DNA from: a virus | Length of the DNA: 40,888 nt | IMG/VR virus record: IMGVR_UViG_3300044615_000186 | Span: 1-40,888 of that record | Direction: 5' to 3' (one strand) | Shown: in pieces, positions 1-40,888 of the stretch | Numbering within the stretch: the stretch's first letter is position 1 | Layout: each line of letters opens with the position of its first letter | Notes under the pieces: model-generated | Told to the model about the DNA's origin: nothing | The model's database searches: none | What the model saw: the letters and a program-made list of their open reading frames with translations, nothing else | Translations under genes and position numbers: made by a program

Positions 1-260
1 TTAAACGCATCATTGATCTCTGCCAATGTGAGTTTTCCATCGTCCAAAAAAGCCCTTGCAAGCCTTTCAATAACGGTGGCTACGCCTAATAGACCCGCAA
101 GCATAACTGCCTGGACTGTATCAATTCCTACTACTGCTCCAGCACCAAGTACTGATAGACCAGAAGCAGCGAACACTGCTACGATACGCATCAAGACATT
201 TGTCAAAGCCTTTTGTGGGTGCTCCTTCTTAGGAGGCTCTACTATTTTTTTAGTTGCCAT
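1..260 (-). CDS. holin-like membrane protein with EF-hand-like tail (partial, 3' end outside window)
   Basis: The reading frame starts at the ATG at 258-260, preceded by AAGGAGG, and stays open to the window edge, so the C-terminus is missing by at least the stop codon. The 86 visible residues have a basic, proline-containing N-terminus (MATKKIVEPPKK) and a hydrophobic central region of one or two membrane segments (about residues 24-62). They end in an acidic stretch, LDDGKLTLAEINDAF, that resembles an EF-hand loop. Small membrane proteins with this tail are common near lysis genes of Gram-positive phages and are usually annotated as holins. It follows the 68-residue membrane protein by two bases, so the two are probably co-translated. 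The holin role is inference; no endolysin is visible here. Confidence 0.6.
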   Translation of the reverse strand, partial: MATKKIVEPPKKEHPQKALTNVLMRIVAVFAASGLSVLGAGAVVGIDTVQAVMLAGLLGVATVIERLARAFLDDGKLTLAEINDAF

Positions 261-262
261 AT

Positions 263-469
263 TTAGTCCTCCTTTCTTAGCGGGATTGTAATAAGCCAAA
301 TTACTGTTGTTATTAATACTGCAATACCAACAATGTCTCTGGCTGATCCTGTTAATGTTAACCAAGCAATAAAGAAGCCAAGGAGGGTAAATGCTTGAGC
401 AATTATTTCCAAACCTGCATCTTTAAGCCATGTGAAGAATCCCTTCACAACCTTTTTTATTATTTTCAT
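263..469 (-). CDS. small two-helix membrane protein, candidate holin
   Basis: This 68-residue protein has a basic amphipathic N-terminus (MKIIKKVVKGFFTWLKDAG) followed by two hydrophobic segments, roughly residues 21-41 and 45-62. It ends with a short charged tail (PLRKED). The size and topology fit a class II holin. The start is well supported by GAGGAGG about five bases upstream. It lies directly downstream of the exported PA14 protein and two bases upstream of a second holin-like gene. A holin/antiholin pair, or a holin with a membrane accessory protein, is plausible, but the sequence does not show which is which. The family assignment rests on topology and position only. Confidence 0.6.
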   Translation of the reverse strand: MKIIKKVVKGFFTWLKDAGLEIIAQAFTLLGFFIAWLTLTGSARDIVGIAVLITTVIWLITIPLRKED

Positions 470-471
470 TC

Positions 472-2709
472 TTACCTCCTCATCCCAATCATCATGTTGG
501 CAATCTGTGAAACAATGATTACTGGAATAATGACTTCTTGGGCTTTCTCTCTCTGATCATCTGTCATATCGCTACCTAATTCAGAGAAATTAGATAGTAA
601 TTCTGCTACATCTACATCAAGCACTGCCCCAATTGGATCTGCTAAAAATGCTTCTGTTTGTACTTCTGTTACTGCATCTGCTAATGTAAATGGCATTGGT
701 GTATCCCCTGCTGATTCTGCTCTGTCAGTAAACTCAACAAATGCTTCAGCAAGTGCTGGGTTAGACTTCATCTGCTCAGCAATCTCTGCAACTTCTGACG
801 GCTTAATACCAAGGTCTTCTGCAACTTCTACTTTTGCTTCTTGCGTCAATGCTTTAAGGGTTTGACTTACTGCTGTGACTTGTTCAGCAGAAAGTGTAAC
901 TAATTTGTTGTCCTTGCTTGTAAGGTTAGCAATAACTCCAGACAAATCTTCTACTGTTCCTGTACCCTTTTCAGGAATAAGTTCTGCTAAAACCTCATCT
1001 TTAACTTCTACATCTGGCTCAGTCCATGGGTTTTCTTCAGGCTCAGGATCTGGTCCTGGTTCTGGTGAGGGTTCAGGCGTAGGCTCTTCTGTGGGTTCCT
1101 CAGTAGGCTCTGTAGTTGGTTCTGTAGTTGGTTCTGGGTCTGGTGTAGGTTCTACTGTAGGTTCAGGAGTTGGTTCCTCTGTAGGTTCCTCTGTAGGCTT
1201 TGGGGATGGCTTTGGCGTAGGAGTAGGCTTTGTTTCCTCTGTAGGCTTTGGAGTTGGAGTTGGAGTTGGCTCTTCTGTTGGTTCAGGGCTTGGTTCCTCT
1301 GTAGGCTCTTCTGTAGGCTCTTCTGTAGGCTCTTCTGTAGGTTCTTCTGTAGGTTCTTCTGTAGGCTTAGGACTTGGTTCAGGGCTTGTTTCTGGAGTTG
1401 GTTCTGGAGTAGGCTGATTGGCTGCAGCGTTGGCTGCTGCTTGAGCAATGGCAGACTGAATTTCTCTTTGTAGTTGCTCATCATAGTAACGCCATGCATC
1501 ATCAATAGCATTATTTAAATCAGTTATTGATTGATTATATATTTGTATTTTGCTATTCTTTAACTCTAAAGCATCTTCTGTATCTGCAACGGCATCAAGA
1601 TGTTCCTGTGTCTTAGTTTGCAAAACCTGATTCATTGATGACAGTGTTGCATTCTCAGAGTTGTATACGCTTAGTTTGTCATTGTATACTGCCAATTTAT
1701 TGTTATAGTTTGTTTGTGCTATATCCTTTGCTGCAACAGCATCATTGTAAGCATTTATCTGTGCTTGGGTTGGTCCTGATCCAGAGGAAAATGTATTAAG
1801 ATTACAACTAAAGTTTTGTCCCCATACTCTTGGATTTCCAGCATAGTCACAACCTGCTCCAGTCCATCCACCAGGAATTGCCCATCCAAGATGATAAGAT
1901 CCTGGTCCTCCACCGTTATACCACCAAATCTCTACACTCAATGTTTTGTCTTCGCTAACATCATATACTGGTGAATAATCGCTCCAATTAGTTCCTTGCT
2001 CTACCCAGTTATCAACAGCAAGTTGCCCGTCTACATACATTCTAAATCCATCATCTGTATATCCTGCAAAATATGTTGATGTGAACCAAGACGGTACTGT
2101 TATTTGACCAGTGAACTTAACTATAAAGTTTTCGTATCTGTTACCACAAACTGGTAGTTGCATGTGGCTTGAGTTCCAGGTGCCAGAACAAAGCACAGAT
2201 CCTGGGGTAGCAACATTACCCTGTCTAACAAGAGTATAAACAGTGTATGCCAAACCTGTTCCTCCAGCAGCCTGCATATTTGATTGAGTGGTTTGAACAT
2301 TAATATTGGCTATGCTTAGTGCATCTTGAGCATCATTCTTTTCTTCAAGAGCGTTGTCTTTATGTTCAAGGGCCAAGGCTACTGTGGCTGTCTGACCATC
2401 CACATTTGACTGGGCAAGGTTCTTTGCTTCTAAGGCTGTGGCTTCTGCCTCTACTGCATCTTCATGAGCATCATGGGCATCATCTTTAAGTTCCTTCGCA
2501 TTTGTGGCTGAGGCAAACTTATTTTCTGCTATCTCTATAAGATCTATAAAGTCATCTTGGTAACCAAGGTCATCTACGCTATCGTTAAGTTCCTGTATTT
2601 CTTGGGCTGCAACAGTTAGAGGGTCGTCAGAGTGTGCACCTTCTGGGGAGATAATAAGCCAGCCAAACGCTAAAAGTGTGGCTGATAGTATGCGTATTAG
2701 TTTTTTAAT
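472..2709 (-). CDS. exported PA14-domain surface protein with Pro/Thr/Glu-rich spacer; probable ATT start
   Basis: The frame is open for 745 codons if it starts at the ATT at 2707-2709. An in-frame TAA lies just upstream and a purine-rich AAGGGGGAAAGGT precedes it. The first canonical start, GTG at 2401-2403, would discard a clear Sec signal peptide (residues 1-27: two lysines, a hydrophobic core, then A-H-S before the predicted cut). Domains in order: helical coiled-coil segment (about 30-150), PA14/GLEYA-like lectin fold (about 154-302, with FAGYTDDGFRMYVDG and LSVEIWWYNGGG), second coiled coil (about 314-432), Pro/Thr/Glu-rich spacer with tandem PTEE repeats (about 433-562), globular domain, and a hydrophobic C-terminus ending in Met-Arg-Arg (about 725-745). 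The plan resembles a Gram-positive cell-surface protein. Sugar binding is possible. Whether it acts on the infected cell or the virion is not shown. Confidence 0.75.
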   Translation of the reverse strand: MKKLIRILSATLLAFGWLIISPEGAHSDDPLTVAAQEIQELNDSVDDLGYQDDFIDLIEIAENKFASATNAKELKDDAHDAHEDAVEAEATALEAKNLAQSNVDGQTATVALALEHKDNALEEKNDAQDALSIANINVQTTQSNMQAAGGTGLAYTVYTLVRQGNVATPGSVLCSGTWNSSHMQLPVCGNRYENFIVKFTGQITVPSWFTSTYFAGYTDDGFRMYVDGQLAVDNWVEQGTNWSDYSPVYDVSEDKTLSVEIWWYNGGGPGSYHLGWAIPGGWTGAGCDYAGNPRVWGQNFSCNLNTFSSGSGPTQAQINAYNDAVAAKDIAQTNYNNKLAVYNDKLSVYNSENATLSSMNQVLQTKTQEHLDAVADTEDALELKNSKIQIYNQSITDLNNAIDDAWRYYDEQLQREIQSAIAQAAANAAANQPTPEPTPETSPEPSPKPTEEPTEEPTEEPTEEPTEEPTEEPSPEPTEEPTPTPTPKPTEETKPTPTPKPSPKPTEEPTEEPTPEPTVEPTPDPEPTTEPTTEPTEEPTEEPTPEPSPEPGPDPEPEENPWTEPDVEVKDEVLAELIPEKGTGTVEDLSGVIANLTSKDNKLVTLSAEQVTAVSQTLKALTQEAKVEVAEDLGIKPSEVAEIAEQMKSNPALAEAFVEFTDRAESAGDTPMPFTLADAVTEVQTEAFLADPIGAVLDVDVAELLSNFSELGSDMTDDQREKAQEVIIPVIIVSQIANMMIGMRR
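1293..1366 (-). repeat. 12-bp tandem repeats encoding PTEE units
   Basis: The plus strand shows about six near-identical 12-base units of the type CTTCTGTAGGCT. On the minus strand they encode consecutive Pro-Thr-Glu-Glu units inside the exported PA14 protein. More diverged PTP, PEP and KPT units extend the repeat region on both sides (about 1020-1410). Units match at the nucleotide level, so copy number can change by slippage. The encoded stretch is probably an extended spacer. Confidence 0.85.
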
Positions 2710-2725
2710 TTACCTTTCCCCCTTG

Positions 2726-2740
2726 CAGACGAGATGTCTG
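2726..2740 (-). promoter_or_regulatory. small hairpin in 5' leader of the PA14 gene
   Basis: CAGAC at 2726-2730 pairs with GTCTG at 2736-2740 around a five-base loop. On the minus strand this small stem-loop sits between the candidate promoter at 2749-2757 and the purine-rich ribosome binding region before the ATT start. It could affect initiation at a rare start codon or stabilise the leader. The stem is only five base pairs, so a chance match is possible. Confidence 0.35.
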
Positions 2741-2748
2741 ATAAGGTT

Positions 2749-2757
2749 ATTATATCA
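2749..2757 (-). promoter_or_regulatory. extended -10 promoter TGATATAAT
   Basis: The minus strand reads TGA-TATAAT, a perfect -10 hexamer with the TGN extension. It lies about 40 bases upstream of the ATT start of the PA14 gene and just downstream of the terminator at 2769-2801. No convincing -35 box is visible at 16-18 bases, as expected for extended -10 promoters. The same nine bases occur at 39673-39681, also just after a terminator. Confidence 0.5.
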
Positions 2758-2768
2758 TTTTATTGCAC

Positions 2769-2801
2769 AAAAAAGGGGCTACCATTATTGGCAACCCCTT
2801 T
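2769..2801 (-). terminator. rho-independent terminator after the secreted Ig-like/coiled-coil protein
   Basis: On the minus strand AAAGGGG (2795-2801) pairs with CCCCTTT (2772-2778), with an inner GCC/GGT pairing that shortens the loop. A run of T residues follows immediately (A-run at 2769-2774 on the plus strand). It lies 14 bases after the stop codon of the gene ending at 2815. Confidence 0.8.
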
Positions 2802-2814
2802 AGTGTTGGATTAA

Positions 2815-4251
2815 TTACTTAACCAGAGCGACCTTTGCTCGTGGATTCTTCTTGTTCCACTGAGTAGCCAACTTGTTAAATGCAGCCTTCATAGACTTAA
2901 TCGCTGCAGCATTATCTGCAGTCAACTTAGCAATCTGTGCATCCTTAGCAAGAAGAGCAGCATCTGATGCAGTCTTTGCATCTGCAAGTGCCTTTGCACC
3001 CGCTACCTTCTCTGTTGCTACAGCATCTGCAACTGCCTTATCTGCAGCAGCCTTTGCATCTGCAATTGCCTTATCTGATGTAGCCTTTAGATCAGCAAGT
3101 GCCTTGGCATGTGAAGCCTTTAGTTCTGCAAGTTCTGCAGTAAGTGTTGCAAGTGAAGCATTCGCTGCTTCCAAGTCCAACTTGAACTGTGCAATAATCT
3201 TATCTGCAGCAACGCCTGCATCTGCAAGTGCCTTTAGAGCGCTTGCTTCTGCCTTCTTTGCATCAGTTGCTTCTGCTGTTGCCTTTACTAGGTCAGCATT
3301 GGCCTTTGCTAGGCTTTCTGCAAGTGCAGACTTTGCCTTAACCTCTGCCTCTAGTTGAGCCTTTGTTGAAGCGTGTGCAGCCTTTTCAGCAGCAAGTGCA
3401 GCCTTTTCAGCAGCAAGTTCTGATACTAGATCACGAACTGAAATCTCTGCGAATGGAGCAAGTGTTGGAGCAGTCAAACCAACTACTGCTGCTGCAACTG
3501 CATCTGTTGATGTTGTTGGAGCAAATGTAATTAGTGAGCGTGTTCCTGTTGTTGGAAGAGTAGCCTTAAAGGTTGCTGTTCCAAAATCTGTTAGTGTAGC
3601 ACCAGTTGTTACTGTTGCTGTATCCATAACTGCTGTTGAAGCAAATACAGTTGCTGTAATTGACTTACCAGATACCTTGTTGCCAAATGCATCTGTTGCA
3701 GTTACAACGATGTCTTGCTTTGTACCAGCAGCACCTGTTGTAGGTGCAGAAACTGATAGATTATTAATTAGACCAGCAGTACCCTGTACATAGTATGTTA
3801 CCGTTACTGGACCATTTGTAACTACAACTGTTCCAATTGCTGTTGTCTTTGTGTAGACATAGAATGTTGCTGTTGTTCCTGTACCAGTTGCAACTGTCAA
3901 AGATGATGATCCTGATGTTGCTCCTACTGGTGCAGCAGTTGAGTGTAGTGCAGATACGATTGTTGCATTTGTTGAAGTTGCAGTAACTGATGTTCCTGCT
4001 ACTACTGTTGCTACGATCTGAACAACGTCTGTATTGTCAACAGTGTTGTCTGCAGGTACTGGACGTACGATTGCAGTCGTTAGCGCTGTTCCAGCAGTTG
4101 CTGGCGTGTCATATCCTGCGCCACCTGTTTTTGCGGCATTCCATGTGGATGCTACAACTGACATGGTGTTAGCACTTGCAGGTGTTGCTACCATTGTGCC
4201 CAAAGTCATGGCTGCAACCACGGCTAGTGCGATTTTCTTGAATGAATTCAT
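2815..4251 (-). CDS. secreted protein with Ig-like domain and long alanine-rich coiled coil
   Basis: The 478-residue product starts with a textbook Sec signal peptide (MNSFKKIALAVVAAMTLGT, cut predicted after ATPASA at residue 27). A Thr/Ala/Val-rich beta region follows. Residues 163-255 look like a bacterial Ig-like (invasin/Big) domain: DIVVTATDAFGNKVSGK is the typical strand-turn-strand pattern. Residues 271-455 form a long coiled coil rich in Ala, Lys and Glu. The C-terminus is short and basic (WNKKNPRAKVALVK). The start is set by AAGGAG ten bases before the ATG. A strong terminator follows the gene, suggesting high expression as its own unit. It resembles host-type cell-envelope proteins rather than known virion parts, so it may be acquired from a host. 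Function is unknown; I infer a role at the infected cell surface. Confidence 0.7.
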   Translation of the reverse strand: MNSFKKIALAVVAAMTLGTMVATPASANTMSVVASTWNAAKTGGAGYDTPATAGTALTTAIVRPVPADNTVDNTDVVQIVATVVAGTSVTATSTNATIVSALHSTAAPVGATSGSSSLTVATGTGTTATFYVYTKTTAIGTVVVTNGPVTVTYYVQGTAGLINNLSVSAPTTGAAGTKQDIVVTATDAFGNKVSGKSITATVFASTAVMDTATVTTGATLTDFGTATFKATLPTTGTRSLITFAPTTSTDAVAAAVVGLTAPTLAPFAEISVRDLVSELAAEKAALAAEKAAHASTKAQLEAEVKAKSALAESLAKANADLVKATAEATDAKKAEASALKALADAGVAADKIIAQFKLDLEAANASLATLTAELAELKASHAKALADLKATSDKAIADAKAAADKAVADAVATEKVAGAKALADAKTASDAALLAKDAQIAKLTADNAAAIKSMKAAFNKLATQWNKKNPRAKVALVK

Positions 4252-4268
4252 TCGGTATTTCTCCTTAT

Positions 4269-6065
4269 TTATAGTGTTTTTAGTCTGTCCAAATAGTCTT
4301 TTATCTCTTCTATTTGGCTAGGTTTATATTGTATCACATTGCGACTTTCCAGGTCAAATTGCTCCTCTGGAGTCTTTGGTCTGTCCTTAAAGGTGTGAAC
4401 CTCTACTTCAGTGTCTATATTTTTTGGAGTATGTGATATTGCCCCAAATATTGCTCCACACACAGCATCAGCCAAGTCCTTTGACTTTTTGCGGGGGTGG
4501 TCAACTCTATCATTTTTCATAATCTTTAACTGTGTTAGTTCATCAAACAATAAATCAATTGCAGGCATAGCAAGTCTTTCCTCATATACGAGCATAGCCA
4601 TATCTTCATAATGCTTCTTGGCAACAGAAACAGTATCAGTTTTCATTCCTACCTGCTTCAACTCATTCTGAATATCAAAAGATTGCCAACGGTCAAAGGA
4701 AACCATGCCGATATCAAACCCAAGTCGTCTAAGATTCTGAATCCACTGCTTTACTTCAGACAGATTAACTGGCCCCTCTACCTTTGGCTCCCACCACGCT
4801 ACTGCATCTACTACAACTATTGGTGCTACCTGTTCGTAGTTATTGATGACTTGGATGTTTACCCATTTTTCCACATGTGCAATAGCAACAGCACACTTAT
4901 CGTGTTTTTGTGCAAGGTCAGCGTGAACATAGTACTTCTTTGTTGGATCTGGCTTAAATGATTCATCAAATCTTTTAAATGTATCTACAGGATTTCTTAA
5001 TGTCATGCATGATCTAACCTTGTCTGCCTGTTTAAAGAATGCATCAGAAGCAAATGTTGGTACGCAAGCAAAGCGCATCATGGCATCTCCAAGGTCTGTC
5101 ATGAATGCAATCATAAAATCATCAATCTTTCTTGTAGGATTTACTTCCCACGTTGGTCTTTTTAATGCAAATACTCCAGGATATTTGTATGATGTGATTT
5201 GATCTTCATCCCACGAAATTTCAAACGTGTTGTCTGCGCTATCTTCTGGAAGCAATGGGTTAATTATAAACTTATGTGTTCTTTCTATGACTTCTTTTTC
5301 AGCAACAACATCATCATATCTTTCTGAAATAAAGTCGCCTGGATATCTTGGAAAGGATAGAAGAACTACCTTGCCTAAGTCAGGGAAGCGAGAGTCTACT
5401 GATCCACGGAAAGCCTTATAGATATTATCAGCAGTCTTTCCCTGTTCGTTGCCTGTTCCAACCTCAGATGCAAAACCAGAAATCTCATCAAGTACTGCAA
5501 GCAAAAGGTTTAAACCTTCGTGTGATTCTCTTTCTGAGTGACCAGAATAAACAGTGATTGATTTATCAAACTCAACAGAGTCTGCTTTTGCATTATACTT
5601 TCCTGCAAACCACGGAGATCTTTCAATCTTTGATTTAAATCCTTTAAAAAAAACATTCTTTGCCTGTTGTGCGTTAATAGCAACATTGATTAGGTCAATA
5701 GCATCTCCAGATGGCTTACCGAAATACTTTGCTGGGTCTTTAAGGCATAGAAGTTTGTATACAATGTAGGAGCATGCTACGGTTGAAGTAAAGTCTTTTC
5801 CAGATCCCTTGCCAAGTTGCAGGATGATTTCATTTTTTGTGTACTTGTTGTAGTACTGAGAACCCTTCTCTTCACCCATTATGTTGATCAGATCTTCTTT
5901 ACGATAGATCTGGCTCATTGCCTCAACAATATCGTACTGAATATCAGACAGTGGTGGCTGCCCTAGATATGCTTCGCCTTCAACAAATGTTCTTGCATCT
6001 ACGGGTGTCTCTTCAAAATGATCATCCTGAAGTGCCTCAAGAAACTCATTGAACATCGTGGACAA
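4269..6065 (-). CDS. terL: terminase large subunit
   Basis: This is the packaging motor: an ATPase that pumps DNA into the prohead and a nuclease that cuts the concatemer. In the 598 residues the Walker A-like loop is LGKGSGKDFTS (84-94) and Walker B is LLAVLDEISGF (188-198, with D193 and E194). The C-terminal RNase H-like nuclease has acidic residues at D383 (YVHADLAQ), D458 (VSFDRW) and the KDLADA segment near 529-534. I take the TTG at 6063-6065 as the start because GAGGTG lies seven bases upstream; the internal ATG at 6054-6056 is too far from it. The gene overlaps the small-subunit candidate by 20 bases, which suggests translational coupling. Confidence 0.92.
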   Translation of the reverse strand: MSTMFNEFLEALQDDHFEETPVDARTFVEGEAYLGQPPLSDIQYDIVEAMSQIYRKEDLINIMGEEKGSQYYNKYTKNEIILQLGKGSGKDFTSTVACSYIVYKLLCLKDPAKYFGKPSGDAIDLINVAINAQQAKNVFFKGFKSKIERSPWFAGKYNAKADSVEFDKSITVYSGHSERESHEGLNLLLAVLDEISGFASEVGTGNEQGKTADNIYKAFRGSVDSRFPDLGKVVLLSFPRYPGDFISERYDDVVAEKEVIERTHKFIINPLLPEDSADNTFEISWDEDQITSYKYPGVFALKRPTWEVNPTRKIDDFMIAFMTDLGDAMMRFACVPTFASDAFFKQADKVRSCMTLRNPVDTFKRFDESFKPDPTKKYYVHADLAQKHDKCAVAIAHVEKWVNIQVINNYEQVAPIVVVDAVAWWEPKVEGPVNLSEVKQWIQNLRRLGFDIGMVSFDRWQSFDIQNELKQVGMKTDTVSVAKKHYEDMAMLVYEERLAMPAIDLLFDELTQLKIMKNDRVDHPRKKSKDLADAVCGAIFGAISHTPKNIDTEVEVHTFKDRPKTPEEQFDLESRNVIQYKPSQIEEIKDYLDRLKTL

Positions 6066-6582
6066 CTGTAATCACCTCGTTGTCTTTTGCAAATGCAGAA
6101 AGCCTACGCATAATTTCATCACGAACCTGGGGATACTCTGAGGCAATGTCTTTTAAAATTAACACAAGAATCTCTTGACGCTTTTCAATTTCCATCATCT
6201 CTTCGGCAAGTTCCTTATTCTCAAGCAGACCAGCCTTCTGAAGCATATCAATACGCTTAGACTCAATGTCCATTACAAGTTTAATGGCAGCAGTTTTTGC
6301 ACTAAGATTGTTGGTCATTGATGCTTCATCGATAACTTCGTATGTACGAGAAACCAATTTGCTGTAATGTGTATCTGCTGCAGCAAGTGCTTCCTTAGCA
6401 CGAGCACGAATTGCATCGTTTGCAGATGCCATAACCTTCCACTCATTGATAAGTGTGACAACCTTTTGTCGTGGTATTGAGAGTTGCTTAGAGATAACTG
6501 TTGGATCATTGCCCTTAAGGTATTCCTCTACCACTTGATTTACTTGGTCAAGATGTTTAACTAGGTCATCTTCAGTTGACAT
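6046..6582 (-). CDS. probable terminase small subunit
   Basis: The product has 178 residues and lies immediately upstream of terL, overlapping it. Residues 17-51 contain a helix-turn-helix-like segment (DPTVISKQLSIPRQKVVTLI) that would bind the packaging site. A long helical, charged region follows (about 60-160), as expected for the oligomerisation core of small terminases. AGAAGGC precedes the ATG by about four bases. The assignment combines position, size and the N-terminal HTH; sequence identity to a known family is not obvious to me. Confidence 0.7.
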   Translation of the reverse strand: MSTEDDLVKHLDQVNQVVEEYLKGNDPTVISKQLSIPRQKVVTLINEWKVMASANDAIRARAKEALAAADTHYSKLVSRTYEVIDEASMTNNLSAKTAAIKLVMDIESKRIDMLQKAGLLENKELAEEMMEIEKRQEILVLILKDIASEYPQVRDEIMRRLSAFAKDNEVITVVHDVQ

Positions 6583-6814
6583 ACTTGCCTTCTAGTCTGT
6601 TTATTTCATCTTTAATATAAAAGATTGCTTTCTCTAAATCCTGAATTGTTTTTGATTCATCCTTAATTCCTGCTCGCCACAAATACTTAAATGCATTTCC
6701 TATATTAAAGTTACGGTGTCTTGTAATTTGAATGCACTCTACTCCAGAAGGATCTGTTGTATAGTGCGCTGGATGGTTGACTTGATCAACTGTTATGTTC
6801 AAACTTTCACTCAT
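6572..6814 (-). CDS. DUF3310 (SaV-like) protein
   Basis: This 80-residue protein carries the DUF3310 signature: VNHPAHY near the N-terminus, then an ECIQ segment and GNAFKYLWRAGIKD, followed by a helix with LEKAIFYIKDE. The family is widespread in phages and small, and its biochemical role is not established; a link to nucleotide metabolism has been suggested. I chose the ATG at 6812-6814, which overlaps the stop of the small upstream membrane gene. An in-frame ATG at 6832 would add six residues but has no ribosome site. It overlaps the terminase small-subunit start by 11 bases. Confidence 0.85.
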   Translation of the reverse strand: MSESLNITVDQVNHPAHYTTDPSGVECIQITRHRNFNIGNAFKYLWRAGIKDESKTIQDLEKAIFYIKDEINRLEGKYVN

Positions 6815-6929
6815 CTTCATCATCCATTTCAAATGTATCTGGCATTCCCTTTAGGGTTAAAGTTGCATATGAGATACCAACTGCTGCCACAAGTGACAAT
6901 ATAAACAAAATATACTTAATCTTTTTCAT
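6807..6929 (-). CDS. 40-residue single-pass membrane protein
   Basis: This very short gene reads MKKIKYILFILSLVAAVGIS, then a short segment ending in a strongly acidic tail (DTFEMDDEDE). Residues 6-24 form one membrane helix with a basic cytoplasmic start. AAGGAA lies about ten bases upstream. It is joined to the HTH gene before it by an ATGA overlap and overlaps the DUF3310 gene by eight bases, which supports real translation. Function is unknown. Small helix-plus-acidic-tail proteins of this kind occur in other actinobacterial phages, as far as I recall. Confidence 0.65.
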   Translation of the reverse strand: MKKIKYILFILSLVAAVGISYATLTLKGMPDTFEMDDEDE

Positions 6930-7081
6930 CGCTTTGATTTCCTTAATCCAAATTTAGCAAGATAAACATAGATAGTCTCTAAAGAGCATCCACATTCCTT
7001 TGCAATCTCTTCTGGTGTTTTTTTATCCATAAGATACCTCTTACGCATAAAGGTTTCACTTGTATATAGTTTAGCAGCCAT
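6926..7081 (-). CDS. small helix-turn-helix DNA-binding protein
   Basis: The 51-residue product (from ATG 7079-7081, four bases after the glycosyltransferase stop) is nearly all a helix-turn-helix: TPEEIAKECGCSLETIYVYL resembles the HTH of sigma-region-4 or resolvase type. The tail is basic (LRKSKR). A longer reading from TTG at 7117 is possible but would sit within the upstream gene; AGGAG at about 7095 fits neither perfectly. It is likely a small regulator or a packaging or recombination accessory protein; nothing identifies its target. Confidence 0.6.
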   Translation of the reverse strand: MAAKLYTSETFMRKRYLMDKKTPEEIAKECGCSLETIYVYLAKFGLRKSKR

Positions 7082-7085
7082 AATG

Positions 7086-8141
7086 CTATCTGTCAACTCC
7101 TGGAATTTTCCAGTCAAGGTCTTCTCTCTTTACTGGTTCTTGATCTTTGATACCCATCATATGCTGATAACCATCAATTTTGTCATACTCTGGGTTATAC
7201 TCTGTCATCTTTAAACTTATACCACTTTTTCTACAATATTCCTGAGTAACCTCTAAAGGAATGTCTCCATGTACTCCAGTCAGCCTTCCAGAAAAAAGTA
7301 AATTAAGTTTGAGCATTGCATTTCTTGAGTGCTCCCAGTGATCTTTTTTCTTATCATCTGCCCAAGGTCTTGCAGTATTGTATCTACTCAACTTCTCTCC
7401 TGGGTACTGCCTAGAAAGATGATGATATGAAAAAATTTTTGATGTTGCAAACATTCTCCATCCCCTTCCCCATGACTGTAAAGATACATAGGGCTCTTCT
7501 CCATTAAAATTCATTTCTGGATCCAGTGGGACCTCGTCAACATAAGACTTTTCTGCAAAACACCATGTAAAGTGCACCCAATAGTTTTCGTGAACATCGT
7601 CATCGTCAGGAGGAACGCTTCCAACTGGAAACCAGTAACCTGGAATAAAATCTGTAATCTGTTGCAGTCTTGGATCCCATCCAGTTATTGAAGGATGATA
7701 TAGGTTTGTCTTTACTTTATCTTTAAACCTGATAGACCAGTCATCGTTATATTCAAAGTCTGGAGGACAAAGAGTTAGTATGGCTTTGCCAGTTTCAGAC
7801 TTTGCTTTTGCTTTTGCATACTCACTTAGACATGTAACATCCCAGTCTTGTTCAAACCTGGTATGCCCACAAATAAAAAGAACATAGTCGTATTCAAATG
7901 GCAAGTCTTTTGTTGTTAAATCTCTTGCCCAGAGAATTCCTCTATATTCAGAAAGATCAAACTTTCTATAAAGAATCTGTTCTTTTGGAATAAAACTTAG
8001 ATCTGAGTAAAATTCTGGAAAATGTTCTTCTACTATAGAAAAAACTAAGTCTTCTTTATTTCTTGCCTTATTGTAACAGTCTAAAACTGTTCCTCTAAGA
8101 TCTCCCTCTTTATATGAGATTATTGATACTAACGTTTTCAT
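7086..8141 (-). CDS. glycosyltransferase, GlcNAc-transferase (PF11397)-like
   Basis: The 351-residue protein has the layout of the Skp1-type GlcNAc transferase family (GT-A fold). The start is MKTLVSIISYKEGDLRGTV. The YRGILWARDL block lies near residues 66-75 and YDYVLFICGHTRFEQDWD near residues 84-101. Family members usually have Asp-Ser-His in the position where this protein has Cys-Gly-His, so the usual metal-binding acid seems shifted or missing. Acidic HEN and DDDDVHE segments follow, then the WGRGW and YHHLSRQYPG motifs. GGGAGAGAG precedes the start. The gene overlaps the RuvC-like gene by four bases. It could modify phage DNA, virion proteins or host wall polymers; the neighbourhood of nucleic-acid genes does not decide this. 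Confidence 0.7.
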   Translation of the reverse strand: MKTLVSIISYKEGDLRGTVLDCYNKARNKEDLVFSIVEEHFPEFYSDLSFIPKEQILYRKFDLSEYRGILWARDLTTKDLPFEYDYVLFICGHTRFEQDWDVTCLSEYAKAKAKSETGKAILTLCPPDFEYNDDWSIRFKDKVKTNLYHPSITGWDPRLQQITDFIPGYWFPVGSVPPDDDDVHENYWVHFTWCFAEKSYVDEVPLDPEMNFNGEEPYVSLQSWGRGWRMFATSKIFSYHHLSRQYPGEKLSRYNTARPWADDKKKDHWEHSRNAMLKLNLLFSGRLTGVHGDIPLEVTQEYCRKSGISLKMTEYNPEYDKIDGYQHMMGIKDQEPVKREDLDWKIPGVDR

Positions 8142-8716
8142 ATTGCTCTCTCCCAGTTTTTAATTGCCCAATGGCCAATACCGCAAGCATCTGCTACATC
8201 GTTATCAGTAATTGATCTATCATAAATAGTGTTAATAAACTTAATAGTTCTTTCCTTACGCAAATTTCTTTCGTAGGACTTATACCAAGATACAGACTTT
8301 CCTGGATTTTGAGAACGAATAAACAGTTGCTCATCCTTTGATATTTTTTTATTTCCAATGTAATTTTGCCATGTTATTGGAGATACCTTTCCTATAATTT
8401 TTGTTCCAGATTGTCCTGCTGAACCAAGTATCGCTCCTTGAACTAGTGCAAGGTCTGCAGCAGTCTTAGGACTATTCATAAATACTGTATGCTCAATAAC
8501 TATTGCTTCAAACCCACCATAAATATCAAAAAATGCTTTTACTTTTTTTCCAGCATCCATTACTTTTTCATATACATCTTTTCCTTCAAAATTAATCTTT
8601 CCTACAGACTCAAGATCGTCGCCAGAAAAAAGTGCAAAGGCTAGGCTGTTTGTACTAGCGTCAATAGCGCAAATTTTATGTGGCTTTAGTTCTAGACCCC
8701 ACTTATTTTTTACCAT
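8138..8716 (-). CDS. RuvC-like Holliday junction resolvase
   Basis: The 192-residue protein fits the RNase H-like resolvase fold. The four expected acidic residues are visible: D19 in CAIDASTNSLAFAL, E75 in AIVIEHTVF, and D173 and D176 in ITDNDVADACGIGHWA. The length is close to that of bacterial RuvC (about 170-190). It would cleave branched DNA produced by replication and recombination before packaging. AAGGTAGG precedes the ATG. It overlaps the zinc-finger gene upstream by 14 bases and the glycosyltransferase downstream by four. Confidence 0.82.
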   Translation of the reverse strand: MVKNKWGLELKPHKICAIDASTNSLAFALFSGDDLESVGKINFEGKDVYEKVMDAGKKVKAFFDIYGGFEAIVIEHTVFMNSPKTAADLALVQGAILGSAGQSGTKIIGKVSPITWQNYIGNKKISKDEQLFIRSQNPGKSVSWYKSYERNLRKERTIKFINTIYDRSITDNDVADACGIGHWAIKNWERAI

Positions 8717-8987
8717 TTATCCTACCTTTTATATCTTTAATTGCCTTTGTAACTGCATCTGGATTAACAGCGCATGAAGAGCAAACTGGATCATCGTTAT
8801 ATATGGAGAGTGGAGAAGAACAAGATTTGCAAAGCCTTGTCTTCCCTCTTCTCTTTTGTCTTTTTGAATGAAGATATCTTTCAGCAATTTTTTCTTTTGT
8901 TGCTAGATCTCTACACTCTGCAGAACAGTATATCTGATAAGACACTGACTGCATAAAACTTTTATCACAAAATTTACAATTCTTCAC
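8703..8987 (-). CDS. double zinc-ribbon protein
   Basis: The 94-residue protein has two cysteine sets: C4, C7, C21, C25 and C53, C56, C69, C72. Between them is a very basic helix (residues 31-51, SKRQKRRGKTR). Two metal knuckles joined by a basic linker suggest nucleic-acid binding. It lies between a Cas4-like nuclease and a RuvC-like resolvase, overlapping both (14 bases each), so it may assist in DNA processing. No enzyme motif is present and I do not recognise the family. Confidence 0.65.
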   Translation of the reverse strand: MKNCKFCDKSFMQSVSYQIYCSAECRDLATKEKIAERYLHSKRQKRRGKTRLCKSCSSPLSIYNDDPVCSSCAVNPDAVTKAIKDIKGRINGKK

Positions 8988-9789
8988 CGAGAATCTCCAG
9001 AGGCGCTATTTTTAATACGCCTGTACCTGCAGACTCACATGCTTTTTTAATTGGGCATGACTTGCATATCTTGGAGTTTGATCTATAGTTTTTGGTTGGC
9101 AGGGTTTTATCTTCCCATGTCTTTCTAACTAGTCTCATCCAATCAAATGCCTGGTCTACCCACCGACGGTAATGATCGTTTACATCTACAGGGATCAAAA
9201 GGAGTTCATGATTATTTTTGTTTTCATAAATCATAACACCAGTTGGTCTCTTTAAGATCTTCATATAAATAAGCAATTGCATTAAGTGACCATTCTTGGC
9301 CTTGCCTGATGCCTTTCTATATTCAAATCCTTCGTTCATCATTGTTTTAATTTCACCAATGAGTTCTTCTCCTTGCCAATCAAGCATAACGTCACCGTAT
9401 CCAAAGATAGGTGGGTCATCATGCTTAATCTTAAACTCTGTTGTTTGCTCATTATTTTCATCACGATAAATTTTTGCAACGCCAGAATTCATCATTGCGT
9501 TTTGAATTCTTGCATGTGACAACGTTCCAGCAGTCATATTCGCTGCAGCATATGCGTCAGCATTGTCTTCAAACACTTGTCCATCAAAAGCAAGGTACCA
9601 ATATCTTGCACACTCTCCATGACCATAAGCAATGGTAGATGGAGCAAAAGTCTTCTTTGTTGTATGCTTATCTACACGAGTAATCGTGTATCCTTCTTTA
9701 ATCTTTGCCTCAAGTCCCGCTATATCCATGCGGTGAATCGGCTTTTCTTCTGGCTTTATCATTACGGTGTGTAGTAAATTCTTCGTCAT
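8974..9789 (-). CDS. Cas4-like PD-(D/E)XK exonuclease with probable Fe-S cluster
   Basis: The 271-residue product has the RecB/Cas4 nuclease motifs: H92 (LSHARIQ), D133 (GYGDVMLD), E146-x-K148 (LIGEIKTM) and Q171 (LMQLLIYM). It also has four cysteines in the Cas4/AddB arrangement, one N-terminal (C60, GECARYWYLAF) and three C-terminal (C242, C245, C251). Together these usually bind a 4Fe-4S cluster. Such enzymes resect double-stranded DNA to make 3' single strands for recombination, which fits the nearby RecA and RuvC-like genes. No Cas1 or CRISPR array is present, so an adaptation role is unlikely here. A tandem TATACT element lies upstream. Confidence 0.85.
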   Translation of the reverse strand: MTKNLLHTVMIKPEEKPIHRMDIAGLEAKIKEGYTITRVDKHTTKKTFAPSTIAYGHGECARYWYLAFDGQVFEDNADAYAAANMTAGTLSHARIQNAMMNSGVAKIYRDENNEQTTEFKIKHDDPPIFGYGDVMLDWQGEELIGEIKTMMNEGFEYRKASGKAKNGHLMQLLIYMKILKRPTGVMIYENKNNHELLLIPVDVNDHYRRWVDQAFDWMRLVRKTWEDKTLPTKNYRSNSKICKSCPIKKACESAGTGVLKIAPLEILGEEL

Positions 9790-9806
9790 CGTTTCTCGTT
9801 TCTATT

Positions 9807-9821
9807 AGTATAAGTATAGCA
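9807..9821 (-). promoter_or_regulatory. tandem -10 elements, TGC-TATACT-TATACT
   Basis: The minus strand reads TGCTATACTTATACT. The first TATACT (9813-9818) has a TGN extension and the second (9807-9812) abuts it. They lie 17-24 bases upstream of the nuclease ATG at 9787-9789, in the short gap after the preceding gene. No clear -35 box is visible. The match to the other TGN-TATA boxes in this window supports a promoter. Confidence 0.42.
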
Positions 9822-9823
9822 GA

Positions 9824-10129
9824 TTAGCGTGTAATATATTTCAGTGCAGACACTAAGTTATTAAGCGACTCTGCTGCCGTATAATAAAGGTTCTTCTTTC
9901 CACGATCTGACTTGTCCACATTGGCCATCCATGTTGCTTTAAAAGCCATTTTTGCTGCGATGGCCTGAAGTCTTACAATCTCAACGTGTGCAATATTAAT
10001 TGGGATGTCTGGCTTTATAATTAGTTTAGCAATCATTGTGAGTGCAACTGTGAGTTCTTCGTCCTGCATATAGTCTGCAATCTCTGCAAGACCATTTACC
10101 ATATCTATTGTTGTTCCTTGTTGTTCCAT
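9824..10129 (-). CDS. hypothetical helical protein
   Basis: The 101-residue product is predicted to be mostly alpha-helical. It has an acidic first half (LAEIADYMQDEEL) and a basic segment near DKSDRGKKNLYY. No catalytic or metal-binding motif is visible, and I do not recognise a family. The start is strong: GGAGG five bases before the ATG. It shares one base with the stop of the putative nuclease upstream, so it is likely co-translated with it. Position suggests a recombination or replication accessory protein, which is only an inference. Confidence 0.6.
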   Translation of the reverse strand: MEQQGTTIDMVNGLAEIADYMQDEELTVALTMIAKLIIKPDIPINIAHVEIVRLQAIAAKMAFKATWMANVDKSDRGKKNLYYTAAESLNNLVSALKYITR

Positions 10130-10410
10130 TATTCCTCCACCATGTCTTCTAAAATACTCATCTCAATTATAGCAAGTCTGACCTTTGCGTTACCCTCGCC
10201 TATTACGACAACTATGGCTGGGTCCTTACCATTTTTCATTGCATCTGTTGTTGCCTTAGCCCAAACCTCTTTATTCAATGTAAAAGATTTTCCAACTTCC
10301 TTAAAGTCTACGACAAAGTTTTTCCATGAAGCATCACCCTTTTGGGTATTTCGTCCAGAGTTCTTGTGCTGCTTAGCGCCTATTCTTTTAGACTCACTCT
10401 TCTCTGTCAT
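10129..10410 (-). CDS. small Hjc-like or PD-(D/E)XK-fold nuclease candidate
   Basis: From the ATG at 10408-10410 the product has 93 residues. It begins with a basic ESKRIGAKQHKNSGRNTQKGD segment followed by NFVVDFKEVGKSF. The order E - SGR - KGD - DxK is like the active-site layout of archaeal Hjc-type resolvases and other small PD-(D/E)XK nucleases. The C-terminal half has VVVIGEGNAKVRLAII as core strands. The size suits a minimal nuclease. A TTG at 10434 would extend it by eight residues, but AAGGG sits close to the ATG. It overlaps the upstream metal-binding gene by 17 bases. Activity is uncertain because the motif is short and the fold is inferred. Confidence 0.5.
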   Translation of the reverse strand: MTEKSESKRIGAKQHKNSGRNTQKGDASWKNFVVDFKEVGKSFTLNKEVWAKATTDAMKNGKDPAIVVVIGEGNAKVRLAIIEMSILEDMVEE

Positions 10411-10570
10411 TGCCCTTGTATTTCTGCTTGCCAAACTTTACAGTGCTTAGATGTTTTGCTGGACACATCCATGTTGCTGTTTTTGTTTCTGCATAAAGCC
10501 TTAGAGATCGTACCTCTACTTTACATTCATGGCATACAAACTTACCATGGTAGACCGTAAAACTACCCAT
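10394..10570 (-). CDS. 58-residue metal-binding (zinc-ribbon-like) protein
   Basis: This short gene begins ATG GGT AGT, overlapping the recA stop by eight bases. The product has a Cys-x-x-Cys knuckle (VCHEC, C13 and C16), then a Cys-Pro-Ala-Lys-His motif (C36, H40) that could complete a zinc site, and a basic tail. The recA-gene overlap and the downstream 17-base overlap suggest it is genuinely translated. Function is unknown; a small DNA- or protein-binding adaptor for the RecA/nuclease group is plausible. Confidence 0.6.
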   Translation of the reverse strand: MGSFTVYHGKFVCHECKVEVRSLRLYAETKTATWMCPAKHLSTVKFGKQKYKGNDREE

Positions 10571-11573
10571 TTAACTTAGCCTTGATTGATTCTTGCAAGT
10601 CAAGATCTTCTCTTACACGATTAACAAACGCTTCCTTACCCTGCACCTTTGTGCCATCAGGAAGTATATACCAAGCACCAGTGCGCTCAACAATGCCGTT
10701 TAGTTCTGCTGTAGTAACCAAATCACCAATGGTATCAAGACCAATATCGTCACCTCTAAAGTAAAAATCGTACTCACCAGACTGGAACCCTGGAGAGGTT
10801 TTGGAGAACTGAAGTTCCCACTTAATAGTTCTACCAATTTTTTCTTCAATTAATTTATCTCCTACCTTGATCTTGCCCTTAATCGCTTGATTGTCTGACT
10901 CTGAAGAAAAGAGTTTAATAATACATGAGGAATAAAACTTAGTAGCCTGACCACCAGAAGGCTGCTGGCTAGTATACATAGCATTAATATTATTACGAGA
11001 CTGAGAAATGAGAACAAGCAAAGTTGGCTTAACTTTATTGTTTGCATAGTTAAGCATTTTCCATGCGTTACTAAAGTCACGAGATTCTGCTCCAATCTGC
11101 TTTGTATTTTCCAAAGCCTTCATCTCATCAGTGTCCTTCTCAAAGTAAATTGCAGGAAGCATTGATGTAATAGAGTCTACCACAATTAAATCAACTCCAG
11201 CATTCATAAGACCAACACCTACATCTACCATGTCACTAATAGTTCTTGCTTGTGAGTAGATTAGTTTTTCTGGATCTACCCCAAGTTGTCTGGCCCAGTC
11301 TTCTGAGTATGACATTTCAGAGTCAATCCATGCACACAACTTACCTTCTGCCTGTGCCAAAGCAATCATCTGAAGGCACATAGAAGACTTTGCAGAGGAC
11401 TTTGAGCCCCAGATAAGAACTTGTCTACCATAAGGAAGTCCGCCTCCCAATGCACGGTTCAAACCAAAACTTGGTGTTGGCTGATACTCATAGTTAACAC
11501 CAACCCCAGTTCCCAATCTCTTTCTCAACTTAGGATCAAGTTGTGCTAATGCTTCTTCTACGCTAACTGACAT
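10563..11573 (-). CDS. recA: RecA-like recombinase
   Basis: The 336-residue protein has a RecA core. Walker A is GSKSSAKSS (residues 56-64 from the chosen start), with Ala where bacterial RecA has Gly (GPESSGKT). The catalytic-Glu segment is CAWIDSEMSYSEDWARQLG, Walker B is LIVVDSITSML, and the DNA-binding L2-like segment runs from LVLISQSRNN to QPSGGQATKF. It would catalyse strand exchange during phage recombination and repair. The start is the ATG at 11571-11573, six bases after GGAGG; an ATG at 11577-11579 directly abuts that site. It overlaps the polymerase stop by 11 bases. Confidence 0.93.
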   Translation of the reverse strand: MSVSVEEALAQLDPKLRKRLGTGVGVNYEYQPTPSFGLNRALGGGLPYGRQVLIWGSKSSAKSSMCLQMIALAQAEGKLCAWIDSEMSYSEDWARQLGVDPEKLIYSQARTISDMVDVGVGLMNAGVDLIVVDSITSMLPAIYFEKDTDEMKALENTKQIGAESRDFSNAWKMLNYANNKVKPTLLVLISQSRNNINAMYTSQQPSGGQATKFYSSCIIKLFSSESDNQAIKGKIKVGDKLIEEKIGRTIKWELQFSKTSPGFQSGEYDFYFRGDDIGLDTIGDLVTTAELNGIVERTGAWYILPDGTKVQGKEAFVNRVREDLDLQESIKAKLNG

Positions 11574-14500
11574 GTACATCCTCCAATGTTACTGTTCCGT
11601 CTTTAGTCTTTCCAAAATCAAACTTGTATGACTTTCCTTCTTCTATACTCATGTATGCTTTTGCAAATGCTGTAGGGAAAACCGTAATAGAGTGAAGGTC
11701 TCTACTTGTGTCTGCAAGTGTAAGAGATGCCATCTTTTTTCCAGTCTTTGTGATTCTTGGCTTAAATGAAATAACAAACATCTCATCATCCTTGTATGGC
11801 AACTGCTTGTAACTCAGAAACTTTACAAGAGCATGCGATGATTCTTTTATCTCATCTGAAGGTATGAAAGAAACAATCCTGTTATCATTACACAAGACAA
11901 GATAAGAGCGACCTGTCTCAATAGTTGTATTTTCATCGTCAAATATGCCGACACTGCCAGTTTTGTCCAAAATTTCAACTCGTGACCATCCTGTTCCTCG
12001 CTTAATTGATTTTACCATACCCATAAAAATGTATGATCCCTTTTCTTCAAAGTCAACAATATCCTGAATGAAAGCGTAGTAGTGAGAAGGTATTGTGATA
12101 TTAAACTCTGGTAGGTTTAAATACTCATATAAGTTCTCTTTAATTTCCTGATCATTTCTAGGGTTGTCATTAAATGTTGCTGCACCGATTGCCCTGAGTG
12201 CTTGTAAAGCACGACTGTTTACTCCGTTGCCTTTGGTAAATGTAAACTCTTCAAGTTCTTTGTAAGAATTAAATGGTCGTGCCGATATGTATCGTTCACC
12301 AATTTTGTCAGATATGAACTTGATAGCACTGAGTCCAAACCTAATACCTTTACCCTCAATTTTAAAATCGATATCCGAATCGTTAATGTGAGGTAACTTA
12401 ATGCTAATGCCCATTCTTTTTGCCTCAATAAGGTATTCAGTTCTTGCATCTTTGTCCTTTTCGTTCTTTAGCACTGAGTACATAAACTCAAGTGGGTAAT
12501 AATACTTTAGCCATGCTGTCCAATAGGATAAAGTTGAGTATGCTACTGCGTGAGACTTATTAAATGAGTACCCTGCGTGAGCCTCAAAGTCATGCCATAG
12601 ATCACGAGCAAGGTTGGGAGCAATAAACTTTGATGCACCCTCTACGAACTTTTCCTTAAACTGATCAAATTCTTTAGCATCTTTTTTCTTGCCGATGATC
12701 TTTCTAACTTTATCTGCTTCCGACATGGACATACCGCCAAGGTGTACGCATGCTTGCATAACCTGTTCCTGGTAAAGAATACAGCCATAGGTGTCCTCCG
12801 TAAATTGTTTTAGTACTTGATGAGTATAAGAAATGTTTTGACGACCATGCTTACGATCAACATAGTCCTTTCCAATAGTATTCATGGCACCTGGGCGAAC
12901 TAGAGCATTTGATGCTGCAAGTTCATTTAGATTTTTTACGCCCATCTTAACAAGAAGGTTTGTGTACGGTGCTGCTTCACATTGAAACACACCCTTTGTG
13001 TATCCATCTGAAAGCATCTGATATACATTTGCATCGTCCATCTTAATCTTAAGAAGGTCAATCTTTTTTCCATCTCGCTCTTTAATAATGTCAATTGTGT
13101 TCTTGAGAACAGACAAAGTCTTAAGACCCAAAGCATCAATCTTAATTAGACCAATTCTCTCAGCCTCTTCCATATCAACTCCTACAACAGGAATTCTTTC
13201 ATCAGACCCAGTAGACGATCTTGTTTCAAGTGGTGCATATCTAAAGATTGGCTCCTTTGCAGTCACAACACCAGCAGCGTGGATACCTGTACCACGGATA
13301 CGACCACGAAGTTGTTCTCCGTAAACCTCTACCTCTGGATATTTTTGACGGAACTCGTATGTTGATTTAGATGTGCAGAAGTCGTCCCATGTGTCTACAG
13401 TTTTTAGCACCTTGTTAACATCTGATAGCGGAATGTTTAGTACTCGTGCAACGTCTCTAACAATTCCCTTGCCTGTAAACTCAAGGAAAGTTGCAATGGA
13501 TGCAACATGTCGATACTGTCTAACAAGATAATCCTTTACTTCTTCACGACGAGTATCTTGAATATCTGTATCAATATCAGGAAAGTCATTGCGTTCTGGG
13601 TTAATAAAACGGAAGAACAAAAGATTGTGCTCAATCGGATCTATGTCTGTAATCTTTAGTGCATAACAAACCAGAGAACCAGCAGATGAACCACGACCAG
13701 GACCTACCATTATCTCTTCTTTTTTGGCCCAGTTAATCATGTTACTTACAACAAGAAAGTATGGAGCAAACTTTTTATCTTTAATAATCTGCAACTCTTC
13801 TTCAAGCCTGTCAATGTACTCTTGGTTTTCTGACAAACCTCGTTCTGCCAAACCTTCCAAAGCAACCTTTGCAAGTTCCTTATCAGGACTCTTGTATTGA
13901 ACTGGTAGCAGATTTAGTCCTTCTTGAATACCATAGTCTCCTACTGTCTCTGCTAATAGGAGTGTGTTTGAGTAAATGTCAGGTCTATCAATACCCTGCG
14001 CTTCCATGGCTGCCTTGATCTCTTCATATGATAGAAGGTGGATATCAAACTTATTAAATGTAATCTGACGGTCTTCGCCATAAAGATAGTCAAGGCGTTC
14101 CATCATGCTGCCCTTTTTCTTTGACTTTTCATATGTTGCATCTTTTACGAACTTGCCGTGTGTGTTCATGAGCAACTTAAACTCTTGAACTTCCTTTTGT
14201 GATGGATCGACATGGTGGCAGTCTGGTGTCACAATAACCTTAATACCAAACTCATCTGCAAGTTCTATTAAATACTTATTGATGTGTGCTTCATTATGAG
14301 GCATAACCTCAATGTAGTAGTCGTCAGCAAAGCGCTCTTTGAACCAAGAGATATATTTCTTTGCTAGAGCAAACTCTTCTTCCTCAAGTGCTTTAACTAA
14401 AACGCTACTTGGGCAAGCAGAAGAAACAATGATTCCTTCTTTATACTTTTCTAATATACTAAAATCAAATCTTGGCTTCTTAAAGAAACCATCTGTCCAA

Positions 14501-14838
14501 GATAGTTCACTAATCTTGTTTAAGTTTTCTAAACCAATTTGATTCTTGGCTAGAAGGATAATGTGGTTATAGACAAGATCTTGTTGACCTTCTCTTTCAG
14601 ACTTATCTCGTGTATCAGATATGTCTGCACACATGTATCCTTCTAGACCTAGAATTGGCTTAATGCCCTTTGCTTTTGCAATACGGTGCAGTTCCCTATG
14701 CCCAGATAAAGTACCGTGGTCAGTGATGGCAATCGCTGGCATCCCTAACTCAACTGCACGGTCAACGTATTCTTCTGGAGTAGCAATCCCATCAAATAAA
14801 CTAAAATGGGTGTGGACATGTAAGCCGACGTAGTTCAT
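11563..14838 (-). CDS. dnaE: DNA polymerase III alpha subunit (DnaE type with PHP domain)
   Basis: The replicative polymerase has 1091 residues, slightly shorter than bacterial DnaE (about 1160). The N-terminal PHP domain keeps all nine metal-ligand positions expected for an active form: H7, H9, D16, H41, E66, H92, C142, D206 and H208. The palm contains GPGRGSSAGSL (379-389), the catalytic acids D421 and D423 in PDIDTDI, and the third in IKIDALGL (D568). A C-terminal OB-fold region follows (near 945-1000, FMGMVKSIKRGTGWSRV). The ATG at 14836-14838 begins one base after the SSB stop. No strong ribosome site is present, so coupling with SSB is likely. No DnaQ-type proofreader is visible in the window. 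Confidence 0.95.
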   Translation of the reverse strand: MNYVGLHVHTHFSLFDGIATPEEYVDRAVELGMPAIAITDHGTLSGHRELHRIAKAKGIKPILGLEGYMCADISDTRDKSEREGQQDLVYNHIILLAKNQIGLENLNKISELSWTDGFFKKPRFDFSILEKYKEGIIVSSACPSSVLVKALEEEEFALAKKYISWFKERFADDYYIEVMPHNEAHINKYLIELADEFGIKVIVTPDCHHVDPSQKEVQEFKLLMNTHGKFVKDATYEKSKKKGSMMERLDYLYGEDRQITFNKFDIHLLSYEEIKAAMEAQGIDRPDIYSNTLLLAETVGDYGIQEGLNLLPVQYKSPDKELAKVALEGLAERGLSENQEYIDRLEEELQIIKDKKFAPYFLVVSNMINWAKKEEIMVGPGRGSSAGSLVCYALKITDIDPIEHNLLFFRFINPERNDFPDIDTDIQDTRREEVKDYLVRQYRHVASIATFLEFTGKGIVRDVARVLNIPLSDVNKVLKTVDTWDDFCTSKSTYEFRQKYPEVEVYGEQLRGRIRGTGIHAAGVVTAKEPIFRYAPLETRSSTGSDERIPVVGVDMEEAERIGLIKIDALGLKTLSVLKNTIDIIKERDGKKIDLLKIKMDDANVYQMLSDGYTKGVFQCEAAPYTNLLVKMGVKNLNELAASNALVRPGAMNTIGKDYVDRKHGRQNISYTHQVLKQFTEDTYGCILYQEQVMQACVHLGGMSMSEADKVRKIIGKKKDAKEFDQFKEKFVEGASKFIAPNLARDLWHDFEAHAGYSFNKSHAVAYSTLSYWTAWLKYYYPLEFMYSVLKNEKDKDARTEYLIEAKRMGISIKLPHINDSDIDFKIEGKGIRFGLSAIKFISDKIGERYISARPFNSYKELEEFTFTKGNGVNSRALQALRAIGAATFNDNPRNDQEIKENLYEYLNLPEFNITIPSHYYAFIQDIVDFEEKGSYIFMGMVKSIKRGTGWSRVEILDKTGSVGIFDDENTTIETGRSYLVLCNDNRIVSFIPSDEIKESSHALVKFLSYKQLPYKDDEMFVISFKPRITKTGKKMASLTLADTSRDLHSITVFPTAFAKAYMSIEEGKSYKFDFGKTKDGTVTLEDVHVS

Positions 14839-14839
14839 A

Positions 14840-15496
14840 TTACCAATCTGCGTTGGTAGATGAAGTTACAGATGGGCCATCAAAGCCCAAATAGTATGCT
14901 TCTTGCTCGGAATAAGGAATCTTCTTAAGTGCTGACTCAAGAGGATAAGGCTCAATGTCCTTCCAATCAAATGGTTCCTTGTCTGGTGCTGATGGAATAA
15001 GTGTGTAATTAGTTTCAGTTCCCTGACCATTACGCTTTAACTTCCAGATCACATTTGAGATGCTACCTGTTTCAAGTGCATACTCACGAATTGTATTAAA
15101 TGATGACTGTTTGCTGATACCCATTGACCAGATAGCAACATATGGTGCTTCGATTCCATCGTCAACTAGTACGTTGCAGTAGAAGCGAAGACGGCCACGC
15201 CATCCTGCCTTTGGATCCTTACGGTGCATTTCTTCTGCCCAGTCACGGCCTTCTGATTCCATTGTGTCTACAGCCTTGCGCTTGTAGTCCTTTGGATTTA
15301 CGTGCTCCTTAACAACAAGTGCTAGTCCACGCTTTTCATTATAGTTTGCAGAATCTTCATCGAGTTCTTCAATAAATCGGATCTTTACGGACTGACCGTC
15401 TGCAAGTTTTAGCCACTTTACCTTTGGCCCGTCGTTTTCATACTTTGGCTTGTCGAGCAGGGCATTGATGTTCTTTAGTCCCTTTACTACGCTCAT
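14840..15496 (-). CDS. probable single-stranded DNA-binding protein
   Basis: The 218-residue protein lies between primase and polymerase. It has a basic, beta-rich N-terminal half (VKWLKLADGQSVKIRFIEEL, then WRGRLRFYCNVLVDDG) consistent with an OB-like fold. The last 25 residues contain acidic and aromatic positions (ending SSTNADW). Phages of this type often encode a gp32-like SSB at this place. I see no exact OB signature, so the assignment leans on neighbours and composition. An AAAGGAG site lies seven to eight bases before the ATG. It would protect template strands and load replisome partners. Confidence 0.6.
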   Translation of the reverse strand: MSVVKGLKNINALLDKPKYENDGPKVKWLKLADGQSVKIRFIEELDEDSANYNEKRGLALVVKEHVNPKDYKRKAVDTMESEGRDWAEEMHRKDPKAGWRGRLRFYCNVLVDDGIEAPYVAIWSMGISKQSSFNTIREYALETGSISNVIWKLKRNGQGTETNYTLIPSAPDKEPFDWKDIEPYPLESALKKIPYSEQEAYYLGFDGPSVTSSTNADW

Positions 15497-15519
15497 ATTA
15501 TTCTCCTTTGTTTGTTGTA

Positions 15520-16464
15520 TTAGTTTAGCATAAGTGATATTGATTTGTCAAACTGGAACTCTAAATTCTTAAGTTCTTCGTCTGGCATATCGCCAATATC
15601 TTTATACTGATTGTTTAGTTTAATAACGGAAACACGACTAGAAAGTTTTTCAACTATTCTATCTTTCATGTTTCCTCCCGCCTCATCATTATCAGCAATA
15701 ACAATAATGTTATTGAAATACTTCTGAAGCAATTCTATTTGTTTGCTTGATACGTTTGCACCAAGTGTTGCGACTGCTGGAAGTCCTACCTGGTCAAGTC
15801 TAATGGCATCAAATGATGATTCCACTACATATACTCTATCAGATTTCTTGACTCTGTGCAAGTTAAAAAGTGTTTTGCTTTTTGGAAGACCTGGCGTATT
15901 CTTAAAATCTTTTCCTTCAATAGATCTACCGACAAACCCAAGTGGTATACCATCTGGACTATGCACTGGAACAGTAACCATATCTTGTTTTTCTGAATAG
16001 CCTAGTGAAAACTTTATACAAGAAGGCTTTTGAATTTTTCTATATGTAAAATAATTTTTTGCTCTTTCAGAAGCAATCAGGTTGTTGTGTAGTCTTTTAA
16101 TAATTAGTTCGTCAAAAGTTTTATACTGCTCTTCTTTTACAAGAGCCTTGTCTATTTCTACAGCAAGATTTGTTACTTTTTCTTTGCTCTTAATAAATCT
16201 AGCAGACTCAAAATATGTTCTACCAGATGTATGCATAACTAGTTCAATTAGGTCTGCAGATTTTTGACAAGAAAAACAAAAGAACATTCCGCTATCTTTT
16301 TGGACTTCGCCTGCTGGAGTTCTATGGTTGTTGTGAAATGGGCAAAAGATCATGAAATCTGCATCAAGTTCAGACTCTACAGTTATACCTGATCCTGTAA
16401 GGACTCGCTTGACTTGTTCTGCGGAATAAAGATTGGATTGGTTCCGTCTATTCCTGCTATCCAT
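15520..16464 (-). CDS. dnaG: DnaG-type DNA primase
   Basis: The 314-residue primase has a CHC2 zinc-binding domain (C41, H44, C63, C66) near FCPFHNNH and FFCFSC. The TOPRIM catalytic core has VVESSFDAIRLD (E215) and IVIADNDEAGG (D258, D260). It is about half the length of bacterial DnaG and lacks an obvious helicase-interaction domain. It would make RNA primers for the polymerase encoded downstream. AAAAGGA precedes the ATG by seven bases. The gene overlaps the upstream hypothetical gene by 82 bases in another frame, which is unusually long. Confidence 0.9.
   Translation of the reverse strand: MDSRNRRNQSNLYSAEQVKRVLTGSGITVESELDADFMIFCPFHNNHRTPAGEVQKDSGMFFCFSCQKSADLIELVMHTSGRTYFESARFIKSKEKVTNLAVEIDKALVKEEQYKTFDELIIKRLHNNLIASERAKNYFTYRKIQKPSCIKFSLGYSEKQDMVTVPVHSPDGIPLGFVGRSIEGKDFKNTPGLPKSKTLFNLHRVKKSDRVYVVESSFDAIRLDQVGLPAVATLGANVSSKQIELLQKYFNNIIVIADNDEAGGNMKDRIVEKLSSRVSVIKLNNQYKDIGDMPDEELKNLEFQFDKSISLMLN
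15522..15530 (-). promoter_or_regulatory. weak extended -10 candidate TGCTAAACT before SSB
   Basis: The minus strand reads TGC-TAAACT about 26 bases upstream of the SSB start. It fits the TGN extension but only the T-A and final T of the hexamer consensus. A separate promoter for a highly demanded SSB would make sense, but this is a weak match. Confidence 0.28.
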
Positions 16465-16736
16465 GTGCTTTTCCTTTTCCCTGCGTAGACTGCCTGTACT
16501 GATAATTCAAATTCAAAAAAGTTCTTAATCTCATTATACCTTATAGTGAAATCTGGGTCAAGATCAATTCTTGGAACATACCCACTAAGTTTCATTTCTG
16601 ATATCAACAATCGTATATACTCATCCTTAAGTCTTCCGATCATCGAATCGTCGTGAATTATTCCATCAAGATAAAACCTTTTGATAGGCTTATGATGATA
16701 GAACGTTGGTGGTAAGTTCTCCCCAGTTTTTGACAT
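16383..16736 (-). CDS. hypothetical protein, leaderless-type start
   Basis: The 117-residue product begins MSKTGENLPPTFYHHKPIKR and has a mixed alpha/beta pattern with charged clusters (DDSMIGRLKDEYIRLLISEM; DLDPDFTIRYNEIKNFFEFE). I do not recognise a family or active site. No Shine-Dalgarno site precedes the ATG at 16734-16736. Instead TATAAT ends five bases before it, which would place a transcript start at or near the ATG. It follows the helicase gene by 12 bases and overlaps the primase start by 82 bases. Its place between helicase and primase suggests a replisome accessory role. Confidence 0.6.
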   Translation of the reverse strand: MSKTGENLPPTFYHHKPIKRFYLDGIIHDDSMIGRLKDEYIRLLISEMKLSGYVPRIDLDPDFTIRYNEIKNFFEFELSVQAVYAGKRKSTWIAGIDGTNPIFIPQNKSSESLQDQV

Positions 16737-16741
16737 ACCAT

Positions 16742-16747
16742 ATTATA
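16742..16747 (-). promoter_or_regulatory. -10 box TATAAT five bases before an ATG
   Basis: The minus strand reads TATAAT-ATGGT-ATG across 16734-16747. The distance fits transcription starting at the ATG of the 117-residue gene, which lacks a ribosome site. It has no TG extension and no clear -35, so it is weaker than the other candidates. Confidence 0.4.
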
Positions 16748-16748
16748 A

Positions 16749-17969
16749 CTACTTATCTTCAAAGTCTTTATACCTGTAATATCCCTTGTCAAAGTCACAC
16801 TGTACCAAGAAGTCTCCCATAAATCCATTACGGTTCTTTCTAAATGCACATTCAATAATATCGCTATTAGTACCACGGCCCAATGCCAGAACCCAGTCGG
16901 CATCATAAGCAATCTGTCTAGACCAGGCTGTTTGACCCAGCGTAGGTACTGTAGACAGATCGTTAACATCATCTGGTGTAGCGGACGAGATGGCAATGAT
17001 AGGAACCTCTTCACCAATAGCCATAAGTTTAAGTTCTCGTGAAAGGTTCTTCATTCGTACCGTTTCATTATCTGACTTCTGATTAGGAGCCATCAATTGT
17101 AAATAGTCAACAATTACAAAGTCAGGCTTGTATTGATCAATCTTTCCACGAAGAACCGAAGGATTAATTTCTCCGCCTTGATCGTTTGATATGATATGAA
17201 ACTCTGGCTTTCCTGCAAGATTTTTTGCATGCCAGTCCTTTAACATATCAATCTCAATCTCTCCATTACTAATCTTGCGGTGTGACCAACGACCTTCTCC
17301 CATAATTGTAAACACACGATTACGAACTTCTGTCTCGCTCATTTCAAGAGAGATTACCATTGGAGACTTTCCCTGCTTCCAAGCCTGAACTGCAAAGTAA
17401 AGGGCAAGCCATGACTTACCAATTCCTGGATATGCAAGGAAGACCCCAAGTTGTCCTGGCATAATTCCTGAAGGAAGATAGTTATCAAACCCTGGAAGTC
17501 CTGTCTTAATTCCAGATAAACCTAACGCCTGCTGCTTCTTTACATTTTCAAAATATGCAATAGCAGACTCAAGATCTGTGACATCAATGTCACGAATTGC
17601 TGCAGTATTCTTTTTTAATTCTGATGTCTTTGTAATTAACTCATTAAGAGCGCCAGTTCCATTGTTGTTTTGGATCTCACTTGCTGCAGACCTAATAATG
17701 TCTTTCAAACTGTCTGTGAGATACTCACCTTGTAACTCTTCAAGGTGATGCTTAGTTGCACCAACCCCAGCAACTGGCTCAAAGTCTCTAAACTTTTCAG
17801 TAACAAGTTCTGCTGGAGGAAGTGATGAATTGTTTTCAAAATAAAGTCTTATAAAATTCCAAATATCGGCATGGGTTCTAAGAAGATTGTCAACGTTTGC
17901 TTGAAGGAGTACGTGAATTTGCTTGTCGTTTAGAACAGCCGTAAGTAGTTTTGCCTCTGTGTTATTCAT
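16749..17969 (-). CDS. dnaB: replicative DNA helicase, DnaB-type
   Basis: The 406-residue protein has a helical N-terminal domain (1-140) and a RecA-like motor domain. Walker A is AYPGIGKS (179-186), the SLEM segment carries E209 (ISLEMSETEV) and Walker B is VIVDYLQLM (285-293). Later core motifs include IIAISSATPDD and an ALGRG segment. It unwinds the fork as a hexameric ring and should work with the primase and polymerase encoded downstream. AAGGAG lies eight bases before the ATG. It overlaps the upstream gene by eight bases. Confidence 0.92.
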   Translation of the reverse strand: MNNTEAKLLTAVLNDKQIHVLLQANVDNLLRTHADIWNFIRLYFENNSSLPPAELVTEKFRDFEPVAGVGATKHHLEELQGEYLTDSLKDIIRSAASEIQNNNGTGALNELITKTSELKKNTAAIRDIDVTDLESAIAYFENVKKQQALGLSGIKTGLPGFDNYLPSGIMPGQLGVFLAYPGIGKSWLALYFAVQAWKQGKSPMVISLEMSETEVRNRVFTIMGEGRWSHRKISNGEIEIDMLKDWHAKNLAGKPEFHIISNDQGGEINPSVLRGKIDQYKPDFVIVDYLQLMAPNQKSDNETVRMKNLSRELKLMAIGEEVPIIAISSATPDDVNDLSTVPTLGQTAWSRQIAYDADWVLALGRGTNSDIIECAFRKNRNGFMGDFLVQCDFDKGYYRYKDFEDK

Positions 17970-18270
17970 TTAGCCACTCCTTTGCCATCCGTCTACGCTC
18001 TGCTCTTTCTTGGTCATCTTTAACTTTATCTTTTTGTGCCTGCAATATTTTTTCTGCGTTATATACAAAGTAGTTCCAGGAAGGATTTTCTGCAACAGAA
18101 AAATAGTACTCAAGTATATCGTAACATCCTGGAAGAGTGTACGACTCTACAAGCGCATCAGAAGCCCACTGCTCTACATTTAAGTTAAGAGATGGCTTTG
18201 ATTCGTACCTTGCGGTATGATACTTGCTGTATCTTGAAAGCAAAGCCATGCGGTCTTTGCGTTCTGCCAT
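17962..18270 (-). CDS. hypothetical protein coupled to helicase
   Basis: The 102-residue product has an aromatic-rich middle (CYDILEYYFSVAENPSWNYF) and a strongly charged C-terminal helix (KDKVKDDQERAERRRMAK). It overlaps the helicase start by eight bases, so it is translationally linked to it. Small proteins placed this way can be helicase loaders or fork accessories; I see no ATPase motif, so that is speculation. GAAGGAT precedes the ATG. Confidence 0.6.
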   Translation of the reverse strand: MAERKDRMALLSRYSKYHTARYESKPSLNLNVEQWASDALVESYTLPGCYDILEYYFSVAENPSWNYFVYNAEKILQAQKDKVKDDQERAERRRMAKEWLNE

Positions 18271-18500
18271 TATCCTTCAGCAGCCTCAGACTGGGCTTCT
18301 AGAATCTTTGCTGTTAGTTTGTCTTCAACAAACTTGTATACACGCTCAAAAGACTGATCCACTGTCTCTCCATTGCGTGAACTATCTACTACGCCAAGGT
18401 CTAATCTTAGTGATTGAAAGTTTCCTAGGTTAAGTGTGTACCCTAGTGTTACGGATACCTTGGTTGGTTCATTTGTTACTACATAATTGCTGTCTGACAT
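18270..18500 (-). CDS. hypothetical protein
   Basis: From the ATG at 18498-18500, with GAAGGG seven bases upstream, the product has 76 residues: MSDSNYVVTNEPTKVSVTLG, a beta-rich region, and then a helix with DQSFERVYKFVEDKLTAKI. An earlier start up to 18581 would add 27 residues but reaches into the upstream regulator gene. It shares one base with the next gene. I do not recognise a domain; the small beta-then-helix pattern gives no function. Confidence 0.58.
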   Translation of the reverse strand: MSDSNYVVTNEPTKVSVTLGYTLNLGNFQSLRLDLGVVDSSRNGETVDQSFERVYKFVEDKLTAKILEAQSEAAEG

Positions 18501-18513
18501 TTTATACCCTTCG

Positions 18514-19056
18514 TTAAATAGACTCATTCCAAATTGGAACAAATCGTCCATCTTCAGTTCTTCTATAAGTAAGTATACCATCGCCCATTCTGCGTGTCAA
18601 CTCTTGTTTGCTTGGCGTAATATCATTAGTTATTAATTTGTCTTTTCTTGGTCTACCAATATGGTATGAAGCAAGTATATCACGAATCTCTCTTACCTGC
18701 GATTCCGAATAATATGACCTTACCTGAAAACCTCTTGCTCCACCCTTTTGAGATCCCGTTGGAAAAGGAATGATTCCCCGTTTCATTAGTGATGGCATAT
18801 ATTTCTTGTGACGATTAACTAAATCAGCAGTCTGCCCAACAGTGTATGCTCTTTCTCTTTTATTTTTAAAATCACTAATTAAACAACTTTCAATCTGATC
18901 TTTATTAATATTGTAAACAGACATTATACCGTTAGAATGATTGTAGTGATGAACTCTAACTAGGTCCCCATTAAGAAACCAAACCTTTTTATTGCCCTGT
19001 ATTACAGGTGACTCATTGTACTTTTCGCTCTCAACTGTTCCCTTTTTAATAGCCAT
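18514..19056 (-). CDS. MerR/excisionase-like DNA-binding protein
   Basis: The 180-residue protein has a winged-helix segment at about 70-125: YTVGQTADLVNRHKKYMPSL, then a wing (KRGIIPFPTG to FQVRSYYSESQVREIRDIL). This resembles MerR/excisionase domains. A GRPRK motif (134-138) follows that looks like an AT-hook. The first 60 residues have a small beta-rich module (VWFLNGDLVRVHHYNHSNGI). CAGGAGGG lies four bases before the ATG. It sits at the entrance to the replication genes, so it could regulate them. Target sites are not visible. Confidence 0.65.
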   Translation of the reverse strand: MAIKKGTVESEKYNESPVIQGNKKVWFLNGDLVRVHHYNHSNGIMSVYNINKDQIESCLISDFKNKRERAYTVGQTADLVNRHKKYMPSLMKRGIIPFPTGSQKGGARGFQVRSYYSESQVREIRDILASYHIGRPRKDKLITNDITPSKQELTRRMGDGILTYRRTEDGRFVPIWNESI

Positions 19057-19193
19057 TGGCCCTCCTGAGAATTACTAGGTGGATGAAAGAATTTTCTCAT
19101 TCCACAGAGAATGCAGTATAGTTCTAGATTATTTATTTCTGTGTACTGACGATCTATAAACATTCTTCCATTACATTTTATACATTTAATCAC
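19002..19193 (-). CDS. small zinc-ribbon protein
   Basis: The 63-residue protein has four cysteines in a zinc-ribbon pattern (C4, C7, C27, C30) with MIKCIKCNGRMFIDRQY and LELYCILCGMRKFFHPP. The start is joined to the stop of the upstream tail gene by an ATGA overlap, and it overlaps the downstream regulator by 55 bases. Similar short ribbons occur in other actinobacteriophages as far as I recall. It marks the switch from tail to replication genes and may bind DNA or RNA polymerase; this is not shown. Confidence 0.68.
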   Translation of the reverse strand: MIKCIKCNGRMFIDRQYTEINNLELYCILCGMRKFFHPPSNSQEGQWLLKREQLRAKSTMSHL

Positions 19194-19636
19194 GAGTTTG
19201 CTATTCCAACTGCTATTATGTTGATACCCATTGTTGTTTCTCCTCCAAGATTAAACTTGACGGTTCCTTCTACCTTTGATGTTGTTATGCTGTTAATAGT
19301 TACTGTAACATCTTTTCCAGAATCATTAACACCTTTGTTAAATGCTGTTGCTGTCACAATTGGAGGATATTGAAATTCTTTTTCAAAAGAATGTGACCAA
19401 GGCAGAGAACTTCCTGCTGCTTGCAAAGAAGAAGGAGAAACCAGTTCATACCCACCAATTACATTTGCTGCGGATGTCTTTGTAGTTTGTGGGCCATTTC
19501 TTTCTGTGTCAACGACAAGATATCCTATTTTAGAAGGTGCAACCTGAGTGTACAACTCGTTAATAGATTGAACAATTTGATAAATATATGTTACATCTAG
19601 CGGTTGACCACGCTCTGGTAAAGGTAAAATTGACAT
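19190..19636 (-). CDS. minor tail/baseplate protein, leaderless-type start
   Basis: The 148-residue product is last in the tail cluster. It has a helical N-terminal segment (LDVTYIYQIVQSINELYTQV), then a beta-rich domain (about 55-148) with PPIVTATAFNKGV and GTVKFNLGG. This pattern is seen in small receptor-binding or tail-tip proteins. There is no ribosome site; TGG-TATAAT ends six bases before the ATG, pointing to leaderless translation. The tail assignment is by position and beta content. Confidence 0.6.
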   Translation of the reverse strand: MSILPLPERGQPLDVTYIYQIVQSINELYTQVAPSKIGYLVVDTERNGPQTTKTSAANVIGGYELVSPSSLQAAGSSLPWSHSFEKEFQYPPIVTATAFNKGVNDSGKDVTVTINSITTSKVEGTVKFNLGGETTMGINIIAVGIANS

Positions 19637-19642
19637 ACTATA

Positions 19643-19651
19643 ATTATACCA
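19643..19651 (-). promoter_or_regulatory. extended -10 promoter TGGTATAAT
   Basis: The minus strand reads TGG-TATAAT, then TATAGT and the ATG at 19634-19636. The six-base spacing puts the expected start of transcription at about the ATG of the 148-residue gene, which has no Shine-Dalgarno site. It lies at the stop codon of the preceding gene. Confidence 0.5.
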
Positions 19652-20072
19652 GACTCACGATTCCAGAATCATAAACCTCTATATCACTGTTAAGTTTTGG
19701 ATTGATCGATGATCTCTGAGCAATTACCCTAACGGACTGTGTGCCGTTTTTTAAAAACGAATAACTTTGTGATCCAGTCGAACCTACATAGGTTGGAACT
19801 GCTCCATCAAAACCCGCAAAAACATCGTATAATATCTGTGTTGAAATTTCACTAGTAGACCAGTTTACAAATATGCTATTTCCAATAACATTTACATCTC
19901 CTGGACCAACCAAAACAGCCTCTGAACCTGTAATAAATATTTTTGAGTATGCTGACTTTCTGTTTTTGTCTTCTGAAACAATTCTAAATCGAACCACTCT
20001 TGCATTCGACGATGTTACTTTTCCAAGCAATTCTTTTTTAATAATAACATTTTTTATTCCTTTGTCTGCCAT
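19644..20072 (-). CDS. minor tail protein with FN3-like fold
   Basis: The 142-residue product starts MADKGIKNVIIKKELLGKVT and is almost entirely beta strands. The pattern VVRFRIVSEDKNRKSAYSKI, then IFVNWSTSEISTQILYDVF and SVRVIAQRSS is typical of a fibronectin-III-like or Ig-like sandwich. It overlaps the preceding tail gene by one base, so the tail proteins are co-translated. It probably decorates the baseplate or tail tip. No enzymatic residues are visible. Confidence 0.6.
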   Translation of the reverse strand: MADKGIKNVIIKKELLGKVTSSNARVVRFRIVSEDKNRKSAYSKIFITGSEAVLVGPGDVNVIGNSIFVNWSTSEISTQILYDVFAGFDGAVPTYVGSTGSQSYSFLKNGTQSVRVIAQRSSINPKLNSDIEVYDSGIVSLV

Positions 20073-21223
20073 TATCCAACATCCAAAGAAAATCTAAACT
20101 CAATATAGTTTGTTGTGTTTGCCGACTTTATGATTGGCTTTGATCCTACACTCTTAATAACAGAGTATCCAGTTAGCCCATAGAGAGAGTTTGTGGATGT
20201 TATATTTTCTAGTCTTACACCATCTAAGCATACATAAAATAAATCTGATGGAGATCCAGCCTCGGTAACACAAGAATATATCTTTGCTGTGGCAACTTCT
20301 CTCCAGTCAAACCCATCTGTCTTTTTTAAATCCTTTAATGCTTTTTTTGAAACAACATATCTATTTAAAGCAAAATTTATTGTTTCTGATGCAGTTCCAG
20401 CAGAGTATGCCTGATCATCAATATCAATTTCTAGTCTGGCATATTCTAGACTTGACCCTATTCCAGGGTGAGAAAACTCTAGCAATATTTTTACATTGTC
20501 TGGAACTGTGTTTGAGTTGGCAACTTTATTAACAACAGAAAATGCAAACCTTAATTCGTCAAGAGGGCTATTTTTTGTGAAGTCTACAGCGGTGTCGTTT
20601 AGCCTTATATAGTTTGACCCAGGCCCAACATGAATGCTTCCTGATTGATCAAGCGTAAGTGTAGAAGAGTTTCCAACCATTGCGATTATGTTATTTAGGA
20701 ATCTACACCTTTCATTTCTTGCTATTCTATCGGACTGAGTAAATATTCTGTTGTCTGCATTTGTTGCAAAAACACCCAAAGTTTGATTTATCACTCCATT
20801 GTCAGAGTCTCCATCTAAAGGCGTATAGACTGGCTCTATCTCTACAGCGGGTGACCCAACAGCCTGATATAGCCAATTATCTGTTTCTGCAAAAGAATAT
20901 ATATTTCTACTATCAAATGAACCAGCAACTGGGTTTCTTGCAGCAGAAAAAACTCCTACCTCAGTTATCTCGTATCTCTCTTCTGTTGGCAATTCTGCTG
21001 TCAATACTACCTTGTCAATACCGTCTTCATTTACAAAGCCTCTGGAAATAATGGGTACACGGAACATCTCAAAATCTAAAGACTGTTTTAGTGAGTAGTT
21101 ACCCAACTGCCCATCAGAAGCCACAGGGTTGGGCCCACAGCCCACAGCAATGTGTGACGCATATGATTGTGTCTGTCCAACAAGATACTTGGCTAAAAGA
21201 TTTTTACCTATATTAGTTATCAT
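20072..21223 (-). CDS. minor tail or tail-tip protein
   Basis: The 383-residue protein begins MITNIGKNLLAKYLVGQTQS, followed by ASHIAVGCGPNP and a beta-rich region with EITEVGVFSA. This opening is shared by many tail-tip and collar-like phage proteins. Later residues are long strands (about 180-380) with SSLEYARLEIDIDDQAYS and DLFYVCLDGVRLE, perhaps a lectin-like jelly roll. GGGAG lies seven bases before the ATG. It is co-translated with its neighbours. It could bind the host receptor, but the tip position is inferred from gene order. Confidence 0.65.
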   Translation of the reverse strand: MITNIGKNLLAKYLVGQTQSYASHIAVGCGPNPVASDGQLGNYSLKQSLDFEMFRVPIISRGFVNEDGIDKVVLTAELPTEERYEITEVGVFSAARNPVAGSFDSRNIYSFAETDNWLYQAVGSPAVEIEPVYTPLDGDSDNGVINQTLGVFATNADNRIFTQSDRIARNERCRFLNNIIAMVGNSSTLTLDQSGSIHVGPGSNYIRLNDTAVDFTKNSPLDELRFAFSVVNKVANSNTVPDNVKILLEFSHPGIGSSLEYARLEIDIDDQAYSAGTASETINFALNRYVVSKKALKDLKKTDGFDWREVATAKIYSCVTEAGSPSDLFYVCLDGVRLENITSTNSLYGLTGYSVIKSVGSKPIIKSANTTNYIEFRFSLDVG

Positions 21224-21795
21224 TAATTGCTCCCAGTATATATTGTATCATTAAAAATATCTCCACTAGAAAGAACCTGAACCTCTGCCTGCTCATTTTC
21301 TTTAACATTGACTAAATTAATAACCAAATCTCCAGTTATGGGGTCTATGTAGACCGACTTACAGTTTGGAGTTTTTGTCCACTTTGTTTTATCTTGCTCA
21401 CCTGGGTTATTTGCTGGTGGAGATATGTCGTATCCAGTTCCACAAACTGGAAGATGGTCAAAAATAGACAAAGATAAAGACTTAAAGTATGAGTCGGATG
21501 ACTGTAGCCTTAAAACGTTGTTTGGGTTATATTGCAAATATAGATCTGTCAAGTTTTTAATTGGTGAGTAAATTACTTTTTGACCATTGACTAAATCGTG
21601 TCTTGATATGACGGCGAGTTCGTATCCACCTATATCTTCAAAAACCAGATCTGTCATTGTCTCAATAGACATAACCTCTTCATCAAAAATAATTAGATCT
21701 GGAGTTGCAATTTTTATCGAAGAGTTATCTGCTTGTACTGTTGGGTCTGGCAATGCTGCTTTTGCATCTACTCCGCCATTAATTGGAATTGACAT
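21223..21795 (-). CDS. hypothetical tail structural protein
   Basis: The 190-residue product is beta-rich and begins MSIPINGGVDAKAALPDPTV. It has IFDEEVMSIETMTDLVFEDI and YELAVISRHDL near the middle. I recognise no named domain. It shares one base with the 1463-residue baseplate protein gene and one with the next gene, so all are made together. GAGGT lies five bases before the ATG. It is probably a baseplate subunit. Confidence 0.58.
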   Translation of the reverse strand: MSIPINGGVDAKAALPDPTVQADNSSIKIATPDLIIFDEEVMSIETMTDLVFEDIGGYELAVISRHDLVNGQKVIYSPIKNLTDLYLQYNPNNVLRLQSSDSYFKSLSLSIFDHLPVCGTGYDISPPANNPGEQDKTKWTKTPNCKSVYIDPITGDLVINLVNVKENEQAEVQVLSSGDIFNDTIYTGSN

Positions 21796-24700
21796 TACAA
21801 TACCTCACTTAAGAATACGGTCATTTCTGGACCATCAGAACTTCTTGAAAACTCAATATTATATACAACAAATCTACTTGCTGTATTTGATGCCATACTT
21901 ATTTCATTTTCTTTATAATCTAAAGTAACTATATCTCCAAGTTGTATTGTTGGTATTGAAAATATTTTAACACCAACAGATTTTCTTGGCTTAGAAGTTT
22001 TTTCAATCATCCACTTCATTAGTCTTGATGCCTCATCTTGTGACTGAATGTACGGTGTTTCTAGTGTAAAGTCTTTTTTGCCATAAGTCATCCTACTAAG
22101 TTTGATGTCCTGGTAGTCTTGCTTAAATTTGAAAGGATTTGAAATTAATTTGTCTGCAACAAACTGTGGATTTGACTCTGTGCTATTATTTTTAAAATAT
22201 TCGTCAACTGTTAAGTTGTTATTGGATTGCTGAGTAAAGGTAATTCCTTGAATTCTTAAATAGTTACCACCTGTCTCATCTAGGTTTAATGCGGTGTCTG
22301 TTGCGTTAAATATTAAAAACTCTGCACCGTAAGATCCTGCACGAAATCCAGAAACAACATAACCCTTTGTCTTATTAAAAGTTGGAGAAATTTTTGCAGT
22401 CAATGCTGGATATGCTTTATCATATTTAAAATTAAACGCTGCTGCTTCTCTCATTATGCTTCCAAACTCCTCAAAGTATATCTTATACTTTGGTGCTTCT
22501 GATGAACCAATACCAGATAGGTAGGTATTCTGTACTAAACCACTTATGGCATATTTTCTAAATGACTCATTTACATCTATATCTTGATCACCAAATACTG
22601 AGTTTACTGGTGCATCTAAAGAAAACGCTGTGTTCTGAGAATAGTTATTTGATAACGCATAAACATTTTCAAACATTGCTCTTGAAGAGCCTCTTGTAAA
22701 TAATGCAAGACTGTTGTATACTGGCAGAGGCTCTATGTCATCAACTGTTTTTATCATCTTTCCATTGATATATAAATAGAATCTACGCACATTTCCTATG
22801 TCTTCATACTCAACTGCTAAATCATATACCGTTGGATTTTCTTCAGCAAACATTCTTGATTGACCAGTAAACCTTCCATCGTCTACTGTAATTTTTGCAA
22901 GACCATCATACAAAACAATTGGCACGGCTTTTCCATTGTTTGATTTTATTTTATAAAAGAAAACATTGCTAACGCTTTGTCTATCTTCTTCTGACAAACT
23001 GTCTAAGCCAAGTGCAGAAATTTCAAAATAATACCCTACATTTGTAGACGTATTTAGCATTACTGCTATGCCAGCAGATCCGCCAGTAACGTTAATATTT
23101 TTATCTGGAGTAGATCCATTAACTACGTAAAGGTTAAACGCTCCGTTTGCAGTTTGTCCTGAGTCCTTACTGCTCTCTATCTTGCCAATAATTCTTAACC
23201 TTGTTCCAAAGTGCTTATACTTTGTATCTGGTAATGACTTATGAACATATGATATAAAATTTCTTGGTTTTTCTTTTGTTGTAAAGTTTGGACCAGTTAT
23301 AGAAAGCGCAGAAGCCTGAACAGAACCTGGCCTTGGCTGTGTGTTAGTTGTTATTTCACCAGCCATTACTGTAGACATAAAATTTTTAATTAGACCAGTT
23401 CTAGAAGATGTTCTTGAAAGTGCGTCAGAAGATATATTGGCATCTGTTGTCTTTCCTGCTGAGCCAAGCGTTGTTGTGGGCAGTGGGGTTTTCTTTTCAA
23501 ACATATATTCTGCAGCCATATAACAACCCTTGACATTATCATCAGACTTCCAATATTCAGATATTCCAGCAGGGTGTGCAACTACTGTAGTGCCAAATTG
23601 TCCACGACCATGCTTTACTACTGGACCATTTTGTAGTTTAATAACTCCAGACTGCTCAAAATATTTTGGTTCAGAATAAATTCTTACAAGACCAGTAGGA
23701 TATATTTTTCCATTAAATGGTAATTTAGAAAAATAATTTTGATAGTCTTCTGTAGAAGTTATCCATACATTTCCAAAACCAGTAACGTTATACTGAACTG
23801 CATCATATCGGATTATTTCTCCTTGCGAATAAAAGTAACCATTATATCTTGTAATCCAGTATGCTGCCTCACCAAGACTAAATGTATTATTTGTAACAAT
23901 GTTATTCTTGACAACTGGAACATCTGCAGAAAGATCAGAGTTAAGTGGAATTGCACTAAGCACATATGATGATTGTGTATTTACCTCATTATTAATCGAT
24001 TTTGTATTTTCTGTTCCAGATACTTCCCATAAAAGAGCAGGTTTGTATGTATAAATTCTTTCATCATCTAAAAGGCTTGCTTGTCTTATAGAGCCAACAG
24101 ACCTTTGTATGTGTCTGACAGTATAGTTAATTACACCGCCATTGTAGACATTGTTTGCTTGTGTGGAGACAGATATAATATTGGCAATCTTTGCTTTATC
24201 AGCAGTTTTATTTTTAATTTCTCTTTCTTCAAACAAGTCATTAGTTCCTTTTAGTTCAAAAGTAGTTGGTCTTTGATCTTTGGTTGGCATAATGTAGTCT
24301 TTGCTCATCATCACAAAGTTATTATATTCATCAAAGAACATTGCCGTTTGAGTTGATATTGCTAAGTCCTGCAAAATCTGTGCAACGCTTTTATCTGGAG
24401 CAACAAAGAAATATGGAATTATTATTTCTTTTTCATTTTCAACTCTTTTGAATGTATAGTTAGAAAACCCAATATGGTCTAGCAACAGGGAAACTGCCGA
24501 ACTGACAGAAACTTCTGTCATCAATATCTGAGGCGCTGTTATAGACTCTAGATACCAGTACAGATCTCGCAATGAAAGAGAGACGGTTTTACTCATAAGA
24601 TCTTGTTTTGGAAATGCATCTGAGTACAGTGTCTTTATTGGAACGTAGTAGTCCCAGCCAGCAACATCTACAATTACTTCATAAAATTTAAACTGAACAT

Positions 24701-26186
24701 GCCTATTTATATATTTGGCAATAATGCTTGATGAATTGTTTTCATTAAATGCCTGATCATAATCAAAAATATTAATGTTTCCGTTTGAAGCAATCAACTG
24801 TCCAACTGGCAAACCACTTAGACCAAGATCTGATGCGCTCTTGTTGATTGAGTAGTCCAAGGTCTTATCAGAAACATTAACAACTAATCTTGGAGATATT
24901 TCTATAAGATCGAATGTTGCGTCTTTTGCATTCATTGAATCTACAACAATTCTAATTCCAGAAATATATTCAAACTCTCTATACTGTGTTCTTCCGTCTA
25001 ATGCTCTTGTAAATACGCTTGGAGAAGTTGCATCTGTCACAAAGTTAGTAAGTCTATTAACAGTCTCATCCTGCACATACCAACCATACTTTGGAGTTAT
25101 TTCAGTATAGTCTTCGCCATTCCAAATATAAAATTTACCTAAAGAGTTTTCATTTTCTTTTATAAGATAAGCGTAACCAATCACTGATTGCTCTGGAAGA
25201 AGCGATATACTTGCATATGTTTCTGCAAAAACAAAAGTCGATCTCCACTCATCAGGAACAATTAATCCATAGGCAATTTCAACATACCCATCGCTTTTTA
25301 TAATTGGTGATCCATCTGATCTAACTATAGAAGGATTAAATGATAAAACGTCTTCCCAATTGTTATCTTTTAAAAATTGAATTTTCCATCTGCTTGGAAC
25401 TTTTTTCTTTAAGTCTCCAAAAAATGGGTCATCCTTAGAACCAGTTGCTGAAGAAAACGGACCTAAATTTTCTGTTCCAGTGTGAGTTTGCATCTTAACA
25501 ACAATCCTATTTGTTGGAACTCTTTCTTTATAGACTACAAATGGACAAGCATCTTCAATAGAGTTTTGAGATCCTCTTACCTTAGATGCAATTCCATACT
25601 CTGAAATACTATCAATAGATCCGAGTTTTGATTTATTATCTCTATCTACAAATATTTGAGAAGAACCATATCCTAGTGACCCATTATTGTATGTATACTT
25701 ATATGTTACCTCGCTTCTATAAGAAGTCCAATATTTAAACTTATCATTTTTATCTGCCATGTAATATCTTGGTCTGTCTGCCATGAAAAGGTTAGGGTGA
25801 TGCAGCGAGCCATCTTTAAAAAATACAGCCTTATTGATTCCAGATCTTGGTCTAAACTGCTCAAAGCATGCCTCTAAAGAATATAGAGTCTTTAACTTTT
25901 CTTTCTTAGTTAAAAATGTTGTTGGTATATCATCGTTATCAAAAACGCCATCAACCAATACGTCTGCGTCAGTTGCACCAGTGTAAAAGTTGCCAGCATC
26001 ATTAATATCAAAACTTGTTGGAAGTGATGAATATATTGAATCAGACTGTGTTGGTCTATACCTATAGTTTCCAATATGCTTTATATTGGTTGGTATATTC
26101 ATATTCCATTCTGCTGTAATTATTGACTTGTTACGTACCGTCGAAGAAGTCTCCAAAAATGTTTGCAGGTCTTTATCTTCAAACAT
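21795..26186 (-). CDS. large baseplate hub-like minor tail protein
   Basis: The 1463-residue protein is the third-last large tail gene. Residues of about 520-640 (LYWYLESITAPQILM, SVAQILQDLAISTQTAMFFD, EYNNFVMMSKDYI) resemble the hub part of siphophage baseplate proteins (gp27/Gp37-like). About 920-1180 looks like a LamG-like sugar-binding sandwich (FGTRLRIIGKIESS, YYFEISALG, DLAVEYEDIGNVRRFYLYIN). The C-terminal 120 residues (RLMKWMIEKTSKPRKSVGVK, LGDIVTLDYK) recall tail-hub endings. It probably forms the tail tip through which DNA leaves and may bind host glycans. AGAGGT precedes the ATG. Domain limits are approximate. Confidence 0.75.
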   Translation of the reverse strand: MFEDKDLQTFLETSSTVRNKSIITAEWNMNIPTNIKHIGNYRYRPTQSDSIYSSLPTSFDINDAGNFYTGATDADVLVDGVFDNDDIPTTFLTKKEKLKTLYSLEACFEQFRPRSGINKAVFFKDGSLHHPNLFMADRPRYYMADKNDKFKYWTSYRSEVTYKYTYNNGSLGYGSSQIFVDRDNKSKLGSIDSISEYGIASKVRGSQNSIEDACPFVVYKERVPTNRIVVKMQTHTGTENLGPFSSATGSKDDPFFGDLKKKVPSRWKIQFLKDNNWEDVLSFNPSIVRSDGSPIIKSDGYVEIAYGLIVPDEWRSTFVFAETYASISLLPEQSVIGYAYLIKENENSLGKFYIWNGEDYTEITPKYGWYVQDETVNRLTNFVTDATSPSVFTRALDGRTQYREFEYISGIRIVVDSMNAKDATFDLIEISPRLVVNVSDKTLDYSINKSASDLGLSGLPVGQLIASNGNINIFDYDQAFNENNSSSIIAKYINRHVQFKFYEVIVDVAGWDYYVPIKTLYSDAFPKQDLMSKTVSLSLRDLYWYLESITAPQILMTEVSVSSAVSLLLDHIGFSNYTFKRVENEKEIIIPYFFVAPDKSVAQILQDLAISTQTAMFFDEYNNFVMMSKDYIMPTKDQRPTTFELKGTNDLFEEREIKNKTADKAKIANIISVSTQANNVYNGGVINYTVRHIQRSVGSIRQASLLDDERIYTYKPALLWEVSGTENTKSINNEVNTQSSYVLSAIPLNSDLSADVPVVKNNIVTNNTFSLGEAAYWITRYNGYFYSQGEIIRYDAVQYNVTGFGNVWITSTEDYQNYFSKLPFNGKIYPTGLVRIYSEPKYFEQSGVIKLQNGPVVKHGRGQFGTTVVAHPAGISEYWKSDDNVKGCYMAAEYMFEKKTPLPTTTLGSAGKTTDANISSDALSRTSSRTGLIKNFMSTVMAGEITTNTQPRPGSVQASALSITGPNFTTKEKPRNFISYVHKSLPDTKYKHFGTRLRIIGKIESSKDSGQTANGAFNLYVVNGSTPDKNINVTGGSAGIAVMLNTSTNVGYYFEISALGLDSLSEEDRQSVSNVFFYKIKSNNGKAVPIVLYDGLAKITVDDGRFTGQSRMFAEENPTVYDLAVEYEDIGNVRRFYLYINGKMIKTVDDIEPLPVYNSLALFTRGSSRAMFENVYALSNNYSQNTAFSLDAPVNSVFGDQDIDVNESFRKYAISGLVQNTYLSGIGSSEAPKYKIYFEEFGSIMREAAAFNFKYDKAYPALTAKISPTFNKTKGYVVSGFRAGSYGAEFLIFNATDTALNLDETGGNYLRIQGITFTQQSNNNLTVDEYFKNNSTESNPQFVADKLISNPFKFKQDYQDIKLSRMTYGKKDFTLETPYIQSQDEASRLMKWMIEKTSKPRKSVGVKIFSIPTIQLGDIVTLDYKENEISMASNTASRFVVYNIEFSRSSDGPEMTVFLSEVL

Positions 26187-26827
26187 TATACCTCTTCCAG
26201 ACTTATTGAGACATTCCAGTAGTCAAAACTACTTCCTCGTTTTTCAACAGAGTATGAAAAATCACTGATAAACATTTCAACAAGTTGGTTGTATTGTCCA
26301 AGGTGGTCGTACGGGTCTGGTGTTCCTTTAAAAATACCTTTTCTATCATATGCAAGAAATACCCAGAAAGAGCCTTTGTGTGAGTCGTACCACTCAAGCA
26401 TATCTGCTCCACCTGCTCCGCCATCTGTTGTATAAGACTTGTATGGAGATAGTCCAGTTACAACATCAAACGAAGGAACGTCTGCGTGAGATCTAGATGG
26501 AATCATGTTCCAACTTGTGCTTAATGTGAGTTTATCTGCAATATGATATGATCTCATACGGCCATTGATCATTCTTTCTCGCTTCTCAATTCTTTCTTGT
26601 GAAAATTCAATTGGCTGCCTATTATCGTCAGTAATCAACAAAAATTGATCTAGTAATGTTTGATCTTCAACGCTTTCTGGGTCAACACCAATTTCATAAC
26701 CATTTGGCACATACAATCCATTTTTAAGGGTGCCAGAATTTTCAGACCAAAGCATTCCGTTAGGCCTGTTGTATTTTTTACGACCACGTATATACGTTAC
26801 CCTAGGGTCTATCTCTTCATCGGCCAT
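26186..26827 (-). CDS. distal tail-like protein
   Basis: The 213-residue product follows the tape measure and overlaps its start by 11 bases. It has a basic start (VTYIRGRKKYNRPNGML) and a tail of mixed strands ending SFDYWNVSISLEEV. The size and position just after the tape measure fit the distal tail (Dit) protein that joins tube and baseplate, although no Dit signature is clear to me. GAGGAGTG precedes the ATG. Confidence 0.6.
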   Translation of the reverse strand: MADEEIDPRVTYIRGRKKYNRPNGMLWSENSGTLKNGLYVPNGYEIGVDPESVEDQTLLDQFLLITDDNRQPIEFSQERIEKRERMINGRMRSYHIADKLTLSTSWNMIPSRSHADVPSFDVVTGLSPYKSYTTDGGAGGADMLEWYDSHKGSFWVFLAYDRKGIFKGTPDPYDHLGQYNQLVEMFISDFSYSVEKRGSSFDYWNVSISLEEV

Positions 26828-29800
26828 TTAATGACACTCCTCTAATTCTTCTATCATCAACACGCTTAATAGTTGACATTACTGCCTGTGCAATATCGTT
26901 TGGATTTGCGTCTGTCTTAGCATTAACTGTTAATGTATATGTATTATTATACACTGTACCGCCAATTGAGTCACCATTATTAATCTTTCTCATATTGTCT
27001 ACTCCATATGAGTCTACTGCATACTTGCTCATAATAAATTCTCCTGGGGTTAGCATTGCTGGCACTGTATCTGTACCCTTTGCAAAACCACCAACAGCAA
27101 AGTACTTAGGTATTAGACCACCCATAGAGTAGCCCTTTCCTATTCCTTTAGGCATTGAGAACAGCGACTTTGGAGCGGCTGCTGCTTTCTTTTGTGCTGC
27201 TGCTTTTTCTGCTGCATCTCTAACAGCCTTCTCTTGTGCAAGCATTCCTGGTGTTGGCTTTAGTGCATTTTGAATTGCTGCTGCATTTTGCTGGTCATAC
27301 AAACTCTTTAGGTGAAGCCCTGGTGTTGTTCCAGCATTCTTTGTTACTTCTCTAACATTCATGTTTTGATTAAATAGCATCAAATTCTTTTTAGCATCTT
27401 GAGCAATTTTGTCTAACTCCTCTCTGTGCAAAAGAGAACTGTTATAGAAAGGATCTTTCTTTTGTATCTCTGCCAGGGTTGGCTTTGATGTTGGTGGTGG
27501 GGTTGGATCAGCATTACCCTTTTTTGTAGGTGTTGTGGCTGAATCTCCACCTGGACAGTTTCCTGGGAAACCACTTGATGGAACGTTTCTTCCTAACGAA
27601 GGACAGAAAACCAAGGCTTCTGGGTTTGGATTTCCTGAAGACTCTGCTCCTGGACAGTTGCCTGGAAAACCAACTGTTGGAACATTTCTGCCAAGTGACG
27701 GGCAGTATGTTAGTTCATTTCCTGGTCCTGGGATAGGAGTAGGATCTGCTGGTACTGGGTCTTCAAAGCCTCCTGCTGGTAATATAATATCTACCTTTTC
27801 ATTTTTATATGCATCAATAAGAGGCTGAATAATTTTTTCTGCATTGTCTATTGCTTGCTGAGACCTAGCATTGTTAACTCGTGCCTCATCAATTCTTTGT
27901 TGGTATTCTTCCCATTTTCTTCTAACCTTGTCAAGTTCCTTAATTTGATCTCTAAGAACTATGTTCTTTTTTCTGATTTCTTCTTCTGGCTTTTCAATAT
28001 CTTTTTCTTCTAAGTCAAAGATATAATCTTCTAAAGCCTTAATTTCTTGCTCTAAAACTTTTCTAGTTTTTCCACCTGATGTTACTTTTGATAGTTCATT
28101 TTCTCTAGCCTTTTCTAATGCTTCTCTTTCTTTTGTCACTGCATCTTCTGCTGCTTGTGCTCTCATTTCTTGAGCAGCCTTTGCTGCTGCTGCAATGTCT
28201 CCAGAAGTTAATGCCTCTGCAAGACTTAATTGACCCTTTTGCTGTTGCGAAATTGCAGCGTTAGCCTTTTCAACTTCGTCCAAGGCCTTAATTCTGTCGT
28301 CATATTTTTCATTAATTTTTTCTTCTTGCTTTTCAATTGCTCTTAATGCTGCTTCTTTGTCATCAATTTTATACTGAGCCTCATCAATTTTATCTTGTGC
28401 AGCGTCAATTGTTGCTTGCAAACCCTCTGTCTCTGCATCAAATTTTAATGTTAGTCTTTTTTCTTCAACGTCAACTCTCTCCATTGCTGTTGAAAAACCT
28501 TGATCAAATATCTTTTGCATTCCTTCAATAGAAACAGCATCAATCTGCAACTGAATTTTTTCTTTGTTTAATGCCTTCTTAAGAACATCCAAGAACCTTT
28601 GGTATCCTTCAGTTCCTGGTTTTACACTTGACAAGTTAATTAATGCTTTTTTAAGGTTTTCGCTTTGCATAATTGCATTAAGTTGCTCCTGTGTAAACAC
28701 ACCCATTACTTCGGTCAGTCTTTGCAAAAGTGCAACATTATCATCTAGCATTGTTTCTTCAGCCTGTAATGCTTCAAGAGCAAGGTAGTTTCTTTTTTCT
28801 GCAGTTGCTATTTTCCAAGCATCAGCAATCTGTTTTATTTGCTTATCATCTAAATCTTTATTTGCAATTGCTGCTGCAAAAGTTGCATCTGCTACTGCTT
28901 CTAGAGCAACAGACCCGTCAATGCCTGCTGCCTTTAGTCTACCTAATGCTGTAACCTGATTTCCAATTTGCTTAGCCATCTTTTCTTGGTCACTTACAAA
29001 CTCTCCAAGTTTGATTGATTGTAGTGCGTCTTGAATACTTTGAGCATTATCTTTTAATCCTGAAATGTTTCCATTTTCATCAAAGTTAAATAATTTATCT
29101 TTTTGTTCTTCATACTCTGCTGGATCCATACCTGTTATAAGATCAATTAGGTCTTCTCCCGCTCCCAGTTTTCTCATATCATTTTCAATACCGCTAAATA
29201 TTCCAATAGTCTTTTTTCCACCAAACAGTTTATTTAGTGTCTTAGATGATGCCATCCATCCTTCAGTAACCTTAATTTGATTTTTTCTTACATCTCTAAG
29301 TCTCTTGACCAAATCGTCCAGAGGAGAAGAGTCTACCTTGTCTTTGTCTCCAGTGCCAGGAACAACTCCAGTTGTCTTTTTGTCATCGACAATCTTTCCT
29401 TGTCTTCCAACAAGCCAGGCGTTTGCTTTTTTCTGAAGCCTTTTCTTTTGATTTGCTGCGCCACGACCCTTAAGTTGTGGAATTCCTTCTGAGGCAAGAT
29501 AGGCAGAGAGGACATTCTTGTCTCCAGCAGCGACAAAATCAACAACAACGCTCTTATTAATTGTCTTAGATGTTCCCACCAAGGTTGTCCACAACTTATT
29601 AAACTCGTCTGAAGTCATGTCTCCAGTTATTCCCAAATCAAGAAATGCTTGCTTTGTTAGTTCTTCGCCTTTTATACCCTTTAGTCTCTCAGTTATAGCA
29701 ACAACTTCTTTAACCTGAGATGCGCCATCATCATTAACATCAACGGTGATTCCATATTTTTGTTGCATATTTGAAAGAACAGATATAGCATTCATGTTTT

Positions 29801-32800
29801 TATCAAAATTCTTTGGATCTTTATTTAGAATATCCATAAAGATTGGAATATTTTGATCTGAGACTCCAGCCTTCATTAAAAGTTGCATAACTACGTTTGC
29901 ATCTTCAGCACCCTGAGTTTCAACTAAAATCTTAAATTTACTTTGTATTTCTTTATTATTTGCTAACTTTGTAACAGTTATAGGGTCAAGCGCTCCACTT
30001 GCAAACTGAAGTTGAAGCATTGCCCTAAAGTCTTCATCTTCAATATCCTTAAGTTCTTTCTTTGCCTCTTCTGCAAAAACCTTCATTGGTCCTTCTTTAT
30101 ACATTGCATCAATTGATGCGTTAATTGCATTTGTAAATACGTCTGGGCCAAATGCATCCTTCTGTGCAATAAGAAGATTTAAGGCTTCTGCATTTTTGGC
30201 ATTAAGTTTTACTAGTGCTGCTTCTCTTTCTCTTTCTATGCCTTGAATTTCTTTATCAGTTTTTGCCATAGAAACTTTGATGTCATACTGTTTGTTTAAA
30301 GAGTCTACGAGACCATTATTCATGGTTACCTGTTCTAGTCCAAGTTGAATTGCTGCTGATCCAAGTTTTTCATTTACCTGAGTTCTCTTGTTTTGATCAG
30401 ACATTCCAGCACGAACTGAGTTGGCCCCTGCTGCTGTCATTCCAACGCCTGCAACTGCGCCTATTCCAGTAAATCCTGTTAGGGCAGCAGTTAGACCTCC
30501 TGCTGCTGCAAGAATTCCTCCACCTATAACTTGTCCAACATTTGTAAATGTTGTTGTACTAACCGATTGCTCTAACGCAGTCTTAAAAAAGTCTGCCTGT
30601 CTTTGCATTGACTCCTTTTGAATTGCAAGAGTAATTTTTAATGGGTCTGATGCAAGGTTTTCACCATTTGGTCCAAGAAGTGTTGTAAGTTTTCCACTGA
30701 CAATTGCTGGTATTTCGTAACTCTTTAATTCCTCACCAAGGGCTGAAGATATACTCCGTGCTTGATCTGTTGTGATGATGCCCTGTACAATTGCGTATGC
30801 AAGACTGTTAGAAATGTTTGTTCCAATTTGCTGTATTCCTTGACCAGATGCTGCCTGCTTTTCAATATCTCCTAAAAGTGTTTTACCAAAATCGCTTTCA
30901 AGAACATTCTGGCCAAACTTTCTTTGTACTCCGCTTGCTCCAGTTAATGTATTTTGACGCTTTCTATCTGCTGCCTCTGTTGCACTAACTTTTCCAGTTA
31001 TCTCTGAAAGGTTTTGAAGTTTTTCAGATGTCATAGTCATTGACTGTGCAAGATCAATTCCTGCTTGTCTTGCTTTTTTAATACTTTGATTGAAGAAGTA
31101 TATTGCTCCAGCAATTGCTCCAAGTGCAACAACTGCAATACCTATACCGCTTGTCAACAAAGGCATAATCATTGAAAGAGCCATCATTGGCATCATTAGT
31201 TTTTGTGCTGCATCTCCTACAGCCCCAGGTATCATGGAAGCACCCATCATGACTCCAGAAGCAGCCATCATCTTGCCACCTGCACCCATTCCAGTTCCTG
31301 AATTTTTTCTTTCTGCTCTTCTATCTTTTATCTTTTGAGAAAGTGTTGACATTCTTGAAGATGGTGTTTGATTTTTAGCGGAGTCTGCTGCGCCAGACGT
31401 AATTACTGATGCTGGGTATCCTGACTTTTGTGCAAGAGCACTTTTCTTTTGCTGTCTTTCTAGTTGTCTTCTTAATGACTTTTGATTAGCATCAATTGGT
31501 CCCGTGCCATAAAGTGCTGTTCTTGATGCTGCAGCCTTTGACTGTGATCCCTGAACAGTTGCTGCCCCAAGTGCTTGCCCTGTTGCTTTTGCATCGTCAA
31601 TATATTCTCTTGCTCCAAGAATTAGTCCAGCGCCTGCATCCTGTCCTACCTTACGCATTTTTCGTGATGGAGATTGTGTTTGTAGTGCTAGTGCTGCTGC
31701 GTTTGGCAACTCTTCTGCAATAGCCTGAATAGCCTTTTGATTTCTTATTGTCAATTCTCTCAATTGCTTAGGCTGTCTTGCAAGAACCTTTTCTCTTGCT
31801 AATGCTCCCTGGCCAACTGCGTCTGCATACATTATAAAGTTCTTGCTTGTTCTTTTTTCAATCTCAGCATTTGTTCTTGAGTCAACAGCAATCTGTCTAA
31901 GAGCCTTGCCCTGAATAGATAACTGCTCTTCTGTTAATGCAACACCATTATTGATATTTGTCATAATGGATGTAATCTGTGCTTCTGTTGCTCCAGTTTT
32001 TACTAAATACTCTTGATACAACTTTCTATATCTTTCGGACTTCTTAAGGCTTTCAAGGATTGAGTTGTTTTCTGCACCAGTTTGTGGAGTCCATACCGCA
32101 CTATTCCATGCTGGAGACTTCATACCAGTCTTTGCGCCTGTCTTTACTCCCTTTTGTTCCTTTGAAACAGCAACAGTGTGTGATCTGTCTATCTGTGTAG
32201 CATTAGCAATCTGTGACTGCGTTGCGCCATACTGTTCCATTGTACGTCTTATCGCTTTTGCTGATGCTCTTGCAGGAGCCATTTCTGCTGCTGCAGCGAC
32301 TGCACCACGCTCTCTTCTTAGTTGATCTGCTGGGCTTCCTAGAGACTTAGGTGCAGCATATGCACCTCCGCCACCTACTCTTTTTTCAGACTTAGATGCA
32401 AACTCTTTGCCTAGATCTGCAACTCTTCTGCCTTGTTCTTGAGCAATTCTTCTAACTTCTTTAACAAACATCTTTGTGCTTATCTTTGTTTCTGATGCAA
32501 GATTTTGTAGTGCCTGAGCAATTATGTCATCAACTACTCCAATGCTTCCATTTACTTTTGCCTGAATTGCATTAATAGTTTGTGATCCTGCGGGAAGTTC
32601 ATAATCGCTGCCACCAAACTTTACGGATTTAGAACCAACAACTCCAGCGTTCTTGTAGCCAGGGATATTGTCTGCAATTAAACCCTGAACAAGTCCAGGA
32701 TACTTTTTAACAACTTCTGCAGATATAATTGCTTCGCCATTAGATGCCATGATTGGAACTGAGTCAGACTTAGGACCACCAGGACCAGAAATGATTCCGC

Positions 32801-34799
32801 CCTCTGCAAACTTCTTAGGAACTGCTCCAGGTCGTGCTGCGCCTGGCATTCCAAATGCTCTCTGTGCTGCCATTGCCCTTTGATACGCCAAAGCAAGTGC
32901 CCCCACTGCTGATGCCTCAGATGTAAATGTTTGCCGTAATCTTTGATGAACCTGATCAAGAGATGCTGCTACTGCAGATGCTTCTAGTTGTTCTTTAGTT
33001 AAATAGTTTGTCTGCTCTCCAAGAATCTGGGTAGAAGATCCTGCCTTCTGAAATCCACCTCTTAGCGTTGCAAATAGTTTAATTATATTTGCAATACCGT
33101 TAGCAAGCAAACCAAAAGACATAAGCGCAATTGGTCCAACTGCTCCAAGTGCTACAGTTAGTATAGTTATAAACCTTTTGCTACCGTCCCCAAGATCATT
33201 AAACTTATCTAGTATCTTTGCAGCAAATTCAACAATTGGTGTTAGTGCTTTTAAGAACTGCTCTCCAACTGGAGCAAGGGTTACCTTTAGGTCTTCAATT
33301 GCTTTTTTAAACTTGTATGTTGTTGTTTCTTCAATCTTTCCTAATTCTCGTTCAGACAAGATTGCTAGTTCTTCTGTTGTGTTCTTTGTAAGTTCTAGAA
33401 CTCTTGCTGCCTGTGTTCCTTCTGCTGTTACATTTTGGAACAGTGTTGAAAGACGAGAGAACTGGAACTTGCCGAACAACTGCTCGATTGCTCTTGCACG
33501 GTTTAGTGGATCTAGTGTATCAAGTGCTTTAGAGAATTCAACAACTGTTGACTTTACATCGCCCTTATTTGCTTCTACAATTCCCTTAATATTTATGCCA
33601 AGATCTGCAAGGAATCCTGCTGCTTTTTCAGATGGATTAATTAAAGAAGCAAGACCAGACTTGAGTGCGTTAGCACCTTCTGATGCATTAATTCCACCTT
33701 CTTTCATTGCTGTAAGGAAGAATGCAAGATCTTCTACATCTCCACCAAGTTGCTGAACAACTGGTCCAGCCTTTGGGATTGCAATAGTTAAATCTTCAAT
33801 TGATACTACAGTCTGGTTTTCTACTGCGTTAAGGAAGTCAATCTTTTTAGTTAGATCTTCTGCAGCAACACCAAAAGCGTTTGTAATTGATATTGTTGTC
33901 TCAAGTGCCTGCTCTTGTTCTACACCGCCAAGCACTGCAAGCCTTGTTGCTTGTGAAACTTGTGCAGTTAGTTCTGCTCCAACCTTACCTTGTGCTGCAG
34001 CATCTGCTGCCATCTTCATCGTCTCTTCTACTGCAACACCATACTTTGTGTATTCTTTTGCCAAAGTTTGGATTTGCTCAACCATCTCCTGTGTTTGTTC
34101 TTTGGTTGTGAACATGTCTCCATATACACGCTTAAATCTAATTGCCTGCTCTTCCATAGCCATGAATGTTTTTGCTGCTGCAGAGCCTAGCATTGCAAGT
34201 GGTACTGTAAAACCAACCATTAACTGGCGACCAGCCCACTGAGTATTCTTACCAAAGTTTAGGAGATTAGTAGATCCCTGCTTAAGAAGTTGATTTAAAA
34301 GTTGTTGTCTTTGTGCTGCCATGGCCGTTTGTGTGCCAAGGTTTTTCATATCAAGCGCTAGTGGTCTTACAGCAATTGACTGAATGGCTCCGTTTGCTCC
34401 ACGGCCCATCTTGATGTACTGGGTTTGTACATCCTTTACACGTTCACGGGCTACCTTATTTATTGTTTCAAACTCGGACTTAAATAATCTGCCAAAAGTT
34501 TTTGTGGCTGCGCCAGTATATCTGAAATACTCTCGTGAAGTTAATTTATTTTTTTCTAGTGCATCAGTAAAAGACTCTGTGCTTGACTTGACTGAGCGCA
34601 TTGATGCTTGGAATTTTCCAGTAGCATTTATACTATTCATCAAGTTCTGTGCTTGATTTGCTGAAACTGCTGATGCTGCTGCACCAGACTTTGACATCTG
34701 TGTATGGAAGGCTGATATTTGACGTTGCAGAAGTTTTAGACTTGCTAAAGCATCAGACGTATCAATATTTACATTAATATTGGATTGAACATCAGCCAT
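26817..34799 (-). CDS. tape measure protein, 2660 residues
   Basis: This very long protein fixes tail length and helps eject DNA. Features in order: helical start (SDALASLKLLQRQISAFHTQ), the typical tape measure core with MEEQAIRFKRVYGDM (about 220), a first hydrophobic stretch near 545-575, a Gly-rich FAEGGIISGPGG motif near 665, and a second long hydrophobic segment near 1195-1235. A Gly/Ala-rich hydrophobic stretch lies near 1430-1460. Coiled coils with DKIDEAQYKIDDKEAALRAI lie near 2130-2290, then a duplicated CPSLGRNVP motif and a C-terminal FAVGGFAKGTDTVPAMLTPG repeat of the first Gly-rich motif. By the common 0.15 nm per residue estimate, the tail is about 400 nm. AGAGGTG precedes the ATG. 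Confidence 0.93.
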   Translation of the reverse strand: MADVQSNINVNIDTSDALASLKLLQRQISAFHTQMSKSGAAASAVSANQAQNLMNSINATGKFQASMRSVKSSTESFTDALEKNKLTSREYFRYTGAATKTFGRLFKSEFETINKVARERVKDVQTQYIKMGRGANGAIQSIAVRPLALDMKNLGTQTAMAAQRQQLLNQLLKQGSTNLLNFGKNTQWAGRQLMVGFTVPLAMLGSAAAKTFMAMEEQAIRFKRVYGDMFTTKEQTQEMVEQIQTLAKEYTKYGVAVEETMKMAADAAAQGKVGAELTAQVSQATRLAVLGGVEQEQALETTISITNAFGVAAEDLTKKIDFLNAVENQTVVSIEDLTIAIPKAGPVVQQLGGDVEDLAFFLTAMKEGGINASEGANALKSGLASLINPSEKAAGFLADLGINIKGIVEANKGDVKSTVVEFSKALDTLDPLNRARAIEQLFGKFQFSRLSTLFQNVTAEGTQAARVLELTKNTTEELAILSERELGKIEETTTYKFKKAIEDLKVTLAPVGEQFLKALTPIVEFAAKILDKFNDLGDGSKRFITILTVALGAVGPIALMSFGLLANGIANIIKLFATLRGGFQKAGSSTQILGEQTNYLTKEQLEASAVAASLDQVHQRLRQTFTSEASAVGALALAYQRAMAAQRAFGMPGAARPGAVPKKFAEGGIISGPGGPKSDSVPIMASNGEAIISAEVVKKYPGLVQGLIADNIPGYKNAGVVGSKSVKFGGSDYELPAGSQTINAIQAKVNGSIGVVDDIIAQALQNLASETKISTKMFVKEVRRIAQEQGRRVADLGKEFASKSEKRVGGGGAYAAPKSLGSPADQLRRERGAVAAAAEMAPARASAKAIRRTMEQYGATQSQIANATQIDRSHTVAVSKEQKGVKTGAKTGMKSPAWNSAVWTPQTGAENNSILESLKKSERYRKLYQEYLVKTGATEAQITSIMTNINNGVALTEEQLSIQGKALRQIAVDSRTNAEIEKRTSKNFIMYADAVGQGALAREKVLARQPKQLRELTIRNQKAIQAIAEELPNAAALALQTQSPSRKMRKVGQDAGAGLILGAREYIDDAKATGQALGAATVQGSQSKAAASRTALYGTGPIDANQKSLRRQLERQQKKSALAQKSGYPASVITSGAADSAKNQTPSSRMSTLSQKIKDRRAERKNSGTGMGAGGKMMAASGVMMGASMIPGAVGDAAQKLMMPMMALSMIMPLLTSGIGIAVVALGAIAGAIYFFNQSIKKARQAGIDLAQSMTMTSEKLQNLSEITGKVSATEAADRKRQNTLTGASGVQRKFGQNVLESDFGKTLLGDIEKQAASGQGIQQIGTNISNSLAYAIVQGIITTDQARSISSALGEELKSYEIPAIVSGKLTTLLGPNGENLASDPLKITLAIQKESMQRQADFFKTALEQSVSTTTFTNVGQVIGGGILAAAGGLTAALTGFTGIGAVAGVGMTAAGANSVRAGMSDQNKRTQVNEKLGSAAIQLGLEQVTMNNGLVDSLNKQYDIKVSMAKTDKEIQGIEREREAALVKLNAKNAEALNLLIAQKDAFGPDVFTNAINASIDAMYKEGPMKVFAEEAKKELKDIEDEDFRAMLQLQFASGALDPITVTKLANNKEIQSKFKILVETQGAEDANVVMQLLMKAGVSDQNIPIFMDILNKDPKNFDKNMNAISVLSNMQQKYGITVDVNDDGASQVKEVVAITERLKGIKGEELTKQAFLDLGITGDMTSDEFNKLWTTLVGTSKTINKSVVVDFVAAGDKNVLSAYLASEGIPQLKGRGAANQKKRLQKKANAWLVGRQGKIVDDKKTTGVVPGTGDKDKVDSSPLDDLVKRLRDVRKNQIKVTEGWMASSKTLNKLFGGKKTIGIFSGIENDMRKLGAGEDLIDLITGMDPAEYEEQKDKLFNFDENGNISGLKDNAQSIQDALQSIKLGEFVSDQEKMAKQIGNQVTALGRLKAAGIDGSVALEAVADATFAAAIANKDLDDKQIKQIADAWKIATAEKRNYLALEALQAEETMLDDNVALLQRLTEVMGVFTQEQLNAIMQSENLKKALINLSSVKPGTEGYQRFLDVLKKALNKEKIQLQIDAVSIEGMQKIFDQGFSTAMERVDVEEKRLTLKFDAETEGLQATIDAAQDKIDEAQYKIDDKEAALRAIEKQEEKINEKYDDRIKALDEVEKANAAISQQQKGQLSLAEALTSGDIAAAAKAAQEMRAQAAEDAVTKEREALEKARENELSKVTSGGKTRKVLEQEIKALEDYIFDLEEKDIEKPEEEIRKKNIVLRDQIKELDKVRRKWEEYQQRIDEARVNNARSQQAIDNAEKIIQPLIDAYKNEKVDIILPAGGFEDPVPADPTPIPGPGNELTYCPSLGRNVPTVGFPGNCPGAESSGNPNPEALVFCPSLGRNVPSSGFPGNCPGGDSATTPTKKGNADPTPPPTSKPTLAEIQKKDPFYNSSLLHREELDKIAQDAKKNLMLFNQNMNVREVTKNAGTTPGLHLKSLYDQQNAAAIQNALKPTPGMLAQEKAVRDAAEKAAAQKKAAAAPKSLFSMPKGIGKGYSMGGLIPKYFAVGGFAKGTDTVPAMLTPGEFIMSKYAVDSYGVDNMRKINNGDSIGGTVYNNTYTLTVNAKTDANPNDIAQAVMSTIKRVDDRRIRGVSLNGR
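27549..27608 (-). repeat. second copy of CPSLGRNVP-type 20-residue repeat
   Basis: This 60-base unit encodes FCPSLGRNVPSSGFPGNCPG in the tape measure protein. Its sister copy lies 99 bases upstream in the gene (27648-27707). Both contain two cysteines and differ at only three residues. Confidence 0.9.
27648..27707 (-). repeat. first copy of CPSLGRNVP-type 20-residue repeat
   Basis: This unit encodes YCPSLGRNVPTVGFPGNCPG. The two units supply the only four cysteines in the 2660-residue tape measure protein. The nucleotide copies have diverged at several silent positions, so the duplication is not very recent. Confidence 0.9.
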
Positions 34800-34817
34800 C
34801 CATTAACACCTCTTTAT

Positions 34818-35141
34818 TTAGTTATTTACAAGGTTGCCAAGTAGTGAAGCGTCTGAAAGTCTAATTCCAGATGCCTCTTCGACGATCTTGTATACTGTTG
34901 GAAGGTCTAGATTTTCTTCTAGGGCTTCCTTGTCTTCCGCCAATTCTGGCTTGTATTGCTTCATAGCGATTTGAACACAATCGATAAGTAGGTCCATAGA
35001 CTTTTCGTTATCTTCTGCTACCTTTGCGATATCCTCAAACTTCTTCATAAATGGACGAAGTAGCGATATCTTTAGTGGTCTTACCTTGATCTTTGTTCCG
35101 TCGATCAGAGTTACTGTTTTTTCTTCAGTGGCGGTTGCCAT
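34818..35141 (-). CDS. tail assembly chaperone, short paralog
   Basis: The 107-residue product lies just before the tape measure gene, where siphophages encode the chaperones that coat the tape measure. Its core VTLIDGTKIKVRPLKISLL and NLDLPTVYKIVEEASGIRL aligns closely with the first half of the 226-residue protein upstream. It stops after the shared N-terminal domain. AAGGAGG lies seven bases before the ATG. I see no clear slippery sequence making a longer form, so it may replace the short product that other phages make from one frameshifted gene. Confidence 0.8.
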   Translation of the reverse strand: MATATEEKTVTLIDGTKIKVRPLKISLLRPFMKKFEDIAKVAEDNEKSMDLLIDCVQIAMKQYKPELAEDKEALEENLDLPTVYKIVEEASGIRLSDASLLGNLVNN

Positions 35142-35167
35142 TTATTCCTCCTTATAAGGTTTAGTCA

Positions 35168-35176
35168 ATTATACCA
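35168..35176 (-). promoter_or_regulatory. extended -10 promoter TGGTATAAT
   Basis: The minus strand reads TGG-TATAAT about 27 bases upstream of the short chaperone ATG, in the 54-base gap after the long chaperone gene. An AAGGAGG site separates it from the start. No -35 box is evident. Confidence 0.45.
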
Positions 35177-35195
35177 TAGCGCAGGCTTATTTTTT

Positions 35196-35876
35196 CTATT
35201 CGTATGATTCGTAATCTAGTCCCATGCCAATACCGAATCCAGCCATTTCTGCATTTTTGCCTTGAAGGGCCAGAATATCATTGCCGTCAGTTGCAGTTCC
35301 CTTACTAAAAACTCTCGCCTTCATATCTTCCCAAGCGTTTTTATTACCAGAGTTTTTATCTAAATCTACACCCTGCATAGCAGCAGCAAACTTTTTATCA
35401 CTATAGTCTAGTTCTCTTTTTATCTTAATTGTTGCAGTTAGTTCTGCCATTGACAAAGACTGTTCTAGTTCTTCATAGTCTTTCCATATACCAATGAGAA
35501 ATGCCTCTGCTTCAAGTTTTGCCAAGTCTAATGTGTCCCAGGATGCTCCGCTATCAACTGCCTGAGACTTTACAGTATCTTCAGATTTTTCATTAATCTT
35601 AATTCCTGCTGCAATATCTATTACCTCATATATAGTAGGAAGGTCTAAATTATCTTCTAACTCATCCACTGTCTTAATGTGTGGAGCATACTGTTGCATT
35701 GATATTAGTGCACAGTTAACTAACACAGATATTGATTCGTCATCTGTTGTAGCCTTTTTAATTGTTTCGAACTCATCTAAAAACTCTCTAAGATACTTTA
35801 TTTTGAGAGGGGATGCAGAAATGACAGTACCGTCTACTAAACTAAACTGTTTTTTATCATAAACTCTTGTTGCCAT
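35196..35876 (-). CDS. tail assembly chaperone, long paralog, leaderless-type start
   Basis: From ATG 35874-35876 the protein has 226 residues. The first 100 (FSLVDGTVISASPLKIKYLR, NLDLPTIYEVIDIAAGIKI) match the short chaperone. A C-terminal domain follows with LIGIWKDYEELEQSLSMAEL and an acidic end, like the T extension of lambda-type GT proteins. Here the two parts are in one continuous frame. No ribosome site precedes the ATG; TGG-TATACT ends six bases before it, right after the terminator at 35899-35924. An upstream start at 35906 would begin inside that terminator and is unlikely. Confidence 0.78.
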   Translation of the reverse strand: MATRVYDKKQFSLVDGTVISASPLKIKYLREFLDEFETIKKATTDDESISVLVNCALISMQQYAPHIKTVDELEDNLDLPTIYEVIDIAAGIKINEKSEDTVKSQAVDSGASWDTLDLAKLEAEAFLIGIWKDYEELEQSLSMAELTATIKIKRELDYSDKKFAAAMQGVDLDKNSGNKNAWEDMKARVFSKGTATDGNDILALQGKNAEMAGFGIGMGLDYESYE

Positions 35877-35882
35877 TATATA

Positions 35883-35891
35883 AGTATACCA
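35883..35891 (-). promoter_or_regulatory. extended -10 promoter TGGTATACT
   Basis: The minus strand reads TGG-TATACT, then TATATA and the ATG of the long chaperone. The six-base gap puts the transcript start close to the ATG. It lies directly after the major tail protein terminator, so the chaperone and tape measure genes could have their own transcript. Confidence 0.5.
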
Positions 35892-35898
35892 AACAGAA

Positions 35899-35924
35899 AG
35901 GCCCAACCCCGAAGGATTGAGCCT
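35899..35924 (-). terminator. rho-independent terminator after major tail protein
   Basis: On the minus strand AGGCTCAATCC pairs with GGGTTGGGCCT over 11 base pairs (two G-T pairs) around a TTCG tetraloop, followed by TTTCTGTTT. It lies about 18 bases after the major tail protein stop codon. The very stable tetraloop hairpin makes this one of the clearest terminators in the window. Confidence 0.9.
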
Positions 35925-35942
35925 CTCATATATTAAGTTGTA

Positions 35943-36602
35943 TTATGCTGCTGTTAGTGAACGATCTACGATCTTACCGTATGATGCGTCGTCATTTGGA
36001 AGAAGACGGAATGATACTTCAAACATTGAAGCCTCATCACGCTTTGCTGATACTGTAACATTCTCAATTGAGAGTGCACGGTATGCAACATAGATTCTTT
36101 CCTTTGGTGTTGAAGAAGAACCAGATCCTGGTCCTACTGCTACGAGACCACGCTCTAGTGGTACGTCACCAATATCTCCAGCAGACATCTTCAGAGTAGT
36201 TGCACCATTTGCGGTTGTCTTGTCTGTGTCATCTGCTGCAATAGCGACTAGAAGATTTTCTAGTGTTGCTTCTGCAAAGGCTGTGTTTAGATTAACTGTC
36301 ATACCCTGCTTGAATAAACGAGCAACGTCTAGAAGTTGATCTACTGCTACCTCACCGAAGTCTGGCTGGAAAGCAAGTTCCAAACCATTTGATGTGTATC
36401 CTACGTTTGTGTAGTTCTCATCATCAAGTGTCAGTGTTTCTCTGATCGATGTTACTGATTGTGAAAACGATGGGAGATCTAATGCTGCTTGAGCATCGGT
36501 GATCTTACCATCTTCGTCTAGTCCGATTGGACCTGCATCATGTGTAAATAGTGCTGCTGCACCCACGATGATGTTACTGCTTGAACCACGGCTATATGCC
36601 AT
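35943..36602 (-). CDS. major tail protein
   Basis: The 219-residue protein forms the tail tube. It is beta-rich with a Ser/Gly start (MAYSRGSSSNIIVGAAALFT) and FQPDFGEVAVDQLLDVARLF, and ends VSFRLLPNDDASYGKIVDRS. Its place after the tail terminator-like gene and before the chaperones and tape measure is the standard siphophage order. AAAGAGGTG precedes the ATG, a possible TATAAT lies upstream, and a strong terminator follows, consistent with high expression. Confidence 0.85.
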   Translation of the reverse strand: MAYSRGSSSNIIVGAAALFTHDAGPIGLDEDGKITDAQAALDLPSFSQSVTSIRETLTLDDENYTNVGYTSNGLELAFQPDFGEVAVDQLLDVARLFKQGMTVNLNTAFAEATLENLLVAIAADDTDKTTANGATTLKMSAGDIGDVPLERGLVAVGPGSGSSSTPKERIYVAYRALSIENVTVSAKRDEASMFEVSFRLLPNDDASYGKIVDRSLTAA

Positions 36603-36652
36603 ATATTCTCACCTCTTTCATTTTTATTAAAAGGGCTTGTTTCCTCGCTTTA

Positions 36653-36658
36653 ATTATA
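36653..36658 (-). promoter_or_regulatory. -10 candidate TATAAT before major tail protein
   Basis: The minus strand has ATG-TATAAT about 50 bases upstream of the major tail protein start, in a 67-base intergenic gap. The TG is adjacent rather than spaced by one base, so it is not a full extended -10. No -35 box is clear. Confidence 0.33.
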
Positions 36659-36669
36659 CATGCCATTTA

Positions 36670-37197
36670 TTATGGAGTTACTGGGTGCCAGTCGTAGTCT
36701 ATGATGATCTTATTACCCGCATAGGTACGGGCTGTACCAAAGTCTACAATATCTCTAGTTTCTTCTAGTTGGTATATCTTAAAGTTATGGAAGAAAATTG
36801 GCTTAGACTCTGTATCCCATTTACCTGTATTTGCTGCTGCCCAATCATTAATATCTTTTGCTGAGTCATCACCATTATCAAGTAGTTCGCTAACGAGTTG
36901 CTGAATGTGAACCATCTGCTCTGTTGGGCCCCAACCTTTCTCAGAATCGCCAGTCGCATAAAAATAATATAAAACCTGCTCACACTTGATGTATGGGAAA
37001 GGTGTTCTTCTCATTTTAAACATTCTGTCATAAACACCGAAAAGTCCATTTGACTGTGGAAATGTTGTTGTTAGATTTTCAATATCTGTTGGAAGTGTTG
37101 GGAAAAAGTATGTTGTTCCTGAATCAAAACGCTCATCTACTTTTGCACCAAGGTACTTATTTATTATTGATGGTGGATGGTGAATTGTTGCTGTCAT
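36670..37197 (-). CDS. tail terminator/completion-like protein
   Basis: The 175-residue product lies between the neck protein and the major tail protein. It has TYFFPTLPTDIENLTTTFPQ near residue 30 and a YIKCEQVLYYFYATGD strand region, ending in NKIIIDYDWHPVTP. Size and order fit the tail terminator that caps the tube at the head side. It overlaps the neck gene stop by one base. The assignment is positional; I see no unique signature. Confidence 0.62.
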   Translation of the reverse strand: MTATIHHPPSIINKYLGAKVDERFDSGTTYFFPTLPTDIENLTTTFPQSNGLFGVYDRMFKMRRTPFPYIKCEQVLYYFYATGDSEKGWGPTEQMVHIQQLVSELLDNGDDSAKDINDWAAANTGKWDTESKPIFFHNFKIYQLEETRDIVDFGTARTYAGNKIIIDYDWHPVTP

Positions 37198-37871
37198 TAT
37201 GCAACCACCCCTGCGTTAGCAATCCAGCGATACCCAGTTGACACTCCCTTAGATCTGCCAAGAGATTTGCCAGCATTCATGTCTCTTCTATAGACCTCTG
37301 GATTTTCAAGATACTTGGCAATGCCACTTACCCTTAAGAATGCTTGTGAAAAATATCTATTAAAAAACATGTCAAACACCTTTTCAAAACCACCTTCTAC
37401 TTGTGATCCTCCAGGATTATCAATCCTTACTGGACCTTTTGTGAATACAGTCTCATCGTTTTCATCAAATGCTAAAACCTCTGCAACCCTTGGTCTAATT
37501 GTAACTGGAATTCCTTCTTCCATAATTCTTGCCTTATCATAAAAAGGTGTTCGTGATCCATTCTTAATTGATGCTGACTGACGAAAGGATGACTTAAAGG
37601 ATAGTCCAAGGTTACTCGTTGTATATGAAATGTTGTACAACCTTGCCTTTGGGCTTCCTGTTTGATTCCACTCATATATGTGGTGAAGCATTTCTGGGTT
37701 TACCCTTGCATTTGAGTCTATAAACTCTTTCATCAACTCTACTGTTTCTAGCCCCACTGTCTTTAAGAATAAAGTTTTCCCCTTTTGAATGCCCTCTAAA
37801 AATCCTACTGAGTATTCCACAATATTATTCATTTCTTTTTTAAACTGATTAGAACTAAATACGGCTCTCAT
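37197..37871 (-). CDS. HK97 gp10-like neck protein
   Basis: The 224-residue protein has a helical start (FKKEMNNIVEYSVGFLEGIQ) and later beta segments (ARLYNISYTTSNLGLSFKSS). Then comes ARIMEEGIPVTIRPR, a pattern seen in gp10-family tail-completion proteins where an EEG(T/I)P segment precedes a loop. It ends with a basic tail. CAGGTG lies three bases before the ATG. It overlaps the head-closure gene by four bases. Confidence 0.7.
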   Translation of the reverse strand: MRAVFSSNQFKKEMNNIVEYSVGFLEGIQKGKTLFLKTVGLETVELMKEFIDSNARVNPEMLHHIYEWNQTGSPKARLYNISYTTSNLGLSFKSSFRQSASIKNGSRTPFYDKARIMEEGIPVTIRPRVAEVLAFDENDETVFTKGPVRIDNPGGSQVEGGFEKVFDMFFNRYFSQAFLRVSGIAKYLENPEVYRRDMNAGKSLGRSKGVSTGYRWIANAGVVA

Positions 37872-38317
37872 ACATCACCTGTTTGATTTTCTGATCTTCT
37901 AATAACGATCTTATAAGACTCTATAGTTCCAAACGGTCCTGTAAAAGGTTCGTAGGTTGCTATTTCAAATAAAGTTCCTCTTCCAGATCTAGGACCAGAG
38001 GTCTCCATATAAATAAGATTTCCTTCTTGATCCTTTATGTCTGTAATAAGTATGTTTGTTAGTGCATTTTTACTATCAAGTGATGATATTCTGATATCAG
38101 ACTTTGCTCTGCCAACAAGAATAGAGTGCTGCGTAATATTTACATTTGGCTTTACGTCTTCTTTAAAAGCAGATCCACCAGAGGTAAAACTGCAGGCAAA
38201 GATTCTGTCCAAAACCCATTGCTTTTTAATTGCTCCATATTGCCCTTGCTCAACTATTGGATGATATACAGATGCCTGCATTGGAAACATAAAATCTGGT
38301 GTCTCACAAACTGTCAT
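37868..38317 (-). CDS. head closure protein
   Basis: The 149-residue protein has beta strands typical of the SPP1 gp16-type stopper. Examples are ASVYHPIVEQGQYGAIKKQW, TQHSILVGRAKSDIRISSLD and LFEIATYEPFTGPFGTIESY. It sits between the adaptor and the neck protein, the usual position. GGGGTG precedes the ATG. It shares one base with the adaptor gene. Assignment is by size, strand pattern and order. Confidence 0.62.
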   Translation of the reverse strand: MTVCETPDFMFPMQASVYHPIVEQGQYGAIKKQWVLDRIFACSFTSGGSAFKEDVKPNVNITQHSILVGRAKSDIRISSLDSKNALTNILITDIKDQEGNLIYMETSGPRSGRGTLFEIATYEPFTGPFGTIESYKIVIRRSENQTGDV

Positions 38318-39213
38318 TACAACACCCCAATTTTTGTAATAGACTTTACATACTTAGAAAGTATCTTGTCTACGATTATATTTCCTGTTCCTTCGAAAAG
38401 ACCCTTGTCAAACTGAATTCTAAACTGATCTGTATTATAAGAAGAAATAAATCTCTTGTAGTAGTCTAACTTTCCACACTCAATGTCGTGAATTAGCATC
38501 TCTGTTGCTCTAACAATATCTGATGGTACTGTTGTATATCCATGCTCTACTGTGATCCTGTAGTCCCAAGTAATTCCAAATCCTCTATACACAAACTGTG
38601 GGTCTAAAGAGTCTGAGGATGCTGCTGGTAAAACCAGTGGTGCAGACTCTGCACGATTAATATTGTCTGTAGACTTTTCAACAATTGCTGTTTTGTCTGA
38701 TGTTACCTCAAACTGTCTATCTTCTACTAACTTATTGTTTTCATAAACACTCAAAATCTTTTTTACATCATCCCAGATAGGTAGGTAGTCTGATCCAGTT
38801 CCTGTAAAATTTAAAACCTTTTTTCTGTAATAGAATCCATCTGGAACTATTGAGTCAATGATTGCTCTTGCGATTTCTTCATTTAATGCATATGCTGCTA
38901 TGTCACTTGCCGTTGATGCTTTTGTTGCAGGGTCTACATATGGCCTAAATATCTCATATGTTTCGTCCTGCAAAATCTGCTCATTTGATGTTCCTGGGTC
39001 TGCGACTATTTCAACTCTATATGATGAGTCGTACTTTCCTGGTAGTAAAATTTCTAAAACTTCTGACGAAGATGAATCAGCAAATGTAGATGTGGATACT
39101 GAAAGATCCGCCATATCTGTTATAGTAACAGTTATATCTGAATTTGTTATTCCCGCAGGAATGACAAAATTAACAGGTATTTCTGCATATGGCGAAACTC
39201 TCAATATCTCCAT
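38317..39213 (-). CDS. head-tail adaptor with N-terminal beta domain
   Basis: The 298-residue protein has a beta-rich N-terminal domain (about 1-90: PVNFVIPAGITNSDITVTIT, KYDSSYRVEIVAD). A helical C-terminal part follows (from about 100, with ALNEEIARAIIDSIVPDGFY, and VRATEMLIHDIECGKLDYYK near 240) that fits the connector adaptor fold. It may be an adaptor fused to an Ig-like module. It lies after the VEAP-repeat gene with a six-base gap. Confidence 0.62.
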   Translation of the reverse strand: MEILRVSPYAEIPVNFVIPAGITNSDITVTITDMADLSVSTSTFADSSSSEVLEILLPGKYDSSYRVEIVADPGTSNEQILQDETYEIFRPYVDPATKASTASDIAAYALNEEIARAIIDSIVPDGFYYRKKVLNFTGTGSDYLPIWDDVKKILSVYENNKLVEDRQFEVTSDKTAIVEKSTDNINRAESAPLVLPAASSDSLDPQFVYRGFGITWDYRITVEHGYTTVPSDIVRATEMLIHDIECGKLDYYKRFISSYNTDQFRIQFDKGLFEGTGNIIVDKILSKYVKSITKIGVL

Positions 39214-39219
39214 CTTTAA

Positions 39220-39654
39220 TTAACCGAAAGCCTTCTTGACTTCTTCTGGTGTAGCAATGCGAACATGGCTACGAGTTAGCCACTTGTCTGCTTGTGCTTT
39301 TGTAACAATGTTGTATCCTCTAGAAATTGCACCAACTTCTTCCCAACGAACGCTCTTTGTTGAGTGAACTGCTACCTTTTCTGAAAGATCTACGTGTGAC
39401 TTAATTGTCTTGCTTGGGCCGTCTGCTGCCATTGATCCAATAGCGCCTGTTTCTGTAAATCCTAATGACTGAACTGGTTCTTCTGCTGCAGGTGCTTCGA
39501 CAACTGGTGCCTCAACTACTGGTGCTTCTACAACTGGCTCTGCTACTGGCTCTTCTACATGCTCTACTGGTGCCTCAACCACTGGGGCTTCGACATGTGC
39601 CTGCTCTTCTGCATTATCTGCTGAAAACGGATGATTGTAATTATTGTTTTCCAT
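39220..39654 (-). CDS. head-associated protein with VEAP repeats
   Basis: The 144-residue product has an acidic repeat region of PVVEAP and HVEEP units (about 18-60), then a compact C-terminal domain. It ends RGYNIVTKAQADKWLTRSHV and TPEEVKKAFG. The C-terminal motif recurs in small genes directly after capsid genes in other actinobacteriophages as far as I recall, but its role is unclear; head decoration or connector are options. AAGGAGG precedes the ATG. It has its own candidate promoter at 39673-39681 after a terminator. Confidence 0.6.
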   Translation of the reverse strand: MENNNYNHPFSADNAEEQAHVEAPVVEAPVEHVEEPVAEPVVEAPVVEAPVVEAPAAEEPVQSLGFTETGAIGSMAADGPSKTIKSHVDLSEKVAVHSTKSVRWEEVGAISRGYNIVTKAQADKWLTRSHVRIATPEEVKKAFG

Positions 39655-39672
39655 TGTATCCTCCTTGTTTGT

Positions 39673-39681
39673 ATTATATCA
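39673..39681 (-). promoter_or_regulatory. extended -10 promoter TGATATAAT
   Basis: The minus strand reads TGA-TATAAT, identical to the site at 2749-2757. It lies between the capsid terminator at 39694-39723 and the VEAP gene, whose ATG is 18 bases downstream with an AAGGAGG site between. The expected leader is about 12 bases. No -35 box is clear. Confidence 0.5.
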
Positions 39682-39693
39682 TTAAAGTATTAA

Positions 39694-39723
39694 GGGGGAC
39701 AGGAGAGTGAACTCCCGCCCCCC
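39694..39723 (-). terminator. hairpin terminator after major capsid protein
   Basis: GGGGG-x-C-x-GGAG pairs with CTCCCGCCCCC around a six-base loop, a long GC-rich stem. On the minus strand it is followed by TTAATACTTT, a modest T tract. It lies 21 bases after the capsid stop. It probably lowers read-through so that capsid mRNA is more abundant than downstream genes. Confidence 0.75.
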
Positions 39724-39744
39724 ATTAAAGGTACTGTTTACAGA

Positions 39745-40875
39745 TTATGAATCTGAAGCAGCGTCAGCGAATGCAATTGCATCCTCTTCTTCCCACTGAA
39801 TACCAAAGCGGACGAATACTGTGTACTCAATTGTGTCCTTCTTTGCTACGTACTCACGGTTTACTGTGATATCGCGCTGGAATCCCCATACACGGTTTGC
39901 AGGGAATGTCAAGTCGATATAGCCTGCTGGGTAGTAAGGAACTTCCTGAACTTCAATTCCGAGAACACGAGTTGTACGTGCTCCACCGAATGTCTGTCCG
40001 ATACCATCAAGGTATGACTGGCGGTTTGCCTGGGTTGATCCTGGCATCTGGCCTGCAAACGCTTCTGCAACTGCATCAGCAAGTGTACCGTTGTTCTTAA
40101 CGATTCCACCGAATGCATCTGTACCTGCGTAGAACTTAAGATTGTTCTTAAGTGCACGGTACTTACGTGGCATTGCGTTGATGATGCCCTGCATTACATC
40201 AGGTGTCCAAGCATTATCTGCTACGGTTACTACTGACTCATGTGCATCTCCATCTTTAGCCTTCTTTACGAAGCCTGGCATGATTGACAAGAATGCTCCT
40301 GTAGAACCATCACCGTTGATTGCGAGATCTTCGATATCGTTTGCGAATGCATTGGTCATTAGACGTACCAAGTGATCTTCTAGAGCGTCACCTTCGATAC
40401 CATCTTCCAATGATTCTGCTGTTACTTCCCAATCAAGACGAATCTTCTTGGTAGTAAGTTCGACCTTGGTGAAAGTTGCACCTGTGTTTGTGTATGTACC
40501 AACTGCTTGCGCTGCTGCACGAATTACACGCTCACCGACGTTTACCTTCTCAAGTTCCATAGAATTGGCTCTCATTGTTACACGACGGCCATCCTTTGCT
40601 AATACTGTTGCATCCCAAACATAGTCGATAAAACGACGTGCCTGCTCAGGGCGCAAAATTCCAGAAGCCGCTGAACCACTAGGGTTAACAGCGTTTGCTC
40701 CGCTTGTAGATCCAAGAGTTGCTGTTGGAATGTTTCCAAGTGTATCTGCACCTGGGTTACTTACTCCACCAATTCCACCTGATGCGAAAGCACCTTGACC
40801 CTGGTAAAGTCCTGGTGTTGTTCCACCTAGATCTCCCGCAGCGCCTGGCTGGTTTTTGATTATTTCTTCTGACAT
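39745..40875 (-). CDS. major capsid protein, HK97 fold
   Basis: The 376-residue capsid protein has a Gly/Ser/Ala-rich N-terminal region (about 1-75). The HK97-like core follows: FIDYVWDATVLAKDGRRVTM (P-domain start), DWEVTAESLEDGIEGDALED and VRLMTNAFANDIEDLAINGD (long helix). The A-domain has NNLKFYAGTDAFGGIVKNNG and VLGIEVQEVPYYPAGYIDLT. It ends in FVRFGIQWEEEDAIAFADAA. A perfect AGGAGGTGA lies just before the ATG at 40873-40875. A hairpin terminator follows. It is the first gene in the window in transcription order; portal and protease genes should lie beyond the right edge. Confidence 0.92.
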   Translation of the reverse strand: MSEEIIKNQPGAAGDLGGTTPGLYQGQGAFASGGIGGVSNPGADTLGNIPTATLGSTSGANAVNPSGSAASGILRPEQARRFIDYVWDATVLAKDGRRVTMRANSMELEKVNVGERVIRAAAQAVGTYTNTGATFTKVELTTKKIRLDWEVTAESLEDGIEGDALEDHLVRLMTNAFANDIEDLAINGDGSTGAFLSIMPGFVKKAKDGDAHESVVTVADNAWTPDVMQGIINAMPRKYRALKNNLKFYAGTDAFGGIVKNNGTLADAVAEAFAGQMPGSTQANRQSYLDGIGQTFGGARTTRVLGIEVQEVPYYPAGYIDLTFPANRVWGFQRDITVNREYVAKKDTIEYTVFVRFGIQWEEEDAIAFADAASDS

Positions 40876-40888
40876 ATTGTCACCTCCT

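Follow-up and report, generated by a model that had tools for sequence, protein, structure and literature searches.

A predicted terminator–promoter junction with a leaderless start between the tail tube and tail chaperone genes of a phage related to Streptomyces and Rhodococcus phages

Tail genes and the elements of the junction

The window, i.e., the whole stretch of 40,888 nucleotides analyzed here (IMG/VR virus record IMGVR_UViG_3300044615_000186), carries on its minus strand homologs of the G and T tail chaperone domains between the genes for the tail tube and the tape measure protein, as judged from PHROG matches and tblastn to annotated chaperones. The genes and signals of this region are as follows.

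35943..36602 (−): gene for the major tail (tube) protein, 219 aa; match to PHROG 2175 (an Ig-domain protein), E 6.7e-32
35896..35927 (−): predicted terminator hairpin, 14 pairs, cUUCGg tetraloop; from scans, folding, and clade conservation
35891..35899 (−): U tract TTTCTGTTT belonging to the terminator; the final T doubles as the first base of the extended −10 element; from the sequence
35883..35891 (−): extended −10 promoter element TGG-TATACT; from motif counts and TG[GA]TATACT in 65/65 distinct two-G loci (defined below)
35876 (−): predicted transcription start at the A of ATG (leaderless mRNA); from the fixed 6-nt spacing and the absence of a Shine–Dalgarno site
35196..35876 (−): tail assembly chaperone fusion gene, 226 aa; PHROG 10504 and PHROG 10474 on one protein
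35168..35176 (−): extended −10 element TGGTATAAT upstream of the second chaperone gene; TGNTATAMT in 60/60
35147..35152 (−): Shine–Dalgarno site AGGAGG of the second chaperone gene; 60/60 distinct sequences
34818..35141 (−): G-only chaperone paralogue, 107 aa; PHROG 10504 only, E 2.3e-20
26817..34799 (−): tape measure protein gene, 2660 aa; position as in annotated Streptomyces phages

Among the matches listed, the major tail protein shared 45–46% identity with proteins annotated as major tail proteins in Streptomyces phages, e.g., in EGole. The chaperone fusion protein consists of a G-like N-terminal part (residues 1–107) and a T-like C-terminal part (residues 130–218) in a single frame; in Streptomyces phages the two corresponding PHROG parts match two separate annotated frames. 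An alignment backs its start codon: in EGole and Annadreamy the single-G chaperones begin with MATxVY at the same place. The G-only paralogue had 44% identity with the fusion protein over the aligned part. A nucleotide search with the fusion gene against named phages gave no match. It is the kinship with Streptomyces and Rhodococcus phages that points to an actinobacterium as the host.

All elements of the junction (hairpin, T tract, −10 element, and ATG) lie on the minus strand, as was confirmed by rechecking the letters. The hairpin is formed by the arms GAGAGGCTCAATCC and GGGTTGGGCCTTTC around a TTCG loop (35927–35896); the loop is closed by a C–G pair and is the C(UUCG)G tetraloop, and 7 of the 14 pairs are G–C. 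An earlier note on this DNA had described an 11-pair TTCG hairpin after the major tail protein gene; the hairpin is there, the 11 pairs being the inner part of the 14-pair stem. The couplet likewise lies in the range given for it (35883–35924), except that the hairpin begins 3 bases outside. The fold of 35885–35945 has an energy of −24.7 kcal/mol and a z of −5.1, with none of 200 shuffles as low. When the minus strand of the 40.9-kb window was screened for stems of 14 or more unbroken pairs, including 7 or more G–C pairs, around a loop of 3–8 nt, this hairpin was the sole hit; 40 dinucleotide shuffles, which fell short of the window length by no more than 200 bases, yielded none. A generic terminator scan of 22000–40888 showed no enrichment overall (10 found, 11.6 expected from shuffles), and the stem at 35927–35896 was by far the longest in its list. 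An Rfam search of the whole window gave no families at the gathering score. The U tract TTTCTGTTT follows the hairpin at once, which is the arrangement of an intrinsic (Rho-independent) terminator; the tract is interrupted, so termination may be partial. From these features we infer an intrinsic terminator at which the transcript of the tube gene stops.

On the same strand the tract TTTCTGTTT is followed by TGG (35891–35889), TATACT (35888–35883), TATATA, and the ATG at 35876. The earlier note had read a T tract, TGG-TATACT, and the ATG of the next gene in this order; the letters are confirmed, and the intervening TATATA is exactly 6 nt long. The element TGGTATACT (35891–35883) adjoins the tract without a gap, and since the last T of the tract is also the first base of the extended −10, terminator and promoter overlap. 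TGN directly before TANNNT, as here in TGG-TATACT, is the form of an extended −10 promoter of the sigma-70 type. Spacers of 16, 17, and 18 nt would place a −35 element at GGGGTT, CGGGGT, and TCGGGG, respectively, all within the hairpin; a −35 was rejected for the clade of the window also because the hairpin sequences vary between subgroups.

TGGTATAMT occurred 4 times in the window against 0.68 expected. TGNTATAMT occurred 9 times against 4.25 expected, a number reached by 3 of 100 shuffles, which is a mild enrichment by number alone. All nine sites were on the coding strand, and six were within 60 nt upstream of a gene start (P 1.4e-6, a value that concerns position and for which the 36 starts and the limit of 60 nt were chosen after the sites had been seen). 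The generic promoter scan of 22000–40888 was not enriched (52 found, 49.0 expected from shuffles), and neither was TATAMT at 4–8 nt before any ATG in the window (7 found, 5.5 expected), so that the latter motif proves nothing without conservation. As neither generic scan, for terminators or for promoters, was enriched, the case rests on the strength of the site and on its conservation.

A start 7 nt past TATACT would fall on the A of the ATG, which places the predicted 5′ end at 35876; the 5′ end proposed earlier near this position is thus well supported as a prediction. Both the spacing and the absence of a Shine–Dalgarno site are those of leaderless (TA-led) genes. According to PMC3160421, leaderless genes make up more than 20% of genes in Actinobacteria, with the signature TANNNT about 12 nt before the start. 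The window resembles them in the TANNNT at about 12 nt and in having no Shine–Dalgarno site; the genes described there are host genes, whereas here a phage virion assembly gene is interlocked with a terminator (PMC3160421). We infer that an extended −10 element without a −35 gives a leaderless mRNA for the fusion gene.

Conservation of the junction among related phages

Homologous loci were gathered from IMG/VR by the major tail protein (best 80 loci), by the G-only protein (best 80 more, many from the same contigs), by a Rhodococcus phage protein (1), and by a family alignment (best 80, more distant). The analysis covered 254 sequences (253 loci and the window), with both genes present in 246. 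T was in the frame of G and accompanied by a second G copy in all 152 two-G loci, window included, and in the −1 frame in all 87 single-G loci with a T match; seven of the 246 belonged to neither class (L008, L072, L073, L209, L225, L226, and L237), being short contigs with the T part missing or cut. Loci that agreed both in the intergenic sequence and over the first 300 bases of the chaperone gene were counted once, which left 142 distinct loci: 65 two-G, 71 single-G, and 6 fragments.

In the two-G class all 33 distinct intergenic sequences folded (−19.0 to −25.4 kcal/mol, z −3.3 to −6.2) while using 18 different hairpin sequences. A compensatory change of the stem was found between CCCAGCCC/GGGCTGGG and CCCAACCC/GGGTTGGG, and a further two-sided one between GCCCAGAC/GTCTGGGC and GCCCAGG/CCTGGGC. 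The hairpin is kept with altered stems, which supports an RNA structure. The −10 element was TGGTATACT in 63 distinct loci and TGATATACT in 2, and TG[GA]TATACT stood exactly 6 nt before the ATG in 65/65 despite intergenic lengths from 63 to 75. This box at a fixed distance supports a promoter; the loci share ancestry and are not independent, so that its conservation partly reflects descent. The longest Shine–Dalgarno match was GGT (63 distinct loci) or TGA (2). One contig-end fragment (L072) had the upstream element, but GTG and other letters in place of ATG.

The hairpin was also found in 65 of the 67 distinct intergenic sequences of single-G loci (z below −2). The two failures, L090 (Dorin) and L174, arose because a doubtful start within the hairpin had been used to trim the intergenic stretch, which also explains why these two appear among the four of 71 distinct single-G loci lacking a −10-like box (L090, L174, L182, and L224). 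In the other 67 the box ended 17–42 nt before the start, preceded by TGN in 59. Of the 71, 68 had at least AAGG, AGGA, or GGAGG within the 20 nt that precede the start; one more had TAAG only.

Fifteen named phages, of at least 138 matching records, were inspected, and all had the hairpin at the same place: 11 Streptomyces phages and the Rhodococcus phages Dorin, Francesca, Trina, and NiceHouse. In most of the 15 it was followed by a −10 box, a leader, and a Shine–Dalgarno site. The Streptomyces phages of Stanwilliamsviridae (EGole, Annadreamy, Coruscant, Wofford, Stigma, Circinus, and others) share with the window the gene order and the hairpin directly 3′ of the tail protein stop codon (11/11 inspected). 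Their −10-like box (e.g., TGATATAAT, TGCTATAAT, or TGGTAAACT) stands 22–34 nt before the chaperone start (11/11), in a gap of 94–120 nt with a leader and a Shine–Dalgarno site, whereas the gap in the window is 66 nt and leaderless. In place of the in-frame fusion and second G of the window, a single G gene is annotated in them, and T lies in a different frame. The occurrence of hairpin, box, and Shine–Dalgarno site across the relatives suggests that the terminator-then-promoter arrangement is old in the family; the abutting leaderless form seems to be derived.

A similar state was found in Dorin, Francesca, and the IMG/VR contig L174, where a candidate promoter consists of TTGACT in the hairpin loop, a 17-nt spacer, and TAGTAT, followed by 7 nt and ATG, with no Shine–Dalgarno site. 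Unlike the window, these have a −35 in the hairpin loop and a single G gene. Trina and NiceHouse, relatives of Dorin and Francesca, have leadered chaperone genes, which argues for a separate origin; thus, Dorin, Francesca, and L174 (two near-identical phages and one contig only) seem to have reached this state on their own. The annotated chaperone start codon of Dorin and Francesca (L090:1277 and L335:1716) lies inside the terminator stem, and the true start is likely the ATG 27 nt downstream. This is a warning to annotators that chaperone starts may be misplaced inside a terminator, as in these two phages.

Conservation over a wide phage family thus lends good support to the terminator-then-promoter reading of the earlier note. 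The alternative that fares best, which we regard as improbable, is that the hairpin terminates only part of the transcripts, or serves in RNA processing or 3′-end stabilization, within one long operon in which read-through is dominant and TATACT minor. The interrupted U tract fits a partial terminator, and hairpins behind abundant structural genes can protect mRNA 3′ ends. A read-through mRNA, however, would leave the fusion gene with no Shine–Dalgarno site, whereas all distinct two-G loci keep the −10 at its 6-nt spacing, and a −10-like box follows the hairpin in nearly all distinct single-G loci too (67/71). Still less probable is that the string TGGTATACTTATATAATG is kept for another reason than a sigma-70-type promoter, such as a phage-specific regulator or a translation enhancer. 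The stretch from TGG to ATG is indeed almost invariant, beyond the minimal need of a −10 element, but the core TGNTATAMT recurs before other genes at varied distances from their starts, together with leaders and Shine–Dalgarno sites, as expected of a promoter rather than of a context signal at start codons. A chance hairpin beside a chance −10 in an AT-rich intergenic gap, although the generic scans yield no more sites than shuffles, is refuted by conservation with changed stems across the family and by the lack of such a hairpin in the 40 window shuffles, and can practically be dismissed.

Chaperone duplication and the supply of G and GT

The two classes of loci differ in how a GT product could arise. 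The frameshifted G/GT layout, with one G gene and T in another frame, was absent from the window and from all two-G loci. In related single-G phages T is in the −1 frame, and GT seems to be made there by ribosomal frameshifting; in Stigma, Dorin, Francesca, and NiceHouse the annotation of the chaperone gene joins two pieces. The leaderless promoter coincided with the two-G/fusion layout in all 65 distinct two-G loci. The G-only gene is leadered: TGNTATAMT 25–27 nt before the ATG and AGGAGG were present in 60/60 distinct sequences.

A tree was built from 86 G domains, thinned from 158, over 111 columns, in which the G copies of the window itself are represented by the identical sequences of L096 and L094. 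The G parts of the fusions (39 rows) and the G-only copies (3 rows) formed sister clades (99/90) within the single-G proteins, and these two clades adjoined L244 (98/97). This topology suggests one chaperone duplication in the clade, within the limits set by long branches and few columns.

Our joint explanation, which we hold with good though not full confidence, combines an intrinsic terminator and an interlocked extended −10, a leaderless mRNA for the G-T fusion, and a second promoter that adds G-only protein. The hairpin would end the mRNA of the major tail protein. The extended −10 without a −35, overlapping the T tract, would start a transcript at the A of the ATG of the fusion gene, and the fusion would be translated from this leaderless mRNA. 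Some 700 bases further on, a second promoter, whose transcript would carry a leader and a strong Shine–Dalgarno site, would add extra G-only chaperone, and transcripts from both promoters would run on into the tape measure gene. With a separate terminator and promoters, the tube protein could be in large excess, and G could exceed GT without a frameshift. Uncoupling of the high-copy tube protein from the low-copy chaperone and tape measure proteins, proposed in the earlier note, fits this predicted anatomy. Nothing was seen that indicates conditional control, which its word "switch" would imply; it had also overlooked the implied leaderless mRNA, the G-T fusion and the G-only gene with a −10 of its own, and two further places where a hairpin and a promoter meet.

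The known system for comparison is phage lambda, where a −1 frameshift gives G and GT at 30:1, a ratio described as crucial for tail assembly (PMC5009743). As here, the G-like and G-T-like products of lambda (gpG and gpGT) are encoded between the tube and tape measure genes; the 30:1 ratio there comes from one gene and a −1 frameshift, whereas the window has two genes with separate start signals (PMC5009743). Judging from the layout of these signals, initiation and not frameshifting probably sets the G:GT ratio in the two-G clade.

A bolder version of this scheme, to which we give slightly less than an even chance, is that the −1 frameshift has been replaced by duplication and initiation control: a leaderless promoter in the shadow of the terminator would give little GT, and the promoter with a strong Shine–Dalgarno site would give much G. 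Single-molecule work on the E. coli polymerase describes recycling after termination by sliding and re-initiation (PMC6978380). By analogy, a terminated polymerase could slide into the abutting promoter, which would link the supply of GT to transcription of the tube gene.

As regulation, the junction belongs to a familiar type, here in an arrangement that is unusually tight and leaderless; more surprising is the chaperone duplication linked to it. Among the matches listed, no literature title or abstract opening described the junction or separate paralogous G and GT genes, which does not establish that they are unpublished. The clade is a natural experiment, in which one duplication coincides with the loss of the G/T frame break and with a shift of initiation from the leadered to the leaderless type, and it tests whether tail assembly needs the G:GT ratio itself rather than frameshifting as such. 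Precise 5′ and 3′ RNA ends are also predicted for phages that have no transcriptome among the literature matches listed.

Further promoter-like sites and hairpins in the window

A second leaderless-type promoter was found at 19651–19636 on the minus strand (TGGTATAATTATAGT-ATG). The arrangement of TCTGGTATAATT, 5 nt, and the ATG at 19636 was invariant in 38/38 distinct upstream sequences; these came from the best 80 homologous loci, among which protein identity went as low as 56%. In the window this site overlaps the end of the previous gene (CTG GTA TAA), where synonymous codons could serve.

The lowest-energy hairpin of the minus strand (39723–39694) follows the major capsid gene, the stop codon of which is at 39747–39745. 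It is followed by TGATATAAT (39681–39673), AAGGAGG, and the next ATG, i.e., a leadered couplet at 39723–39654 (−); its T tract is weak, and the generic terminator scan did not flag it. A third strong hairpin, 2801–2772 (−), comes after the gene at 4251–2815 and runs into a T6 tract, with TGATATAAT next at 2757–2749, before the gene at 472–2403. A gene for a 117-aa protein (16736, −) has TATAAT 5 nt before its ATG and is a possible further leaderless start.
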